NCBI RefSeq assembly: GCF_034479515.1
Contig: NZ_CP140152.1
Location: forward strand, 5,022,001-5,086,000
Reading direction: 5' to 3'
Source: Duganella zoogloeoides
GTDB taxonomy: Bacteria > Pseudomonadota > Gammaproteobacteria > Burkholderiales > Burkholderiaceae_D
DNA length: 64,000 nt
Shown: positions 1 through 64,000 of the stretch, one piece after another
How the letters are laid out: each line of letters opens with the position of its first letter
Numbering within the stretch: the stretch's first letter is position 1
Position numbers and translations under genes: made by a program
The notes under the pieces: model-generated
What the model was told of the DNA's origin: nothing
Databases searched by the model: none
Seen by the model: the letters and a program-made list of their open reading frames with translations, nothing else

Positions 1-1
1 G

Positions 2-1780
2 CGCGCCCAGGACGGCAAGGCCGAGAGCTTCTTCTACACCTACACCGCCGCCGGCAGCGCGCTGCAAGCAGGCCTGCAAGCGGCGCTGGAAGAATCGGTG
101 GCCAAGCTGCCTATCCCGAAAGTAATGAGCTACCAGCGTCCCGACGGCGCCACCGTGCAGTTCGTGCGCCCGGCGCACCGCCTGGTCGCGCTGCATGGGG
201 CCACCGTGCTGCCTTTGAGCCTGCTGGGTTTGACCGCATCGAACGTGACCGAAGGCCACCGCTTCCTGACCGCTCCCGGCCAGCGCGACGTCACCATCAG
301 CGACGCCGACAGCTATGCCGCCACCCTTGCAGCACAAGGAAAAGTTTTGGCCGGCGTGGACCAGCGCAAGGAAAAAATCCGCGCCGAGTTGCTGGCCGCC
401 GCCGGCGCCGACCAGGTGCTGATGCCCGAAGCGCTGCTCGACGAAGTGACTGCCCTGGTCGAATGGCCGGTGGTGTACGCCTGCCATTTCGAGGAAGAGT
501 TCCTGGCCGTGCCGCAGGAATGCCTGATCCTCACCATGCAGACCAACCAGAAATACTTTGCGCTGACCGATGCCGACGGCAAGCTGCGTTCGCGCTTCCT
601 GATCGTCTCCAACATCGCCACCGACACCCCGCAGGCGATTATCGGCGGTAACGAGCGCGTGGTGCGCCCGCGCCTGTCCGACGCCAAGTTCTTCTTCGAG
701 CAGGACAAGAAGAAGACACTGGAGTCGCGCCTGCCCCTGCTCAAGAACGTCGTGTACCACAACAAGCTGGGCACGCAAGCCGAGCGCAGCGAGCGCGTCT
801 CGGGCCTGGCCGGCTTCATCGCCACCCAGATCGGCGGCGACACCGCCATGGCCACCCGCGCCGCCAAGCTGTCGAAGGCCGACCTGCTGACCGACATGGT
901 CGGCGAGTTCCCCGAGCTGCAAGGCATCATGGGCACCTACTACGCCCGCAACGACGGCGAGCCGGAAGACGTGGCGCTGGCAGCGTCCGAACACTACCAG
1001 CCGCGCTTTGCCGGCGACGCGCTGCCGTCCACCGTCACCGGCACTGCGGTGGCGCTGGCCGACAAGCTCGAAACCCTGGTGGGCATCTGGTCGATCGGCC
1101 TGCAGCCGACCGGCGACAAGGACCCGTTCGCGCTGCGCCGCCATGCCCTCGGTGTGCTGCGCATGCTGATCGAAAAACGCCTGATCCTGTCGATCAGCGG
1201 CCTGCTCGAAGCGTCGGCCCAGCAGTTCACCGGCGTGGCCGGCTTTACCGATCCGGCGCGTGACGTCTCCGCCTTCATGATGGACCGCCTGCGCGGCATC
1301 CTGCGCGAACGCGGCTTCTCGCCGAATGAAATCGAAGCGGTCGTGGCGCAAAACCCGGACCGCCTGGACGACATCGTGCAGCGCCTGGAAGCAGTGAAAG
1401 CGTTTGCCGCGCTGCCGGAAGCGGCCTCGCTGGCTGCCGCCAACAAGCGCATCACCAACATCCTGAAAAAGAACGAAGCAGCGCTGGCTGCCGTGGGCGC
1501 GCTTGTCGTCGATACCGCCCTGCTGCAAGACCAGGCCGAAAAAGACCTGGCTGCTGCGGTCACCCGCGTGCAGCCCGACATCGACGCGGCGTTCATCCGC
1601 GGCGACTTTGAAGACGCACTGAAAACCCTGGCGCAACTGCGCGACGCGGTCGATGCCTTTTTCAACGATGTGATGGTGATGGCCGAGGACGTTGCCCTGC
1701 GCAACAACCGCCTGGCCTTGCTGTCGTCGCTGCACGGCATGATGAACCGCGTGGCCGACATTTCGAAGCTGGCGGCGTAA
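2..1780 (+). CDS. glyS: Glycyl-tRNA synthetase beta subunit, 5'-truncated by window edge
   Basis: Beta subunit of the bacterial alpha2-beta2 glycyl-tRNA synthetase, which charges tRNA-Gly in the cytoplasm together with GlyQ. The reading frame is already open at base 2 and runs 592 codons to the TAA at 1778-1780. Family members are about 690-710 residues, so roughly the first 100 residues lie outside the window. An internal GTG at 98 is not a credible start because the conserved coding sequence continues upstream of it. The visible part is collinear with GlyS, including the stretch around residues 205-215 of the visible part with [14 protein letters not shown] and the C-terminal alpha-helical tRNA-binding region. 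gmhB begins on the very next base after the stop, so the two genes are probably cotranscribed. Identification is from family recognition and is firm. Confidence 0.96.
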
Positions 1781-2380
1781 ATGGGCGCCCCTTCCTTGAA
1801 ACTGATCATTCTCGACCGTGACGGCGTGATCAACCACGACTCGCCCGACTTCATCAAGTCGCCGGCCGAGTGGATCCCGGTGCCCGGCTCGCTCGAGGCG
1901 ATCGCGCGCCTGAACCAGGCCGGCTACCGGGTGGTCATCGCGTCGAACCAGTCGGGCATCGCCCGCGAACTGTTCGACATGGCCACCCTCAACGCCATCC
2001 ACCACAAGATGCACAGCCTGGCGCAGCAAGTGGGCGCCGATATCGACGCGGTATTTTTCTGTCCGCACGCGGCGGCCGACAACTGCGATTGCCGCAAACC
2101 GAAGCCGGGCATGTTTTCCGAAATCGCCCAGCGCTACAAGCTCAGTCTCAAAGGCGTGCCGGTGGTGGGCGATTCGCTGCGCGACCTGCAGGCGGGGTAT
2201 GTCAGCGGCTGCGTGCCGTACCTGGTGTTGACCGGCAAGGGCGAAAAAACCCAGGCCACCGGCGGCCTGCCGCCCGGCACGCAAGTGTTCGCGGACCTGG
2301 CGGCCATGGTGGCGCACCTGCTCAAGACTGCCGCCGCAGCCACACCAACGACTACACCGGCGCCTGCCATCAATCAATAA
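1781..2380 (+). CDS. gmhB: D-glycero-beta-D-manno-heptose-1,7-bisphosphate 7-phosphatase
   Basis: HAD-superfamily phosphatase that removes the C7 phosphate of heptose bisphosphate on the route to ADP-heptose for the lipopolysaccharide inner core. The protein has 199 residues, the usual size. HAD motif I is LDRDGVIN, with the nucleophile Asp12 and acid/base Asp14. Motif II is the Ser in IASNQSG. A zinc-loop signature CPHAAADNCDC, typical of GmhB and HisB-N, follows, then KPKPG and GDSLRDLQ as motifs III/IV. The ATG directly abuts the glyS stop codon, which implies translational coupling. The last ~20 residues are a Thr/Ala/Pro-rich tail. waaC and waaA, which act later in the same core pathway, lie nearby on the other strand. 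Confidence 0.95.
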   Translation: MGAPSLKLIILDRDGVINHDSPDFIKSPAEWIPVPGSLEAIARLNQAGYRVVIASNQSGIARELFDMATLNAIHHKMHSLAQQVGADIDAVFFCPHAAADNCDCRKPKPGMFSEIAQRYKLSLKGVPVVGDSLRDLQAGYVSGCVPYLVLTGKGEKTQATGGLPPGTQVFADLAAMVAHLLKTAAAATPTTTPAPAINQ

Positions 2381-2398
2381 AAGTATCTGGAGTCTGCA

Positions 2399-3148
2399 TT
2401 GGGTCATCCCGTTTTATTTTTGCGTTCGCTGCTGTTCACCATCGTGATGATCGTGGCCACCGTGATCTGGTCGCTGGTATGCTTCCTGGCCGCGCCGCTG
2501 CCTTACAACAAGCGCTTCTGGGTCACATCGCGCTGGAACGTGTTCATCGTCTGGTGCCTGAAGGTGATCTGCGGCATCCGTTACGAAATCCGCGGCGCCG
2601 AAAACTTCCCGGATGCGCCGGCCGTGGTGCTGTCGAAGCACCAGTCGGCGTGGGAAACCATCTTCCTGCTGCCCAACTTGCCGCGTCCGCTGGTGTTCGT
2701 GTTCAAGAAAGAGATCCTGTACATTCCGTTCTTCGGCTGGGCCATGGCGCTGATGCGCATGATTCCGATCGACCGTAAGCAGGGCAAGAACGCCTTCAAG
2801 CACGTGGTGCGGATCGGCAAAAAACGGCTGGCCGACGGCCAGTGGATCATCATGTTCCCTGAAGGGACACGGATTCCCGTGGGCCAGGCCGGCAAGTACA
2901 AGAGCGGCGGCACCCGGCTGGCGATCGCCACCGGCGCGGTGGTGGTACCGATCGCCCACAACTCGGGCGAATGCTGGCCAAAAAATTCTTTCATCAAACG
3001 GCCCGGGCTTGTTACAGTATCGATTGGCAAGCCTATTTCTTCCGAAGGACAAACGCCGGACGGCATGATGCAACAGGTGGAAAATTGGATAGAATCAGAA
3101 ATGCGCGTCATTTCGCCCCACGCCTACAACGCTGGCTCGACGACCTGA
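2399..3148 (+). CDS. plsC: 1-acyl-sn-glycerol-3-phosphate acyltransferase (PlsC family)
   Basis: Membrane-bound acyltransferase of the PlsC family, which makes phosphatidic acid from lysophosphatidic acid. 249 residues. A hydrophobic N-terminal segment (about residues 5-30) anchors the protein. The catalytic H-X4-acid motif appears as KHQSAWE, and the substrate-binding motif as FPEGTRIP. The start is a TTG preceded by a purine-rich CTGGAG about 8 bases upstream; no better start lies between the gmhB stop and the conserved region. It follows gmhB by 18 bases and its 3' end overlaps the next gene, so it probably belongs to a glyS-gmhB-plsC-ygjP transcription unit. A second PlsC-type gene lies at 15333-16097, so the division of labour between the two is unknown. 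Confidence 0.9.
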   Translation: MGHPVLFLRSLLFTIVMIVATVIWSLVCFLAAPLPYNKRFWVTSRWNVFIVWCLKVICGIRYEIRGAENFPDAPAVVLSKHQSAWETIFLLPNLPRPLVFVFKKEILYIPFFGWAMALMRMIPIDRKQGKNAFKHVVRIGKKRLADGQWIIMFPEGTRIPVGQAGKYKSGGTRLAIATGAVVVPIAHNSGECWPKNSFIKRPGLVTVSIGKPISSEGQTPDGMMQQVENWIESEMRVISPHAYNAGSTT

Positions 3149-4215
3149 CACGGTCAGACCCGCTGCACCAGCAGGTGCCAGCGCAGACAGCGACGGCGGC
3201 ACAGCCCGCCGCGGCTGCTGCTATCGACCAGCCCGACCTGTTCGGCCGCGAGGCGGCCCCGCCGCCCCGCTCGGTGTACACGGCGCCGGTCTGGTCGGTA
3301 CCCCCGCCGGCCGCCAAGCCGCCGCCGGTTTCGCCCTATGTGAGCCAGCCGGTCACGCCGTCTGCTACGTCGCCCCATACGCCGCACCTCGTACCGCACC
3401 TCACACCGCATGTAACGCCATCGGTCCCGCCCGCAATCGCCGTGCCCGTCAAGTCCCGCACGCCGGCGCCCCCGCCGGAACACAGCTCCAAGCGCCAGTT
3501 GCAAGTAGGCGAATTCATCCTCGAATACGAACTGCGCCGCTCGACGCGCCGCTCGATCGGTTTCATGATCGACGACGACGGCCTGCGCGTGACCGCCCCC
3601 AAGCGCGTGACAATTACCGAGATCGACAACGCCATCCGCACCAAGCAGGGCTGGATCCTGGCCAAGCTCAAGGAACGCCGTGAACGCCGCGCCGCCCGGC
3701 TGCAAAAGCCGCCGGTAGAATGGATCGACGGCGCCCAGCTGCCCTACCTTGGCGCCGACATCACGCTGCGCCTGCTGGTCGGCGGCCGCTACCGCAGCAG
3801 TTTCGATGCCGCCACGCGCGAACTGACCATGGTGCTGCTGCCGGGCGCCACCGAACACACGCTCAAGGAGCGCGTCAAAGCGTGGTACCAGCACGAAGCG
3901 AAGCAGTTGTTCGTGCAGCGTCTGGATTTATACGCGGAAAGGCTGGGAGTGCACTACAGCTCGTTCGGCCTGTCATCGGCCGGCACCCGCTGGGGCTCGT
4001 GCACGGCCGACCGCAAGATCCGCCTCAATTGGAAACTGATCCACTTCTCGCTGCCGCTGATCGACTACGTGGTCGCGCACGAACTGGCGCACACGCTGGA
4101 AATGAACCACAGCGCCGCCTTCTGGGACACGGTGGGCCAGATTTATCCAGAATACGACGACGCCCGCAACCTGCTGCGCAAACGGGCGCAGGAACTGCCG
4201 GTGCTGTTCAACTAG
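3085..4215 (+). CDS. YgjP-like zinc metallopeptidase (DUF45/M48-type)
   Basis: Member of the YgjP/WLM-like metal-dependent hydrolase family; the substrate is not known. The zinc site is visible as HELAH at residues 332-336, with the third ligand His342 in MNHSAAFW, preceded by the family-typical GTRWGSC. The C-terminal ~240 residues are the conserved domain. The N-terminal third is a low-complexity Pro/Ala/Thr-rich segment that is unusual for YgjP proteins (normally about 170-260 residues). Start choice is uncertain. The TTG at 3085 has GGTGG just upstream and overlaps plsC by 64 bases. The ATG at 2971 would overlap by 178 bases, and the GTG at 3175 lacks a ribosome binding site. Function beyond a predicted hydrolase is unknown. 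Confidence 0.82.
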   Translation: MDRIRNARHFAPRLQRWLDDLTRSDPLHQQVPAQTATAAQPAAAAAIDQPDLFGREAAPPPRSVYTAPVWSVPPPAAKPPPVSPYVSQPVTPSATSPHTPHLVPHLTPHVTPSVPPAIAVPVKSRTPAPPPEHSSKRQLQVGEFILEYELRRSTRRSIGFMIDDDGLRVTAPKRVTITEIDNAIRTKQGWILAKLKERRERRAARLQKPPVEWIDGAQLPYLGADITLRLLVGGRYRSSFDAATRELTMVLLPGATEHTLKERVKAWYQHEAKQLFVQRLDLYAERLGVHYSSFGLSSAGTRWGSCTADRKIRLNWKLIHFSLPLIDYVVAHELAHTLEMNHSAAFWDTVGQIYPEYDDARNLLRKRAQELPVLFN

Positions 4216-4296
4216 TCCAGTTGCTTAGTCGAAACGAGTGCGGCTTGTCAGGCTAACGTGTGAAAATGACACTTCCTTTTATTTTTCGAGGTCGTC

Positions 4297-4476
4297 ATGG
4301 CAAACGCTGTTACACGCAATCCCGGCGATGATGCGCCCGCCGGTACGCCCGGCACTGGTGAAGATGTCTGTCCGATTTGTCACGGCAGTGGTCAGCTGGA
4401 GCAGGATGGCGATCGCGTTGCCTGTGCCAATTGTGGCGGAACCGGCGTCATCATCGCAGGTATCGGCGGCGGTTGA
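4297..4476 (+). CDS. Small DnaJ-type zinc-finger protein (59 aa)
   Basis: Short gene of 59 codons plus stop, with GAGG six bases before the ATG. The product has two CxxCxGxG-like knuckles: CPICHGSG near residue 24 and CANCGGTG near residue 44. This is the half-module repeat that binds zinc in the cysteine-rich region of DnaJ. The rest is a flexible Gly/Asp/Pro-rich N terminus and a Gly-rich tail. It stands alone between the peptidase and the lipoprotein. Proteins of this kind are common in betaproteobacteria and are uncharacterised; a metal-dependent chaperone-like or RNA/protein-binding role would be a guess. The paired motifs and ribosome binding site make it a real gene. Confidence 0.8.
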   Translation: MANAVTRNPGDDAPAGTPGTGEDVCPICHGSGQLEQDGDRVACANCGGTGVIIAGIGGG

Positions 4477-4574
4477 GATTGTTGGGCGTGTGCCTCATGA
4501 ATTAAATTGTTCTGGTCAGAAATGATATGGAGGCAGCAAAATAGGCGCCTTACTATCATTCCTATCAGGAAATC

Positions 4575-5303
4575 ATGTTCGTTCAACGCCTGCGCCAGCT
4601 TTTCCCTTCCACTGTCACACTGCTCGTGTTCGCCTCGGTACTGAGCGGCTGCTCGGCGACGCCGCCGCGCACCGCTGAGGAGGACCGCAATATCAAAAAA
4701 GTCGCCATCGTGTCGCTGCTCGAGGAAAAGACGCCGGTGGTCCACTTCGGCCTGACCGTGTTCAATAACGACCAAAAGGTCGTCGATCAGAAAGGCGAAT
4801 TGAACCGCACTGCGTTGCGCGTGGTGGAGCAGCGCCTGCAAGCGGCCCGTCCGCAATGGTCGGTCGTTGCGGTCCCGCCCGATACCGCGCTGGCGGAAAA
4901 ATTGAACGGCGGCACCCCCTGGGTCTCCCTCACCCATCGCGTCAAGCCCGAATTGCAGGCGATCGCGCGCGACACCGGTGCCGACCTAGTGTTCGTGGTC
5001 CTCGATACCACCAGCGACAACCCCTATGCGCGCGGCATGGGCATCCGCACCAGGACCATGAACAAGGAAAATGTGGGTGCGGCCACCATCCATGCGCGCA
5101 TCGTGCTGGCACTGCTGGACAAGAATGGCGAGGAAATCCGGATGTCCGGCGGCCCGGACGGCAGCGTACCTGCTACGGAAATCGGACTCAACTACGATTT
5201 GTCGAGCCTGCAGGACCCCGCCGTGGAGCAGCGTACTGCTGCAGCAATCCGCAAGCAGCTCGACACCACGCTGCAGCAAGCAGCCGGCAAAATGGGTTAC
5301 TGA
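4575..5303 (+). CDS. Predicted lipoprotein of unknown function
   Basis: 242 residues with a clear lipoprotein signal: a basic N terminus, a hydrophobic stretch and the lipobox LSGC at about residues 23-26, so the mature protein would be acylated. The remainder is a mixed alpha/beta sequence with no motif that I recognise. It contains a segment reminiscent of a nucleoside/lipid-binding fold (IARDTGADLVFVVLD), but this is not diagnostic. An AGGA four bases before the ATG supports the start. It is monocistronic or follows the small zinc-finger gene by about 100 bases. Its 3' end overlaps the convergent waaA by 7 bases. No function is assigned. Confidence 0.8.
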   Translation: MFVQRLRQLFPSTVTLLVFASVLSGCSATPPRTAEEDRNIKKVAIVSLLEEKTPVVHFGLTVFNNDQKVVDQKGELNRTALRVVEQRLQAARPQWSVVAVPPDTALAEKLNGGTPWVSLTHRVKPELQAIARDTGADLVFVVLDTTSDNPYARGMGIRTRTMNKENVGAATIHARIVLALLDKNGEEIRMSGGPDGSVPATEIGLNYDLSSLQDPAVEQRTAAAIRKQLDTTLQQAAGKMGY

Positions 5304-6598
5304 TCGCCCGCTGTGCTGCGCAGCAGCGGCTGCAACAGCACCAGCGTGCGCGCGGTGGCGCCGCGGTGCTGGCTGGCGAATGCCAGCGCCCTGGCACCCA
5401 TGGCGCTGCGCGCTTCCATATCGTTGAGCAGGCTTGCCGCCTGCGCCATCAGTTCGGGGGCGTCCGCCACGCGCATGGCGCCGCCGGCGGCCACTGCCTC
5501 CTGTGTCACCAGCTCGAAATTGAAGGTGTGCGGGCCGATCAGTACCGGCTTGCCCAGCGCGGCCGGTTCGATCAGGTTCTGGCCGCCCAGCGGCAGCAGG
5601 CTGCCGCCCACGAAAGCGACGTCGCACACGTCGTAGTACGCAAACATCTCCCCCATCGTATCACCGAGCATCACGTCGATATGGGCTGCCAGCGATGCGC
5701 TCGGCTCCAGCGTACTGCGGCGCTGTACATTGAGCCCCTGCCAGCCGATCATTTTTTCCACGTCGTCAAAGCGCTGCGGATGGCGCGGCACGATCAGCAA
5801 CAAGGTTTTGGCCGGCAGCGCGGCGCGGTCGCGGCGGAAGGCTTCCAGGACCAACGCTTCTTCGCCATCGCGGGTGCTGGCGCACAGCAGCACCGGCCGC
5901 GCGCCGATGGCCGCGCGCAAGGTGGCGCCCACGGCCAGCGCCGCCGGCGGCACCACCACGTCGAACTTGATGCTGCCCGTGACTTCCACGCGTGGCACGC
6001 CAAGCGACCGCACGCGCGCGGCATCGGCTTCTGTCTGCGCGGCCACCAGGGTGATCCCTTGCGCCGCCGCGCGGATCAGCGCACCGAGGCGCTGCGCCTT
6101 GCCCAGCGACCGCTGCGACAGGCGGGCATTGGCCAGCACCACCGGCACGCCGCGCCGGCCGCACGTGGCGATCAGGTTCGGCCACACCTCGGTTTCCATC
6201 AGGATGCATACCGACGGCTTGAAATGCCGGATGAAGCCGGACACCATCAGGCCGGTGTCGTACGGCAGATAGGCTTGCACCAGCCGCGCGCCATGCCTGG
6301 CGAACAGCGTGCGGCCGGTGTCGCGGCCGGTGGGCGTCATGTGGGTGAGCACGATGCGGCCATGCGGATATTCGGCCAGCAAGGCATTGACCAGCGGCTC
6401 GGCGGCGCGCGTTTCGCCTACCGAAACCGCGTGCACCCACAACACCGGTGCGGCAGAAGATGTCGCAGCCTTGCCATACAGTCCCAGGCGCTCGGCCCAG
6501 TGCTGGCGGTAGCCCGGTTCGCGGCGGCCGCGCAGCCACAGGCGCGCCAGCACCAGCGGCAGGGCCAGCCACCACGCCAATGTATAGAGCAGGCGCAT
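5297..6598 (-). CDS. waaA: 3-deoxy-D-manno-octulosonic acid (Kdo) transferase
   Basis: Inner-membrane glycosyltransferase that adds Kdo from CMP-Kdo to the lipid A precursor. 433 residues, the normal family size. An N-terminal membrane anchor covers about residues 3-20. The signature HAVSVGET carries the conserved catalytic Glu62, and a GT-B domain follows, including GSLLPLGGQNLIEPAALGKPV near the C terminus. The frame stays open 44 codons further upstream, but the ATG at 6598 starts the anchor and lies one base after the waaC stop (TGACATG), so I chose it. It is the last gene of the unit pgm-waaC-waaA. The stop overlaps the convergent lipoprotein gene. Confidence 0.95.
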   Translation of the reverse strand: MRLLYTLAWWLALPLVLARLWLRGRREPGYRQHWAERLGLYGKAATSSAAPVLWVHAVSVGETRAAEPLVNALLAEYPHGRIVLTHMTPTGRDTGRTLFARHGARLVQAYLPYDTGLMVSGFIRHFKPSVCILMETEVWPNLIATCGRRGVPVVLANARLSQRSLGKAQRLGALIRAAAQGITLVAAQTEADAARVRSLGVPRVEVTGSIKFDVVVPPAALAVGATLRAAIGARPVLLCASTRDGEEALVLEAFRRDRAALPAKTLLLIVPRHPQRFDDVEKMIGWQGLNVQRRSTLEPSASLAAHIDVMLGDTMGEMFAYYDVCDVAFVGGSLLPLGGQNLIEPAALGKPVLIGPHTFNFELVTQEAVAAGGAMRVADAPELMAQAASLLNDMEARSAMGARALAFASQHRGATARTLVLLQPLLRSTAGDQ

Positions 6599-6599
6599 G

Positions 6600-7622
6600 T
6601 CAGGTCCCGGCCAGCAGGGAGCGGGCGGCGGCCAGCACCTGGTCCGCCGTGGGTGGCGTGCCGGTGTCGCCCAGGTTGATGATGCGCGGCGACCAGTTGC
6701 CTTCGGTCTTCCAGCGCGGCGAATCGGCATAGATTTCCACCGTGGGCCGCACGAAGGCGGCAGCGATGTGGGTCAGGCCGGTATCGACGCCGATCACCAG
6801 GTCGGCGCGGCGCGCCAGCAGCACCGCGTCCGCCATCGACAGCTTGGGCAGCAGTTGCGCATTGGGCAGGCTGGCGGCCAGGTGTTCTGCTTCCGCCTTT
6901 TCCTTGGGCGACCCCCACGGCAGCAGGACGTTCATGGGCGCCAGCGCACGGCCCAGGGCGATCCAGTGGTCGGGCGCCCATTTCTTGGCGTCACGCGCGG
7001 TGCCGTGGAAGAACACGGCGTACGCGGGCGGCATCCAGTCGGGACGCGGGGTATCGTCCGCCAACGGCGCCAGGCCGAAATCGGCCGGATTGTTGGCAAC
7101 ATCGTCCACCGGGTAGCCGAGCGCGGCGGCGGCAACAATGCGTCCGCGCGCCACCGCATGGGTGCGCGGGTCGGTCGGCACGCTGAGGTTGTGGAAGATG
7201 CGCGAGATGCCTTCGTAGCCCGAGCCTTCGCTGCCGTTGGCCATGCCGACCTTGCGCCCGCCCTTGACCACGCGCGCCGCACCCATGATGACGCCGGTCT
7301 TGAGCAAGCCCTGGGTGTCGAACACGTAGTCATACTCTTGCGCGCGCAGGGTGCGGAAAAACGCCTTGATCTCGGCCCGCGTTTCAGGCTTGCCCAGGCT
7401 TTTGCGCCAGCGCCGCAGCGCAAACGGAATGATGGTGCGCACGCGCGGGTTGAGCCGCACCAGGCTGACAAAGCCCTCCTCCACCACCCAGTCGATATTG
7501 GCGTCCGGGAAGTGGCGGGCGATGTCGGCCACCATGGGCAGGTTGTGCAGCACATCGCCCAGCGACGACACGCGCACCAGCAAAATATTCAGCGGCTTGC
7601 CGCCGCGCGCTTGCGTCGCCAT
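6600..7622 (-). CDS. waaC: Lipopolysaccharide heptosyltransferase I
   Basis: GT-B (GT9 family) enzyme that transfers the first L-glycero-D-manno-heptose from ADP-heptose to Kdo of the LPS inner core. 340 residues. The N-terminal motif ILLVRVSSLGDVLHNLPM and the C-terminal ADP-heptose site DLVIGVDTGLTHIAAA are typical of WaaC. It starts at an ATG four bases after the stop of the upstream phosphomannomutase gene, and waaA follows one base after its own stop, so the three are one operon. The donor pathway gene gmhB lies 5 kb away on the opposite strand. Confidence 0.95.
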   Translation of the reverse strand: MATQARGGKPLNILLVRVSSLGDVLHNLPMVADIARHFPDANIDWVVEEGFVSLVRLNPRVRTIIPFALRRWRKSLGKPETRAEIKAFFRTLRAQEYDYVFDTQGLLKTGVIMGAARVVKGGRKVGMANGSEGSGYEGISRIFHNLSVPTDPRTHAVARGRIVAAAALGYPVDDVANNPADFGLAPLADDTPRPDWMPPAYAVFFHGTARDAKKWAPDHWIALGRALAPMNVLLPWGSPKEKAEAEHLAASLPNAQLLPKLSMADAVLLARRADLVIGVDTGLTHIAAAFVRPTVEIYADSPRWKTEGNWSPRIINLGDTGTPPTADQVLAAARSLLAGT

Positions 7623-7626
7623 GGGT

Positions 7627-9009
7627 TTAGAACGGCAGCTCGGCGTCCGGTTTGGCAGCCAGGATCACATCGCGGAACTGGCCCTGGATGCGCGCCAGTG
7701 CGGCCGGCGTTTCGGCTTCGAACCGCATCACGATCACCGGCGTGGTGTTGGACGAACGTGCCAGGCCGAAGCCGTCTTCGTATTCCACGCGCAGGCCGTC
7801 GATGGTGATGATCTGCTTGTTGCCCGGGAACTGCGCGTTGGCGCGCAAGTGGTCCATGACGATGAAGTTCTCGCCTTCGGCCAGGTGCAGGTGCAGCTCG
7901 GGCGTGCTGTCGGACTGCGGCAGCGCGTTGAGCAGCGCCGATGGATCGGCCTGTTTGGTAAGGATTTCCAGCATGCGGGCGCCGGCGTACAGGCCGTCAT
8001 CGAAACCGTACCAACGGTCCTTGAAGAAGATATGACCGCTCATTTCGCCGCCCAGTGGCGCACCGGTTTCCTTGAGCTTGGCTTTTACCAGCGAGTGGCC
8101 GGTCTTGTACATCAGTGGCACGCCGCCCGACTTCTCGATGTACGGTGCCAGGTGGCGCGTGCACTTGACGTCGTACAGGATCTGCTCGCCAGGGTTACGC
8201 GACAATACATCTTCCGCGAACAACATCATCTGGCGGTCCGGGTAAATGATCTGGCCATCCTTGGTCACCAGGCCCAGGCGATCGCCGTCGCCGTCGAAGG
8301 CCAGGCCGATCTCGGCATCGGTCTCCTGCAGGGCGCGGATCAGGTCTTGCAGGTTTTCCGGGTGGGCCGGATCGGGATGGTGGTTGGGGAAGGTACCGTC
8401 CACCTCGCAGAACAGTTCGATCACTTCGCAACCCATGCCACGGTACAGGTCGCCAGCAAATGCGCCGGCCACGCCATTGCCGCAATCGACGGCGATCTTG
8501 ATCGGTCGCGCCACCTTGACGTCGCCGATGATGCGTTCGAGGTACTGGGCGCGGATGTCGTGGGTGCTATAGCTGCCCGGCACGGCGGCCTGGGAACCAT
8601 CGTGATCGACGATGCTCTGGTACAGCGCGGTGATCGATTCACCGTGGATGGCCTCGCCGGCGAGCACCATCTTGAAACCGTTGTAGTCCGGTGGATTGTG
8701 GCTGCCGGTGACCATGATGCCCGAGGCCGCGCCCAGCACGTTGGTGCCGAAATACACCATCGGCGTGGCTACCACGCCCAGGTCGATCACGTTGACACCG
8801 GCCGCTTGCAAGCCCTGCGCCAGCGCCGCTGTCAGCGCCGGGCCCGACAGACGACCGTCGCGGCCGATCACCACGGCTCGCTCGCCCTTGGCCAAGGCCG
8901 CCTGGCCGAAGGCCTGGCCGATCTGGCGCGCTACGCCCTCGTCGAGGGTTTTATCGATGATGCCGCGGATGTCGTAAGCCTTGAAGATCGTCTTGGATAA
9001 GGAAACCAT
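7627..9009 (-). CDS. manB: Phosphomannomutase/phosphoglucomutase
   Basis: Alpha-D-phosphohexomutase that interconverts hexose 6- and 1-phosphates, feeding nucleotide-sugar synthesis for LPS and exopolysaccharide (AlgC/ManB type). 460 residues. The phosphoserine loop reads VTGSHNPPDYNG, the metal-binding loop DGDGDRLG, and the sugar-binding loop GGEMSGH; all three are intact. It is the first gene of the pgm-waaC-waaA unit, and glucose 1-phosphate made here could also supply rfbA downstream. The ATG lacks a strong Shine-Dalgarno sequence. The symbol is a best guess between manB and algC, since dual specificity cannot be read from sequence alone. Confidence 0.88.
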   Translation of the reverse strand: MVSLSKTIFKAYDIRGIIDKTLDEGVARQIGQAFGQAALAKGERAVVIGRDGRLSGPALTAALAQGLQAAGVNVIDLGVVATPMVYFGTNVLGAASGIMVTGSHNPPDYNGFKMVLAGEAIHGESITALYQSIVDHDGSQAAVPGSYSTHDIRAQYLERIIGDVKVARPIKIAVDCGNGVAGAFAGDLYRGMGCEVIELFCEVDGTFPNHHPDPAHPENLQDLIRALQETDAEIGLAFDGDGDRLGLVTKDGQIIYPDRQMMLFAEDVLSRNPGEQILYDVKCTRHLAPYIEKSGGVPLMYKTGHSLVKAKLKETGAPLGGEMSGHIFFKDRWYGFDDGLYAGARMLEILTKQADPSALLNALPQSDSTPELHLHLAEGENFIVMDHLRANAQFPGNKQIITIDGLRVEYEDGFGLARSSNTTPVIVMRFEAETPAALARIQGQFRDVILAAKPDAELPF

Positions 9010-9171
9010 AATGAATGTCAGTCGTGCCCTTGCTGGCGGTGCGAACCGTCAGAGAGAAGCGGGAGTGGAAGGAACCCTGATGGGAAGTTGCGGCAGTGGC
9101 TAAAAACTTAACCACTTGATGTCAATGCCATAATGCTGACATAGTAAGTGCGATGGCGGCGACAGGCAAGC

Positions 9172-9191
9172 CCCGGCGCCGTTTTGCCGGG
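9172..9191 (-). terminator. Weak GC hairpin downstream of the H-NS gene
   Basis: Six-base inverted repeat CCCGGC/GCCGGG with an 8-base loop, 15 bases past the hns stop. It lacks a U-tract in the direction of hns transcription, so it is at best a weak or factor-assisted terminator. The rest of the 196-base gap 9010-9205 must contain the promoter for the phosphomannomutase operon, but I see no consensus elements. Confidence 0.3.
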
Positions 9192-9205
9192 ACCGGCAGA
9201 GGGAG

Positions 9206-9520
9206 TCAGATTTTCAGGCCGGCGATATCGTTGCCGCCGTCCACCCAATCCTTGACCCATTTCGGCTGGCGGCCGCGACCGGTCCACTGTTGCGAGGCAT
9301 CGGCCGGGTTGCGGTAGCGTGCGGCCACCGGTCCGGTACGACCACCGCGCACCTGGGCGGCGCCCAGCAGTTCCTTGAGCGGCAAACCGACGCTGCGCGC
9401 GATGGCGTGGATTTGCTCCAGCGCCTCGGAACGGTCCTGGCTGGCGCGCTGCTTCAGTTCGTCTTTTAACTGCTCCTGCAAATCACGTAATTGTGCAGAA
9501 GTTAATTTACTCAAGTCCAT
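9206..9520 (-). CDS. hns: H-NS family nucleoid-associated protein
   Basis: 104-residue DNA-binding protein of the H-NS/BpH3 group, which silences AT-rich DNA. The N-terminal half is a charged coiled coil suited to oligomerisation (about residues 5-50). The C-terminal domain holds the diagnostic motif YRNPADASQQWTGRGRQPKW with the GRGRQP minor-groove hook. AAAGGATC just before the ATG is a good ribosome binding site. The gene is monocistronic, and the upstream 65 bases are AT-rich. The AT-rich region at 56545-56800 in this same window would be a natural target, but that is inference. Confidence 0.95.
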   Translation of the reverse strand: MDLSKLTSAQLRDLQEQLKDELKQRASQDRSEALEQIHAIARSVGLPLKELLGAAQVRGGRTGPVAARYRNPADASQQWTGRGRQPKWVKDWVDGGNDIAGLKI

Positions 9521-9585
9521 ATTGATCCTTTAAGTGATGACTATATATTTTCACTGCCAGAATATATTACTGCATCAGGGACAGA

Positions 9586-10677
9586 TCACGGTTTCTTATG
9601 CCTGATCATCCAGCGCGGCGCTTTAAAACGCACGATGCGCACATAAATCCAGATGTAGCTGGCCATAAATACCAGGCAACACGCAATTAATACGGTGGTG
9701 TTATTCCAGAACAGCGTGGCCGGTATCACCGCCGACAGCGAAAACAGCCACAGATAAGGCGAGGTCAGCGAATTGCGGCGCACCAGTGCCCGCGCTTCCT
9801 TGCGCCCCACGGCCCACTGCACCACGCGCCGGAAGATCAGGCTGTGCAAATGTATGCCATCTGGAATTGCCGGTGATTTTCCGCGTACAAACATTCTGCG
9901 ATACACCGAGAACAGCGTTTCAAATGCCGGATAGATCAGCAACAGCGCCGCATACCAGGTCGATACCTCGGGATTACGCATGACCAGCAACAAGGCCAGT
10001 TCGCCCAGCATGAAACCGATGAAATAGGCGCCGCCGTCGCCGAGAAAGATCAGCCCCACCGGGTAGTTCCAGATCAAAAAGCCGGCAGTGGCGCCGGCCA
10101 CCATCAGTGCGGCCACCAGCACGAAGGTGTCGTTCACTTGCAGCGCGACATAGCCAAGCGACAGCAACATGCAGATGCACACCACGCTGGCCAGTCCATT
10201 GAAACCGTCGATGATATTAATGGCGTTGGCGATGCCCGAGACGGCCAGCACCGTCAGCGGCAGGGTGAACCACCAGTACCCCAGCGGCAGCACGGTAAAT
10301 GGCCAGTCGATGCGGTCGATGCGGGCGTCGAGCAGGAAAAAGCCGAGCGCAGCGGCGGCCATGGTCAGCAGCAGGCGGCGCGCCGGGCTGACCCGGCCCG
10401 TGTAGTCTTCGACGATGCCGCCGGCGAACGCTACGGCCGAGCACAGCAGCAAAGCCGCCAGCCACGATCCCATGGTGGGCACGCGCCAGATGGAAATGGC
10501 GGAGCTGAGCGCCACCGCCAGGAAAATCGACAGTCCGCCAATGCGCGCCACCCGGTGCGCATGGACCTTCTGCACGCCGGCGACGGCATCGAGTGCCGGC
10601 CCATGCAGGCGTGACTCCTTAATTACCAGCAAGGTCAGTAGTGCGGAAGCGATAAAGCTCAACAAAAAAGAGAACAT
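9586..10677 (-). CDS. WecA/MraY-family undecaprenyl-phosphate sugar-1-phosphate transferase
   Basis: Polytopic inner-membrane enzyme (363 residues, about 10-11 hydrophobic segments). It transfers a sugar 1-phosphate, typically GlcNAc-1-P, to undecaprenyl phosphate to start O-antigen or enterobacterial-type polysaccharide. Diagnostic loops are present: HRVARIGG near the N terminus, NAINIIDGFNGLA with the catalytic Asp pair region, FLGDGGAYFIG, and a histidine loop HLHSLIFRR. It lies between hns and the rhamnose operon on the same strand but is separated from rfbD by 255 bases. Cotranscription is possible, not shown. The acceptor and sugar specificity cannot be read from the sequence. Confidence 0.88.
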   Translation of the reverse strand: MFSFLLSFIASALLTLLVIKESRLHGPALDAVAGVQKVHAHRVARIGGLSIFLAVALSSAISIWRVPTMGSWLAALLLCSAVAFAGGIVEDYTGRVSPARRLLLTMAAAALGFFLLDARIDRIDWPFTVLPLGYWWFTLPLTVLAVSGIANAINIIDGFNGLASVVCICMLLSLGYVALQVNDTFVLVAALMVAGATAGFLIWNYPVGLIFLGDGGAYFIGFMLGELALLLVMRNPEVSTWYAALLLIYPAFETLFSVYRRMFVRGKSPAIPDGIHLHSLIFRRVVQWAVGRKEARALVRRNSLTSPYLWLFSLSAVIPATLFWNNTTVLIACCLVFMASYIWIYVRIVRFKAPRWMIRHKKP

Positions 10678-10814
10678 AGGTGGTCCATATTACCGAAGGC
10701 GCCTGCTACGTCGGACGGCTGGGTTGTCAGCACGTCAACTCGATTGTACCGGATAGCCGGCCGCAGTCACGCATCGGTGGAGATCTATGCGCAAAGCAAG
10801 GGAGAGTAACGATG

Positions 10815-10838
10815 CGCGGCGCAAAAATGTGCGCCGCG
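10815..10838 (-). terminator. Perfect 9-bp hairpin after the rhamnose operon
   Basis: Inverted repeat CGCGGCGCA / TGCGCCGCG with a 6-base loop, about 95 bases beyond the rfbD stop. It could end rfbBACD transcription but has no run of U after the stem, so the call is tentative. The rest of 10678-10932 shows no convincing gene; presumably it holds the promoter of the WecA-like gene. Confidence 0.4.
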
Positions 10839-10932
10839 ATCTTAGCAGTGGAATATTGGCAAAGCTTGCTTGCTTACCAATCGATACAAACTCGCCAGGT
10901 TTGTAACGTGATGTTGCGGTAATGCCAGGTGG

Positions 10933-11799
10933 TCAGCCCATGCAGAGATGCAGGGCTTGCTTCCAGTCGGGCAAGTGGCAGAAATGCGATACCAGGCGCT
11001 CGGACGACATCACCGAGTACTGTGGACGGCGGGCCGGGGTCGGGTACTCCGCGCTGCCGATCGGCAGCACGCGGCACGACAGGCCGGCCGCTTCGACGAT
11101 GGCCTGCGTGAACTCGAACCAGGTGGTCTGGCCTTGCGCACTCAGGTGGTACACGCCGCTGTTCTGGCTCCACCAGTCGGCACCGGCCTGGGTTTGAGCC
11201 TGGGCTTGGGCCAGCACCAGGGCCGTGGTGTCGGCAATGGTGCGGCTCCAGGTCGGTGCGCCATGCTGGTCGGCCACGACCTTCAATTCCTCGCGTTCCT
11301 TGGCCAGGCGCATCATGGTCAGCAGGAAGTTCTTGCCGCGCATGCCATACACCCAGCTGGTACGGAAGATCAGGTGGTCGATGCCGGCAGCGGCAATCGC
11401 CTGCTCGCCAGCGAGCTTGCTGGCGCCATACACATTCAGGGGGCCGGTGGCATCGTCCTCGCCGCGCGGCGACGGGTCGCTGCCATCGAACACGTAGTCG
11501 GTGGAGTAATGCACCATGGCTGCGCCCAGCAGTTTCGCTTCCTGCGCCATCAGGCCCGGGGCTTCGGCATTGACGCGGTACGCCAGCTCCGGCTCGCTCT
11601 CGGCCTTGTCCACGGCGGTGTAAGCGGCCGGGTTGACGATCAGTTGCGGACGCACGGTGCGGATCACGTCGCGCACCTGGTCCAGGTTGGACAAGTCCAT
11701 GACGTTGCGATCGACCGCCACGACTTCGCCCAGGCCTTGCAGGCTGCGTGCCAGCTCGTAACCGACCTGGCCGGTGCTACCGGTCAACAGGATCTTCAT
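10933..11799 (-). CDS. rfbD: dTDP-4-dehydrorhamnose reductase
   Basis: Last step of dTDP-L-rhamnose synthesis: NAD(P)H-dependent reduction of dTDP-4-keto-L-rhamnose. 288 residues, an extended short-chain dehydrogenase. The Rossmann motif is LLTGSTGQVGYEL at the N terminus, with the active-site pair in STDYVFDG and YGASKLAGE (Tyr/Lys). It is the last gene of rfbBACD; its ATG overlaps the rfbC stop by 4 bases, showing translational coupling. Rhamnose is a common component of LPS O-antigen or exopolysaccharide. Confidence 0.96.
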   Translation of the reverse strand: MKILLTGSTGQVGYELARSLQGLGEVVAVDRNVMDLSNLDQVRDVIRTVRPQLIVNPAAYTAVDKAESEPELAYRVNAEAPGLMAQEAKLLGAAMVHYSTDYVFDGSDPSPRGEDDATGPLNVYGASKLAGEQAIAAAGIDHLIFRTSWVYGMRGKNFLLTMMRLAKEREELKVVADQHGAPTWSRTIADTTALVLAQAQAQTQAGADWWSQNSGVYHLSAQGQTTWFEFTQAIVEAAGLSCRVLPIGSAEYPTPARRPQYSVMSSERLVSHFCHLPDWKQALHLCMG

Positions 11800-12341
11800 G
11801 CGAAGACCTCGGCGTCGGCCAGCAGCGATGCCACTTGATCTTTGCCCGACAATTGCGGCTCACCATCGAGCGGCCAGTCGATGCCGATCGCCGGATCGTT
11901 CCACAACACCGCGCGCTCGAACTCGGGCGCCCAGTAATCGGTGGTCTTGTACAGGAACGACGCGACCTCGGACGTGACCACGAAGCCATGCGCGAAGCCG
12001 GCAGGGATCCACAACTGGCGCTTGTTTTCGGCCGACAACTCGATACCGAACCACTGGCCGAAGGTCGGCGAGCTCTTGCGCAGATCGACTGCGACATCGA
12101 ATACGGCGCCTTCGGTCACCCGCACCAGCTTGCCCTGGGCCTGCTGGATCTGGTAATGCAGGCCGCGCAACACGCCCTTGGCCGAGCGCGAATGGTTGTC
12201 TTGCACAAAGACGGGATCGACGCCGGACAATTCCTTGAAACGGCGGGCGTTATAGCTTTCGAAAAAATAGCCGCGGTCATCGCCGAACACGCGCGGCTCC
12301 AGCACCAGCAAGCCTTCAAGCGGGGTAGTAATCACGTTCAT
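11796..12341 (-). CDS. rfbC: dTDP-4-dehydrorhamnose 3,5-epimerase
   Basis: Cupin-fold epimerase that converts dTDP-4-keto-6-deoxy-D-glucose to the L-lyxo form. 181 residues. Recognised by [18 protein letters not shown] at the N terminus, the active-site His in LRGLHYQ, the Asp in [15 protein letters not shown], and AGFAHGF. It overlaps both neighbours by 4 bases (rfbA upstream, rfbD downstream), so the four rhamnose genes are coupled at translation. Confidence 0.97.
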
Positions 12342-13246
12342 CGGGGCACAACCTTATCTTCCAAAATTTGCAGCAAGTACTGGCCGTAATTGTTTTTCTT
12401 GAGCGGCTCGGCCAGCTTGCGTACCTGGTCGGCGGTGATATAGCCCTTGCGGTAGGCGATTTCTTCCGGGCAAGCGACTTTCAGGCCCTGGCGCTTTTCG
12501 ATGGTGGCGATGAATTGCCCCGCTTCCAGCAGCGAATCGTGGGTACCGGTGTCGAGCCAGGCCATGCCGCGTCCCATCACTTCCACCTTGAGCTTGTTCT
12601 GTTCGAGGTAAACGCGGTTGACGTCGGTAATTTCCAGCTCGCCGCGCGGCGACGGCTTGATACTGGCGGCGATATCGCACACCTTGTTGTCGTAGAAGTA
12701 CAGGCCGGTAACTGCGTAGTTCGACTTGGGCTTGAGCGGCTTTTCCTCGATCGAGATGGCAGTGCGGCCGTCGTCGAATTCCACCACGCCGTAACGCTCG
12801 GGATCCTGCACGTGGTAGGCAAACACGGTGGCGCCTGCTGGCTCCTCGCTGGCGCTGCGCAGCAGGGCGTCGAGGTCGTTGCCATAGTAGATGTTATCGC
12901 CGAGGATCAGCGCCGATGGCGCATCGCCGATAAATTCCTTGCCGATGATGAAGGCTTGCGCCAGGCCGTCCGGCGAGGGCTGTACAGCATAGCTGAGCTT
13001 GATGCCCCACTGGCTGCCGTCGCCCAGCAAATCCTGGAAACGCGGCGTGTCTTGCGGCGTCGAAATCAGCAGGATTTCGGTAATGCCGGCTAACATCAAT
13101 ACCGTCAGCGGATGATAGATCATCGGCTTGTCGTAGATCGGCAGCAATTGCTTCGATACAGCCATGGTGACCGGGTACAAGCGGGTGCCGGAACCGCCGG
13201 CCAGGATGATGCCCTTGCGGTTCAGGGTATTGGTCGCGGCGCTCAT
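12338..13246 (-). CDS. rfbA: Glucose-1-phosphate thymidylyltransferase
   Basis: First step of dTDP-rhamnose synthesis: dTTP plus glucose 1-phosphate to dTDP-glucose. 302 residues. The nucleotidyltransferase signature [16 protein letters not shown] sits at residues 12-27, followed by [17 protein letters not shown]. The frame is open another 93 codons upstream, but the ATG at 13246 forms an ATGA overlap with the rfbB stop and gives the family length. The other gene of the window that could feed it is the phosphohexomutase at 7627-9009. Confidence 0.97.
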
Positions 13247-14316
13247 TGCTGGCCTTCGCGGTTGAAATAGTTGGTTTCCACCCAGTTGGCATAGCTGCCC
13301 GATTGCACATCGGTGACCCAGGCCTGGTTGTCGAGGTACCACTGCACGGTCTTGGCGATGCCGGTCTCGAAGGTCTCGGCCGGTTTCCAGCCCAGTTCGC
13401 GCTCGAGCTTGCGGGCGTCGATGGCGTAACGACGGTCGTGGCCCGGACGGTCTTTGACATAGGTGATCTGGGCGCGGTAGCTGCTGCCATCGGCCTTCGG
13501 TTTTTGCTGGTCGAGCATGTCGCACAGCGTATGCACTACGTCGAGGTTGGCCATTTCGTTCCAGCCGCCCACGTTGTAGGTCTCGCCCAGGCGACCGGCT
13601 TCCAGCACGCGGCGGATCGCGGCGCAGTGGTCGCTCACATACAGCCAGTCACGCACTTGCTGGCCATCGCCGTAAATCGGCAGCGGTTTGCCGGCCTGGG
13701 CGTTGGCGATGATCAGCGGAATCAATTTTTCCGGGAAGTGGTACGGACCGTAGTTGTTCGAGCAGTTGGTGGTCACCACCGGCAGGCCGTAAGTATGGAA
13801 GTACGAGCGTACCAGGTGGTCCGAGGCCGCTTTCGATGCCGAATACGGGCTGTTGGGCGCAAATGCGGTGGTTTCGGTGAACGGCGCATCGTCCGGGCCC
13901 AGCGTGCCATATACCTCGTCGGTGGACACGTGCAGGAAGCGGAAAGACGCTTTTTCTGCTTCCGGCAGCGCCGACCAGTAAGCACGCGCCGCTTCGAGCA
14001 GGCTGAAAGTACCGTTGATGTTGGTGTTAATGAATTCGCCAGGTCCCAGGATCGAACGATCGACGTGGCTTTCGGCGGCGAAGTGCACCACCGCGCGTGG
14101 CTTGTGTTCCTGGAACAGCGCCAGGACCTGGGCCTGGTCGCAGATGTCGCCGCGCACGAAGATGTGGCGCGCATCCTGCTTCAGGGTAGCAAGGTTGTTG
14201 AGGTTGCCGGCATAGGTGAGCTTGTCGAAGTTGACAACGGACTCATCGGACTGGGCCAGCCAGTCGAGGACAAAATTCGAACCGATGAAGCCGGCACCAC
14301 CTGTAACAAAAATCAT
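13243..14316 (-). CDS. rfbB: dTDP-glucose 4,6-dehydratase
   Basis: NAD-dependent extended SDR enzyme, second step of the rhamnose pathway. 357 residues. The glycine motif is [15 protein letters not shown] at the N terminus. [11 protein letters not shown] and STDEVYG are diagnostic, and the catalytic [12 protein letters not shown] motif is present. First gene of the operon rfbB-rfbA-rfbC-rfbD. The promoter must lie in the 141-base AT-rich gap 14317-14457 shared with the divergent apaH; no clear -35/-10 pair stands out. Confidence 0.97.
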
Positions 14317-14457
14317 TTAGTATCCTGCAGCAAGCGTTAGTTAATATTAGGCGATATTTTATGTGAAACTTCGGTGCTGATGGGCAAAAATCGACATCGT
14401 TCCCTGATTTCGCCGCTATTTTCAAATTTTCAAGCAACGAATCCATGAGTATTTAAT

Positions 14458-15336
14458 ATGCAAACCTATGTCATCGGGGATCTGCAAGGCTGCCACGAAC
14501 AAGCACTGTCCATGCTCGACCGTATCCGTGCGCATGCGGCCGAGTGCGGCAATATGGCGCCTGCCATCCTGTTTGCAGGCGACCTGATCAACCGGGGCCC
14601 CGACTCGCTGGCGACGCTGCGCCATGTGCGCCGATTGGCGCTGGCCAGCGGCGGGCGCATCGACAGCGTGCTCGGCAATCACGACCTGCACCTGCTGGCG
14701 GTGGCCTATGGCATCCGCGCCGAGCACAAGTCCGATACCCTGGCCGAGATTCTCGACGCCCCCGACCGCGACGAACTGATCGATTGGGTGCGGCGCCGGC
14801 CGCTGGCGATCTCGGTCCACGCCGCCGGCCGCGAACATGTGCTGGTGCACGCCGGCCTGCTGCCGCAATGGAACGCGCAACAGGCGCTGGCCCTGGCTGG
14901 CGAAGTGCAGGCGATGCTGCGCGGTCCCGACCACGCCTTTGCAGAATTTTTGGCGCAGATGTACGGCAACGAGCCGGCGCAGTGGTCGGACCAGCTGGCC
15001 GGCGCCGACCGCCTGCGCTGCATCATCAACGCCATGACGCGGCTGCGCTTTTGCGATGCAGCCGGCGTCATGGACTTCAAGATGAAGGAAAGCGGCAAGG
15101 CCGACCCGTCTTCCGGCCTGATGCCGTGGTTCGAAGTGCCGGGCCGCCAGAGCGCCAACGCCACGGTGGTATTCGGCCACTGGTCGGCGCTGGGGCTGAC
15201 CGTGCGTCCCGACTTGATCGGCCTCGACAGCGGCTGCGTATGGGGCGGGCAGTTATCGGCCATGTGCCTGGAAGACCGCAGCCTGCTGCAAGTGCAGTGT
15301 CCACAGTTCCAGGAACCGGCCAAGAAGAAGGCTTAA
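14458..15336 (+). CDS. apaH: Symmetrical bis(5'-nucleosyl)-tetraphosphatase
   Basis: Hydrolyses Ap4A to two ADP, a cytoplasmic metallophosphatase of the PPP family that also affects RNA 5' Np4 caps. 292 residues. The metal-binding motifs are in order: GDLQGC near residue 8, GDLINRGPDS near 41, and LGNHDLHLL near 67, with later histidines in FGHWSALG. Divergent from rfbB. Its 3' end overlaps the convergent acyltransferase by 4 bases. Confidence 0.96.
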   Translation: MQTYVIGDLQGCHEQALSMLDRIRAHAAECGNMAPAILFAGDLINRGPDSLATLRHVRRLALASGGRIDSVLGNHDLHLLAVAYGIRAEHKSDTLAEILDAPDRDELIDWVRRRPLAISVHAAGREHVLVHAGLLPQWNAQQALALAGEVQAMLRGPDHAFAEFLAQMYGNEPAQWSDQLAGADRLRCIINAMTRLRFCDAAGVMDFKMKESGKADPSSGLMPWFEVPGRQSANATVVFGHWSALGLTVRPDLIGLDSGCVWGGQLSAMCLEDRSLLQVQCPQFQEPAKKKA

Positions 15337-16097
15337 TGGGAGGTGGAAGTCACGCCTAGTGCGCTGGCAACCGCCTGGTGCGCAACTTCAGCCAGCTCGC
15401 GCCGGTGCGCGCCGACAGTTGCGATGGCCGGCATGATGGCCACGCGCGCGGTCACCGGCGGCCCGTCCAGGATTGCCACGATGCTCTCGGCAAACGTCAT
15501 CTCGCCGATGAAATCGACCGAGTGGTGCAAGGCGCCAGCGGCGTCCACGTAGCGCAGCGCGAACGGCTGCACGGGCACCTGGGCGTCGATGGCCGCCTCG
15601 AACAGGTTGGCGTGAAACGGCAGCAACTCCCCTTGCGAAGCGGTGGTCCCTTCAGGGAAGAACGCCACGCGCTCGCCGCGCTGCAAGGTCGTCACCAGTC
15701 CCTCGAAAATCAGGCGCAGGTCGCGCCGGTTGCCGCGTGCGATAAAGACGGTACCGGCTTTCTGCGCCAGCCACCCGGCCAGCGGCCACGACCGGATTTC
15801 GGCCTTGGCCACGAAATGGCTGGGATACAGGCTGTGGATCACGAAAATATCGAGCCACGAGACGTGGTTCGACACCACCATCGCCTGCGACAGCACCGGC
15901 GCCGGCGCGGCAGCGCTGACGCCGCCGTCCTGCACCACGGTCACATTACATAGTGTGAGCAAATGGCGCGACCAGCGGCGGATGTGGCCATTGCGCCGCT
16001 CCTGCCCCAGCCAGGGAAACATGACGGCGCAAATCGCCATGCCCTGCAGCACGTGCGTGAGCACGCGCGCCAGGCGCAACATGGTAGACAACTTCAT
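15333..16097 (-). CDS. Lysophospholipid acyltransferase family protein (PlsC-like, second copy)
   Basis: 254-residue membrane-associated acyltransferase of the PlsC/LPLAT family. The catalytic H-X4-D motif is NHVSWLD, and the acyl-acceptor motif is FPEGTT. An N-terminal hydrophobic segment is present (about residues 8-28). It is the last gene of the algH-ruvX-pyrR-pyrB-pyrC' unit, 4 bases after the pyrC' stop. It differs clearly from the first PlsC-like gene at 2399. It could be a 1-acylglycerol-3-phosphate acyltransferase or act on ornithine lipid or another lysolipid; the sequence does not decide. Confidence 0.86.
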   Translation of the reverse strand: MKLSTMLRLARVLTHVLQGMAICAVMFPWLGQERRNGHIRRWSRHLLTLCNVTVVQDGGVSAAAPAPVLSQAMVVSNHVSWLDIFVIHSLYPSHFVAKAEIRSWPLAGWLAQKAGTVFIARGNRRDLRLIFEGLVTTLQRGERVAFFPEGTTASQGELLPFHANLFEAAIDAQVPVQPFALRYVDAAGALHHSVDFIGEMTFAESIVAILDGPPVTARVAIMPAIATVGAHRRELAEVAHQAVASALGVTSTSH

Positions 16098-16101
16098 GCC
16101 A

Positions 16102-17418
16102 TCAAGAACGCTGGAACGCGACGTGACCCGCCACGATGGTCGTGCGCACCTGCCCGGCCAGGTTGTAGCCGAGGAAAGGCGTATGCTTGCCCTGGCTAGC
16201 CAGGGCCGCCGCTTCCACCGTCCAGTGTGCTTCCGGATCGAACACCACCACGTCGGCCACCGCGCCCACCGACAAGGTGCCGGCGGCCAGTCCCGCCACG
16301 CGGGCCGGCTCGGACGTGATGCGGGCGATCGCCCGCGCCAGCGGACGCATATCTCCGGTGTTTTGCTGGGCAGCGTAATCGGTGGCCCATTTCAGGCTCA
16401 GCGACAGCAGCAGTTCCAGTCCGGTAGCGCCTGGCGAGGCTTCGCCGAACGGCAGCAATTTTTCATCGTCGTCCACCGGCGTGTGGTCCGAGCACAGCGC
16501 GTCGATGGTGCCGTCGAGCAGGCCCAGGCGGATCGCATCGCGGTCGCGCTGGCTGCGGAACGGTGGCGTCATGCGCGCGTTGGAGTCGAAGAAGCCGATG
16601 TCGGCATCGGTCATGTGGACGTGGTGGGCGCCGACGTCGCACGTGACCGGCAAGCCTTCGGCCTTGGCGCCACGGATCAGTTCGAGGCCGGCCGCCGACG
16701 AAATACGGCACAGGTGCACGCGCGCGCCGGTAGAGCGCATCAACTCGAAAATCGTGTGCAGGGCGATGGTCTCGGACATGACCGGCACGCCGGACAAGCC
16801 CAGGCGCGAGGCCAGCGGACCGCTGGCAGCGATGCCGCCCCGGCCGATGTGCGCATCCTGCGGACGCAGCCACACGGTGAAGCCGAACGTGGCCGCGTAT
16901 TGCAGCGCGCGCAGCAGCACGTTGGTGTCTTCGATGACTTCCTCGGCCTGCGAAAAGCCGATGCAGCCCGATTCGGTCAGCTCGGCCATTTCTGTCAGCG
17001 CCTTGCCCTTCAAGCCCATGGTCAGCGCGCCCAGCGGGTGCACGTGGGCCTGGTTGAGCGAGCGGGCGCGGTGTTTCAGCATTTCCACCAGGCCAGGTTC
17101 ATCGAGGACCGGGTCGGTGTCGGGCGGGCACACCAGGCTGGTCACGCCGCCTTGCATGGCGGCCTGCATTTCCGAGTCCAGCGTGGCCTTGTATTCGTAG
17201 CCCGGTTCGCGCAGGCGCGCGGCCAGATCGACGAAGCCGGGCGACACGATCAGGCCGGCAGCGTCGATGGTCCGGTCGGCGGTAAAACCTTGCGGGGCGG
17301 TGCCGATGGCGGCAATCTTGCCATCGACAATGTACAGGTCGTGCTGGCCGTCGATGCCGTTGGCCGGGTCGATCACCTGGCCGTTTTTGATAACAATGTT
17401 TTTCATACCTGCGCTCAT
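16102..17418 (-). CDS. pyrC': Degenerate dihydroorotase-like subunit of the aspartate transcarbamoylase complex (PyrC'/PyrX)
   Basis: 438 residues with an amidohydrolase/dihydroorotase type I fold, but the zinc site is destroyed. The DxHxHxREPG signature reads [10 protein letters not shown] (Asp64; Ala66 and Arg68 replace both histidines). The His of the QHVS-type loop is replaced (LCRISS), and the DHAPH loop reads DHTPV. In Pseudomonas and relatives such a non-catalytic PyrC' is a structural partner needed for stable dodecameric PyrB; I infer the same here. The start ATG overlaps the pyrB stop by 4 bases (ATGA), the arrangement known for pyrBC'. An active dihydroorotase should be encoded elsewhere in the genome. 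Confidence 0.9.
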
Positions 17419-18380
17419 CCCTGCGTACCTGCCACGATGCTCATCACCGCCATGCGGACGGCGATCCCGAAAGTTACCTGCGGCAAAATCACCGCTTGCG
17501 CGCCATCGGCCACGGCCGAATCGATTTCCACGCCACGGTTCATCGGACCGGGGTGCATCACGATGGCGTCGGGCTTGGCCAGCGCCAGGCGCTCGGGTGT
17601 CAGGCCGTAGCTCTTGAAGTATTCCTGCGCCGACGGCAGCAGCGCGCCACTCATGCGCTCGTTTTGCAGGCGCAGCATGATGATCACATCGACGTCCTTC
17701 AAGCCTTCATCCATGTTGGTGAAGGTGCGCACGCCCATTTGCTCGAGGCCGCCCGGCAGCAGGGTGTGCGGGCCGATCGCGCGCACTTCCGGCACGCCCA
17801 GCGTGGTCAGCGCGTGGATATCGGAGCGCGCCACCCGGCTGTGCAGGATGTCGCCCACGATGGCCACGCGCAAATTCGTAAAATCTTTCTTGTAGTGGCG
17901 GATCGTGTACATGTCCAGCAGCCCCTGGGTGGGGTGGGCGTGGCGGCCGTCACCGGCGTTGACCACGTGCACGTGCGATTGCTTCGTCTCCATCAGGTGC
18001 TTGGCGATCAGGTACGGCGCGCCCGACTGCGCGTGGCGCACCACGAACATGTCGGCATGCATGGCCGACAGGTTGTCGATGGTGTCGAGCAGCGATTCGC
18101 CCTTGCTGGCCGACGAGGCCTGGATGTTCAGGTTGATCACGTCGGCCGACAGGCGCTTGGCGGCGATCTCGAACGTGGTGCGGGTGCGGGTGGAGTTCTC
18201 GAAGAACAGGTTGAACACCGATTTGCCGCGCATCAGCGGGACTTTTTTTACATCGCGGTCGGAAATGCCGACGAACGACGAGGCGGTATCGAGGATGTGA
18301 TTGAGGATGGACTTGGGCAGTCCCTCGATCGACAGCAGGTGCTGCAGTTCGCCGTGTTTGTTCAGTTGCGGATTGAGCAT
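17415..18380 (-). CDS. pyrB: Aspartate carbamoyltransferase catalytic subunit
   Basis: Condenses carbamoyl phosphate with aspartate, the committed step of pyrimidine synthesis. 321 residues. The carbamoyl-phosphate site is [13 protein letters not shown]. Other family motifs are [12 protein letters not shown] and [11 protein letters not shown] near the C terminus. It lies between pyrR (27 bases upstream) and pyrC', which it overlaps. No pyrI regulatory gene is present, consistent with a class A PyrB-PyrC' complex rather than the enteric PyrB-PyrI type. Confidence 0.97.
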
Positions 18381-18407
18381 GGTGATGGGCGTAGAGTTAA
18401 ACGTAGG

Positions 18408-18923
18408 TTATGCGTGATCGATGGTAAGCGTGAATTGTCCGTCATCGGCGCGCTTGAGCACCAGCGCCTGCCCTTTCTGCACGGTGACATGGGCGGCCAC
18501 GAAATCGGCCGCGACTGGCAGTTGCCGTTCGCCGCGATCGACCAGGGCCGCGAGCATGATGCGCGCCGGGCGGCCGTAGTCGAACAGCTCGTTGATCGCG
18601 GCGCGCGTGGTGCGGCCCGTGTACAGCACGTCATCGACCAGCAGGATGTTGGCGGCGGCCACATCGAAGCTGATGTTGGTGGGCTTGACCTCGGCCGGCA
18701 GGCCTTTCTTGGCGTAGTCGTCGCGGTAGAACGAGACGTCGAGCACGCCGCAGCGCGCGGACAGGCCCAGGTCGGCCGCCAGGCGTTCGGCGATCCAGGC
18801 GCCGCCGGAGTGGATGCCGACGATGGCGACATCGGACACGCCGGCCAGGCCGGCTTTGACGTCGGCCAGCAGCGTCGCATACAGCGCTTCGGCATCGAGT
18901 TGGTTGGGGTTGATTGTAGGCAT
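18408..18923 (-). CDS. pyrR: PyrR uracil phosphoribosyltransferase/pyrimidine operon regulator
   Basis: 171 residues. The PRPP-binding motif is ILLVDDVLYTGRTTRAA, characteristic of PyrR. In Bacillus this protein binds pyr mRNA and also has UPRTase activity. Only 2 bases separate it from ruvX, so no attenuator leader can lie immediately before it, and none is evident in the 27-base gap before pyrB. The regulatory role in this organism is therefore uncertain; a PRPP-dependent or direct transcriptional role is possible. Confidence 0.94.
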   Translation of the reverse strand: MPTINPNQLDAEALYATLLADVKAGLAGVSDVAIVGIHSGGAWIAERLAADLGLSARCGVLDVSFYRDDYAKKGLPAEVKPTNISFDVAAANILLVDDVLYTGRTTRAAINELFDYGRPARIMLAALVDRGERQLPVAADFVAAHVTVQKGQALVLKRADDGQFTLTIDHA

Positions 18924-18925
18924 GG

Positions 18926-19312
18926 TCAGTGGGTGTCGAAATATTGTTGCAGGATGATGGCAGCGGCGCGGTCGTCGATCACTTCGCCGCGCTTGGCGCT
19001 GATCACGGCCGAGCTGTAGCGCTCGTCGACCAGTTCCACCGGCAAATTAAAACGGCCGTGCAGCTGGTTGGCGAACTTGCGTGCGCGCGCCGTCATGTCG
19101 TGGGGCGTGCCGTCCGGGTGCATCGGCAGGCCGACGACCAGCAGCGTGGGCTGCCACTCGTCGAGCAGGGTTTGAATCGCGGCAAAGCGGGTGGCGTTGT
19201 CGATCGCGGCAATGACCTTGACGGGCGTGGCCTGGCGAATCAGGGTATTGCCCATGGCCACGCCGATGCGTTTGACGCCGAAATCGAAGGCAAAGATGGT
19301 GTCAGCTCTCAC
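18926..19312 (-). CDS. ruvX: Putative pre-16S rRNA nuclease / Holliday junction resolvase-like protein
   Basis: YqgF/RuvX family, RNase H fold, 128 residues. The first acidic strand is FAFDFGVKRIGVAMG, then the family motifs VGLPMHPDG and DERYSSA. YqgF is implicated in 5' maturation of 16S rRNA. The start is GTG (no ATG is available before the conserved Asp strand). It follows algH by 12 bases; the algH-ruvX pair is widely conserved in proteobacteria. Confidence 0.95.
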   Translation of the reverse strand: MRADTIFAFDFGVKRIGVAMGNTLIRQATPVKVIAAIDNATRFAAIQTLLDEWQPTLLVVGLPMHPDGTPHDMTARARKFANQLHGRFNLPVELVDERYSSAVISAKRGEVIDDRAAAIILQQYFDTH

Positions 19313-19324
19313 AGGACAGACTTC

Positions 19325-19993
19325 TTACGCATGGCCGGCCTCGGACGCGAGCATCAGCGGGTCGATGCCCAGCAGGCGTATCGCCGCCGTGTAGCGTTGC
19401 TCGATCGGCACGCCGAACAGGATCTCGGGATCGGCGCCGACCGTGAGCCAGCCGTTGCGGCCGATCTCGTCTTCGAGCTGGCCCGGGCTCCAGCCCGAGT
19501 AGCCGATGGACACCAGCATGCGCGGCGGACCGTCGCCGGACGCTACCGCCTCGAGCACGTCGATCGACGTGGTGAACGCCACCTCGCTGGTGACGGTGAG
19601 CGACGACGAATAACGCTGGCCCGGCGTGTGCAGCACGAAACCGCGATCGTCCTGCACCGGGCCGCCGAACATGACCGGCTGATCGACCGCGCTGTCCTGG
19701 TCGCCCTCGAGCTTGAGGTCGATCCGTTCGAACAGCACTTGCATGGTCATGTCGGTGGGCTTGTTGATCACCACGCCCAGCACGCCGTTTTCATTGTGTT
19801 CGCAGACATACACCACGGTGCCGCCGAAGACCGGATCTTGCATGGAAGGCATGGCGATCAGGAAATGATTGGCCAGGTTCAGTTGCGGGACCGGGCCGTC
19901 GCCCTCGGTGGCGGTGGCGCTCAATGGGGCCAACGGGTCTTCCTGTAACAAGCCGGGGACAGGAAGCGTTTTGCCGATTTTGCTCTTCTTCAT
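19325..19993 (-). CDS. algH: YqgE/AlgH family protein
   Basis: 222 residues. Recognised by NHFLIAMPSMQDPVFGGTVVYVCEHNENGVLGVVINKP at the start of the domain (shown here in shortened form: LIAMPSMQDPVF, then GVVINKP), FGGPVQDDRGFVLH, and SIGYSGWSPGQLEDEI. The family is conserved next to ruvX; AlgH has been linked to alginate regulation but its biochemical activity is unknown. The frame is open to 20122. The ATG at 19993 has AGAGAG about 8 bases upstream, whereas the ATG at 19999 is too close to it. First gene of the algH-ruvX-pyrR-pyrB-pyrC'-plsC unit, divergent from the photolyase. Confidence 0.9.
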   Translation of the reverse strand: MKKSKIGKTLPVPGLLQEDPLAPLSATATEGDGPVPQLNLANHFLIAMPSMQDPVFGGTVVYVCEHNENGVLGVVINKPTDMTMQVLFERIDLKLEGDQDSAVDQPVMFGGPVQDDRGFVLHTPGQRYSSSLTVTSEVAFTTSIDVLEAVASGDGPPRMLVSIGYSGWSPGQLEDEIGRNGWLTVGADPEILFGVPIEQRYTAAIRLLGIDPLMLASEAGHA

Positions 19994-20129
19994 ACGCATT
20001 GCTCTCTGTGTGCGGGGCCGCGCAGGGCGGTCGGTGCTAGTATTCGCATCTAGCAAGTCACCGCGTAGTTTACACTGAAATCGCAGCGCACCGACGATTG
20101 CGTTGCCCCACAAGATAGACACAGACTCA

Positions 20130-21578
20130 ATGAAACACGATTCAACCCTGGTATGGCTGCGCCGCGATCTGCGCGTTTTCGATCATGTTGCCCTGCATCA
20201 GGCACTGCAAGACAGCCACAAAGTCTACTGCGCATTCATCTATGACAGCACCATCCTGGACGCTTTGCCGCGCCAGGACCGGCGCGTGGACTTCATACAC
20301 GCCAGCGTGGCCGAGGTCGATGCCGAACTGCGCCAGATGGGCGGTTGCCTGCTGGCACGCCACGGCGATCCGCTGACGGCAATCCCGGCGCTGGCCGCCG
20401 AATTGAAAGTCGATGCAGTGTATTGCAACCACGACTACGAGCCGCAGGCCATCGCCCGTGATGCCGCTGTTGCCAAAGCGCTGCAAGCCGACGGCCGCGC
20501 GTTCGCCAGCTTCAAGGACCAGGTGGTGTTCGAGAAAAGCGAAGTGCTGTCGCAAACGGGCGGCGTGTTCTCCGTCTTCACCCCGTACAAGAATGCCTGG
20601 CTCAAGAAGCTCGACGCCGATCCGAGCGTGATCGCGCCTTACCATATCGAACCGCACGCCGCGCGCCTGGCGCCGCCTCCCTCGCCCGCACCCAAGTTGC
20701 CCACCTTGAAGCAGCTCGGCTTCGAACAGAGCAACCTGGCCGAACTGAAAATTCCCACCGGCATGTCCGGCGCCGCCCAACTGTTCGAGGATTTCCTGCC
20801 GCGCATCGCGCACTACAAGACCGCGCGCGACTTCCCTGCCGTGAAAGGCCCGTCGTACCTGTCGCTGCATTTCCGCTTCGGCACGCTGTCGGTGCGCCAC
20901 CTGGTGCGCACGGTGGTGGACCTGATGGCGCGCGGCGGCGGTGGCGAAGGCGCACCGGTGTGGCTGGCGGAACTGATCTGGCGCGAGTTCTACGCCATGA
21001 TCCTGTTCCACAACCCGCACGTGGTGGGCGGCTCGTTCAAGCCCGCCTACGACGCCATCGAATGGGAAACCGGCGAGGAAGCCGACGAACTGTTCGCAGC
21101 CTGGTGCGAAGCGCGCACCGGCTACCCGCTGGTGGACGCGGCCATGCTGCAACTGAACCAGACCGGCTATATGCACAACCGCCTGCGCATGGTCACCGCC
21201 TGCTTCCTGATCAAGGACCTCGGCATCGACTGGCGCCGGGGCGAGGCCTATTTCGCGCTGCACCTGAACGATTTCGACCTGGCCTCGAACAACGGCGGCT
21301 GGCAGTGGGCGTCATCGTCGGGCTGCGATGCGCAACCGTACTTCCGCATCTTCAACCCGATCACGCAGTCGGAAAAATTCGACGGCGCCGGCAAATTCAT
21401 CCGCCGCTACCTGCCGCAGCTGAAGCACCTGACCGACAAGGAAATCCACGCGCCATGGGTGCACTCCCGCATGGAACCGCTCAAGTACCCGGGCCCGATC
21501 GTCATGCACGACGAGGCGCGCAAGCGCACGCTTGAGCGCTATGAAGTCGTCAAGAAGGTCAAACCGCCGGAGGATTGA
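20130..21578 (+). CDS. phrB: Deoxyribodipyrimidine photolyase (CPD photolyase, class I)
   Basis: Light-dependent DNA repair flavoenzyme that splits cyclobutane pyrimidine dimers. 482 residues. The N-terminal antenna domain begins LVWLRRDLRVFDH. The FAD-binding domain contains WREFY, the MHNRLRM motif, and ASSSGCDAQPYFRIFNP near the C terminus, typical of the class I CPD photolyase/cryptochrome family. The ATG at 20130 gives the canonical N terminus; a TTG 27 bases upstream is less likely. Its 3' end overlaps the convergent chpA by 20 bases. Confidence 0.95.
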   Translation: MKHDSTLVWLRRDLRVFDHVALHQALQDSHKVYCAFIYDSTILDALPRQDRRVDFIHASVAEVDAELRQMGGCLLARHGDPLTAIPALAAELKVDAVYCNHDYEPQAIARDAAVAKALQADGRAFASFKDQVVFEKSEVLSQTGGVFSVFTPYKNAWLKKLDADPSVIAPYHIEPHAARLAPPPSPAPKLPTLKQLGFEQSNLAELKIPTGMSGAAQLFEDFLPRIAHYKTARDFPAVKGPSYLSLHFRFGTLSVRHLVRTVVDLMARGGGGEGAPVWLAELIWREFYAMILFHNPHVVGGSFKPAYDAIEWETGEEADELFAAWCEARTGYPLVDAAMLQLNQTGYMHNRLRMVTACFLIKDLGIDWRRGEAYFALHLNDFDLASNNGGWQWASSSGCDAQPYFRIFNPITQSEKFDGAGKFIRRYLPQLKHLTDKEIHAPWVHSRMEPLKYPGPIVMHDEARKRTLERYEVVKKVKPPED

Positions 21579-24500
21579 GCAGTTTTTCCATCGTCTCGAG
21601 CAGCTCCGGCTCCTGGAACGGTTTGCCGAAGAAGGCATCCACGCCCAGGTCCAGCGCGTAGTTGCGATGCTTGTCGGCGCTGCGCGACGTGATCATGATG
21701 ATCGGGATGCCGGCAGTGCGTTCATCGCCGCGTACCTGGCGCGTGAGATCGAAACCGTCCATGCGCGGCATTTCGATATCGACCAGCAGCAGGTCGGGCT
21801 GGTGCTCGCGCAGCTGTTCCAGCGCATCGACGCCATCCTTGGCCAGCAGCACCCGGTAGCCTTCGCGCTCGAGCAGGCGCCCGGTCACGCGGCGCACCGT
21901 CATCGAATCATCGACCACCATCACCGTGGCCGCGTGCGCACGCGTCGCCGTGCCGGCATCGGCATCGGTGTCGCCGTGGACCGCCTGCGCATACTGGGCG
22001 CGCGCCTCCGGGTTTTGCGCCAGGTGGTGCAGCAGCGCCACCGGGTTGAGAATCAACACGATGTCGCCCGACCCCAGCACGGTGGCGCCGGCGATACCGG
22101 CCATGCGCGCAAGCTGCGGGCCGATATTCTTGACCACCACCTCGCGGTTGCCCAGCACTTCGTCCACCTGCAATGCCAGCCGCTCGGTGCCATTTTTGAG
22201 CATCATCACCGGCGCCGACTGGTTGACCTGCGGCTGCATGTCAATATCGCCCAGCAGCGCGGGCAGGTAGTGCAGCGCGGCCTGGCGGCCATGCAGCGCC
22301 ACGTGGCCGTTCAGGTGGCCAACCTGGTGGGCGGCGGCCAGCGCCTCCCCGTTCATCTGCTGCACCTGCTCGACCAGGATGGCCGGCAGGGCGTAGCTGC
22401 GGCCCCCGGCAGCCACCAGCACAACCTGGGTGACCGCCAGCGTGAGCGGCAGGCGAATCACGAAACGCGTGCCCTGCCCCGGCGTCGATTCCAGGTCCAC
22501 CCGGCCGCCCAGGGCCTGCGCCTCGGACTGCACGATATCCATGCCCACGCCGCGGCCCGACAATTCGGTCAGCGCTTCGGCGGTGGTGAAGCCCGGCTCG
22601 AAAATCAGGTCGGCCACCTGCGCCTCGGTGACATCTTCGCCTTCTGCCAGCAAGCCGCTGGCGACGCCCTTGGCGCGGATGCGCTCGAGGTCCAGGCCGG
22701 CGCCGTCGTCGGAAAATTCGATGACCACCTCGTTGCCCTGCTGCGCCACTTCCATCAGCAGCTCGCCGGTTTCGCTCTTGCCGGCCGCCGTGCGTGCGGC
22801 GCGCGGTTCCACGCCGTGGGCAATCGCATTGCGCAGCAGGTGTTCGAACGGCGCGGCCATGCGTTCGAGCACGCCGCGATCGATTTCCACGCCGCCGCCG
22901 CGCAGGTCGAGGTTGACGCGCTTGTCCACTTCCTTGGCGCTCTGGCGCGCCACCCGGAACAGGCGCTCGGCAATGCTGGCAAACGGCACCATGCGCACCC
23001 GCATCAGGTCGCGCTGGAGGTCGCGCGTGAGGCGCGCCTGCACCACCAGGTCGTCGCTGGCGTGATTGACGCTGTGCGACAGGTGCTCGTGCAGGCTGGC
23101 CGCATCGTTGACGCTTTCGGCCATCATGCGCGTGAGTTCCTGCAGGCGCGTAAAGCGGTCGAATTCGAGCGGATCGAAATCGCGCTCGTTGACGTCGGCC
23201 ATGCGCGACATGCTCGAGGCGATCTGCGACTCGGCCTGCATTTCGATTTCGCGTAGCTGCCGGCGCAAGCGCGACAGGTTGTCGGACACGTCGCCCAGCG
23301 TGGCGCGCATGGCGCCCACTTCGTTTTCCAGCCGCGAGCGGGCGATCGACACTTCGCCGGCCTGGTTGACCAGGCGGTCGAGGATATCGGCGCGCACCCG
23401 CACCAGCGGCGATTTGTTGGCCGGCTGGTCGTCGGCGCACGGCGCGGACGGCGCATCGGCGCATGGTGCGGCGCCAGGATCGGCCGCCGCATCGGCTTCC
23501 ACGGCAGCGGCCATGCCGCCCTGCTGCAACTGCTCGAACAGCAGCAGCGCGTGGTCGTAATGGGCCAGCAGCTCGTCGAACGCCAGCGGCGTGGCGGAAC
23601 CTTCGTGCACCATGTTTTCGATATGGGTTTCGATCTCGTGCACGTGCTGGCCCAGGCGCATGGCGCCGGCCATGCGCGCGCTACCCTTGACCGTGTGCAG
23701 CAGGCGCAGCAAACCTTGCGCGTGGCCGGCATCAAGCGGTGCGCCCTGCCAGGCGCGCAAGGCCTCGCCTACCTGTGGCAGCAGGTCGGCGCCTTCTTCG
23801 AGGAACACGGCCAGCAGTTCGGCGTCCAGTTCATCGTTGAAAATGGCCGGCGGAGCGTCGCGCTGCGCCGGGGCGGCCAGTGGCAGTTCGGTGATGCCGG
23901 TGTCGGCGTGGAATGGTGCCGGGACTGCTACCGGGTCTGCTGCTGGTACTGGTTCCGAGGTGGATTCGGCCGGAGCGGGCAGTGGCTGCGAAGTCATTTC
24001 GGCGGCCGGTGCGGCGATGTGCAGCGGCGGCTCGGCAAAGGTTTCGTCGAAGGCAGCGTTGAACAAGTCGTCGATATCGTCATCGACGCGCGGCTCGACC
24101 TTGCGCCAGCCTTTTTTCGGCGCTGGCGCCGGCTCGGCGGATGCCGGCACGGTCCCGCTCAGCTGGTCGTACACCTGGCGGAACATGGCGTCCAGCGGCG
24201 ATTCGTCGTGCGCCGCCGCGCCAGGCGCCTGTGCGCCGGCCACCAGCTGGTCGAGTTGCGCGTCCAATGCGGCGTTGGCGGCCGGTGCGCTCGCTTGCAG
24301 CTGCGCGCGCAGCGCCGCCAGCGCGGCGATCAATTCCGGCTGGGCGGCCGGCATGTCGCCGCGACCCACGGTATCGACCATCTGCCGCAGGCGCTGCGCC
24401 GTGAAATCGAACAAGTCGTGCTGCGCCTGGTCGAGGAAAGGCGCGGGCGCCTGCAGCGCGACCAACGTGTCTTCCAGCGCCAGCGCCAGCGCGCGCAGCA

Positions 24501-26619
24501 CGGGCACGCCCACGGTGCCGGAAATACCGGCCAGCGTGTGCGCGGCCCGCAGCGACTGCGGTTCGGCGGCGCGTTGCGGGATCTGGCGCCAGGCGCCGAA
24601 GTCGTGCGCCAGCTGGTCCACCAGCTGCCCGGCTTCCGCCAGGAAGATGGCGAGCAGCGGGGCCGGGATAGCGGCGTCACCAGCAGGCAGGTTGTCCGCG
24701 CTGGCCAATGCGTCAGAGGCGCCGGAGGCATCGGCTGTGTCGGCAGTCTCGGCCGCATCGGCAACGCCATCGATCACGCGCCTGGCGTCGGCAGCCAAAG
24801 CCTGGGCGCGGGTGGTCAGCGGCGCTTGCGCGCCGTCGCTGGCCAGCAGGTCGGTCCAGGCGCGCAGTTCGCGGGCGGCCCGTTCCAGCAAGGCGGTCAG
24901 CGCGGCGTCCACCGGGCGCTCTTCGGCCAGCCAGGTATTCATTACGCGCTCGATGGCGTGGGCGCCGTCGGCGAAGTCGTCCAACGCCACGGTGCGGGCG
25001 CTGCCCTTCAGGGTGTTGAACGAGCGGCGCAGCATGATCAGGTACTGTTCGTTGCCCGGTCCATCGACGGCCAGCGTGGTATCGGCGAAGTCCAGCGTCT
25101 CACGCGCCTCCGAGAGAAACAGCTCCAGCAGGTGCGGCGCGTTGGCGGCCGTCTCCACGGCGGGCACGGTTTCCGGCGGCGGTGCGGCGGGGGGCGGCGG
25201 CGGCACTGCGTCGTCGAGCACCGGGATCGATTCCGCGCCTGCCATCTTGGAAAATGGCACCGCGCGGAAGCTGCCCTGCCGCGCATCGTAGGCAAAGCGC
25301 TGGCGCGCCCCGGCCGCGTTGTGCGCCAGCAGCTCGGCAAAGAAACCCAGGGCGCTGAGGTTGTGCACCACGTCGTCGAGCGTTTTCGCTTCCTGCGCCG
25401 GATCGGCGCCGTCCTGCGCCAGGGCCGCTACCTGCGACTGTACTTGCAGGGCGGCCTGGGCGGCGGCCGGCTGCTCCAGCTCCGTCAATGTCGCCTGCAA
25501 TCCATCGAGCGCCGGCGCCAGCCCGGTCAATGCCGCGCGCTGCTGCGGGTCGGCATAAAACCGGTCCAGCGCGTGCTCCACCGCGCGCAGCGCTGCCTTG
25601 ATCTCGGCGGTGCTGCGCTCCGGTGCGGCATCCTGCCAGCTGCGCGCCTGCGCGGGCGCCAGCGCATCGCGCTGGCCGTAGCGGCGGGTGTCGTAGTCGG
25701 GCGGCGCCAGGCCGTCCAGCGCAAACGCCGCGTGCAGCGCGCGCGCCGTGGGCGAACCGCTGTCCGGACCGGCCACCGCGATGAAGAACAAGGCGTCGCG
25801 CAGCATGGCGTCCGGCTGGGCGGCATTGCCCTGGGAGAGGCGCCGCAATTGCAGGTTGATCATGCCAAACAGCTGCTTGACCTGCACGCTGCCGGCGATA
25901 TCGCCGCCGGCCACCAGTTCGGCAAAGGCTTGCAGCGCCAGCCAGAACGCGCGCGGCTTTGCCTCCTGCTGGACGGCAGCCACCGCCGCCACCGCATCGG
26001 TCAGGGCGGCGGCGTGCTCGCGCTGCTGCGCCGGATCCGCGCTTTTCAGGTAGGGCAGCAGTGCGCGCTCGAAGCGCTGGCGGCGGGCGGCGTAGTCGGG
26101 GGCGGTGTCGGGCACCGCATCGGCAGCAGCAGGCAATTCCACGGCGCGCGCCAGGTCGGGGAAAAACAGGTCGGCCGGATGGATGCGTTCCGCCCCGACG
26201 ATTTCCTGCACCGCGCGGTAGTACGGGTACAGCCTGGCCGGCTGCGATGGCGCGCCGGCCAGCAGCTCTTCCAGGTATTCCACCAGCGCCTGGTACAGCT
26301 GGGTGACCGCTTCCACGTGATCAGTCGTGCATTTGACGGCGCCCGACTTGAAGCGGTCAAGCGCGGTCTCGGCCAGCGCCGTGACCTGGCCCACGCCTTC
26401 CACATCGACCATCTGCAAAGCGCCATGGGCCTGGTGCAAATGGGTCTTGGCGTGCTGCAGCTGGGTGGCCTGGTCTTCGGCGGCGCGCCCGCCCGCTTCC
26501 TGCAAGGCGGTGCGCGAACGGGCCAGCGCTTCGCGGATTTCCTCCATCACCCACGACAGCGGACCGGTGTCGATGGGAGTTGCGGTGGTGATTGCGTGAG
26601 CAGTGTCAGTGGTCGTCAT
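21559..26619 (-). CDS. chpA: Hybrid chemosensory histidine kinase with multiple Hpt domains and a receiver (ChpA/PilL type)
   Basis: 1686-residue CheA-like kinase of the type IV pilus (Pil-Chp) chemosensory pathway. The visible order is: an N-terminal helical region with a possible Hpt-like His65; a degenerate Hpt in which the phospho-His is replaced by Asn535 (NTLKGSAR); Hpt with His694 (AHTLAG); Hpt with His975 (LHTVKGSAR); a dimerisation region; a HATPase domain with N-box LLRNAIAHGVE near 1265; a CheW-like domain around 1400-1530; and a C-terminal receiver with phosphoacceptor Asp1614 (LLLVDIEMPRMDG). Acidic/Pro linkers separate the modules. It is the last gene after pilJ (30-base gap). 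Pseudomonas ChpA is larger with more phosphotransfer domains; this one is reduced. Confidence 0.93.
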   Translation of the reverse strand: MTTTDTAHAITTATPIDTGPLSWVMEEIREALARSRTALQEAGGRAAEDQATQLQHAKTHLHQAHGALQMVDVEGVGQVTALAETALDRFKSGAVKCTTDHVEAVTQLYQALVEYLEELLAGAPSQPARLYPYYRAVQEIVGAERIHPADLFFPDLARAVELPAAADAVPDTAPDYAARRQRFERALLPYLKSADPAQQREHAAALTDAVAAVAAVQQEAKPRAFWLALQAFAELVAGGDIAGSVQVKQLFGMINLQLRRLSQGNAAQPDAMLRDALFFIAVAGPDSGSPTARALHAAFALDGLAPPDYDTRRYGQRDALAPAQARSWQDAAPERSTAEIKAALRAVEHALDRFYADPQQRAALTGLAPALDGLQATLTELEQPAAAQAALQVQSQVAALAQDGADPAQEAKTLDDVVHNLSALGFFAELLAHNAAGARQRFAYDARQGSFRAVPFSKMAGAESIPVLDDAVPPPPPAAPPPETVPAVETAANAPHLLELFLSEARETLDFADTTLAVDGPGNEQYLIMLRRSFNTLKGSARTVALDDFADGAHAIERVMNTWLAEERPVDAALTALLERAARELRAWTDLLASDGAQAPLTTRAQALAADARRVIDGVADAAETADTADASGASDALASADNLPAGDAAIPAPLLAIFLAEAGQLVDQLAHDFGAWRQIPQRAAEPQSLRAAHTLAGISGTVGVPVLRALALALEDTLVALQAPAPFLDQAQHDLFDFTAQRLRQMVDTVGRGDMPAAQPELIAALAALRAQLQASAPAANAALDAQLDQLVAGAQAPGAAAHDESPLDAMFRQVYDQLSGTVPASAEPAPAPKKGWRKVEPRVDDDIDDLFNAAFDETFAEPPLHIAAPAAEMTSQPLPAPAESTSEPVPAADPVAVPAPFHADTGITELPLAAPAQRDAPPAIFNDELDAELLAVFLEEGADLLPQVGEALRAWQGAPLDAGHAQGLLRLLHTVKGSARMAGAMRLGQHVHEIETHIENMVHEGSATPLAFDELLAHYDHALLLFEQLQQGGMAAAVEADAAADPGAAPCADAPSAPCADDQPANKSPLVRVRADILDRLVNQAGEVSIARSRLENEVGAMRATLGDVSDNLSRLRRQLREIEMQAESQIASSMSRMADVNERDFDPLEFDRFTRLQELTRMMAESVNDAASLHEHLSHSVNHASDDLVVQARLTRDLQRDLMRVRMVPFASIAERLFRVARQSAKEVDKRVNLDLRGGGVEIDRGVLERMAAPFEHLLRNAIAHGVEPRAARTAAGKSETGELLMEVAQQGNEVVIEFSDDGAGLDLERIRAKGVASGLLAEGEDVTEAQVADLIFEPGFTTAEALTELSGRGVGMDIVQSEAQALGGRVDLESTPGQGTRFVIRLPLTLAVTQVVLVAAGGRSYALPAILVEQVQQMNGEALAAAHQVGHLNGHVALHGRQAALHYLPALLGDIDMQPQVNQSAPVMMLKNGTERLALQVDEVLGNREVVVKNIGPQLARMAGIAGATVLGSGDIVLILNPVALLHHLAQNPEARAQYAQAVHGDTDADAGTATRAHAATVMVVDDSMTVRRVTGRLLEREGYRVLLAKDGVDALEQLREHQPDLLLVDIEMPRMDGFDLTRQVRGDERTAGIPIIMITSRSADKHRNYALDLGVDAFFGKPFQEPELLETMEKLLNPPAV

Positions 26620-26649
26620 GCTGGTACCGGCCTTTCAATGTTGTGCCGC

Positions 26650-28878
26650 TCAGGAGGCGATGCGGAACCGCGCCACCGAGTTTTTCAGTTCCTGCGCCAG
26701 CACCGACAGTTTATGGATCGACTGCGCGGTGTGCTGGGTGCCGTCCTGGGTCTGTTCGGTGACGGTCAGGATCAGCTGGATGTTGCGCGCCACGCCGCTG
26801 GCCGACGTGGCCTGCTCGCCGGTGGCCTGGGCGATGCCGGAAATCAGTTCCGCCAGGTGGTGCGACACGTTCGAAATATCGTTCAGGGCCGCGCCGGCGG
26901 CGTCGGACAGGCGCGTGCCCTCCACCACCCCGCGCGTGGATTTTTCCATGGCCGCCACCGCGTCGTGGGTGTCGGTCTGGATGGTGCGCACCAGCGCGCC
27001 GATCTGCTTGGCGGCGGCGGCCGACCGCTCCGCCAGCCGCTGCACTTCCTCCGCCACCACCGTGAAGCCGCGCCCCGCTTCGCCGGCGGAAGCCGCCTGG
27101 ATGGCGGCGTTCAGCGCCAGCACATTGGTCTGCTCGGTGATGTCGGAAATGAGTTCGGTGATTTCGCCGATCTCCTGGGACGACTCACCGAGGCGCTTGA
27201 TGCGCTTGGACGTATCCTGGATCTGGTCGCGGATCTCGTGCATGCCGAAGATGGCGTTGGCCACGGCGGTCGATCCCAGGTTGGCAGCGGCCACCGATTG
27301 CCGCGCCACGGCGGCCGATTCGCTGGCGGAGCGCGAGACGTCGGTGATCTGGTCGGCCATGCGCACCACGGTGCTGCTCACGTCCTGGATTTCGCGCGAC
27401 TGCTGCTGCGAGGCGCGCAGCAAATCGTTGGAAATGCTATGCGCGTGCAGCGAGGCCCGCGTGACCTGTTCGGCGGTGGCGGTGACCCGCCCCACCAGCA
27501 CCCGCAGCTCCTCCACCGTGTAATTGACGGTGTCGGCAATCGCCCCGGTGACGTTCTCCGACACGGTAGCGCGCACGGTCAGGTCGCCATCGGCCACTTT
27601 TTGCAGCTCGTTCATCAGGCGCAGGATGGCGGCCTGGTTCTGGGCGTTGGTTTCGCGGGCCGCTTCCTCCTTGCGCTGCGACTCCACGCGCAGGGCGTCG
27701 GCCTCGCGGCGGCGGCGGTCGGCGCCGCGCGTGCGGTTGTTGGAATCGACCAGCAGTACGCGGCCGATGGCCACCGCCATCACCAGCGTGAGCATGCCGC
27801 AGCCCACCATCAGCCAGAAGGTCAGACCCAGTGAATCCTGCTCGGCGCGATAGGACTGCTGCAGCGTGTAGAGGCGCTGGCGCAGCGCCTCGTTCTCGTT
27901 GAAGATCAGCCGTTCGGCGTTCTTGGCGGCGCTGAATTTATCGAGCTTGTCGAGGATGGCCGCCACCAGCTTCTGGTAGTCCTCGAACTGCGCCTTGAGC
28001 GCGACGATTTTCTCGCGCAGCTCAGGCTCGCGCGCGGCGCTCAAACCCTGCGCGGCGCTGCCGACGAGGAAGCCTTCGAGGGTGGTGCGGAACACCGTGG
28101 TGTCGCGCCCCAGCTGGAATGCGGTTTCGGAACTGATGCCGCCGGCGGTGAGGAATTCGCTGGCGCTGCGGCTCATGCGCTGGGTAAGCATGGTGAGCTT
28201 GCCCAGCGCGGCGATCTCGCGCGCCGAACCGCCGCCGGCCACGCGCAAGGCGCTGATCTCCTCGGTGCGGGCCAGCAGGTCGGGCGACATGGCATTGAGC
28301 TTGTTCAGGGTCTGATCGACGCCACTGAGATCGGTCTTGAGGGTGAGGATGGTGGCGGCGGCCAGGTCGGTGGCGCCCCACTGCTTGCGCACCGATTCCA
28401 CGGTTGCGGCCAGGTCGGCTCCGGGCGCGCGCAGCTGGCGGCCCTGCACCTTGCCGCCGCGCGTCATCAGCGTGATGTCGTTATTGAGTTCGCGCCGGCT
28501 TTCCTCGAGCTGGCGAAACGCTTCGTCGCTGCCCTGCACCGCGTTCGGCGCGGCCTTGCCGATGCGCTGCGAGTGCATCAGCGCGTCGCTGGCAACCTGG
28601 GTTTGCGCCGACCGGTTGGCGCTGTAGATGGTGTTGAGGGCGACGCAGGCGGCCGAGACGCTCAGGCTGATGCCAAGCGCGGTGGACAGGATGCTCAACT
28701 GGCGCTGGGTGGGCAGGCGGCCGATCAGCGGCAGCCGTTTCAGACCGGGCCGGGCTTCGTGCTGACCGTCGGCTGCCGCCGTGGCGGCGCCGAGACGGTC
28801 GAGCGCATCGCGCAGGCGCACCGGTCCGCCCTGCTGCGCGCGCGCGGCAGCGATATGGTCGAAGCTTTCCTGGTCCAA
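26650..28878 (-). CDS. pilJ: Type IV pilus methyl-accepting chemoreceptor PilJ
   Basis: 742-residue membrane chemoreceptor that feeds signals to ChpA through PilI. TM1 is about residues 61-85 and TM2 about 351-376. Between them lies a periplasmic region with two PilJ-type helical modules. The cytoplasmic part has a HAMP-like segment and the MCP signalling hairpin [20 protein letters not shown], where the Q/S replacements compared with standard receptors are typical of PilJ. A ~50-residue cytoplasmic N-terminal extension precedes TM1. The start is a TTG with AAGGA at correct spacing. It is located in the pilGHIJ-chpA operon. Confidence 0.93.
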
Positions 28879-28893
28879 ACCCGTTCCTTCCCT

Positions 28894-29481
28894 TTAAAAG
28901 CCCACCAGCGCAAAGCGTGGCTCGCGCACCAGTTGCGCCAGGTCCAGCAGCGTCCAGCGCCGGTCCTCGCCGTCGTCAAACTGGTGAGCGGCCCAGGCGG
29001 GCGCGCCGGCGCCGGGCACGGCGACCGCCTGCATCTCGGACGAGGTGCGCAGTCCCAGCACGCGGTCGGCCAGCAGCGCGCAGTTGAAGCCCAGTTTAGG
29101 CGAAAAGGTAATCAGGCGGCGCTCGGCCGACGTTGCGGCACTGGTACCGGCAACCGCACCGGGCTGGCCCTGGTAGCGCGCCAGGTCGATCACGCCGGTC
29201 AGGTCGCCGCGGATATTGGCCAGGCCCAGGTACCACGGGCGCGCCAGCGGCACCGGCGACACCGGTTGCGGCGTGACGATCTCGCCGATCTGGGTGAGGT
29301 CCAGCAGGTAATGCCGGCCGGCGATCACCACGCCCAGCTCGCGCACGCCGGCGGCAGCGCCGCTCTTGGCCGCCTGCATGCGTTCGAGCAGCTGCACCTG
29401 GTACTGGCGCAGGCTGCTGCGGCGCTCGCCGGCTGGCGGACCGTCGGTGGGATCGAGGGGTGCGGGCGTGGCGGCGTCCAT
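28894..29481 (-). CDS. pilI: CheW-like adaptor PilI
   Basis: 195-residue CheW-domain protein that couples PilJ to the ChpA kinase. The conserved adaptor features include LTQIGEIVTPQPVSPVPLARPWYLGLANIRGDLTGVIDL (abbreviated: the RPWYLGLANIRG loop), FNCALLADRVLG, and a C-terminal LLDLAQLV strand. Located 3 bases after pilH and 15 bases before pilJ, hence part of the same operon. Confidence 0.92.
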   Translation of the reverse strand: MDAATPAPLDPTDGPPAGERRSSLRQYQVQLLERMQAAKSGAAAGVRELGVVIAGRHYLLDLTQIGEIVTPQPVSPVPLARPWYLGLANIRGDLTGVIDLARYQGQPGAVAGTSAATSAERRLITFSPKLGFNCALLADRVLGLRTSSEMQAVAVPGAGAPAWAAHQFDDGEDRRWTLLDLAQLVREPRFALVGF

Positions 29482-29484
29482 CGC

Positions 29485-29850
29485 TCAGCCGAGGGCGGCG
29501 ATCTTGTCGAGCAGGTCGCCCGGCGTGACCGGCTTGACCAGGTAGTCGCGTGCGCCCTGGCGCATGCCCCAGATGCGGTCGGTCTCCTGGTCCTTGCTCG
29601 AGCAGATAATCACCGGCACTTCCTTGAGCACCGGGTCGCGCGCGATCGAGCGCGTGACCTGGAAGCCGTTCGCGCCCGGCATCACCACGTCCATCAGGAT
29701 CAGGTCCGGCTTCTCGGCGCGCAGCTTGACCAGCGCTTCCTCGCCGCTTTCGGCAACGTCCACGGTATAGCCGTTGCGGACCAGGATGTCGGACAGGTAG
29801 TAACGCTCGGTGGGCGAGTCGTCGACGATCAGTATGCGTTGTATGGCCAT
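29485..29850 (-). CDS. pilH: CheY-like response regulator PilH
   Basis: Single receiver domain, 121 residues. The acidic pair is in ILIVDDSPTER, the phosphoacceptor Asp in LILMDVVMPG, and the conserved Thr/Ser and Lys in VIICSSKDQ and YLVKP. In twitching systems PilH acts with PilG and is linked to pilus retraction. The reading frame is open 20 codons upstream, but the ATG at 29850 is preceded by AGGGGGA, an excellent ribosome binding site. Confidence 0.93.
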   Translation of the reverse strand: MAIQRILIVDDSPTERYYLSDILVRNGYTVDVAESGEEALVKLRAEKPDLILMDVVMPGANGFQVTRSIARDPVLKEVPVIICSSKDQETDRIWGMRQGARDYLVKPVTPGDLLDKIAALG

Positions 29851-29869
29851 GGTTCCCCCTGCGGGTATC

Positions 29870-30253
29870 TTAGTCTGGTGAGCTGGTGGCATGCGCGCGA
29901 ACCGCTGCAAGCATGCCTTCCCGGGTGAATGGTTTGGCCAGGCACGCGGCGGAACCGGCCATGGCGCCGCGCGCGCGGTCGAACAGGCCGTCTTTCGAAG
30001 ACAGCATGAGCACCGGCGTGGCGTGGAATGCCGCGCTGTTCTTGATCAGCGTGCAGGTCTGGTAGCCGTCGAGGCGCGGCATGACGATGTCGCAGAACAC
30101 CAGCGCCGGGCGATGGTCGGCCAGCTTGGCCAGGGCGTCGAAGCCGTCGTCGGCCAGCACCACGCGGTAGCCGGCGCCGGACAGGAAAATCTCGGCCGAG
30201 CGGCGGATCGTGCTGCTGTCGTCGATGACCATGATCGTCAGGGCGTTATTCAT
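29870..30253 (-). CDS. pilG: CheY-like response regulator PilG
   Basis: Single receiver domain, 127 residues, first gene of the pil-chp operon. The acidic pair is in IMVIDDSSTIRRSAE, the phosphoacceptor Asp in LVFCDIVMPRLDGYQ (a PilG-type sequence), and the Lys in CLAKPF. PilG promotes pilus extension in Pseudomonas. The ATG at 30253 has AAGGTG five bases upstream; a GTG one codon earlier is possible. No promoter element is clear in the 47 bases before it, so the operon promoter probably lies between 30254 and the rubredoxin gene or is shared with it. Confidence 0.93.
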   Translation of the reverse strand: MNNALTIMVIDDSSTIRRSAEIFLSGAGYRVVLADDGFDALAKLADHRPALVFCDIVMPRLDGYQTCTLIKNSAAFHATPVLMLSSKDGLFDRARGAMAGSAACLAKPFTREGMLAAVRAHATSSPD

Positions 30254-30299
30254 CACTGCACCTTAGCACATGCCGCAACTGCATGGATCGGGCTGCAGA

Positions 30300-30491
30300 T
30301 CAGAGCGCGACCATCTCGAAATCGTCCTTGCGGGCGCCGCATTCGGGGCAGCTCCAGTTCATCGGCACGTCGGCCCAGCGGGTGCCGGGGGCGATGCCTT
30401 CGTCGGGCAGGCCGGCCTGTTCATCGTAGATCCAGCCGCAGATCAGGCACATCCAGGTCTGGAAGTCCTGCGTTGTTTCATTGCTACTCAC
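30300..30491 (-). CDS. Rubredoxin
   Basis: 63-residue iron protein with one Fe(SCys)4 centre, used for electron transfer. Two CxxC knuckles are present: MCLICGWIYDE and SCPECGARKDDF, with the spacing and the P/G residues (GLPDEGIAPGTRW) of classical rubredoxin. The GTG start at 30491 has GAAGGGTGG about 8 bases upstream. A TTG 21 bases earlier is possible but lacks a site. It is upstream of pilG on the same strand (47 bases) and divergent from the ThiD-like gene. Confidence 0.94.
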   Translation of the reverse strand: MSSNETTQDFQTWMCLICGWIYDEQAGLPDEGIAPGTRWADVPMNWSCPECGARKDDFEMVAL

Positions 30492-30548
30492 GTTCTGCCA
30501 CCCTTCAATCAAGTAAAATGCCGAATCAGGTATCTTAATCTACCAGCC

Positions 30549-31418
30549 GTGCAAAACCAAACTTCTCCTCTCATATTAAGCTTCGGCGTGGCCGATCCCG
30601 CCGGCGCAACCGGTGTCCAGGCCGACCTGGCCGCGTTTGCCGCGCTCTCGTGCACCGGCCTGGCCGCCACCACCGCGTTGCTGATCGGCGACACCGCCCG
30701 CATCGAGGATACCCAGGAAATCGATCCCGACTGGGTGGCCGACCAGGCCCGCGTGGTCCTCGAGGACATGACCATGGCCGCCTTCAAGGTCGGCGCGCTG
30801 ACCAACGTGGAGCAAGTGGCGGCAATCGCCGAGATCCTGTCCGACTATCCCGATGCGCCGCTGATCCTCGATCCGTTCAGCTCGCGCCTGCCCGACCTGC
30901 CCGACGACGAGGCCGAGGAACTGCTGACCGCCGTACGCCAGCTGCTGGTGCCGCAGGCCACGCTGCTGATGCTGTCGGTGGTGGAACTGGGCCGGCTGGC
31001 CGAAACCTGGCGCGACGCCGGCGATGGCCTCGACAACATGCTGCAGTCCGACGTCGAATACCTGATCGCCCTGGGCTGCGAATACGTGCTCGTTACCGGC
31101 ACCCAGGCCGGCGCCATGCAGGCCAAGGTGGGCAGCCGCACGGTACCGAATACCCTGGCCAACACCCTGTACCACTCGGACGGCATGGTCAGCCACGACG
31201 CCTGGCAGCACCTGCCCGGCCCCTTCATCGGCGCCGGCGGCACGCTGTCGGCCGCGATCACCGCCTTCATGGCGCGCGGCGTGGACGCCCCGGAAGCGGT
31301 GAAAGCGGCGCAGGAGTACACTGTGGGCGCCCTGGCCCATGCGCAGCGCTACGGCATGGGCAAGTTCGTGCCCAACCGCTTCTTCCACTTGCTGACGACG
31401 GCCGCCGACATGCAATAA
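30549..31418 (+). CDS. thiD: ThiD-like hydroxymethylpyrimidine/phosphomethylpyrimidine kinase, active-site residue altered
   Basis: 289-residue ribokinase-fold kinase of the ThiD family; ThiD phosphorylates hydroxymethylpyrimidine in thiamine synthesis. The N-terminal site [15 protein letters not shown] matches the substrate/ATP region, and FKVGAL matches KxGML. However, the anion-hole motif that normally reads GTGCT or GTGDT is G228-A-G-G231-T, so the catalytic Cys/Asp is Gly231. The TPN substrate loop is also replaced (LMLSVVELG). It may be a divergent ThiD, a related kinase, or non-catalytic. The GTG start at 30549 gives the family N terminus. hemL follows 38 bases downstream. Confidence 0.78.
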
Positions 31419-31456
31419 GCATGGCCGCTTTATTCACCAGACACCGAGATAACCAC

Positions 31457-32758
31457 ATGACCACGATTTCCAACAACGACACGCTGTTCGCCCGCGCCCA
31501 GAAAACCACGCCCGGCGGCGTCAACTCGCCGGTGCGCGCCTTCCGCTCGGTGGGCGGCACGCCGCGCTTCATCACCCGCGCCGAAGGCCCGTACTTCTGG
31601 GATGCCGACGACAAGCGCTACATCGACTACATCGGCTCGTGGGGCCCGGCCATCGTCGGCCACGCCCACCCGCAAGTGGTCAAGGCGGTGCAGGAGGCAG
31701 CCACGCGCGGCCTGTCGTTCGGCGCTCCGACCCAGGGCGAAGTGGAAATGGCCGAGGAAATCTGCCGCCTGGTGCCGTCGCTGGAACAGGTGCGCCTGGT
31801 CTCGTCGGGCACCGAGGCGACCATGAGCGCGCTGCGCCTGGCGCGCGGCGCCACCGGCCGCGACAAGATCGTCAAGTTCGAAGGCTGCTATCACGGCCAC
31901 GCCGACTCGCTGCTGGTCAAGGCCGGCAGCGGCCTGCTCACCTTCGGCAACCCGACGTCGGCTGGCGTGCCCGAAGACTTCGTCAAGCACACGCTGGTGC
32001 TCGACTATAACAACGTGGCGCAGCTCGAAGAAGCCTTCGCCAACTTCGGCGACGAGATCGCCTGCGTGATCATCGAGCCGGTCGCCGGCAATATGAACCT
32101 GATCAAGGCCAACGCCGACTTCCTGCAAGCGACGCGCGACCTGTGCACCAGGCACGGTGCACTCCTGATCTTCGACGAAGTGATGTGCGGCTTCCGCGTG
32201 GCCCTGGGCGGCGCCCAGGAACTGTACGGCATCAAGCCCGATCTCACCGCCCTGGGCAAGGTGATCGGCGGCGGCCTGCCGGTGGCGGCGTTCGGCGGCA
32301 GCGCGCAGCTGATGTCCAACATGGCGCCCCTCGGCGCGGTGTACCAGGCCGGCACCCTGTCGGGCAACCCGGTGGCGGTGGCGGCCGGCATGACCACCTT
32401 GAAGCTGATCCAGGAACCGGGCTTTTACGAGCGCCTGGGCGCCACGGCCGAGCGCCTGGCTGCCGGCCTGACGGCAGCGGCAAAAGAAGCGGGCGTGGTG
32501 TTCTGCGCCGATGCAGTGGGCGGCATGTTCGGCCTGTACTTCAGCGCCACGCCGCCGAACAACTACGCCGAGATGATGGCCGGCGACCGCGAACGCTTCA
32601 ACGTGTTCTTCCACGCGATGCTCGACGAAGGCGTGTATTTTGCGCCGGCGGCGTTCGAGGCGGGGTTTGTGTCGGCCCAGCATAGCGACGCGGTCATCGA
32701 CGAGACCATTGCAGCGGCGAGCCGCGTGTTCAAAAAGCTCGCAGCAGCATCAGCCTAA
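31457..32758 (+). CDS. hemL: Glutamate-1-semialdehyde 2,1-aminomutase
   Basis: PLP enzyme that converts glutamate-1-semialdehyde to 5-aminolevulinate in the C5 heme pathway. 433 residues. The N terminus contains [12 protein letters not shown], the PLP Lys268 is in [11 protein letters not shown], and FDEVMCGFR carries the PLP-pyridine Asp. All are conserved. It follows the ThiD-like gene on the same strand. The frame is open much further upstream only because it runs antiphase through that gene; the ATG at 31457 gives the family N terminus. Confidence 0.97.
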
Positions 32759-32776
32759 ACATACGCATAAGCAACT

Positions 32777-32812
32777 ATACGGGGGTTCAAGCCGACTGGA
32801 TCACCCCCGTAT
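32777..32812. terminator. Perfect 10-bp inverted repeat between the 3' ends of hemL and the ABC ATPase
   Basis: ATACGGGGGT / ACCCCCGTAT with a 16-base loop. It covers the stop codon of the ABC ATPase (minus) and begins 18 bases after the hemL stop. The stem could block both converging transcripts; no U-run follows on either strand, so it is a candidate rather than a canonical intrinsic terminator. Confidence 0.42.
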
Positions 32813-34085
32813 TGAAGTCGTACTCGAACAGATCCCCGTACCGCCCCCACTCGATGGCCACGCGCAGTGCGCGTTCGGCCTCCTCTTCGCTCAGCGTAAA
32901 CCGCAGCAGCTTGAGGAACAAATCTTCCGGCAAATCGCCCGACCGGTCCTGCGCCAGCCCATGGCAGATGTACGCAATCAGCGGCACGTGTTCGAGCAGC
33001 TGCTTGCCGAACACCGCCTGGCGCGCGCCGCTGTCCTCGGTCGCCATGATGGCGGCATAGCGCGCACCGAGTTCCGTTAGCAAAATATCGCCATCGAGCA
33101 GGTGGGCAAAACCCAGCAGCAGCAAGGCGTTGGTCACTTCCAGCAGCTCGGCGTCGGTGAGATCGGTTTCCTCGGCCAGTTGCGGCAGGTCGGCGCGGCC
33201 GGCGAACGGTTCTTCGGCCAGCAGTTCCAGTATGCCTTCCATGTGGGCGATGTCGGCCTGCGGCAGGCGGTCGCCCAGTTGCAGCTTCACCTCTTTTTCG
33301 CTGATCGGGCCACGGCGGCCGGCGCCGGCTGTCATCAGCTCGTACACTTTATCGATCAGGTGCCGCACTTCGGCACCTTCGGCCTTGCGCGGCTGCGGCA
33401 GCGCGATCGGCAGTTCGGCGCGCACCCGGCCCGGATCGCTGGCGAAAATCAGCACACGGTCGGCCATCATCACCGCTTCCTCGATATTGTGCGACACAAC
33501 CAGGATGGCCTTGGTGGGAATCCGGCCGGACTGCCACAGTTCCAGAATTTCCTCGCGCAGGCGCTCGCCGGTGAGCACGTCGAGTGCGGAAAACGCTTCG
33601 TCCATCAGCAGCACTTCGGGTTCCATCACCAGCGCCCGGGCGATGCCCACGCGCTGGCGCATGCCGCCCGACAGCTCGCGCGGCAGCGCGCCCTCGAAAC
33701 CGGACAGGCCGATCAGGTCGATCACGGCCGACGCCCGCCGCGCCCGTTCCGCCGCCGGCATGCCCTGCGCTTCCAGCCCCAGTTCCACGTTCTTTTGCAC
33801 GGTCAGCCACGGGAACAGCGCAAACGACTGGAACACCATGCGGATGCCGCGCGCGGTGCCGTACAAGGGCATGCCGCGATACAGCACCTGGCCGGCGTCG
33901 GCCTGGATCAGTCCCGCCATCAGGCGCAGCATGGTCGATTTGCCGGAGCCGGACTGGCCCAGCAGCGCGACAATTTCCCCTTCGTGCAGGGTGAAATCGA
34001 CGCCTTCGAGCACCGCGCGCGCAGCGCCATCGGCCGCCCGAAAATGCTTGGCGACGCCTTTGAGTTCGACGATCGGTGTGTTCAT
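32787..34085 (-). CDS. ABC transporter ATPase with C-terminal AAA-associated domain (NitT/TauT-like)
   Basis: 432 residues. The ATPase domain (about 1-250) has Walker [10 protein letters not shown], signature [15 protein letters not shown], and Walker [13 protein letters not shown]. The C-terminal ~160 residues match the AAA-associated domain found in a subgroup of nitrate/sulfonate/bicarbonate-type importers. It starts with an ATG 7 bases after AGGAG, which itself overlaps the stop of the upstream permease. With the fused permease it makes a complete membrane core, but no substrate-binding protein is encoded nearby, so the substrate cannot be predicted. Confidence 0.9.
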
Positions 34086-34094
34086 GGTGCGCTC

Positions 34095-35825
34095 CTAGAA
34101 ATGCAGCCGGCTCTCGGCCATGATGTACAGGCGGCGCCAGACGAAGTGATTAAAACCCATCACGAAGATGCACATCACGCCGATGCCGAGCGCAATGCGC
34201 GGAAAATCGCCGGTGGCGGTCATCTCGGCAATGTAGCTGCCCAGGCCATGGGCCTTGACCGTGGTGGCGCCCCAGCTCACGTATTCGGCCACGATGCTGG
34301 CGTTCCACGAGCCGCCCGACGCGGTGATCGCACCGGTGACGAAACTGGGAAAAATCGCCGGCAGCAGGTAGCGCCGCCATTTAAGCCAGCCCGTCAACCC
34401 GAAATTCTGCGCCGCGTGGCGCAACTCGGTCGGTATGGTGGACGCGCCGGCGATCACGTTGAACAGCAAATACCACTGGGTGCCGAGGATCATCAGCGGC
34501 GACAGCCAGATGTCCGGGTTCAGCTGGTAGCGCATGATGACGATCACCGCCACCGGGAACACCAGGTTAGCGGGGAACGCGGCCAGGAACTGCGCCACCG
34601 CCTGGGTGCGCGACGCCCAGCGCGGGTTCATGCCGATCCACACGCCCACCGGCACCCAGATCAGCGCGGCCAGCACCAGCAAACCGATCACGCGCAGCAT
34701 GGTGTAGCAGCCCAGCAGCAGCACGTGTCCCACTTCGCGCCAGCCCACCTCGGTGCTGATGAAGTGGCCGAGTGTCCACAAGGCGTAAAACACCACGGCG
34801 ACGATCACCGCGTCCCACACGCGCTGGGGCACCAGCGACGGATGATCGCGGCGGGCGCGGATCGAGGTGCCGTCGTGGCCGAGACGGAACAGCGCGATGG
34901 AGCGCGACAGCAGCCGGCCGCACCACGCTACGAATTCCTGGGTGCGGTCGGTGCGGCGCAGCCAGGTGAGCAGCCACGAGTTTTGCGCGGTGTCGCCGCC
35001 GGTTTCCTCGAACCGGAACTTGTCGGCCCAGGCCAGCAACGGACGGAAAAACAGCTGGTCGTACAGCAGCACGGCGATCAGCATGGCAAAGATGGCCCAG
35101 CCGATGGCGCCCAGGTTGCTCTGCTCGATGGCCAGCGCGATGTACGAGCCGATGCCGGGCAACTTGATGTCCTGGTTCGAGACCGAGATCGCCTCCGACG
35201 CCACCACGAAAAACCAGCCGCCCGACATCGACATCATCATGTTCCACAACAGGCCCGGCATGGCGAACGGCAGTTCCAGGCGCCAGAAGCGCTGCCAGCC
35301 CGACAGCTGGAACACCTGGGCCGCCTCCGACAGTTCGGCCGGCACGTTGCGAAAGCCCTGGTAGGCCGAGAACGCCATATTCCACGCCTGCGACGTGAAG
35401 ATGGCAAAGATGGCCGCGCATTCCACGCCCAGCAGGTTGCCGGGAAACAGCGCGATGAAGGCGGTCACCGTGATCGACAAAAAGCCGAGGATCGGGATCG
35501 ACTGCAGGATGTCGAGCAGCGGCACCAGCACTTTTTCGGCGAGCCGGTACTTGGTGGTAAGCGCGGCAAACACGCAGGCGAACACCACCGACGCACCGAG
35601 CGCGATAAACATGCGCAAGGTGGTGCGCAGCAGGTAATACGGCAGGTTGGTCGGGTCGAGCGAGAGCGGCAGCGCCTGGCCCAATTGGTAAGGGCGCGCC
35701 ATCTGCTGGCCGCCATAGGCCAGCAGCACGAACAAGGCCAGCACGATGGGCAGCAGCGCCCAGTCCCAGCGGTTGCCGCCGGCTTCCACTACCTGCCGGG
35801 GGAAAAATTGCCGTTTCTTGTACAT
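34095..35825 (-). CDS. Fused ABC transporter permease with two transmembrane domains
   Basis: 576 residues with two binding-protein-dependent transport (BPD) permease domains in one chain, in the halves about 60-280 and 360-570. This matches permeases that pair with AAA-associated ATPases. The EAA-like loops are AEAGREVGHVL-type rather than classical; the clearest repeat is the LRHAAQNFGLTGW and AELSEAAQVFQLSGW pair, one in each half. The start ATG has GGGAG about 9 bases upstream. It is cotranscribed with the ATPase. Divergent from the HTH-GAF gene across a 289-base gap. Confidence 0.9.
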   Translation of the reverse strand: MYKKRQFFPRQVVEAGGNRWDWALLPIVLALFVLLAYGGQQMARPYQLGQALPLSLDPTNLPYYLLRTTLRMFIALGASVVFACVFAALTTKYRLAEKVLVPLLDILQSIPILGFLSITVTAFIALFPGNLLGVECAAIFAIFTSQAWNMAFSAYQGFRNVPAELSEAAQVFQLSGWQRFWRLELPFAMPGLLWNMMMSMSGGWFFVVASEAISVSNQDIKLPGIGSYIALAIEQSNLGAIGWAIFAMLIAVLLYDQLFFRPLLAWADKFRFEETGGDTAQNSWLLTWLRRTDRTQEFVAWCGRLLSRSIALFRLGHDGTSIRARRDHPSLVPQRVWDAVIVAVVFYALWTLGHFISTEVGWREVGHVLLLGCYTMLRVIGLLVLAALIWVPVGVWIGMNPRWASRTQAVAQFLAAFPANLVFPVAVIVIMRYQLNPDIWLSPLMILGTQWYLLFNVIAGASTIPTELRHAAQNFGLTGWLKWRRYLLPAIFPSFVTGAITASGGSWNASIVAEYVSWGATTVKAHGLGSYIAEMTATGDFPRIALGIGVMCIFVMGFNHFVWRRLYIMAESRLHF

Positions 35826-35932
35826 GGTCGTGGCTCCCGGACACTGAGATTGGCCGCCATTTTAAGTGCATCCAGCATGCAACTATATTACGGTTGTGAA
35901 AGTCCATGACGCTGGCTCGGCCTAACCGACAT

Positions 35933-36036
35933 AAATGACGGAAATGATGATCCACATCAAAAAAACTCACCGATAGATCGTTAGCACTAGAAATTTCATT
36001 GCTGTACAAACATAAAAACGTCATTTTCGTCAATTT
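35933..36036. promoter_or_regulatory. Imperfect inverted repeat in the divergent control region of the ABC operon and HTH-GAF gene
   Basis: AAATGACGGAAATGA (35933-35947) and TCATTTTCGTCAATTT (36021-36036) are near-reverse complements, with one substitution and one insertion. They lie in the AT-rich 289-base space 35826-36114. A second small palindrome TTTCC-ATTA-GGAAA follows at about 36043-36056. These could be operator sites for a regulator, perhaps the adjacent HTH protein. No consensus sigma-70 pair was identified. Confidence 0.3.
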
Positions 36037-36114
36037 AATTTGTTTCCATTAGGAAATTACAGTACACTGCTTTCATCCGCTGCCTTACCGGCCGTCCATG
36101 CTCGAGATACGCTA

Positions 36115-36861
36115 ATGCCCAACAGTAAAGATTCCGTCCTGACCACCCGCGCGACCGCAGAGTTGCTAGGCGTGGCCGTCAGTACGGCGCAGCTGTGGAT
36201 CGAGAACGGCGCGATTCCGTCATGGAAGACGCCGGGTGGCCACCGCCGTGTGCGCCTGTCGGCTGTCAGGCGCCTGATGGAAGAGCGCGGCCTGGTGGCG
36301 CCGGTCGCCGCCGTGGCAGTGTCTGCGGCAGCGGTAGCCAGCAGTGACGAATTTCTGCCCGTGTCCACCGCTGCCTACCCGGTGGCGCACGACGAGGCCC
36401 AGCGCCTGCTGGCGCTCGACGCCGCGCGCATCGTCGATACGCCCGCCGAGTCGGTGTTCGACCGCCTGACCTGGCTGGCCAGCCAGGTCACCGAGTCGCC
36501 GATGGCGCTGATCAGCTTGTTGACGTCGAAGCGCCAGTGGTTCAAGTCGCGCGTCGGGGTGGCCGTGACCGAGACGCCGCGCGACTGGGCGTTTTGCAGC
36601 CACGCGATCTTGCAGGACGGCTTGTTCGTGGTGGAAGATGCGGCGCGCGACCCGCGCTTCCAGGACAATCCGCTGGTGATCGGCGAGCCGCACATCCGCT
36701 TTTATGCGGCCTTCCCGCTGCTCGATGCGCACAAGGTCCCGCTGGGCACCTTGTGCGTGCTGGACCGCGAACCGCGCCGCCTGCGCGATCGCGAAATCCG
36801 CTCGCTGCGCGAACTGGCCGCCATCGCTTCGGAAGAAATCCAGCGCCGAGCGCGACCGTAA
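36115..36861 (+). CDS. HTH (excisionase/MerR-like) and GAF domain regulator
   Basis: 248 residues. The N-terminal region (about 5-60) is a winged helix of the MerR/excisionase type: LTTRATAELLGVAVSTAQLW followed by TPGGHRRVR. A short Ala/Val-rich linker follows. The C-terminal ~140 residues form a GAF domain (FDRLTWLASQVTESPMALISL, then DWAFCSHAI, FYAAFPLLDA and LGTLCVLDRE). The combination suggests a DNA-binding switch controlled by a small molecule or redox. The ligand is unknown. The ATG at 36115 is used; a TTG at 36040 is possible. The gene is followed by 213 bases containing nothing recognisable. Confidence 0.82.
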   Translation: MPNSKDSVLTTRATAELLGVAVSTAQLWIENGAIPSWKTPGGHRRVRLSAVRRLMEERGLVAPVAAVAVSAAAVASSDEFLPVSTAAYPVAHDEAQRLLALDAARIVDTPAESVFDRLTWLASQVTESPMALISLLTSKRQWFKSRVGVAVTETPRDWAFCSHAILQDGLFVVEDAARDPRFQDNPLVIGEPHIRFYAAFPLLDAHKVPLGTLCVLDREPRRLRDREIRSLRELAAIASEEIQRRARP

Positions 36862-37074
36862 CACCCGATTCCACGGCGCCCGCCCCTTGCCCGCCGGTGC
36901 GCCGCAGTTTTAGCAGTGTCAGTAGCAACCGCAGCAAGCCTGTCGTTTCCGGCGCCGCCCAATTCTCGCGACTGCCACAAAAAAAGCAAAATAACCAATG
37001 TCGCCGCCATGCGGCCGCGTTTCCACTAGCCGCAGGTGCCTGAGGAAACGTATAACGTTTCCAGGAAGAAGATC

Positions 37075-38703
37075 ATGAACGCATTCAAACAACTGAAAAT
37101 CGGTACCCAGCTGTCGTTGGGCTTTGGCATGGTCACGGCGTTGATGCTGCTGCTGGCGGCGGTCTCCATCTTTGGCGTCACAGCGATCAACAATGCCTTC
37201 AAGCAGCAGGACAAAATCAACACTGAACACCTCGATCCGCTGGTGGAAACGCGCGAAGCACTGGCGCAAACCGGCCTGGCTGCGCGCAACGCCTTCATCT
37301 TCAACGACAAGGCGCAGGCAGCCAAGGAACTGGCCATCCTCGACGAGCAAAAGGCGATCTACCTGAAAGCGCTGGAAAAAATGACGCCTGCCTTTGCCGG
37401 CAACGCCCAGTTCGACAAGGTGCGCACCGGCTTGCTGACCATGGCCCAGGAACTGAACAAGCCGCGCAAGTTCCGCGAGGCCGATGAGATGGAGGCTTAC
37501 GGCAAGTTCCTGGTCAACGAGTGCAGCCCGCTGCGGCGCCAGATCGTGGCCGACATGGCGGTGCTGCTCGACGCCGCCCAGAAGGAATCCCTGGCAGCGA
37601 GCGATTTGTCGGAACAGCGCGCCGAAAGCGCCCGTTTCTGGACCATCGCCCTGGCCGTCACCGCGTTCATTCTCAGCATTGCAGTTACCGCGATCATCAA
37701 GCACGTGCTACTGCGCCAGTTGGGCGGCGAACCGGCTTATGCCACCAAGGTGGCCAGCCAGATCGCCCATGGCGACCTGGCCGTGAAGGTGAACGTCAAG
37801 TCCGGCGACCAGAGCAGCCTGCTCTATGAAATCAAGAGCATGCGCGACAGCCTGGCCGCCATCGTCGGCAAGGTGCGCGAAGGGACGCACGCCATCGACA
37901 CCGCCTCGAGCGAAATTGCCGCCGGCAACGAAGACATGTCGAACCGCACCGCGCACCAGGCCTCGTCGCTGGAAAAAGTGGCCACCGCGATGGAAGAGCT
38001 GACCTCCACCGTGCGCCAGAATGCCAGCAATGCCCAGCAGGCCAACACCCTGGCGCAGACCGCTTCGTCGGTGTCGGAACAGGGCGGCGTGGTGATGCAG
38101 CAGGTGACCGACACCATGGAATCGATCAACGAGTCGTCGAAAAAAATCGTCGACATCATTTCCGTCATCGACGGCATCGCCTTCCAGACCAATATCCTGG
38201 CGCTGAACGCGGCAGTCGAAGCGGCCCGGGCCGGCGAGCAGGGGCGCGGCTTTGCCGTGGTGGCGACCGAGGTGCGCAACCTGGCCCAGCGGTCGGCCTC
38301 GGCCGCCAAGGAAATCAAGGCGCTGATCGACGATTCCGTCACCAAAGTGGGCAGCGGCACCGAGCTGGTGTCCAAGGCCGGCATCACCATGCAGGAGGTG
38401 GTTATCAGCGTCAAGCGCGTGACCGAGATCATGAGCGAGATCAGCGTGGCCAGCGCCGAGCAGAGCATCGGTATCGAACAGGTGAACGGCGCCATCGGCG
38501 AAATGGACGGCATGACCCAGCAGAACTCGGCGCTGGTGGAAGAAGCTTCGGCAGCCGCCCATGCGCTCGATCAGCAGGCGTCGGCGTTGACCGAGGTGGT
38601 GGGAGTGTTCAAGCTGGACAGCGACACCGCCACCGTGCGCTCGGTAGCGCAGCGCCCCAGCGCACCGCAGCGCAGCACCAACCTGCGCCTGGCGCGCGGC
38701 TAG
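37075..38703 (+). CDS. Methyl-accepting chemotaxis protein (4HB/Tar-like)
   Basis: 542 residues. TM1 is about residues 13-38 and TM2 about 185-210, enclosing a ~145-residue four-helix-bundle-type sensor. A HAMP domain follows ([20 protein letters not shown]). The cytoplasmic hairpin tip has [20 protein letters not shown], and methylation-type helices flank it. The ATG at 37075 has AGGAAG 8 bases upstream. The sensed ligand is unknown. No cheA/cheW is adjacent; the nearest chemosensory kinase is chpA, 10 kb away on the other strand. A flagellar system elsewhere is likely. The 3' end is 7 bases from the convergent corA. Confidence 0.92.
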
Positions 38704-38710
38704 GTTCCGG

Positions 38711-39676
38711 TTACTTCAGCCAGCCCCGCCGGCGGAAGTACCAGAACGGCGCGATCGCGCTGGTGACCATCAGGGCCAGCGCGAACGGGTAGCCGGCCTG
38801 CCACTCCAGTTCCGGCAGCCACTTGAAGTTCATGCCGTAGATCGAGGCGATCAGGGTCGGCGGCAGGAAGGCCACGCTGGCCACCGAGAAGATCTTGATG
38901 ATCTTGTTCTGGTTGATGTTGATGAAGCCGACCGTGGCGTCCATCAGGAAGTTGATCTTGTCGAACAGGAACGACGTGTGGCCGTCCAGCGATTCGATGT
39001 CGCGCAAAATCTGCCGCGCTTCCTCGAACTGGTCGGCGTTGAGCAGGCGTCCGCGCATCAGGAAACTGACTGCACGGCGGGTATCCATCATGTTGCGGCG
39101 GATGCGGCCGTTCAAGTCTTCCTCGCGCGCGATCGAGTTCAGCGCTGCAGCCGCGTCATCATCGGTGAAGTGTTTTTGCAACACGCGGCCGCTCACTTCT
39201 TCCAGGCTCAGATAAATGCCTTCGAGCGCGTCGGCCGAGTACTCGGCGTCGGTCGCGTACAGGTCCAGCAGCACGTCCATGTAATCGCCGATCGAGCCGG
39301 GCCGCGAACGGGCGCGCATGCGCACCAGGCGGAACACCGGCAAATCGTCGGTATGGACCGAGAACAGCATCTTGCGCGCCAGGATGAACGCGACCGTGAT
39401 CACGCGCGACGGGCCGTCGTCTTCTTCCAGCAGAAAGTCGGTGCGCAGGTGCAGGTCGCCGTTTTCCGCTTCGTAGTAGCGCGCCGATGCTTCGATATCC
39501 TTGACTTCATCTTCGCCCGGCAGGGTCACGCCATAAATGGTCTTGACCCATAGCCGCTCGTCATCCGTCGGGTCGGTCAGGTCGACCCACACCGGCTCGG
39601 CGTTGACCAGGTCTTCGCGCGTGTCGATCGGTACCTGGTTGAGCCGGCCATTCTGGAGAACGAAAACATTAATCAT
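38711..39676 (-). CDS. corA: CorA magnesium/cobalt transporter
   Basis: 321-residue divalent-metal channel of the inner membrane. The long cytoplasmic N-terminal domain (about 1-255) leads to two C-terminal transmembrane segments. The first ends in the signature YGMNF, and the protein finishes with a basic tail (RRRGWLK). The length is that of CorA. The ATG is at 39676; the RBS AGAAGG is about 10 bases upstream. It is monocistronic, convergent with the chemoreceptor and downstream of mtgA (89 bases). Confidence 0.95.
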   Translation of the reverse strand: MINVFVLQNGRLNQVPIDTREDLVNAEPVWVDLTDPTDDERLWVKTIYGVTLPGEDEVKDIEASARYYEAENGDLHLRTDFLLEEDDGPSRVITVAFILARKMLFSVHTDDLPVFRLVRMRARSRPGSIGDYMDVLLDLYATDAEYSADALEGIYLSLEEVSGRVLQKHFTDDDAAAALNSIAREEDLNGRIRRNMMDTRRAVSFLMRGRLLNADQFEEARQILRDIESLDGHTSFLFDKINFLMDATVGFININQNKIIKIFSVASVAFLPPTLIASIYGMNFKWLPELEWQAGYPFALALMVTSAIAPFWYFRRRGWLK

Positions 39677-39765
39677 GGGAGGGGAGCCTTCTGGAAACAG
39701 CGCAAGTGTACTCGGAAAGGCACTGGCTAAGCCAGCCTGCCCTGTTGGTTGGGCTGCATTTTATC

Positions 39766-40497
39766 TCACGGCACCTCTACGGCGTTCATGCGGGCCAGAA
39801 TGGTGGACGTACGGCGGTTCAGGTAGCTGGTATCGCGGTGCTTGTCGTAGTAGCGCGGATTGGGCAGCATTACCGCCAGCCGGGCCGCCTGGCCGGCGCT
39901 GAGGTTGGCTGCGCTGGTGCGGTAATAATGGCGCGACGCCGCTTCCGCGCCAAAGGTGCCGGTGCCGAACTCCACCACGTTCAAATAAATTTCAAAGATG
40001 CGGCGCTTGTCCATCAGGGTTTCCAGCATGTACGTGATCACCAGTTCCTGGCCCTTGCGCACGTAGCTGCGCGAGCCGGACAGGAACAGGTTCTTGGCCA
40101 GTTGCTGGGTAATGGTGGAGCCGCCCGCCACCACCTTGCGTTTCTTGTTGTTTTTCTCGTAGGCCTTTTGCAAGGCCTCCCAATCGACACCCTCGTGCTC
40201 GGAAAAATTGGCGTCTTCCGAGGCGATAATGGCGCGCTTGAGGTTGTTCGAGATGCGGTTGTACGGCACCCAGGTCTGGCGGATTTCGGCCTTGGGATTT
40301 TTATCCTGCAGCACCGATTCCTGCTCGCGCATGAAGCTGGTCATGCCCGGGTTGTGATCGACCCACCACCAGATTTGCAGGAAGAAATATACCTGCACCA
40401 CCAGTACCAGCACCACCGGCACGATGAACACCCACTTGACCCAGCCGAACCGGCCGCGTGCCGCAGCAGGCCTGGGCGATTTTTTGGCCGCCTTCAT
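39766..40497 (-). CDS. mtgA: Monofunctional biosynthetic peptidoglycan glycosyltransferase
   Basis: GT51 enzyme that polymerises lipid II into glycan strands. 243 residues. A single N-terminal membrane anchor covers about residues 18-42. The catalytic motifs are [17 protein letters not shown] (first Glu), [15 protein letters not shown], and RRIFEIYLN. The frame extends 19 codons upstream, but the ATG at 40497 overlaps the aroE stop by 4 bases and gives the usual N terminus. Part of the tonB-like/aroE/mtgA unit. Confidence 0.95.
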
Positions 40498-41333
40498 AGC
40501 TGCGCACGCAGCGACTGCAACACCGGCGCGGTGTCGGGATGGACGCCGCGCCACACGGCAAACGCCTCGGCCGCCTGCTCCACCAGCATGCCCAGGCCGT
40601 CGCGCACGGCCGCGCCATGGCTGGCGGCAAATTGCAGGAACACGGTCGGCTCCTTGCCATACATCATGTCCAGCGCCAGTGCGCCCGGGGCAAACACGGT
40701 GGCTGGCACCGGCGGCAATTCCGCAGAGAGGCTGGCGGCCGTGGCGTTGATCACCAGGTCGAACGCGGCATCGAGGTCGGCGTAGCCGCAGGCCGATACC
40801 ACGCCGTCTCCGCCCAGCGCGGCAAACTGGTCGGCCAGCGCCTGGGCCGTGGCCACGGTGCGGTTGGCGATGACCAGCTGCGCGGGACGGTGTTCGAGGA
40901 TCGGCAACACCACGCCGCGCGCGGCGCCACCGGCGCCCAGCAGCAGCACCCGGCGGCCACCGATCTGCATGCCGGCGTTACCGACGATATCGGCCACCAG
41001 GCCGGCGCCATCGGTGTTGTCGCCGATGATGCCGTCTTCGGTGAAGTGCAGGGTGTTGACGGCGCCGGCGGCCTGCGCGCGGATGGTCAGGGCATTCGCC
41101 ACTTTGACGGCTTCGAGCTTGAACGGCACGGTAACGTTGGCGCCCTTGCCGCCCTCGGCGATAAAGGCGTGCACGGCGGCGGCAAAGCCGTCCACCGGCG
41201 CCAGCCGTTTTTCGTACTGCACGGCGTGGCCGGTCTGGGCCGCGTAGGCGGCGTGGATGTCGGGGGATTTGCTATGGGCAATCGGATTGCCGAACACGCA
41301 GTAGCGGTCCGCTGGCGCCGGGGTGGCTGTCAT
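40494..41333 (-). CDS. aroE: Shikimate dehydrogenase
   Basis: NADPH-dependent reduction of 3-dehydroshikimate to shikimate. 279 residues. The shikimate site starts with [11 protein letters not shown], the catalytic Lys is in [10 protein letters not shown], and the NADP loop is [11 protein letters not shown]. It begins 2 bases after the stop of the TonB-like gene and overlaps mtgA by 4 bases. Another shikimate-pathway gene, aroQ, is at 62793. Confidence 0.97.
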
Positions 41334-41335
41334 GA

Positions 41336-42223
41336 TTATTTTGCTCCGCCGAGCATGTCGGCTTCCAGTTTATCGTCGCGGGTGAATCTGAAGGTGGTGA
41401 CGATGACCCACAGGTCGTCGCGGTCGCTCGAGCGCATATTGGCCGGGAACTTGCCGAACGGCGCGGCGCGCCGGACGATATCGATTGCCGCCTGGTCCAG
41501 CGCCGGGTTCTTCGAGCTGGTGGTCACTTCGATCCCGCCTTCCTTGTCATAGATGGTGCCATCCTGAAATACGGGAATCGACAGCACCAGCTGGCCGTAC
41601 AGCTTGCGGCCGTTTTTTTGCGGGAAATTCAGCGTACCGACGTCCTCGATGCGCTTTTGCAGGGTCTTGTAATACATGGCGTAGCCCACGCCCCGGGTGC
41701 TGGGACTCAGGAACGTCTTGCGCGGGCGCTTGTTCTGGTCTTCGATGGTTTCGCTGATTTCGGCGGCGCGGCGGGCAATCGCCTTGCTCGATTCGAGCAG
41801 GTCCGAGCCGCTGGCCAGCGGATCGGGCTTGGTGTCTTCGGTCACCTTCGGTACCGCAAACGGGTCCTTGCGCCTGACCTGGTTGAGCAGGTTGCGCTGC
41901 TGCTCTTCCAGCGCGGCAATGCGGCGCTGGGTGGCGACGATGCTGTCGCCGGTTTCCATCTTGCGCATGTCGGGCAGCGGCGACTTGGACCGGCCCTTGT
42001 CCACCGTGCCGCCGCCATCGAGATTGGCCTGCGCCAGCGCCTCGGCCTTGAGCGGCGGGTTCTTGTGCTTGGCGTTGACCAGGATGACTTCCAGGCCCGG
42101 ATCGGTGGGTTTGACCGGGGTGGGCGGCGGCGCAACAAAGCGCAGGGCCAGCAACGCGGCATGCGCCAGCAGCGACACCGCGATCGCGATGGCCAGGAAA
42201 CGATTGTGTTGTATGAACTTCAC
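41336..42223 (-). CDS. TonB-like energy transducer
   Basis: 295 residues. A short cytoplasmic N terminus, one signal-anchor helix ([21 protein letters not shown]) and a Pro-rich, charged periplasmic span lead to a C-terminal TonB-type domain ([15 protein letters not shown], then [19 protein letters not shown]). I used the GTG at 42223 because it starts directly before the anchor; the frame is open to a GTG at 42310. No exbB/exbD is nearby. It would couple to outer-membrane transport or envelope function. The ~105 bases upstream (42224-42328) should hold its promoter, unless it is read through from the secretion operon. Confidence 0.86.
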
Positions 42224-42328
42224 GCGGGCAGCAGGTCCATGACGTCGGGAAATGCTGAATTTTACGTGAAAGCAGCGCCGTACCGCCCAGTTTTTGTGGG
42301 CGCCATGCACACCCGCGCCAAATTCCCC

Positions 42329-44464
42329 TTAAAAGCCCGCTTCGCGCCACATCAACGCCGCCACGCCGCGCAGCAGGCGGGTACCGGGCGCCTCCCAGTC
42401 GGCGGCAATCACGACCTTGCCGCGCCAGTTGCGCCCGGCCAGCGCGCCAGCTGGATCGGTGACCTTGAAGGTGACCCGGTACACGGCTTTTTCCGGGAAC
42501 CAGTGGCCCTGCTTTTCATGCGCCGTCACCGAGCCGCCGTGCTGGGCCGACCACATGCCGCTCGGCAGCATGTGGGTGGCGTCCTGGTCGATGCCGCTCA
42601 CTTGCAGCCGCACGAACGGCCCTTCGAGGCCGTCCGGGTAAAAGCGCGCGCTGTCGCCCACGGCCACGCGGCGCACCGTGTCTTCGTCGAGGTAAGTGCT
42701 TGCTTCCTCGCCCTGATCGCCCACCAGCACCGCCACCCGTTCGTTCTTGCCCACCCACACGCCAGGCGCCAGCGCACCGTCGATATCGCGCAGGGTGCCG
42801 GCGAACGGCGCCACCGGGCGGTAGCGCGCGGCTTCTTCTTCCAGCAGCGCCAGCTTGGCCTCGGCGCTGGCCAGCTGTTCGCGCAGCACCATGCTCTGGG
42901 CACGCTGCTCGGCGTCGAAACCGGCGCCTTCGGTGCGCCAGCGCAGGCTCTCGATCTGCGCGGCCAGCCCCTGGCGCTGGCTGGCGTTTTCCGCCACGGC
43001 AAATTGCAGCATGACGTCGCCGGCGCGCACCCTGGCGCCCTCGCCCAGCGGCAGGGCGGACAGCATGGCGTGTTCCGGTGCATGGATGGGAAACACCTGC
43101 GCCGGCCGCAACACGCCCGTGGCCTGCACCCGCGTGGGCCACGGCACCACGAACAGCAGCATGGCCAGCGCGGCCAGCACCAGCGTGCGCCGCGTGCGGC
43201 GGCGGTGCCGCACCTGCGGCCACAGGCTGCGCCAGGCGCGCAGTTCGGTGGCCAGGGGGCGCAAGATAAACCAGCTCATTTCAATCGCGAACAAGAAAAT
43301 TCCCACCAGTTTGATAAAAAAGTGATACACCAGCACCGCGATACCGAGGAACAGCATCAGCCGGTACACCCACACGCCCCACGCAAACAGGATCAGGCCC
43401 CAGTGCCGGCGCGGCGGAAAATATTCGGGCGGCGGCGCGCCTGCGTCGAACAGCCGTTCGCGCAGGTTCCAGCGCGCCAGCGCAAACGCGCGCGCATGCA
43501 GATTCGGCATGTCGAGCCAGTCGGAGACGACAAAATAGCCGTCGAAGCGCATGAACGGACTGGCGTTGATGGCCAGCGTGGCGATCCAGGTGGTGGTCGC
43601 CAGCGGGAACACGATCGAGCGCAGCACGCCGTCCGGCAGCACGGCCCACGCCAGCGACGACCAGATGGCGATGATTAACTCGGTCGCCACGCCGGCCGCC
43701 GCCACCTGCTGGCGGTGGTGCTTGTTGTTCAGGCGCCAGACGTCGTTGGTGTCGGTGTACGGGACCGGCCACAGCACCAGGAATGCCAGCCCCATGGTGG
43801 GCACGCGGCAGCCGCGCCGCTTGGCCGTGATGGCATGCCCGAGTTCGTGCGCGCACTTGACGCCGGCCAGCGCCAGCCCGTAGCAGGCAATGCCGGCAGG
43901 CGTAAACGTATCCATCAACATGCTGCCCAGGCGGCCCCACTCGCGGTAGATCTGGATGCTGCTGATGATCAGCGCCAACAAGGTCAGGCGGGCGAAGGTG
44001 GTTGAAAACAGCCATTCGAACGACGGCGCCACGCGCGTGAGCCAGCGGTCGGGCTTGACCAGCGGGATGCGGAAAAACAGGTAGCCGTGCAGCAGTTGCG
44101 TGTACCAGGCGCCCTGCTGCGCCTTATGGCGTGCGGCCATGGTTTTCACGGATGCGAGCGGATCGGGCTGCAGCAGCTGGTTCTGGTCGAGGAAGCCGAG
44201 CACCGATTCGATCTCGCCGTAGCCGATATCGAGCGGCGTGCCGTGTTCGATATCGCGCAGGACCTGCTGCGGGCTGCCCAGCGTCCAGCGCCGCAGCACC
44301 TCGAAGGTCAGCCAGTCGATGCGGAAGAACTGGTTGCGTACCGGGTCTTCCAGGGTGTAGCTGGGTTCTCCCGTGTCCAGCGCCGGGCCGGCATGCAGGC
44401 TCAGTTCTTCGCGCAGCGGCGGCAGGCGCAGGTGCTCGAACTGCTGCGGCAGCAAACCGTCCAA
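42329..44464 (-). CDS. M50 (site-2 protease-like) membrane metalloprotease fused to an HlyD-like adaptor domain
   Basis: 711 residues. The N terminus (about 15-105) looks like a PqqD-type/winged-helix module. The middle is a polytopic membrane domain with the zinc motif HELGH (His206, Glu207, His210) and the third ligand Asp308 in NASPFMRFDGYF, so the S2P/M50 active site is complete. The C-terminal part (about 450-700), after two further hydrophobic segments, is an HlyD/biotin-lipoyl-like periplasmic region with a coiled-coil hairpin (about 495-555). It lies 3 bases after the upstream adaptor stop; the start is a TTG. It is the last gene of the giant-protein operon. I infer a role in processing or exporting that protein. 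Confidence 0.86.
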   Translation of the reverse strand: MDGLLPQQFEHLRLPPLREELSLHAGPALDTGEPSYTLEDPVRNQFFRIDWLTFEVLRRWTLGSPQQVLRDIEHGTPLDIGYGEIESVLGFLDQNQLLQPDPLASVKTMAARHKAQQGAWYTQLLHGYLFFRIPLVKPDRWLTRVAPSFEWLFSTTFARLTLLALIISSIQIYREWGRLGSMLMDTFTPAGIACYGLALAGVKCAHELGHAITAKRRGCRVPTMGLAFLVLWPVPYTDTNDVWRLNNKHHRQQVAAAGVATELIIAIWSSLAWAVLPDGVLRSIVFPLATTTWIATLAINASPFMRFDGYFVVSDWLDMPNLHARAFALARWNLRERLFDAGAPPPEYFPPRRHWGLILFAWGVWVYRLMLFLGIAVLVYHFFIKLVGIFLFAIEMSWFILRPLATELRAWRSLWPQVRHRRRTRRTLVLAALAMLLFVVPWPTRVQATGVLRPAQVFPIHAPEHAMLSALPLGEGARVRAGDVMLQFAVAENASQRQGLAAQIESLRWRTEGAGFDAEQRAQSMVLREQLASAEAKLALLEEEAARYRPVAPFAGTLRDIDGALAPGVWVGKNERVAVLVGDQGEEASTYLDEDTVRRVAVGDSARFYPDGLEGPFVRLQVSGIDQDATHMLPSGMWSAQHGGSVTAHEKQGHWFPEKAVYRVTFKVTDPAGALAGRNWRGKVVIAADWEAPGTRLLRGVAALMWREAGF

Positions 44465-44467
44465 GGC

Positions 44468-45835
44468 TTACAGTCCCGCCACCTGGCGCATGGCGGCCAG
44501 CGGCCGGCGCATGATCCAGTACGCCGCCGGCACCCAGCGGCCGGTCAGCTTGACCGTGCCCTTGAGGCCCACCCGGTGCGTGGTGGCGCCGTCGAGCGTG
44601 GCGCGGACGCGGTAGGCGTAGCTGCCGTCGGGACGCGGCTGCGCTTCGTACGAGACGTAGCGCACCCGCGCCGTCACCGGCTGCAGCGGGCTGGCGCCCA
44701 GGTACAGGCTGGTGTCGGCGCCCTCCTCCAGCGGGATGGCATCGCCCACGCCGAGCCATGCTTCCACCTCGACGTCGCCGGGCGTGGCGATGCGCATGAT
44801 GCGTTCGCCGGTCATGACGGGCCGGCCGACCCATTCGCTGGGATCGTCGAACAGGGCGATGCCGTCGCGCGGGGCGACGATGCGCGCGCGTTCGGCCTGG
44901 CCATGCAAAAATTCGCTTTCCGCGCGGCGCTCTTCGATCTTGCCTTGCAGCGAAGACAGCAATGCTTTCGACCGGTTGTCGGTCAGCGCCTGTTGCAGCG
45001 ACTGGCGGTATTCCGCTTCAGCCGTGGCCAGCGCCTGGCTGGCCACCTGGTAGCGGCTTTCGAGCTGGGCCTGGTCGAAGTCCAGCAGCGGCTGGCCCTG
45101 CTTCACCAACTGGTTGGGTTTGACGTGGAAGCGCTCGATCACGCCTTCGAGCGGCGAGCGGATGGCAGCCGGGTTGGCCGGCACCAGTTCGCCGGGCGCC
45201 AGGATGGTCAGCCGCACGGGCAGGCATAACACCGCCGCCACGCCCAGCGCAATCTGCACCTTGCGCCGCCGCCACCAGGGCAAGGCCGCGCTCTGTTCCT
45301 GCGCCATGCGCTGGCGCCAGCGCGACTTCAGCGCGAACGGCGACCACGGCGCCGGCTTTGTCACTGCCGCATACGCATGGCGCAGCACATCGCACCATTC
45401 GGTCAGCAGCGCGATGTCGTGCGCCTGCCACGGCGTGTCGCGCGCCAGCAGCAAGCCGCCGCGCGGCGCCTGCAACAGGCCGTCGGTGGCCGGCAGCGGC
45501 AACCACAGCGCATAGGCCGGTAGCCACTCGGTCCATTGCGCCGCCACGTCGCCGTCAAAATCGGCGGCGGTCAACGCGCCGGCCGGCGCCGCCTTGCACA
45601 GGCGCTCCAGCCACTGCACATAGGGCGCGTTCGCTTCGATCTGCACCACGCCCGACAGCGCGCACACCTTGCGGTCCTCGAACCACAGCGCGGCCTGGCG
45701 ATACGGCGCCAGCGCATGGCTGCCGTTCACCGCCAGGAAATCGAGTTCGACCCGCGCGCCGACATGGCGCGCGCGGTGTGCCATGTCGAGCAGTGTGGCC
45801 AGCGGATCGGGACCGCCTTGTTGCGTATCTTCCAT
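44468..45835 (-). CDS. HlyD-family adaptor with an N-terminal GAF-like domain
   Basis: 455 residues. Residues about 10-155 resemble a GAF domain (LLLARDTPWQAHDIALLTEW near its end) and precede the only transmembrane helix (about 193-212), so this part should be cytoplasmic. The periplasmic half is an HlyD/RND-type membrane-fusion protein with a biotinyl-lipoyl hairpin (PLEGVIERFHVKPNQLVKQGQ) and a long coiled coil. The ATG at 45835 starts one base after the giant gene stop. A frame 9 codons longer overlaps that gene. It is cotranscribed with the giant protein and the M50-HlyD protein. No ABC ATPase accompanies it. Confidence 0.85.
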   Translation of the reverse strand: MEDTQQGGPDPLATLLDMAHRARHVGARVELDFLAVNGSHALAPYRQAALWFEDRKVCALSGVVQIEANAPYVQWLERLCKAAPAGALTAADFDGDVAAQWTEWLPAYALWLPLPATDGLLQAPRGGLLLARDTPWQAHDIALLTEWCDVLRHAYAAVTKPAPWSPFALKSRWRQRMAQEQSAALPWWRRRKVQIALGVAAVLCLPVRLTILAPGELVPANPAAIRSPLEGVIERFHVKPNQLVKQGQPLLDFDQAQLESRYQVASQALATAEAEYRQSLQQALTDNRSKALLSSLQGKIEERRAESEFLHGQAERARIVAPRDGIALFDDPSEWVGRPVMTGERIMRIATPGDVEVEAWLGVGDAIPLEEGADTSLYLGASPLQPVTARVRYVSYEAQPRPDGSYAYRVRATLDGATTHRVGLKGTVKLTGRWVPAAYWIMRRPLAAMRQVAGL

Positions 45836-45836
45836 C

Positions 45837-48800
45837 TTATGCCCGGACGCGGTACGCGGCATTCACCGCGCTCACCTGGCGCAATTGCTCGCTCAGACCG
45901 CTCTTCCCCATCGCGGTTTTCGCCTGGCCCACGTTGATGCGGAACAGCGCGGTCGCTTCGTGGCCGTTGATGTCGCGCGCGATCAGCTTGACGCGCACTT
46001 CGCCCACCAGGCCTTTCGGCACTTCGCCGGTGAATTTGCCGGTCTGCGCGTCGAACTGCATCCACGCTGGCAGCGGACGTCCGTCCTGCAAGGTGGCGGC
46101 CAGGCGCACCACGGCGTCGGACTTGGTGTGCACAAAGGCGTCGCTCGGGATGGTCACCGTCATCGCGCGGCCGTTTTCGGTGTACTGGTCGGGCACGCCC
46201 TGGAACAGCATCAGCGCCGGGTTTTCCGCCGTGGCAACCACGGTGCGGAAGCCGTTGTTGTCGGTGTACAGATCGCTCATTTCGGCGCTGCGGCGATACT
46301 CGCCCGACAGCTCGGTGGCGCGTGTGCCCTGGCCATCGAGCTGTGGCGCCTCGCTGCCTGCCAGGTTCGACGGCGCGTCTGCATTGATGCGGGTATCGAC
46401 AATCTCCGGGCTCGGCACGAAGGTCGGCAGCGGCGGCAAGGCAGCCACTGGCAATGGCGCAGGTACCGGCGGCGCTTCCACCACGACCGGCGCCGGCACG
46501 GCCACCGGTTCCGGCGCGAGCACCGGCTGCGGCGGCAATGGCAGCACGGTGAAGTTGACGGCGACACTGCTCGACGCCGTGCCATCGCTGGCGCGCACCA
46601 CCACCGTGTAGCTGCCGGCTGCGTCGGTCGCTGGCGTGCCGCTGAAGGTACGGGTGGCAGGATCGAACACCAGCCAGGCCGGCAAGGCGTCGCCATTGGC
46701 CAGGGTGGCCGTGTAGTTCAGCGACGCGTTGTCGATATCGGTAAAGGCAGGCACCGTCAGCGTCGGCATGGCCACGCCGGCGGACAGGTCAACCGGCGCC
46801 GGCACGCTGCCAGGTGCTACCGGCGCATCGTTGACCGGATTGACCGTGATGTTGACGGTATAGGTGGTGCTGCCGCCGTTGCCGTCGCTGACCGTGTAGG
46901 TAAAGCTGTCAGCTCCATTGAAGTTGGCCGCCGGCGTGTAGATGTAGGTGCCGTTGGCATTGACGACCAGCGTGCCATGGGCCGGGTCGCTCGCCTTGCC
47001 ATACGTCGCGGTATCGCCATCGACGTCAACCACTGCCGGCAGAGCGCCGGACAGGACCTGGTCTTCGTTGACTGTGACCGTGGAATCGGCGGCGGTCGGG
47101 GCGTCGTTGACCGGACTGATGTTGATCGCCACGGTGTAGGTATTGCTGCCGCCCTGGCCGTCGCTGACGGTGTAGGTGAAGCTGTCGGCGCCGTTGTAGT
47201 TGGCCGCTGGCGTGTAGAGATAAGTGCCGTCGGGGTTGACGACGACCGTGCCATGGGCAGGGTCGCTGCCCTTGCCGTAGGTGAGCGTGTCGCCATCGAC
47301 GTCGGTCGCCACTGGCAAGGTAGCGGTTTTGACGGTGTCTTCGCTGGTGGTAATCGTCGTGCCGCTGCCGACCGGGGCGTCGTTGACCGGGCTCACCGTG
47401 ATCGCGACCGTGTAGGTGTTCGAACCGCCCTGGCCATCGCTGACCGTGTACGTAAAGCTGTCGGCGCCGTTGTAGTTGGCCGCTGGCGTGTAGAGATAAG
47501 TGCCGTCGGGGTTGACGACGACCATGCCATGGGCAGGGTCGCTGCCCTTGCCATAGGTGAGCGTATCGCCATCGACGTCGGTCGCCACTGGCAAGGTACC
47601 GGTTTTGACGGTGTCTTCGCTGGTGGTAATCGTCGTGCCGCTGCCGACCGGGGCGTCGTTGACCGGGCTGATGGTGATTGCCACCGTGTAGGTGTTGCTG
47701 CCTCCGTGGCCGTCGCTGACGGTGTAGCTGAAGCTGTCGGCGCCGTTGTAGTTGGCCGCTGGCGTGTAGAGATAAGTGCCGTCGGGGTTCACGACGACCG
47801 TGCCGTGGGCAGGGTCGCTGCCCTTGCCGTAAGTGAGCGTGTCGCCATCGACGTCGGTCGCCACTGGCAAGGTACCGGTTTTGACGGTGTCTTCGCTGGT
47901 GGTAATCGTCGTGCCGCTGCCGACCGGGGCGTCGTTGACCGGACTGACGGTGATCGCCACGGTGTAGGTATTGCTGCCGCCGTGGCCATCGCTGACGGTG
48001 TAGGTAAAGCTGTCGGCGCCGTTGTAGTTGGCCGCTGGCGTGTACGTGTAAGTGCCGTCGGCGTTGACCACCACCACGCCGTGTGCTGGGTCGGTCGCTT
48101 TCGTGTAGGTCACGCTATCGCCGTCGATGTCGGTTGCCACTGGCAGCGTGCCGGTTTTGACCGTATCTTCGTTCAGCGAGATGCTGTCGTTACCTGCCAC
48201 CGGTGCGTCGTTGACCGGGCTAACCGTGATTGCTACCGTGTAGGTATTCGAACCGCCATTTCCGTCGCTGACGGTGTAGGTGAAGCTGTCGGCGCCGTTG
48301 TAGTTGGCCGCTGGCGTGTACGTGTAAGTACCGTCGGCGTTGACCACCACCACGCCATGCGCCGGGTCGGTCGCCTTCGTGTAAGTCACCGTATCGCCGT
48401 CGATATCGCTCGCCACCGGCAGGGTACCGGTCTTGACGGTGTCTTCGCTGGTGGTAATCGTCGTGCCGCTGCCGACCGGGGCGTCGTTGACCGGGCTGAT
48501 GGTGATCGTCACGGTGTAAGTATTGCTGCCGCCCTGGCCGTCGTTGACGGTGTAGGTGAAGCTGTCGGCGCCGTTGTAGTTGGCCGCTGGCGTGTAGAGA
48601 TAAGTGCCGTCGGGGTTGACGACGACCGTGCCGTGGGCAGGGTCGCTGCCCTTGCCGTAAGTGAGCGTGTCGCCATCGACGTCGGTCGCCACTGGCAAGG
48701 TACCGGTTTTGACGGTGTCTTCGCTGGTGGTAATCGTCGTGCCGCTGCCGACCGGTGCGTCGTTGACCGGGCTCACCGTGATCGCGACCGTGTAGGTGTT

Positions 48801-51800
48801 CGAACCGCCCTGGCCATCGCTGACCGTGTACGTAAAGCTGTCGGCGCCGTTGTAGTTGGCCGCTGGCGTGTAGAGATAAGTGCCGTCGGGGTTGACGACG
48901 ACCGTGCCGTGGCCAGGGTCGCTGCCCTTGCCGTAGGTGAGCGTGTCGCCATCGACGTCGGTCGCCACTGGCAAGGTACCGGTTTTGACGGTGTCTTCGC
49001 TGGTGGTAATCGTCGTGCCGCTGCCGACCGGGGCGTCGTTGACCGGGCTGATGGTGATCGCGACCGTGTAGGTGTTCGAACCGCCTTGGCCATCGCTGAC
49101 CGTGTACGTAAAGCTGTCGGCGCCGTTATAGTTGGCGACTGGCGTATAGGTATAGGTGCCGTCGGCGTTGACCACCACCACGCCATGCGCCGGGTCGGTC
49201 GCCCTCGTGTAGGTGACGGTATCGCCATCGATATCGCTTGCCACTGGCAGTGTGCCGGTTTTGACCGTATCTTCGTTCAGCGTGATGCTGTCGTTTCCTG
49301 CCACCGGTGCGTCGTTGACCGGGCTCACCGTGATTGCCACCGTGTAGGTATTCGAACCGCCATTTCCGTCGCTGACGGTGTAGGTGAAGCTGTCGGCGCC
49401 GTTGTAGTTGGCCGCTGGCGTGTACGTGTAAGTACCGTCGGCGTTGACCACCACCACGCCATGCGCCGGGTCGGTCGCCTTCGTGTAAGTCACCGTATCG
49501 CCGTCGATATCGCTCGCCACCGGCAGGGTACCGGTCTTGACGGTGTCTTCGCTGGTGGTGATCGACGTGCCGCTGCCCACCGGTGCGTCGTTCACCGGGC
49601 TGACGGTGATGGTAACCGTGTAGGTGTTGCTGCCGCCGTTGCCATCGCTGACGGTATAGGTAAAGCTGTCGGCGCCATTGTAGTTGGCGGCCGGCGTATA
49701 GGTGTAGGTGCCGTCAGCGTTGACCACCACCGTGCCATGGGCCGGGTCACTGCCCTTGCCGTAGGTGATGGTGTCGCCATCGATGTCGGTGGCCGCCGGC
49801 AGGCTGCCGGTCTTGACCGTATCTTCGGCGGTGGTAATGGCCGTGCCTGAAGCAGTTGGCGCATCGTTGACCGGCGTGACATTGACCGACACCGTGTACG
49901 TGTTCGACGCACCCTGGCTGTCCGTGACTTTATAGGTAAAGCTGTCGGCGCCGTTGTAGTTGGCGGCCGGCAGGTAGATGTAGCTGCCATTCGGATTGAT
50001 GACGACAGTGCCGTGCGAGGCATCGGTCACGCGGGCATAAGTAACGGCACCGCCGTCCACATCCGTGGCGGCCGGCAGGTTGCCGGACTTGATGGTATCT
50101 TCCGCCGTCGTGATGCTGTCGTTGCCCGCTACCGGCGCATCGTTGACCGGGCTGACGGTAATGGCCACCGTGTAGGTGTTGCTGCCGCCATTGCCATCGC
50201 TGACGGTATAGGTAAAGCTGTCGGCGCCATTGTAGTTGGCGGCCGGCGTAAAGGTGTAGGTGCCGTCGGCATTGACCACCACCGTGCCATGGGCCGGATC
50301 GCTGCCCTTGCCGTAGGTGACGGTATCGCCGTCGACATCGGTCGCGGTTGGCAGGGTGCCGGTCTTGACCGTGTCTTCATTTGTCGTGATCGCCGTGCCG
50401 GAGGCCACCGGCTTGTCGTTGACCGGCGTGACGTTGACCGACACCGTATAGGTGTTCGACGCGCCATGGCTGTCCGTTACCTTGTACGTGAAGCTGTCGC
50501 TGCCGTTGTAGTTCGCTGCCGGGATATACAGATAGCTGCCGTCGTCGTTGACGACTACACGGCCATGCGCGGGCGCCGTGCCCGTGCTGTAGATGAAGGT
50601 GTCGCCTTCCAGGTCGGTGGCGGCCGGCAAGGTGCCCGACTTGATGGTGTCTTCCGCCGTGGTGATGCTGTCGTTGCCCGCTACCGGCGCATCGTTGACC
50701 GGGCTGACGGTAATGGCCACCGTGTAGGTGTTGCTGCCGCCGTTGCCATCGCTGACGGTATAGGTAAAGCTGTCGGCGCCATTGTAGTTGGCGGCCGGCG
50801 TATAGGTGTAGGTGCCGTCAGCGTTGACCACCACCGTGCCATGGGCCGGGTCACTGCCCTTGCCGTAGGTGATGGTGTCGCCATCGATGTCGGTGGCCGC
50901 CGGCAGGCTGCCGGTCTTGACCGTATCTTCGGCGGTGGTAATGGCCGTGCCTGAAGCAGTCGGCGCATCGTTGACCGGCGTGACATTGACCAACACCGTG
51001 TACGTGTTCGACGCACCCTGGCTGTCCGTGACTTTATAGGTAAAGCTGTCGGCGCCGTTGTAGTTGGCGGCCGGCAGGTAGATGTAGCTGCCATTCGGAT
51101 TGATGACGACAGTGCCGTGCGAGGCATCAGTCACGCGGGCATAAGTAACGGCATCGCCGTCCACATCCGTGGCGGCCGGCAGGTTGCCGGACTTGATGGT
51201 GTCTTCCGCCGTCGTGATGCTGTCGTTGCCCGCTACCGGCGCATCGTTGACCGGGCTGACGGTAATGGCCACCGTGTAGGTGTTGCTGCCGCCATTGCCA
51301 TCGCTAACGGTATAGGTAAAGCTGTCGGCGCCATTGTAGTTGGCGGCCGGCGTATAGGTGTAGGTGCCGTCGGCATTGACCACCACCGTGCCATGGGCCG
51401 GATCGCTGCCCTTGCCGTAGGTGACGGTATCGCCGTCGACATCGGTCGCGGTTGGCAGGGTGCCGGTCTTGACCGTGTCTTCATTTGTCGTGATCGCCGT
51501 GCCGGAGGCCACCGGCTTGTCGTTGACCGGCGTGACGTTGACCGACACCGTATAGGTGTTCGACGCGCCATGGCTGTCCGTTACCTTGTACGTGAAGCTG
51601 TCGCTGCCGTTGTAGTTCGCTGCCGGGATATACAGATAGCTGCCGTCGTCGTTGACGACTACACGGCCATGCGCGGGCGCCGTGCCCGTGCTGTAGATGA
51701 AGGTGTCGCCTTCCAGGTCGGTGGCGGCCGGCAAGGTGCCCGACTTGATGGTGTCTTCCGCCGTGGTGATGCTGTCGTTGCCCGCTACCGGCGCATCGTT

Positions 51801-54173
51801 GACCGGGCTGACGGTAATGGCCACCGTGTAGGTGTTGCTGCCGCCGTTGCCATCGCTGACGGTATAGGTAAAGCTGTCGGCGCCATTGTAGTTGGCGGCC
51901 GCCGTATAGGTGTAGGTGCCGTCAGCATTGACCACCACCGTGCCATGGGCCGGGTCACTGGCCTTGCCGTAGGTGATGGTGTCGCCATCGATGTCGGTGG
52001 CCGCCGGCAGGCTGCCGGACTTGACCGTATCTTCGGCGGTGGTAATGGCCGTGCCGGATGCCGTTGGCGCATCGTTGACCGGTGTGACATTGACCGTCAC
52101 GGTGTACGTATTCGAGGCGCCCTTGCTGTCGGTGACGGTGTAATTGAAGCTGTCGGCGCCGTTGTAGTTGGCGGCCGGCGTGTAGATGTAGGTGCCGCCG
52201 GCGCTGACCGTCAGGGTGCCATGGGCAGGATTGGTGGCCTTGGCATAGGTAAAGGTATCACCATCGAGGTCGGTACCCGCCGGCAGGCTGCCGGTCATGG
52301 GCAGGTCTTCGCTGGTGGTGATGGTGGTGTCCGATGCCGTCGGCGCGCGGTTGGCAGGGTCCGCAAAATCGACCACGATATCGGCACGCGCCGCGCCCGT
52401 GACGGCGCTGGCCAGCACGCCGCTGAACGCCCCATTGCCGAAGCTGACGCCAAAGTTGCTGATGTCATTCGCATTGGCGTGCGCGCTGGCATTGCCGGTG
52501 AAGGTCAGGGTGGCGGTGGTGGCGCTGGTGCGGGTGATCTCGGCCGTCAGGCCCGCCGGGGTATTGCTGAAAGTAACGCCGGACAGCGCCGCGCCATTGC
52601 TGCCGCTGAAAGTGCCGTTGGCCAGCGTGATGGTCGCGCTCATCGTGATCGAGCCATCGTTGGCGGTCGCTTCGGTGAAATTGGTGGTGCTGTACGTCAG
52701 GCGCGCGGCCGGAGAGTCGACGATGGTCGTCGCACTGCCCCATGCCGGCCCCACGCTGAAATCGAGCGCAAAATAGGCAGTCCCGTTCAGCGTACCGCTC
52801 CCTGCAGTATTGACACCCGACTTGATCTGGAACGAACTCATCGAATCGTAGTACACCTTGACGCGGTATTCGTCCTGGGCAATCGGCCCATTATTCACGC
52901 CAGTTGCCGACACATACTGGAACGTCACCGAGCCGTCGGCCTGGGTCGTGGGCACCAGCTTGGTATTGTTCGACAATTCGTAGCGGGAGAAACCTTTGAA
53001 CTGCTGATACTGGCGGTCGGTGTTGCTGGAGCCTACGCCGTCGATATCATACGAATTGACGGCCACGTTTTGCAGCGTGACGGCGGTGCCGGTACCCACG
53101 CCGGTATAGGTGCCGGCCTTGTAGAAGTCGACGGTGAAGGTAGCGCCGCCACCCGAGGCGGATACCACCATGTTCGGCTGGAAGTATGCACTGGTACTCG
53201 ACGGATTGCTGGTTGAATCATAGTTGCTGATGGTGGCGCGGTCCAGCGTGGTGGTCACCACCGCGTCGATGGCCCGGCCATTGATGGTGATCACGCTGTT
53301 AAAGCGCACCACGTTGCCGTTCGATTTGCCGTCGCCGATGATGTTGGTAAAGCCGGTGCCGGTACCATTGAACACCAGCTGCTGCCAGTTGGCGTTATAC
53401 ACGGTATCGACCGCCAGTTCGCCCTGCCAGCCCGCGCGGTCCAGTACCAGCGCGGCCGTCTCGATGCCGCCATGCTGCGCTTCCAGGGTCCAGTTGCCGG
53501 CAAACGCCTGCGAGCCGGTGATGTCGGTCGAGGCGGCCACGTCGGCCTGGGTCAGTTGCGCCAGGCGATCGACGAACGCCAGGCCGGCCGCGCCATCGGC
53601 CACATCGCAGCCATAAATCAGCAAGTCGCCACCGGCCGTGAGCGACTGGCCCAGTTGCGTCAGCTGGTCGCGGTATTGCTCGATATTGGCGCCCGAAATC
53701 GTGCTGCCGAGCTCGATCTGACCAGCCGAGCCGTGCGTGACCAGGTGGATCGCATCGACCGGCGCATGGCCTTGCAAGGCCGCCAGCATTTGCTGCAAGC
53801 CGTCGCGGGTATGGTCCAGCACCACCACTTCGACGCCATCGCGCACACCGGCCACCAGTTGCTGCAAATTGGTCACGTTATCTTCGATAAAGACGATTTC
53901 ATGACGGGTTTGCTCGGTCGGGCCCGCCACCGCCGCCGGCGCCTTGACTGCGGCAGCGGCCTTTTCGGCGGCAGCGCGTTCGGCCGCCGCGTTGTCGGCT
54001 GCGGCGTGCTCGGCCGATGCCCTGGCACTCACGGCGGTATCGACCGCCGCACCGTCAAACATGATGCGCTGTTCTAGCACCAGTGGCGCCGGGCCGCGAC
54101 GCTGGAGTGCGCGGCGGGCGGTGGCGACTGGAGGGAGGGAAGCTTCAATGACGGTGCGGTCCGTTTTTTTCAT
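45837..54173 (-). CDS. Giant DUF4347/cadherin-like tandem-repeat protein, probable surface protein (2778 aa)
   Basis: No Sec-type hydrophobic signal is visible. An LEPR-like motif LEQRIMFDGAA lies at residues 33-43, then an Ala/Glu-rich linker, a DUF4347 domain (about 91-250; HLVTHGSAG with His147, IYGCDVADG with Cys189), an Ig-like region to 607, and exactly 20 cadherin-like repeats of 92 residues (608-2447). The C terminus has an Ig-type domain, a Pro-rich spacer and a second Ig-like domain ending near residue 2755. No RTX nonapeptide GGxGxD repeats or LPXTG anchor occur. It is flanked within one operon by a TolC-like protein and two HlyD-like adaptors. The function is inferred as a surface or secreted adhesion-type protein. 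Confidence 0.9.
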   Translation of the reverse strand: MKKTDRTVIEASLPPVATARRALQRRGPAPLVLEQRIMFDGAAVDTAVSARASAEHAAADNAAAERAAAEKAAAAVKAPAAVAGPTEQTRHEIVFIEDNVTNLQQLVAGVRDGVEVVVLDHTRDGLQQMLAALQGHAPVDAIHLVTHGSAGQIELGSTISGANIEQYRDQLTQLGQSLTAGGDLLIYGCDVADGAAGLAFVDRLAQLTQADVAASTDITGSQAFAGNWTLEAQHGGIETAALVLDRAGWQGELAVDTVYNANWQQLVFNGTGTGFTNIIGDGKSNGNVVRFNSVITINGRAIDAVVTTTLDRATISNYDSTSNPSSTSAYFQPNMVVSASGGGATFTVDFYKAGTYTGVGTGTAVTLQNVAVNSYDIDGVGSSNTDRQYQQFKGFSRYELSNNTKLVPTTQADGSVTFQYVSATGVNNGPIAQDEYRVKVYYDSMSSFQIKSGVNTAGSGTLNGTAYFALDFSVGPAWGSATTIVDSPAARLTYSTTNFTEATANDGSITMSATITLANGTFSGSNGAALSGVTFSNTPAGLTAEITRTSATTATLTFTGNASAHANANDISNFGVSFGNGAFSGVLASAVTGAARADIVVDFADPANRAPTASDTTITTSEDLPMTGSLPAGTDLDGDTFTYAKATNPAHGTLTVSAGGTYIYTPAANYNGADSFNYTVTDSKGASNTYTVTVNVTPVNDAPTASGTAITTAEDTVKSGSLPAATDIDGDTITYGKASDPAHGTVVVNADGTYTYTAAANYNGADSFTYTVSDGNGGSNTYTVAITVSPVNDAPVAGNDSITTAEDTIKSGTLPAATDLEGDTFIYSTGTAPAHGRVVVNDDGSYLYIPAANYNGSDSFTYKVTDSHGASNTYTVSVNVTPVNDKPVASGTAITTNEDTVKTGTLPTATDVDGDTVTYGKGSDPAHGTVVVNADGTYTYTPAANYNGADSFTYTVSDGNGGSNTYTVAITVSPVNDAPVAGNDSITTAEDTIKSGNLPAATDVDGDAVTYARVTDASHGTVVINPNGSYIYLPAANYNGADSFTYKVTDSQGASNTYTVLVNVTPVNDAPTASGTAITTAEDTVKTGSLPAATDIDGDTITYGKGSDPAHGTVVVNADGTYTYTPAANYNGADSFTYTVSDGNGGSNTYTVAITVSPVNDAPVAGNDSITTAEDTIKSGTLPAATDLEGDTFIYSTGTAPAHGRVVVNDDGSYLYIPAANYNGSDSFTYKVTDSHGASNTYTVSVNVTPVNDKPVASGTAITTNEDTVKTGTLPTATDVDGDTVTYGKGSDPAHGTVVVNADGTYTFTPAANYNGADSFTYTVSDGNGGSNTYTVAITVSPVNDAPVAGNDSITTAEDTIKSGNLPAATDVDGGAVTYARVTDASHGTVVINPNGSYIYLPAANYNGADSFTYKVTDSQGASNTYTVSVNVTPVNDAPTASGTAITTAEDTVKTGSLPAATDIDGDTITYGKGSDPAHGTVVVNADGTYTYTPAANYNGADSFTYTVSDGNGGSNTYTVTITVSPVNDAPVGSGTSITTSEDTVKTGTLPVASDIDGDTVTYTKATDPAHGVVVVNADGTYTYTPAANYNGADSFTYTVSDGNGGSNTYTVAITVSPVNDAPVAGNDSITLNEDTVKTGTLPVASDIDGDTVTYTRATDPAHGVVVVNADGTYTYTPVANYNGADSFTYTVSDGQGGSNTYTVAITISPVNDAPVGSGTTITTSEDTVKTGTLPVATDVDGDTLTYGKGSDPGHGTVVVNPDGTYLYTPAANYNGADSFTYTVSDGQGGSNTYTVAITVSPVNDAPVGSGTTITTSEDTVKTGTLPVATDVDGDTLTYGKGSDPAHGTVVVNPDGTYLYTPAANYNGADSFTYTVNDGQGGSNTYTVTITISPVNDAPVGSGTTITTSEDTVKTGTLPVASDIDGDTVTYTKATDPAHGVVVVNADGTYTYTPAANYNGADSFTYTVSDGNGGSNTYTVAITVSPVNDAPVAGNDSISLNEDTVKTGTLPVATDIDGDSVTYTKATDPAHGVVVVNADGTYTYTPAANYNGADSFTYTVSDGHGGSNTYTVAITVSPVNDAPVGSGTTITTSEDTVKTGTLPVATDVDGDTLTYGKGSDPAHGTVVVNPDGTYLYTPAANYNGADSFSYTVSDGHGGSNTYTVAITISPVNDAPVGSGTTITTSEDTVKTGTLPVATDVDGDTLTYGKGSDPAHGMVVVNPDGTYLYTPAANYNGADSFTYTVSDGQGGSNTYTVAITVSPVNDAPVGSGTTITTSEDTVKTATLPVATDVDGDTLTYGKGSDPAHGTVVVNPDGTYLYTPAANYNGADSFTYTVSDGQGGSNTYTVAINISPVNDAPTAADSTVTVNEDQVLSGALPAVVDVDGDTATYGKASDPAHGTLVVNANGTYIYTPAANFNGADSFTYTVSDGNGGSTTYTVNITVNPVNDAPVAPGSVPAPVDLSAGVAMPTLTVPAFTDIDNASLNYTATLANGDALPAWLVFDPATRTFSGTPATDAAGSYTVVVRASDGTASSSVAVNFTVLPLPPQPVLAPEPVAVPAPVVVEAPPVPAPLPVAALPPLPTFVPSPEIVDTRINADAPSNLAGSEAPQLDGQGTRATELSGEYRRSAEMSDLYTDNNGFRTVVATAENPALMLFQGVPDQYTENGRAMTVTIPSDAFVHTKSDAVVRLAATLQDGRPLPAWMQFDAQTGKFTGEVPKGLVGEVRVKLIARDINGHEATALFRINVGQAKTAMGKSGLSEQLRQVSAVNAAYRVRA
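47385..49592 (-). repeat. Second 1104-bp duplication, units 11-14 and 15-18
   Basis: Units 11-14 (48489-49592) and 15-18 (47385-48488) are another pair of four-unit blocks. Bases from 48241 match those from 49345 (offset 1104) over at least 200 bases. Units 13, 14, 17, 18 and 19 are all close variants of one class. Confidence 0.85.
49593..50696 (-). repeat. 1104-bp higher-order repeat copy, units 7-10
   Basis: Units 7-10 repeat units 3-6 (50697-51800) with only about four residue changes in 368. The two copies are directly adjacent and nearly identical at DNA level, e.g. bases 49681-49740 match 50785-50844. This is a recent tandem duplication of a four-unit block. Confidence 0.9.
50697..51800 (-). 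repeat. 1104-bp higher-order repeat copy, units 3-6
   Basis: Partner of the copy at 49593-50696. Unit 2 (51801-52076) is in turn the same class as units 6 and 10, so the four-unit period extends one unit further. Confidence 0.9.
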
Positions 54174-54208
54174 GGCGTACTTTTATCGGTAAGTTTTTTT
54201 TCGGTAAT

Positions 54209-55030
54209 TTATTTGCCGGCGGGAGGCGTCAGGGCTACTCGTCCGCTCATGCCTGCGATCAATTCGGGGAAGCGTCCATCGATGGCGGCCGACAGCTTGA
54301 CCGACTGGCTGACCGGATCGACACGGGCGCCGATGCGCTGCACCTTGGCCGGATAGGTCTTGCCGGTTTCATCGATCGCCACCTGGAAGGCGTAGCCGGG
54401 CTTGAGCCAGGCCAGCCAGCGCGAGGGCACGATGAATTCCAGTTCCAGCGAAGAATCATCGATGATTTCCAGTAGCGCCTGGCCCGGCTGCACATATTGC
54501 TGCTCGCGCACCTTCTGCTCGGTCACGCGGCCGGAAAATGGCGCTTGCAAGCTGCATTTGCCGATCACTGCCGCGCCATAGGCCAGTTCCGCGCGGGCCT
54601 TGGCCACCTCGGATTCCGACACTTCCAGCTCCACCTTGCCGATCGAGCGCAGCTCTTCCAGGCGCTTGTTGGCGTTGAAGGTATGTTCGGCCGCCGACAG
54701 CATGGCCTTGGCTTTTTCTCGCTGGGCCTGCTGCATCGAGCAGTCGAGCGCGACCAGGGTCTGGCCGGCGCGGAAACTGCCGCCTTCGGTCACCGCGATG
54801 CGGCTGATCTTGGCGCCCACTTCAGCGGCGATGGTGGTGTAGCGGCGCGGCGCCAGCTGGGCGCGCACTTCCTGGCGCTCCACGGCCGCACGCGGTGCTG
54901 CGGCGGCTGGCGCAACCGGACGCGGTGCTGCGGCGGCCGGCACCGGCGCCGCAGCCGGCGCGGCCCACGCCGGCGCGGCCAGCGCAGCAGCCAGCACCAG
55001 GCCGGTCAGACCAAGAGGACGCACCATCAT
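54209..55030 (-). CDS. Periplasmic adaptor subunit (HlyD/RND membrane-fusion family)
   Basis: 273 residues. A Sec signal peptide (LGLTGLVLAAALAAPAWA) is followed by an Ala/Pro-rich linker. The adaptor body starts IAAEVGAKISRIAVTEGGSF, with a biotinyl-lipoyl domain, a short coiled-coil hairpin, and LQAPFSGRVTEQKV. The soluble periplasmic form contrasts with the membrane-anchored adaptor downstream of the giant gene. The ATG at 55030 shares a base with the upstream stop (TGATG); a GTG at 55033 is also possible. The giant gene begins 35 bases downstream. It is the second gene in the operon. Confidence 0.88.
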   Translation of the reverse strand: MMVRPLGLTGLVLAAALAAPAWAAPAAAPVPAAAAPRPVAPAAAAPRAAVERQEVRAQLAPRRYTTIAAEVGAKISRIAVTEGGSFRAGQTLVALDCSMQQAQREKAKAMLSAAEHTFNANKRLEELRSIGKVELEVSESEVAKARAELAYGAAVIGKCSLQAPFSGRVTEQKVREQQYVQPGQALLEIIDDSSLELEFIVPSRWLAWLKPGYAFQVAIDETGKTYPAKVQRIGARVDPVSQSVKLSAAIDGRFPELIAGMSGRVALTPPAGK

Positions 55031-56544
55031 CACTTGGCCACCGCCGGCGCCTGCACGCCCTGGCTCCAGCCAGCCATGGACGCGCCGACTTCACTGGTTA
55101 ACTGTTCCAGCGACATATCGGTCACGCTGCCCAGCACCGGTTCCAGGCCCAGCGTGGCTTGCACCTTGCTGGCCGAGGCTTGCAGTTGCGCCAGCGACTG
55201 GTAGCGGCGCAGCAGGCTCAAAATGGCGGTGGTGCTGTTGGCAACCTGCTCCAGCTTGCTCTGGGTCTGGGCCTTGCCGCGATTCTTGACATGCGCGTCG
55301 ATCTTGGCATCGGCTTGCCAGATTTCATCGGCGCGCAGATATTGCTTGTAAGCGATCTGGTATTGCAGGCGCGACAAGTGCACTTGTGCCAGCACGGTCA
55401 TTTGCGCCGTGATGCGGCGCTGGTCCGCCAGTTTCACACCCGCTTCGGCCAGGCGCTTTTGTGCCGGCCCCGAGAACAGGTTGAACAGGTTGTACGACAG
55501 GTGAACGCCGGCATCGTTCCAGCGGTTGTTGATCATGTAGCGGTCGCTGTCGTAACGCAGGTCGTAGTTGAAGGACAGGTTCGGGAACAGGCGCAGCATC
55601 ACGCGGCGCGTCTCTTCGGTAGCGATGCGGGCGTTGTAGAACTGCTCGCGGATGTCGGCGTTCTGGGTTACCGCCAGCTCTTCCATGCGCTCGACCGGCA
55701 TGTCCAGCATGGTCACGTCCACCTTGTCACCGGGGTCGCGCACTTCCAGCACCTGGCCCAGCGGGGCGTTGATCAGGTGCGCCAGCTCGACGCGGCCCGA
55801 CGACAGTTCCTGCTCGATGCTTTCCAGCAGGCGCAGGTTTTCCAGCAACTGGCGCTGGTAGCGCAGCGAATCGACGGGCGAACGCAGGCGTTCCGATTCC
55901 GCCTTGCGCGCATCCTTCAACGCGGCTTCGGCCAGCACGATGGTTTCCTGGACTTCCACGCGCAGCTTTTGCGCGCTGGCAGTGCGCCAGAACGCCGTGC
56001 GCACGTCCTGGATCAGCGTATGCATGGCCTTGCGGCGACGCTCGGCAGCGATATTGACGCGGTCGGCGCTTTGCCTGGCGGTGATGTAGCTCATGCCGAA
56101 GTCGAGCGCGTTCCAGGTCAGGCCCAGGTCGTATGCCGCATGGTTGCGCTCGGAGGAAATATACGGATTGGCCAGCGATGGCTTGCCCGTCACCGAATCC
56201 ACACTGCGCGTAATCAGCTCTTCATTGCGGGTGGTGTAGCCGGCATTGGCCATCAGGCGCGGCAGCATGTCCCAGCTGGCATTGTCGAACTGGTTCATCG
56301 CCAGCGCTTCTTCCATCAAGCGCGTGCGGCGCTCGAGGTTGTACTTCAACGCCCGTGCAATCGCCTCATCCATCGACAACGCGCCCGACACCGGCGGCAC
56401 GTTGTCCATCGCCGTCTGGCGATCGAGGGTGGTTTGCGCTGCCAGGTCAGCGCTGGACAACGGTTGTACCTGGACGGTGCCGCACGCCGTCAGCATGACG
56501 GCGGCGCACGCCGCGACAGCGCGGGCGATGATTTTTTTTTGCAT
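55030..56544 (-). CDS. TolC-family outer-membrane lipoprotein
   Basis: 504 residues. A lipoprotein signal with lipobox LTAC is at about residues 18-21. The rest is the two-fold repeated helical-barrel pattern of TolC/outer-membrane factor proteins (ALKYNLERR, then DVRTAFWRTASAQK, ARIATEETRRVML and YQIAYKQYL). It should form the outer-membrane channel of the export machine. First gene of the five-gene operon; the start ATG lacks a good Shine-Dalgarno site. A candidate promoter is at 56622-56627. Confidence 0.9.
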   Translation of the reverse strand: MQKKIIARAVAACAAVMLTACGTVQVQPLSSADLAAQTTLDRQTAMDNVPPVSGALSMDEAIARALKYNLERRTRLMEEALAMNQFDNASWDMLPRLMANAGYTTRNEELITRSVDSVTGKPSLANPYISSERNHAAYDLGLTWNALDFGMSYITARQSADRVNIAAERRRKAMHTLIQDVRTAFWRTASAQKLRVEVQETIVLAEAALKDARKAESERLRSPVDSLRYQRQLLENLRLLESIEQELSSGRVELAHLINAPLGQVLEVRDPGDKVDVTMLDMPVERMEELAVTQNADIREQFYNARIATEETRRVMLRLFPNLSFNYDLRYDSDRYMINNRWNDAGVHLSYNLFNLFSGPAQKRLAEAGVKLADQRRITAQMTVLAQVHLSRLQYQIAYKQYLRADEIWQADAKIDAHVKNRGKAQTQSKLEQVANSTTAILSLLRRYQSLAQLQASASKVQATLGLEPVLGSVTDMSLEQLTSEVGASMAGWSQGVQAPAVAK

Positions 56545-56796
56545 GGAAAAAGGAAGAATGTTTGTGGAAGAATATGTTGCTTAGGAAATATACATTTCTA
56601 ATTGACAATACTGATTTCGAAATTATATTTTAAAGAAACATTTCTGCATAGATAAACAGGTGACTTTACAACACTTTTTTTTGATCTTTTGCAATTTAAT
56701 TTAACAATTTATTTTGCAACATTTTTATATCCATCATGAAAGTCACCCAGCATGAAACTGGTTTCACCCCATGTTATGGCCTGTTTTCGACAGGCG
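56545..56796. other. AT-rich intergenic region upstream of the TolC-like gene
   Basis: No gene seen. Together with the terminator this fills the 308-base gap between the operon and the RNase gene. Bases 56570-56750 are strikingly AT-rich in a GC-rich genome, with runs such as T8 at 56677-56684. It probably contains the operon promoter. It resembles a target for H-NS silencing; this is inference. Confidence 0.6.
56622..56627 (-). promoter_or_regulatory. Candidate -10 element for the secretion operon
   Basis: The minus strand reads TATAAT at 56627-56622, 78 bases before the TolC-like ATG. The region 17 bases upstream has no good -35 hexamer (TATGCA). It is a candidate only. Confidence 0.33.
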
Positions 56797-56835
56797 AAAA
56801 AAAATACCCGGCCAACCACTCCGGGTATTTTTTAA
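56797..56835 (-). terminator. Rho-independent terminator of the RNase II-family gene
   Basis: 11-bp stem AAAATACCCGG / CCGGGTATTTT (56801-56811 and 56821-56831) with a 9-base loop, followed on the minus strand by a U-rich run. It lies 22 bases past the nuclease stop codon. The symmetric A/T ends could also stop plus-strand transcription. Confidence 0.88.
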
Positions 56836-56852
56836 CAATTAACCAGTAGTTT

Positions 56853-58892
56853 TTATTTCACAGTGTCGTCGCCTTCGGCGCTCACTTCGGCCAGTTCCGG
56901 CGCGGCAGCCGGGTCGGCTGGTTCGACGGCGGCGCCGGTTTCTTCAGCGCCCTCATCTTCGTCCACCTCGGCAGGCTGGGCGTCAGCTTGCGCGGTGATG
57001 ATTTCCAGCAGGCGCGCTTCGATTGTCAGTTCCACCTCGTCCCAGCGCAGGATATCGAGCTTGACCTGGGTTCCGCGCGCCACCGATGGCATGCCCGGCA
57101 GGCGGATGATCAACGGCAGGTCGGTCAGGCGCAGCACTTCGTCCTTGAGCACCACGGCATCGACCTGGCGTGCATTTTCCTGGCCCAGCCAGCGCAGGCA
57201 CCAGTAGCGTTCCATGTTCGACTGGTGGTCGCCATAGGCGGCGTACGCGGCGTCGAACTGCGAGACGATGGCAAACAGCGCCGAATCCTTGTGCTTGAAC
57301 TTGGCCACCAGCGGCGCGGTCACGCCCTTGTCGGCGCAGGCCAGGATCTGCCACTGGTTGACCAGGTCGGTATAGCGGCGCAGCGGCGACGTGCTCCATG
57401 CGTACTGGTCCACGCCCAGGCCCTGGTGCGGCGCCGCGTGCGTCAACATGCGCACCTGCATCTTGGCCGCCCAGCCGCCCACACCCTGCCCCTGGCTGCG
57501 GTAGATGCCGGGCACGCCGCAGTCGTGCATCAGTTTGCCCCAGGTGCTGTTGGCAAAGATCATCAGCTCGGCAACGATCTTGTCGAGCGGCGCGCCGCGC
57601 TTGCGGCGGCTGACCGTGACCACGTCGTCTTCGACGTAGAAGTTGAAGTCCACGCGATTGTTCTGTTCCGGCTTCAAACCGAAGCCTTCACGCTTGACCA
57701 TGCGCGCCGCTTCCAGCACTTGCGCCCACTGCCAGATCAAGCTCAGCGCTTCCTTGTGCGGGTAGTCGCCGGCGCCGCTGGCCAAAGTCTCTTCGTTGAC
57801 CAGGTCGTCGAGGTCGTTGTGGCGCAGGTTGTTGGCGATCGGCACCATCTCGGCGCGGGTGTCGGTGGCCAGCACCGACCAGTCGGCCGGATTCAGGGTG
57901 GCGTACAGCGACAATGCCGGGCAGGTCTTGCCTTCGGCCAGCGTGAATGCCTCGACCACGCTATCGGGCAGCATGGTGATCTTGTCGCCAGGCATGTACA
58001 CGGTGGACATGCGCGCCCGCGCCATCTTGTCCACGGCGTCGTCCGGCTTGATGGCCAGGCCCGGGGCGGCAATGTGGATGCCGATCCTGATGTTGCCATC
58101 TGCTAGGTGCGTGACCGAGAACGCATCGTCGATCTCGGTGGTGGTGACGTCATCAATGGAAAACGCCTGCACGTCGGCCACCGGCAGATTGGCGGGCGGC
58201 ACCGGCACGGCCACGTCCGGGAAACCGGCGCCGCGCGGGAAGTTCTCGAACAGGAACTTGGCCATGTGGAAGTCCTTGGGCGACGCCAGGCCGCCCACGT
58301 CCAGCATCAACCGTTGCGGATTGGTGTGGAGTTCGTTGCAGGCCGCTTCCAGCGCCTTGTATTCGATGCCGTTCTTTTCCGGCTTGAACAGCAGTTGCAG
58401 CACGATGGGCTGCATCGCTTCGGGCAGCTTGCCGGCTTTCAGCTCTTCCACGTACTGGGCCTGGATAATCGCTTGCTGTTTCTTTTTCTCGATGCCGGCT
58501 TGCGCTGCGCGCAGCGACTGTTCCGGTGCCGCCTTGTAGCGGCCACGGCCTTTTTTATAGAAATAGATCGGCGCCGAATGCAGGGAGAGAATCAAGCCTG
58601 CCGCTTCGGCCGGCAACGGCGCGTGGCCGAAGTATTCTGCGCCCAACTCGGCAAAGCCGAATTCTTCTTCACCGGCCACTTCCCACAGGAAGTCGAGGTC
58701 GATATCGGCGGACACGGCCTTGGCCTGGTCCATCAACTCGCCAGGCGACGGCTTGTCGTATTGCAGCAGCACGTCCTTGATCTTGACCTTGGTGCGCTTG
58801 CCGCTGGCCATCTCCACCTGGTAGGCCTCGCCTGCCTGCGACATGATGGCGCCGACCTTGAAATCGCCGGATTCTTCGAAAAATAGATTCAT
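56853..58892 (-). CDS. RNase II/RNB-family exoribonuclease
   Basis: 679 residues. The RNB catalytic domain (about 230-560) contains IDDVTTTEIDDAFSV with the metal-binding Asp cluster, GIHIAAPG, and the closing motif YAWSTSPLRRYTDLVNQ. The N terminus looks like a cold-shock/OB region and the C terminus is a long acidic Ala/Glu-rich tail. Degradation of RNA 3'-5' is the family activity. It is closer to RNase II than to RNase R by length. Located 14 bases after ubiC on the same strand; ubiC, yqiA and mpl are upstream. Confidence 0.9.
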   Translation of the reverse strand: MNLFFEESGDFKVGAIMSQAGEAYQVEMASGKRTKVKIKDVLLQYDKPSPGELMDQAKAVSADIDLDFLWEVAGEEEFGFAELGAEYFGHAPLPAEAAGLILSLHSAPIYFYKKGRGRYKAAPEQSLRAAQAGIEKKKQQAIIQAQYVEELKAGKLPEAMQPIVLQLLFKPEKNGIEYKALEAACNELHTNPQRLMLDVGGLASPKDFHMAKFLFENFPRGAGFPDVAVPVPPANLPVADVQAFSIDDVTTTEIDDAFSVTHLADGNIRIGIHIAAPGLAIKPDDAVDKMARARMSTVYMPGDKITMLPDSVVEAFTLAEGKTCPALSLYATLNPADWSVLATDTRAEMVPIANNLRHNDLDDLVNEETLASGAGDYPHKEALSLIWQWAQVLEAARMVKREGFGLKPEQNNRVDFNFYVEDDVVTVSRRKRGAPLDKIVAELMIFANSTWGKLMHDCGVPGIYRSQGQGVGGWAAKMQVRMLTHAAPHQGLGVDQYAWSTSPLRRYTDLVNQWQILACADKGVTAPLVAKFKHKDSALFAIVSQFDAAYAAYGDHQSNMERYWCLRWLGQENARQVDAVVLKDEVLRLTDLPLIIRLPGMPSVARGTQVKLDILRWDEVELTIEARLLEIITAQADAQPAEVDEDEGAEETGAAVEPADPAAAPELAEVSAEGDDTVK

Positions 58893-58906
58893 TGCTCTTC
58901 TGTTCT

Positions 58907-59491
58907 TTATATATTGACTTGTTTCAGTTCCATCACAGAAGGCAAAAACACTTCCGTAACCAGCAGGGTACCGCGCCGGCGCCGATATAAACAGCGCCGT
59001 GCATATAATATGTTCGGCTGGGCCGACTCTCCTCCAAGCGCCGCCCGGGCGCGCTGCGCCAGGGGATGACCTTCGCGCAATCTTGCAAATTCGAGCACAC
59101 TGCGCCGCACCAGCGGATCGCCGAACAGCGTGGTGCCCAGCGACCGCTCACCGAGCGCGCCAAACAGCGGCCAGTCGCTGGCGGTCGCCGACAACGGCAC
59201 CACCGTGTGCGCAAACACTGCCGCCGTATTATCACACCGCAGCAGTACTTCCCTCTCCCACACCCGGCCAGGCCGCTGCAGGCCGATGGCCGCCGCCTCG
59301 TCCGCCAGGCAGCGGGCGGTGCGCTGGTGCAGGCACTGCACGCGGAAAGCGTGGCTGTGGGCTTTCAACCTGGCCGTGAGCGAACCGGCGGTGGTGAGCC
59401 AGTCACGCAACACCGGCGGCGCGCCCGACAGCAGTGCTTGCGGCTGCCATACAGCCTGGCGCAACGACGCGCCACGCCGGCCTTGCGCCAC
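58907..59491 (-). CDS. ubiC: Chorismate pyruvate-lyase
   Basis: Makes 4-hydroxybenzoate from chorismate, the first step of ubiquinone synthesis. 194 residues. Family features include VWEREVLLRCDN, with the Arg/Glu substrate contacts, GERSLGTTLFGDP, ARRCLYRRRRGTLLVTEVFLP (shortened: ARRCLY, then LVTEVFLP) at the C terminus. The GTG start at 59491 lies 2 bases after the yqiA stop; a TTG at 59518 would overlap yqiA by 25 bases. Both are weak, so the start is uncertain by 9 codons. Confidence 0.9.
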   Translation of the reverse strand: MAQGRRGASLRQAVWQPQALLSGAPPVLRDWLTTAGSLTARLKAHSHAFRVQCLHQRTARCLADEAAAIGLQRPGRVWEREVLLRCDNTAAVFAHTVVPLSATASDWPLFGALGERSLGTTLFGDPLVRRSVLEFARLREGHPLAQRARAALGGESAQPNILYARRCLYRRRRGTLLVTEVFLPSVMELKQVNI

Positions 59492-59493
59492 GC

Positions 59494-60072
59494 TCAAGTG
59501 GCAGCCTCGATGCCGCAAAAAGCCAGGACCGTCTCAACGTAGTCGGGGAATTCGGCAATGCCATGGTCGCTGCCTTCAATCACGTGCTGGCGCGCGCCCG
59601 CATAATGCTTGACCATATCGCGATAGTCCAGCACTTCGTCGCCGGTGGCAGCGATCAGGAAATAGCGTTCGGGACGCGTGATCGGGTCCACCGCCAGCGC
59701 CCGTAATTCGTCGATGTATTCGCGCTTGAATTCGAACGGTTCGTCGGAGTGATACTGCGTGGTCACGCCCACGTGCTGGTCGAGATCCTGCAACGGCACG
59801 ATGGCCGGATTGAGCAGCACCGCGCGGCAGCCAAGGCGTTCGGCCAGCCAGGTGGCGTAGTAGCCGCCCAGCGACGAGCCGATAATGGCCAGCTCGTCGG
59901 CCGGCACGCCCTCGACCAGCGACAGCGCCAGTTCCATCGCCAGCCTGGGCGAGGCCGGCAGTTGCGGATTGACCAGCTGGTCGGACAAACCGAGTTCGGC
60001 CATGCGGCCAGCGATCACGCGGGCCTTCATCGACTGGGGCGAGGACCGGAAACCGTGCAAATACAAAATCAT
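59494..60072 (-). CDS. yqiA: YqiA/YcfP-family alpha/beta-hydrolase (esterase)
   Basis: 192-residue small alpha/beta hydrolase. The oxyanion loop begins LYLHGFRSSPQS, the nucleophile Ser is in GSSLGGYYA, and the acid and His are in GDEVLDY and GSDHGIAEF. E. coli YqiA has esterase activity, with an unknown natural substrate. It overlaps mpl by 4 bases and precedes ubiC. This mpl-yqiA-ubiC order is typical of betaproteobacteria. Confidence 0.92.
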   Translation of the reverse strand: MILYLHGFRSSPQSMKARVIAGRMAELGLSDQLVNPQLPASPRLAMELALSLVEGVPADELAIIGSSLGGYYATWLAERLGCRAVLLNPAIVPLQDLDQHVGVTTQYHSDEPFEFKREYIDELRALAVDPITRPERYFLIAATGDEVLDYRDMVKHYAGARQHVIEGSDHGIAEFPDYVETVLAFCGIEAAT

Positions 60073-61433
60073 GCGAGCGCTTTCAACAGCTTGGCGTGAA
60101 CGCCGCCGAAGCCGCCATTGCTCATGACGATGACGTGGTCGCCCGGTTGCGCCGCCTGCGCCACGGCCGCGACCAGCGCATCGAGGTCTTCGTAAGCGCT
60201 GGCCTTGTCGCCCAAGGGCGCGAGCGCGTCGCCCAGGCGCCAGCCCAGCGCCTCGTGGCTGCCGAAACCGAACACCAGGTCGGCATCGACCAGGCTGCCT
60301 GGCAGCGCATCTTTCATGGCGCCGAGCTTCATGGTGTTCGAGCGTGGTTCGAGCACGGCGAGGATGCGGTGCATGTTGCCCAGCTTCTGGCGCAAGCCCC
60401 CGACCGTAGTGGCAATCGCGGTCGGATGGTGGGCGAAGTCGTCGAAGACGGTGATGTCGCGCACCACGCCGCGCACTTCCATGCGGCGCTTGACGTTCTC
60501 GAACGTGGCCAGCGATTGCGCGGCCTGCGCCACCGGCACGCCGACGTGGCGGGCGGCGGCGATCGCGGCCAGGGCGTTGGCGCGGTTGTGCTTGCCGGTC
60601 AGTTGCCAGGCAACGTGGCCGGCCGTCTCTCCCTTGAAGATGACGTCGAAGCTGCCGTTGTGGTGTTCGACCAGCGACCAGTCGGCGCCTTCGGTGCGGC
60701 CGAAGTTTTCGTGCTCGCTCCAGCAGCCGCGTTTGAGCACGCGCGTAAGCGACGCTTCGTCGGCGTTATGGATCACGCGGCCGATGCCGGGCACGGTGCG
60801 CACCAGGTGGTGGAACTGGGTCTCGATGGCGCCCAGATCGGGGAAGATGTCGGCGTGATCGTACTCGAGGTTGTTGAGGATGGCGGTCTTGGCGTGGTAG
60901 TGGACGAACTTGCTGCGCTTGTCGAAGAACGCGGTGTCGTACTCGTCCGCTTCGATCACGAAGAAGATCGATTCTTTATTACCCTGGATGCGGGCCGACA
61001 CGCCGAAGTTGCGCGGCACCCCGCCGATCAAAAAGCCCGGCGCATAGCCGGCGTCTTCGAGGATCCAGGTCAGCATGGCGCTGGTGGTGGTTTTGCCGTG
61101 CGTGCCGGCCACGGCCAGTACCCAGCGGTCTCTTAATATATGTTCGCCCATCCACTGCGGGCCGGAGACATACGGCAGGCCGCGATTGAGGATTTCTTCC
61201 ATCAGCGGATTGCCGCGCGACACCACGTTGCCCACCACGTACAGGTCGGGATTGAGGGCGGTCTGCTCGGGGCCGAAGCCCTGTATCAGTTCGATACCCT
61301 GGGCTTCCAGCTGCGTGCTCATGGGGGGATAGACGTTGGCGTCGCAGCCGGTCACGCGGTGGCCCGCTTCTTTTGCCAGGACTGCCAGGCCGCCCATGAA
61401 AGTGCCGCAGATGCCGAGTATATGTATGTGCAT
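60069..61433 (-). CDS. mpl: UDP-N-acetylmuramate:L-Ala-gamma-D-Glu-meso-DAP ligase
   Basis: Murein tripeptide recycling ligase, 454 residues, Mur ligase family. The nucleotide-binding start is IHILGICGTFMGGLA, the P-loop is VAGTHGKTTTSAM, and the carbamylated Lys/Mur motifs follow (VIEADEYDTAFFDKRSKF). First gene of the mpl-yqiA-ubiC-RNB unit. It is divergent from the next gene across 86 bases. Confidence 0.97.
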   Translation of the reverse strand: MHIHILGICGTFMGGLAVLAKEAGHRVTGCDANVYPPMSTQLEAQGIELIQGFGPEQTALNPDLYVVGNVVSRGNPLMEEILNRGLPYVSGPQWMGEHILRDRWVLAVAGTHGKTTTSAMLTWILEDAGYAPGFLIGGVPRNFGVSARIQGNKESIFFVIEADEYDTAFFDKRSKFVHYHAKTAILNNLEYDHADIFPDLGAIETQFHHLVRTVPGIGRVIHNADEASLTRVLKRGCWSEHENFGRTEGADWSLVEHHNGSFDVIFKGETAGHVAWQLTGKHNRANALAAIAAARHVGVPVAQAAQSLATFENVKRRMEVRGVVRDITVFDDFAHHPTAIATTVGGLRQKLGNMHRILAVLEPRSNTMKLGAMKDALPGSLVDADLVFGFGSHEALGWRLGDALAPLGDKASAYEDLDALVAAVAQAAQPGDHVIVMSNGGFGGVHAKLLKALA

Positions 61434-61519
61434 GGTAATAAAACTGTGGGTAGCGCGATCGAATGCACGATTTTACCTGAGCCGACGCCTATTTCCCGGA
61501 TCAGGGTATTATCTCGTCC

Positions 61520-62164
61520 ATGACGCCCAACGTGATCGATGAAGTCCAGCTGCTGCGTGCGGAAATTGCCGCTGCCGCCGCGCGCCTGATTGCCGAGGAC
61601 GGCGCCGACTACGGCACCGCCAAGCGCAAGGCCGCCAGGCAAATCATGGGCGACCGGCCGCCGCCCGCCAACGTCCTGCCCGACAACGTCCAGATCGAAG
61701 CCGAAGTGCGCGTGTACCAGTCGCTGTTCCACGCGGACACGCAACCGGCGCGCCTGTTCCGCCTGCGCACGCTGGCGGTGGACATCATGGACAAGCTGGC
61801 GCAGTTCAACCCGTTCCTGACCGGCGCCGTGCTGGGCGGCACCGCCGGCCCGCACGACGACATCCACCTGCAACTGTTTGCGGACAGCGCCAAGGAGGTC
61901 GAAATCTTCCTGCTCAACCGCAACGTGCAGATCGACATTTCCGAGTCGCCCCACTTCAAGGGTCCGCGCTATGATCCGGTCGAGACTGTGAGCTTCCTGT
62001 GGCAGCAGGAAGGCGTGCATGCCGAACTGTACGAGCTCGACGATTTGCGCGGCGCGGTCAAGGCCAAGGGCGACAAGGTGCAGCGGGCCGATATCGCTGC
62101 CGTACGCGCACTACTAGTTAACAGTACAAACAGTACTCACTCCTCCGAATCGAACCATGAATAA
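61520..62164 (+). CDS. Conserved protein with a possible nucleotidyltransferase-like core
   Basis: 214 residues of a betaproteobacterial family whose function I do not know. The N terminus is helical and Lys/Ala-rich. A central segment FNPFLTGAVLGGTAGPHDDIHLQLF resembles the GS-x9-DxD pattern of MNT/Pol-beta nucleotidyltransferases (shown in part: GGTAG, then DDIHLQL), but not convincingly. The C terminus ends in a low-complexity Ser/Asn tail that overlaps tlpA by 8 bases, so the two are translationally linked. Divergent from mpl. Confidence 0.75.
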   Translation: MTPNVIDEVQLLRAEIAAAAARLIAEDGADYGTAKRKAARQIMGDRPPPANVLPDNVQIEAEVRVYQSLFHADTQPARLFRLRTLAVDIMDKLAQFNPFLTGAVLGGTAGPHDDIHLQLFADSAKEVEIFLLNRNVQIDISESPHFKGPRYDPVETVSFLWQQEGVHAELYELDDLRGAVKAKGDKVQRADIAAVRALLVNSTNSTHSSESNHE

Positions 62165-62699
62165 AAAACATCTTGCCGTCTATGCCGGCGTTGCCGTGCT
62201 GTTTGCCGCTGCCGGCGCCTACACCGGCATGAAGAAAGAAGCGGCGCCGATTACGGCCACCGCCCCGGCCGGTGTGACCGGTCCGGTACAGGCGCTGCTA
62301 GCGCAAACCATGCCAGACGCGGCTGGCAAGGCCACGCCGCTGGCGCAGTTCCAGGGCAAGGCGATGCTGGTCAATTTCTGGGCCACGTGGTGCGCGCCGT
62401 GCGTGCAGGAAATGCCGGAGCTGTCCGAACTCTCGTCCGGAGAAGCCGGCAAGAAGCTGCAAGTTATCGGGATCGGTATCGATTCGCCAACCAACATCGC
62501 CGAATTTAGCGCCAAGTATAAAATCACCTACCCGGTGCTGGTGGCCGGCATGAGCGGCACGGACCTGTCGCGCCAGTTCGGCAATGTCAACGGCGGCCTG
62601 CCGTTCACGGTGCTGATCGGCGGCGACGGCCAGGTCAAGAAGACTTACCTGGGCAAGCTGAAGTTTGACGAGCTGCACAAGGATTTGGCAACGCTGTAA
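62157..62699 (+). CDS. TlpA-family thioredoxin-fold protein
   Basis: 180 residues. An N-terminal signal anchor (about 7-22) puts the thioredoxin domain in the periplasm. The redox motif W78-C79-A80-P81-C82 is intact, and the cis-Pro lies in GGLPFTVLI. Likely a TlpA/ResA-type reductase for disulfide or cytochrome c maturation. It overlaps the previous gene by 8 bases; aroQ follows 93 bases downstream. Confidence 0.92.
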   Translation: MNKKHLAVYAGVAVLFAAAGAYTGMKKEAAPITATAPAGVTGPVQALLAQTMPDAAGKATPLAQFQGKAMLVNFWATWCAPCVQEMPELSELSSGEAGKKLQVIGIGIDSPTNIAEFSAKYKITYPVLVAGMSGTDLSRQFGNVNGGLPFTVLIGGDGQVKKTYLGKLKFDELHKDLATL

Positions 62700-62792
62700 C
62701 TTGCCAGACACTGGGTACACGCATTTTTTTCTCTTGCCAATGCAGGCAGTTGGCGGCAAAATGCGAAACTTTCGCGGAAAACGGTCAAGAAC

Positions 62793-63230
62793 ATGGCAAA
62801 AAACCTCCTCCTCCTGAACGGCCCCAACCTGAATTTATTGGGCACCCGGGAGCCGGAGATTTACGGCGCCGCCACCCTGGCCGATGTGGAACACGCAGCC
62901 CAGGCACAAGCGCAAGCGGCTGGCGCCACCTTGTCTTGTTTTCAGAGCAATCACGAAGGGGCGTTGATCGACCGCATCCATGCTGCCCGCACCGAGGGCG
63001 TGGACGCCATCGTCATCAACCCGGGTGGACTCACGCATACCAGCGTGGCGCTGCGCGACGCCCTGGCGGGCGTGGCCATTCCATTTGTAGAAGTGCATAT
63101 TTCGAATATTTACCAGCGCGAGTCGTTTCGCCACCATTCATTCCTGAGCGCGATCGCCAGTGGCACGATCTGTGGACTCGGTATCGAAGGATATCGGTTT
63201 GCCATCGACTTCGTTCTTAAAAGGCGATAA
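62793..63230 (+). CDS. aroQ: 3-dehydroquinate dehydratase, type II
   Basis: Dodecameric dehydratase of the shikimate pathway, 145 residues. The N terminus is [20 protein letters not shown] with the catalytic Arg19 and Tyr24. Other motifs are NPGGLTHTS and [18 protein letters not shown]. The aroQ-accB-accC order is common in proteobacteria. The start is an ATG with only a weak CAAGA upstream. Confidence 0.97.
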
Positions 63231-63317
63231 TCTACGCGATCTGCGCGCAATTTAACGCGGCTGCGCCCAAAAGGCGTCGCCGTCATCACTTAAAAACAAG
63301 ATATTCCTGGGGGTTAC

Positions 63318-63782
63318 ATGGATCTACGCAAACTGAAGACCTTGATTGATTTGGTCGCAGAATCCGACATCGCAGAGCTCGAAGTGACCGAAGGCGAGAG
63401 CAAAGTCCGCATCGTCAAATCGTCGGCCATGCCGCAAAACCAGATGGTGATGATGCAGCCGCAAGGCATTCCTCAGTACCATGCAGCGCCGGCGCCAGCC
63501 GCCGCCCCGGTTGCCGCAGCCGCGCCTGCCGTAGCCGCCGAGCCAACCGGCCACATCGTCAAATCGCCGATGGTCGGCACCTTCTATCGTTCGTCGGCGC
63601 CGGGTTCGGCAGCCTTTGTCGAAGTGGGCGCCACCGTCAAGGAAGGCGACACCCTCTGCATCATCGAAGCGATGAAGCTGCTCAACGAAATCGATGCCGA
63701 CAAGTCCGGCACGATCACCCAGATCCTGGTCGAGAATGGCCAGCCGGTCGAATTCGGCCAACCGCTGTTTGTGATAGGCTAA
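63318..63782 (+). CDS. accB: Acetyl-CoA carboxylase biotin carboxyl carrier protein
   Basis: 154 residues. An N-terminal helical region and an Ala/Pro-rich linker (about 56-76) precede the biotinyl domain (77-154). The biotinylated Lys120 is in EAMKL. It carries CO2 from AccC to the carboxyltransferase in malonyl-CoA synthesis. A GGGGG stretch precedes the start. accC follows after a 119-base gap that contains a hairpin. Confidence 0.98.
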
Positions 63783-63835
63783 GACGAGTTTCAGCGCCCG
63801 CCCCGCCGCACTGTCGGTGACGGGCGCGCCGTCTT
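63781..63835 (+). other. Nested hairpin between accB and accC
   Basis: Outer stem AAGACG (63781-63786) with CGTCTT (63830-63835); inner stem GCGCCCG (63794-63800) with CGGGCGC (63821-63827). The outer arm starts in the accB stop codon. No U-tract follows, so it may be an mRNA structure that sets the accB/accC ratio rather than a full terminator. Confidence 0.4.
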
Positions 63836-63901
63836 CCGCATCCCCTCCCTACTTGATGTTACCGGTCTCTGCCGGTGATCACAGAAATACGCGAACCTAC
63901 C

Positions 63902-64000
63902 ATGTTTGAAAAAATCCTCATTGCCAATCGTGGCGAAATTGCCCTCCGTATCCAGCGCGCTTGCCGCGAACTGGGCATCAAGACGGTCGTGGTCCACTCG
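63902..64000 (+). CDS. accC: Acetyl-CoA carboxylase biotin carboxylase subunit, N-terminal part (cut by window end)
   Basis: The first 33 codons are visible, beginning [20 protein letters not shown], the canonical AccC N terminus with the ANRGEIA loop. The rest lies beyond the window. It follows accB. Confidence 0.97.

Follow-up and report, generated by a model that had tools for sequence, protein, structure and literature searches.

How could a protein of 2778 residues be exported by an operon that encodes a TolC-like channel and HlyD-type adaptors and no ABC exporter? The question is raised by a cassette at positions 42329..56544 of a 64,000-nt stretch of DNA (the window) from Duganella zoogloeoides contig NZ_CP140152.1 (GCF_034479515.1), in which five genes lie consecutively on the minus strand, encoding TolC-like, small HlyD, giant, GAF-HlyD and RRE-M50-HlyD proteins. 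The answer we consider probable is a leader-directed export and processing machine, in which RRE-M50-HlyD, GAF-HlyD, the small HlyD and the TolC-like protein would serve one giant adhesin-like protein. The features on which the argument draws are as follows (window positions).

55030..56544, minus strand: TolC-like outer-membrane channel, apparent lipoprotein (LTAC); Pfam OEP 99.3 bits, N-terminus inspected
54209..55030, minus strand: small HlyD/RND-type adaptor with N-terminal signal peptide; RND_mfp 127.5 bits against a cut-off of 94.9, hydrophobic N-terminus
45837..54173, minus strand: giant repeat protein, 2778 aa, presumed cargo; repeat, DUF4347 and He_PIG domain matches
54048..54077, minus strand: leader motif LEQRIMFDGA, giant residues 33-42; pattern recurs in neighbouring large ORFs
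53448..53897, minus strand: DUF4347 domain, giant residues 93-242; 174.7 bits
45876..45908, minus strand: C-terminal motif GKSGLSEQLRQ, giant residues 2756-2766; strict pattern recurs in cargo ORFs
44468..45835, minus strand: GAF-HlyD adaptor; HlyD_3 61 bits, AlphaFold model with mean pLDDT 91.1
45350..45817, minus strand: GAF domain of GAF-HlyD, residues 7-162; GAF fold
42329..44464, minus strand: RRE-M50-HlyD protein; domain matches, AlphaFold model with mean pLDDT 86.8 and pTM 0.67
44165..44428, minus strand: PqqD/RRE-like domain of M50-HlyD, residues 13-100; RRE-like fold
43511..43906, minus strand: M50 (site-2-protease-like) core of M50-HlyD; HELGH at 43835-43849
42383..43147, minus strand: periplasmic HlyD/MFP part of M50-HlyD, residues 440-694

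The earlier note on this DNA had read the five genes as a single operon from their junctions (a 1-base overlap, then 35, 1 and 3 bases), and we confirm that they behave as one cassette. The 14.2-kb block sits between RNB and TonB genes that are less than 1 kb apart in 29 of 29 relatives viewed; the module was inserted as one discrete unit. The TonB gene (41336-42310) was rejected as an energy partner, as it is matched in 40 of 41 genomes (its own included) and adjoins RNB without the module in those relatives. A second set, with about 35% identity, is found at another site in the genome, and in 113 of 121 loci no more than 4 kb separates GAF-HlyD from M50-HlyD, a count that, like those for the leader, the C-terminal motif and ABC ORFs below, leaves out the short loci L102-L131. 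The earlier note would have given up its reading had the five genes lacked conserved linkage in relatives; that outcome is ruled out. Of 299 genomes sampled across the phylum, 73 have a strong match to M50-HlyD (E 1e-150 or lower), with at most three candidates scored per genome. No description of the cassette was found in the literature searched, a scope that excluded preprints and most subscription papers.

Domain searches of the giant returned 20 Big_9/cadherin/tandem-95 stretches, DUF4347 and He_PIG. No RTX-type motifs were found in it; of 69 other cargo ORFs, 5 have at least three such motifs, and clade 2 accounts for three of the 5 (clades here are those of M50-HlyD). Export of the giant by Sec or Tat was rejected, there being no hydrophobic core in its first 70 residues, and the mean hydropathy stays below 2.0 in all 41 cargos (1.91 in one), bearing out the earlier claim that the Sec signal is missing. 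DUF4347 was likewise rejected as the export signal. It is present in 26 of 41 leader-bearing cargos and absent from 15, and a third DUF4347 giant of the same genome, which has RTX repeats, carries no leader and lacks the module, the four partner genes being absent from the 34 kb read around it. DUF4347 is a candidate caspase-like protease: His and Cys motifs recur, the cargo of the second copy misses the His pattern, and a sequence search against the PDB gave weak matches only.

Beside the system, 38 of the 46 large uncut ORFs carry the leader pattern, versus 3 of 750 controls. The eight exceptions were kept in the count and judged, from first residues and positions, to be unrelated or opposite-strand ORFs; at one such locus (L141) the cargo, with LEPRYMFDA, lies on the other strand, and at another (L068) there is a DUF4347 protein without a leader. 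No leader-bearing large ORF was found in the stretches fetched at three clade-1 loci (G057, G018, G045) and one clade-2 locus (G297). The leader residues L, E, R and D are invariant across 41 aligned cargo N-termini, partly by construction because these sequences were selected with the leader pattern, in which E is obligatory and the choice at the other positions is limited. The leader variant tracks the M50-HlyD clade, the FDGA/FDAA type going with clade 1 and the LLSA/LFSA type with clade 2. Against the LEPR-XLL model (NF012209) the window leader scores 13.5 bits, below the curated cut-off of 17, and the model matches 20 of 41 cargos at E 1 or better. Across 299 genomes, LEPR-XLL and M50-HlyD occur together in 48, M50-HlyD only in 36, LEPR-XLL only in 2 and neither in 213 (p 6e-30, taking genomes as independent, with relatedness uncorrected and genomes between thresholds counted negative). 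A search for a daptide-type family matched 6 of 14 control genomes, and the sole LEPR-XLL-positive control genome was not among them.

At the other end of the cargo, the strict C-terminal pattern is found in 47 of 68 cargo ORFs versus 14 of 840 control ORFs, figures that describe the set, as the pattern was drawn from the same ORFs. The 68 include ORFs cut at the 5-prime end (assigned by place and size), three from clade 2 and, in locus L083, a second ORF whose assignment is doubtful. The LSEQLR motif is perhaps a second, possibly late-acting, export or release signal.

The AlphaFold model of M50-HlyD has the beta3-alpha3 winged-helix fold of a PqqD/RRE-like domain at its N-terminus. By sequence, PqqD exceeds its cut-off in one distant relative and reaches 16-23 bits in three more of five; Pfam PqqD was not detected in the N-terminal domains of five clade-1 M50-HlyD proteins. 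The membrane domain has HExxH plus a distal Asp, and the zinc-site residues are invariant, in agreement with the earlier claim of a complete active site; protease activity is therefore probably selected. The adaptor encoded next to it has a GAF fold. PDB sequence searches with M50-HlyD and GAF-HlyD gave no matches beyond other adaptors, among them MacA and MexA, and some biotin-type domains, the search with the TolC-like protein returned no match, and no solved structure of the whole system was among the matches. Families missing from the structure search with whole M50-HlyD are uninformative because one domain accounts for most of its matches. The RRE-like domain, leader and C-terminal motif had escaped the earlier reader, and together they suggest a more specific role for M50-HlyD, in leader recognition and, probably, cleavage.

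The operon, the module, the RRE, M50 and GAF folds, the leader, the C-terminal motif and the match between leader type and M50-HlyD clade come out of the computations; from them we infer how the machine might operate, including its binding, cleavage and secretion steps, its energy source and the location of the cargo. The giant would be made without a Sec signal. In the cytosol, the PqqD/RRE-like domain would bind its leader, a basic stretch followed by LEQRIMFDGA, and present it to the intramembrane M50 active site. A cut would probably follow there, at FDGA or immediately behind it; that known site-2 proteases take transmembrane segments as their substrates counts against this. The HlyD part of M50-HlyD, GAF-HlyD and the small HlyD would form a periplasmic conduit to the TolC-like lipoprotein, with the GAF domain gating assembly through a cytosolic ligand. 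M50-HlyD would thereby fill the inner-membrane place held by the ABC exporter in type I secretion, although M50 proteins are not known to form translocation pores. Cadherin-like repeats folding outside the cell could pull the chain.

A type I ABC exporter encoded elsewhere might instead drive translocation, the operon giving adaptors, channel and an M50 processing enzyme. TolC, the HlyD-type adaptors and the C-terminal motif do resemble type I secretion. Leader-directed export also has against it that three clade-2 cargo pieces have 18-21 RTX-like motifs and that RTX and serralysin domains are reported for one LEPR-XLL giant (PMC10868602). The Duganella zoogloeoides genome itself has a PrtD-type exporter over its cut-off (759 bits) and an HlyB-like one under it (636 bits; cut-off 726), and one of these may act on the giant in trans, which would refute the earlier proposal; TIGR03375 exceeds its cut-off in 10 of 22 system-bearing genomes tested. 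Three genomes point the other way, as none of their members exceeds the cut-off of any of three models of type I exporters: in G298, G023 and G213, respectively, the best scores were 300, 294 and 311 bits for TIGR03375 (cut-off 693), 223, 223 and 232 bits for TIGR01842 (510) and 347, 347 and 373 bits for TIGR01846 (726), and G298 has all five genes plus the leader (locus L132). Domain searches of the operon genes found no ABC exporter, as the earlier note had claimed. A profile built from eight exporters of the Duganella zoogloeoides genome showed 114 of the 121 loci to have no ABC ORF up to five genes away; the remaining 7 have one, exporter-sized in just 3, including a 709-residue ORF directly after M50-HlyD in locus L048. 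The earlier interpretation is borne out in part. There is good evidence for a dedicated unit to which no ABC exporter is linked: the adjacency of GAF-HlyD and M50-HlyD, the second set in one genome, the discrete insertion and the rarity of ABC ORFs nearby. M50-HlyD may, as the note proposed, be or replace the inner-membrane component. We regard an exporter acting in trans as unlikely.

Still less likely, in our judgement, is that the module processes, anchors or controls the giant with no inner-membrane transport, RRE-M50 clipping the leader and the adaptors plus TolC serving to keep the protein at the surface or to transmit a peptide signal. The strongly conserved leader and complete protease would suit such a role, the GAF domain suggests regulation, and M50 enzymes appear as RiPP maturation proteases in a review (PMC10885120); however, export of the Sec-less giant in G298 and G023 would be left unexplained, and the presence of three adaptor-type proteins together with TolC suggests a conduit. 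We find it highly improbable that a small molecule or peptide is what leaves through the adaptors and TolC, the giant being an unrelated neighbour. The small HlyD does belong to the RND_mfp family, but the system has large ORFs with a leader next to it, now on one side and now on the other, in alpha-, beta- and gammaproteobacteria as well as on an E. coli plasmid. When neighbours were clustered (small clusters unnamed), the adaptors, TolC and the large repeat ORFs were the only families to recur in more than 9 of the 121 loci.

Returning to leader-directed export, we tentatively raise the possibility of a separate secretion-system class, in which RRE-M50-HlyD would act as receptor and also as the gate in the inner membrane, read an LExR...FDGA or LLSA leader in RiPP style, pass giant proteins through GAF-HlyD, HlyD and TolC without any ATPase and be the missing LEPR-XLL machinery. 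Leader-directed export has a precedent: according to the review cited above (PMC10885120), the M50 protease EpeP is believed to act on EpeX twice, as its protease and as its exporter. A common envelope machine may have gone unnamed, given how many genomes carry M50-HlyD. If the proposal is true, RiPP-type leader recognition would be tied to the secretion of proteins that rank among the largest in bacteria, the LEPR-XLL domain would gain a partner, and giant export by a tripartite conduit without its own ATPase would become testable.

The type I systems that secrete RTX or BIg adhesins (HlyBD-TolC, LapBCE, SiiCDF) share with the cassette a TolC-like channel, HlyD-type adaptors and a giant repetitive cargo with no Sec signal and with a conserved C-terminal motif, which in the cassette is a candidate secretion signal. 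The cassette differs in having an N-terminal leader, an RRE-M50 protein and a GAF adaptor and no linked ABC exporter, and clade-1 cargo mostly lacks RTX repeats. No linked energised pump (RND, ABC or MFS) was found in the operon, unlike in tripartite efflux pumps. The RiPP M50 proteases (EpeP, TglG and daptide MpaP) have in common with it leader-peptide logic and a membrane M50 protease, the window protein scoring 131.8 bits with the MpaP model NF041824, under its cut-off of 300. The window protein differs in being fused to HlyD and RRE-like domains, and it would act beside TolC and further adaptors on a giant cargo. In the PqqD/RRE-guided processing of lasso peptides (B1 with its protease), the protease is of another class; that of the window is membrane-bound and paired with a presumed giant cargo. 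Finally, the LEPR-XLL proteins carry an N-terminal LExR core, as does the window leader despite its score under the curated cut-off, and the sister M50-HlyD clade carries LEPR-xLLSA-type cargo.

The five consecutive ORFs reported in the earlier note were confirmed on the minus strand, and with the likely starts the intergenic gaps are -1, 35, 1 and 3 bases:

42329-56544, minus strand: five-gene cassette, transcribed in the order TolC-like lipoprotein, small HlyD, 2778-residue giant, GAF-HlyD, M50-HlyD
41336-42310: TonB-like gene, directly after the cassette

A domain scan matched the lipoprotein to OEP, the small HlyD to RND_mfp/HlyD, the GAF-HlyD to HlyD, and the giant to DUF4347 with 20 cadherin-like/tandem-95 repeat stretches. 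The M50-HlyD protein (RRE-like, M50 and HlyD parts) gave a weak M50 match (26.1 bits against a cut-off of 27.2) and scored 131.8 bits with the daptide M50 protease model, below that model's cut-off of 300. We suggest that the cassette is very probably a dedicated export and processing module for giant cargo proteins bearing an N-terminal leader (LEQRIMFDGA in the window). In the mechanism we propose, the RRE-like domain would pick out the cytosolic leader, which the M50 site would be positioned to cleave, and the three adaptor-type proteins would form a conduit with TolC, possibly gated by the GAF domain.

M50-HlyD matches were found in 228 of 299 genomes of a phylum sample (best E ≤1e-150 in 73), and the best 80 of 595 loci were taken from a scan of species genomes. 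GAF-HlyD lies <4 kb from M50-HlyD in 113 of the 121 loci analyzed; in 103 of the 121 it is directly 5' on the same strand. Of the eight loci without a nearby GAF-HlyD, the divergent copy in the window's own genome is one, five start <650 bases from a cut end, and two remain. TolC was seen no more than six genes away in 43 of the 121 loci and small HlyD in 48, many loci ending short of that position. Clustering of neighbors over five genes recovered adaptors in 112 loci, TolC in 42 and several clusters of large repeat ORFs; no further cluster within this range was present in more than nine of the 121 loci, small clusters being left unidentified. Across the 299 genomes, DUF4347 and a strong M50-HlyD match occur together in 67, the system alone in 6, DUF4347 alone in 18 and neither in 208 (p = 2e-42, uncorrected for kinship). 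In one family of loci (f11: L144, L146, L150, L151, L154) the leader-bearing cargo sits downstream of M50-HlyD, and two genomes (G146 and G058) hold this version alongside the upstream-cargo system. A 1392-residue, DUF4347-like ORF without a leader lies on the opposite strand near the system at L068:11972-16150.

The leader was sought in the first 200 residues with the pattern [LMIVF]E-x-[RK]-x(1,2)-[LMFIVYA][LMFYIW][DSN][AG]. Candidate cargos, picked on size and place as uncut ORFs of at least 1300 residues no more than six genes from M50-HlyD, carry it in 38 of 46 cases, against 3 of 750 other ORFs of at least 250 residues. Of the latter three, L151 and L157 hold the cut starts of ORFs immediately downstream of M50-HlyD, and L055 holds an ORF with LEPRVLLSA. 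Further stretches, mostly from loci where the cargo had seemed absent or cut, yielded leaders of the window's type (clade 1) in eleven places (L141, L202-L205, L208, L210, L217-L220; the cargo in L217 being that of L157), and no leader beside M50-HlyD in L206, L207, L209 and, from the distant clade 2, L216. When 41 cargo N-termini selected by the pattern were aligned, L, E, R and D were invariant and F and A nearly so; 26 of these cargos carry DUF4347, and 20 match the curated LEPR-XLL model (NF012209) at E ≤1, the window leader itself scoring 13.5 bits, below cut-off.

Clade 2 of M50-HlyD was represented by five loci (L167-L171), and cargo leaders in its genomes are LEPRYLLSA (L211), IEPRLLLSA (L213), LEPRLLFSA (L214) and MEPRLLLSA (L227, on the contig of L170); for L169 the LEPR match sits on a different contig. 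Judged from these sequences, leader and receptor co-vary. At thresholds of E ≤0.01 for LEPR-XLL (50 genomes) and E ≤1e-50 for M50-HlyD (84), the two overlap in 48 of the 299 genomes (Fisher p = 6e-30, uncorrected for kinship); of the two genomes with LEPR-XLL only, G279 has its match in a 64-residue frame and G212 is 86% complete. Deinobacterium chartae was the one of 14 control genomes matched by LEPR-XLL, and the daptide M50 model found no match in it. We consider it reasonably likely that the RRE and M50 domains act on the leader.

Many clade-1 cargos also share a motif, GRxxLSEQLRxA, mostly 13-50 residues before the end. A strict pattern for it matched 47 of 68 cargo ORFs, compared with 14 of 840 controls; near variants (e.g., LSAQLRLA, LSEQVRQA, LDEQMRMA) account for several of the cargos missed, and the three clade-2 ORFs all lack the motif. 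At least three RTX-type motifs occur in 5 of 69 cargo ORFs, three of the five being clade 2.

The cassette is one discrete block. The TonB-like gene has a match in 40 of 41 genomes when the window's own is counted, and RNB exoribonuclease, TonB-like protein and aroE constitute a conserved neighborhood (41336-42310, 56853-58892). Of the 30 loci returned for comparison (own plus 29 relatives, 24 of them from the same genus), RNB matches end <1 kb from TonB in all 29 relatives, where a 14.2-kb block would not fit, so the inserted block corresponds to the five genes; M50-HlyD occupies this gap in the own genome, the only one of the 30 with the cassette there. A second set in the same genome (G000:C1:1316058-1334486) groups GAF-HlyD, HlyD, TolC and a giant of 3734 residues on a single strand, with M50-HlyD divergent from these, at identities to the window of 35% (GAF-HlyD), 37% (HlyD), 34% (TolC) and 36% (M50-HlyD).

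Plasmid records with an M50-HlyD match numbered 75. The set is present on Azospirillum brasilense p2, where a DUF4347 ORF immediately preceding the giant ORF bears the leader LEPRFMFDA. Both this cassette and the second copy in the window's genome are bordered by a GNAT acetyltransferase and phage tail-collar domain proteins (L016:15818-19998, L233:1-2729), which may be parts of a larger version of the system. Magnetospirillum pMSR-1 encodes a 492-residue ORF, without a leader as annotated and with the C-terminal end GKPTFQEELRMA, followed by TolC, two adaptors and M50-HlyD. An E. coli plasmid cassette (NZ_CP146666.1 123597-143348, L235), between IS5-like and IS1-like transposase genes, encodes a cargo of 4460 residues, in which LESRQLFDGAA stands at residue 18, together with four partners sharing 33-35% identity with those of the window, the HELGH of M50-HlyD being kept; no ABC gene is annotated in the 25 kb viewed, gene tables of this sort being incomplete. 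Among 5426 complete E. coli genomes, 24 have a near-identical M50-HlyD gene, and 21 of its 25 places are on plasmids.

The main alternative is type I secretion, with translocation driven by an ABC exporter encoded elsewhere. As the earlier note had claimed, none is encoded with the operon, and a neighborhood of five genes includes an ABC ORF in 7 of 121 loci (L034, L040, L045, L048, L063, L090, L161). In three of these loci the ORF has the size of an exporter: 995 aa in L045, 654 aa in L090, where it follows an adaptor-like ORF, and 709 aa in L048, where it comes immediately after M50-HlyD. The ABC ATPase with AAA_assoc_C adjoining a binding-protein-dependent permease at window 32787-35825 is an importer-type pair with no relation to the operon. 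A LapB-type exporter (TIGR03375) is over cut-off in 10 of 22 system-bearing genomes, and a PrtD-type exporter over cut-off in the window's genome keeps the alternative alive there. That genome also encodes another DUF4347 giant, its third (5186 aa, at 5.87 Mb; G000:C1:5871080, L018), which begins almost immediately with DUF4347, without a leader, and has RTX-type repeats near its C-terminus. None of the four partners occurs in the surrounding 34 kb that was read, and this giant is probably an ordinary type I cargo. Three genomes rated 100% complete (G298, G023, G213) have no protein over the cut-offs of three exporter models, with best scores of 300, 294 and 311 bits for TIGR03375 (cut-off 693), 223, 223 and 232 for TIGR01842 (510) and 347, 347 and 373 for TIGR01846 (726), although these cut-offs are strict (an HlyB-like protein of the window's genome, at 636 bits, falls below its own) and could miss an unusual ABC protein. 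G298 (L132) has all five genes and a cargo with LEQRFVFDG. Whether export by the M50-HlyD cassette proceeds with no ABC exporter participating is, on balance, an even call.

An M50 protein standing where an exporter would be has a precedent in EpeP: according to a review (PMC10885120), this protease is thought both to cleave and to export its peptide, with the caveat that production was not abolished by its deletion. No description of the cassette was found in the literature searched, preprints being outside its scope. By the features tested the cassette falls outside type I secretion, because there is no linked ABC gene and no RTX in the window's cargo, although its outer half is alike; nor is it a RiPP pathway, because the cargo is a giant, although its receptor and protease are of the same kind. 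We place it with tripartite envelope export, with a real chance that it represents a new class.
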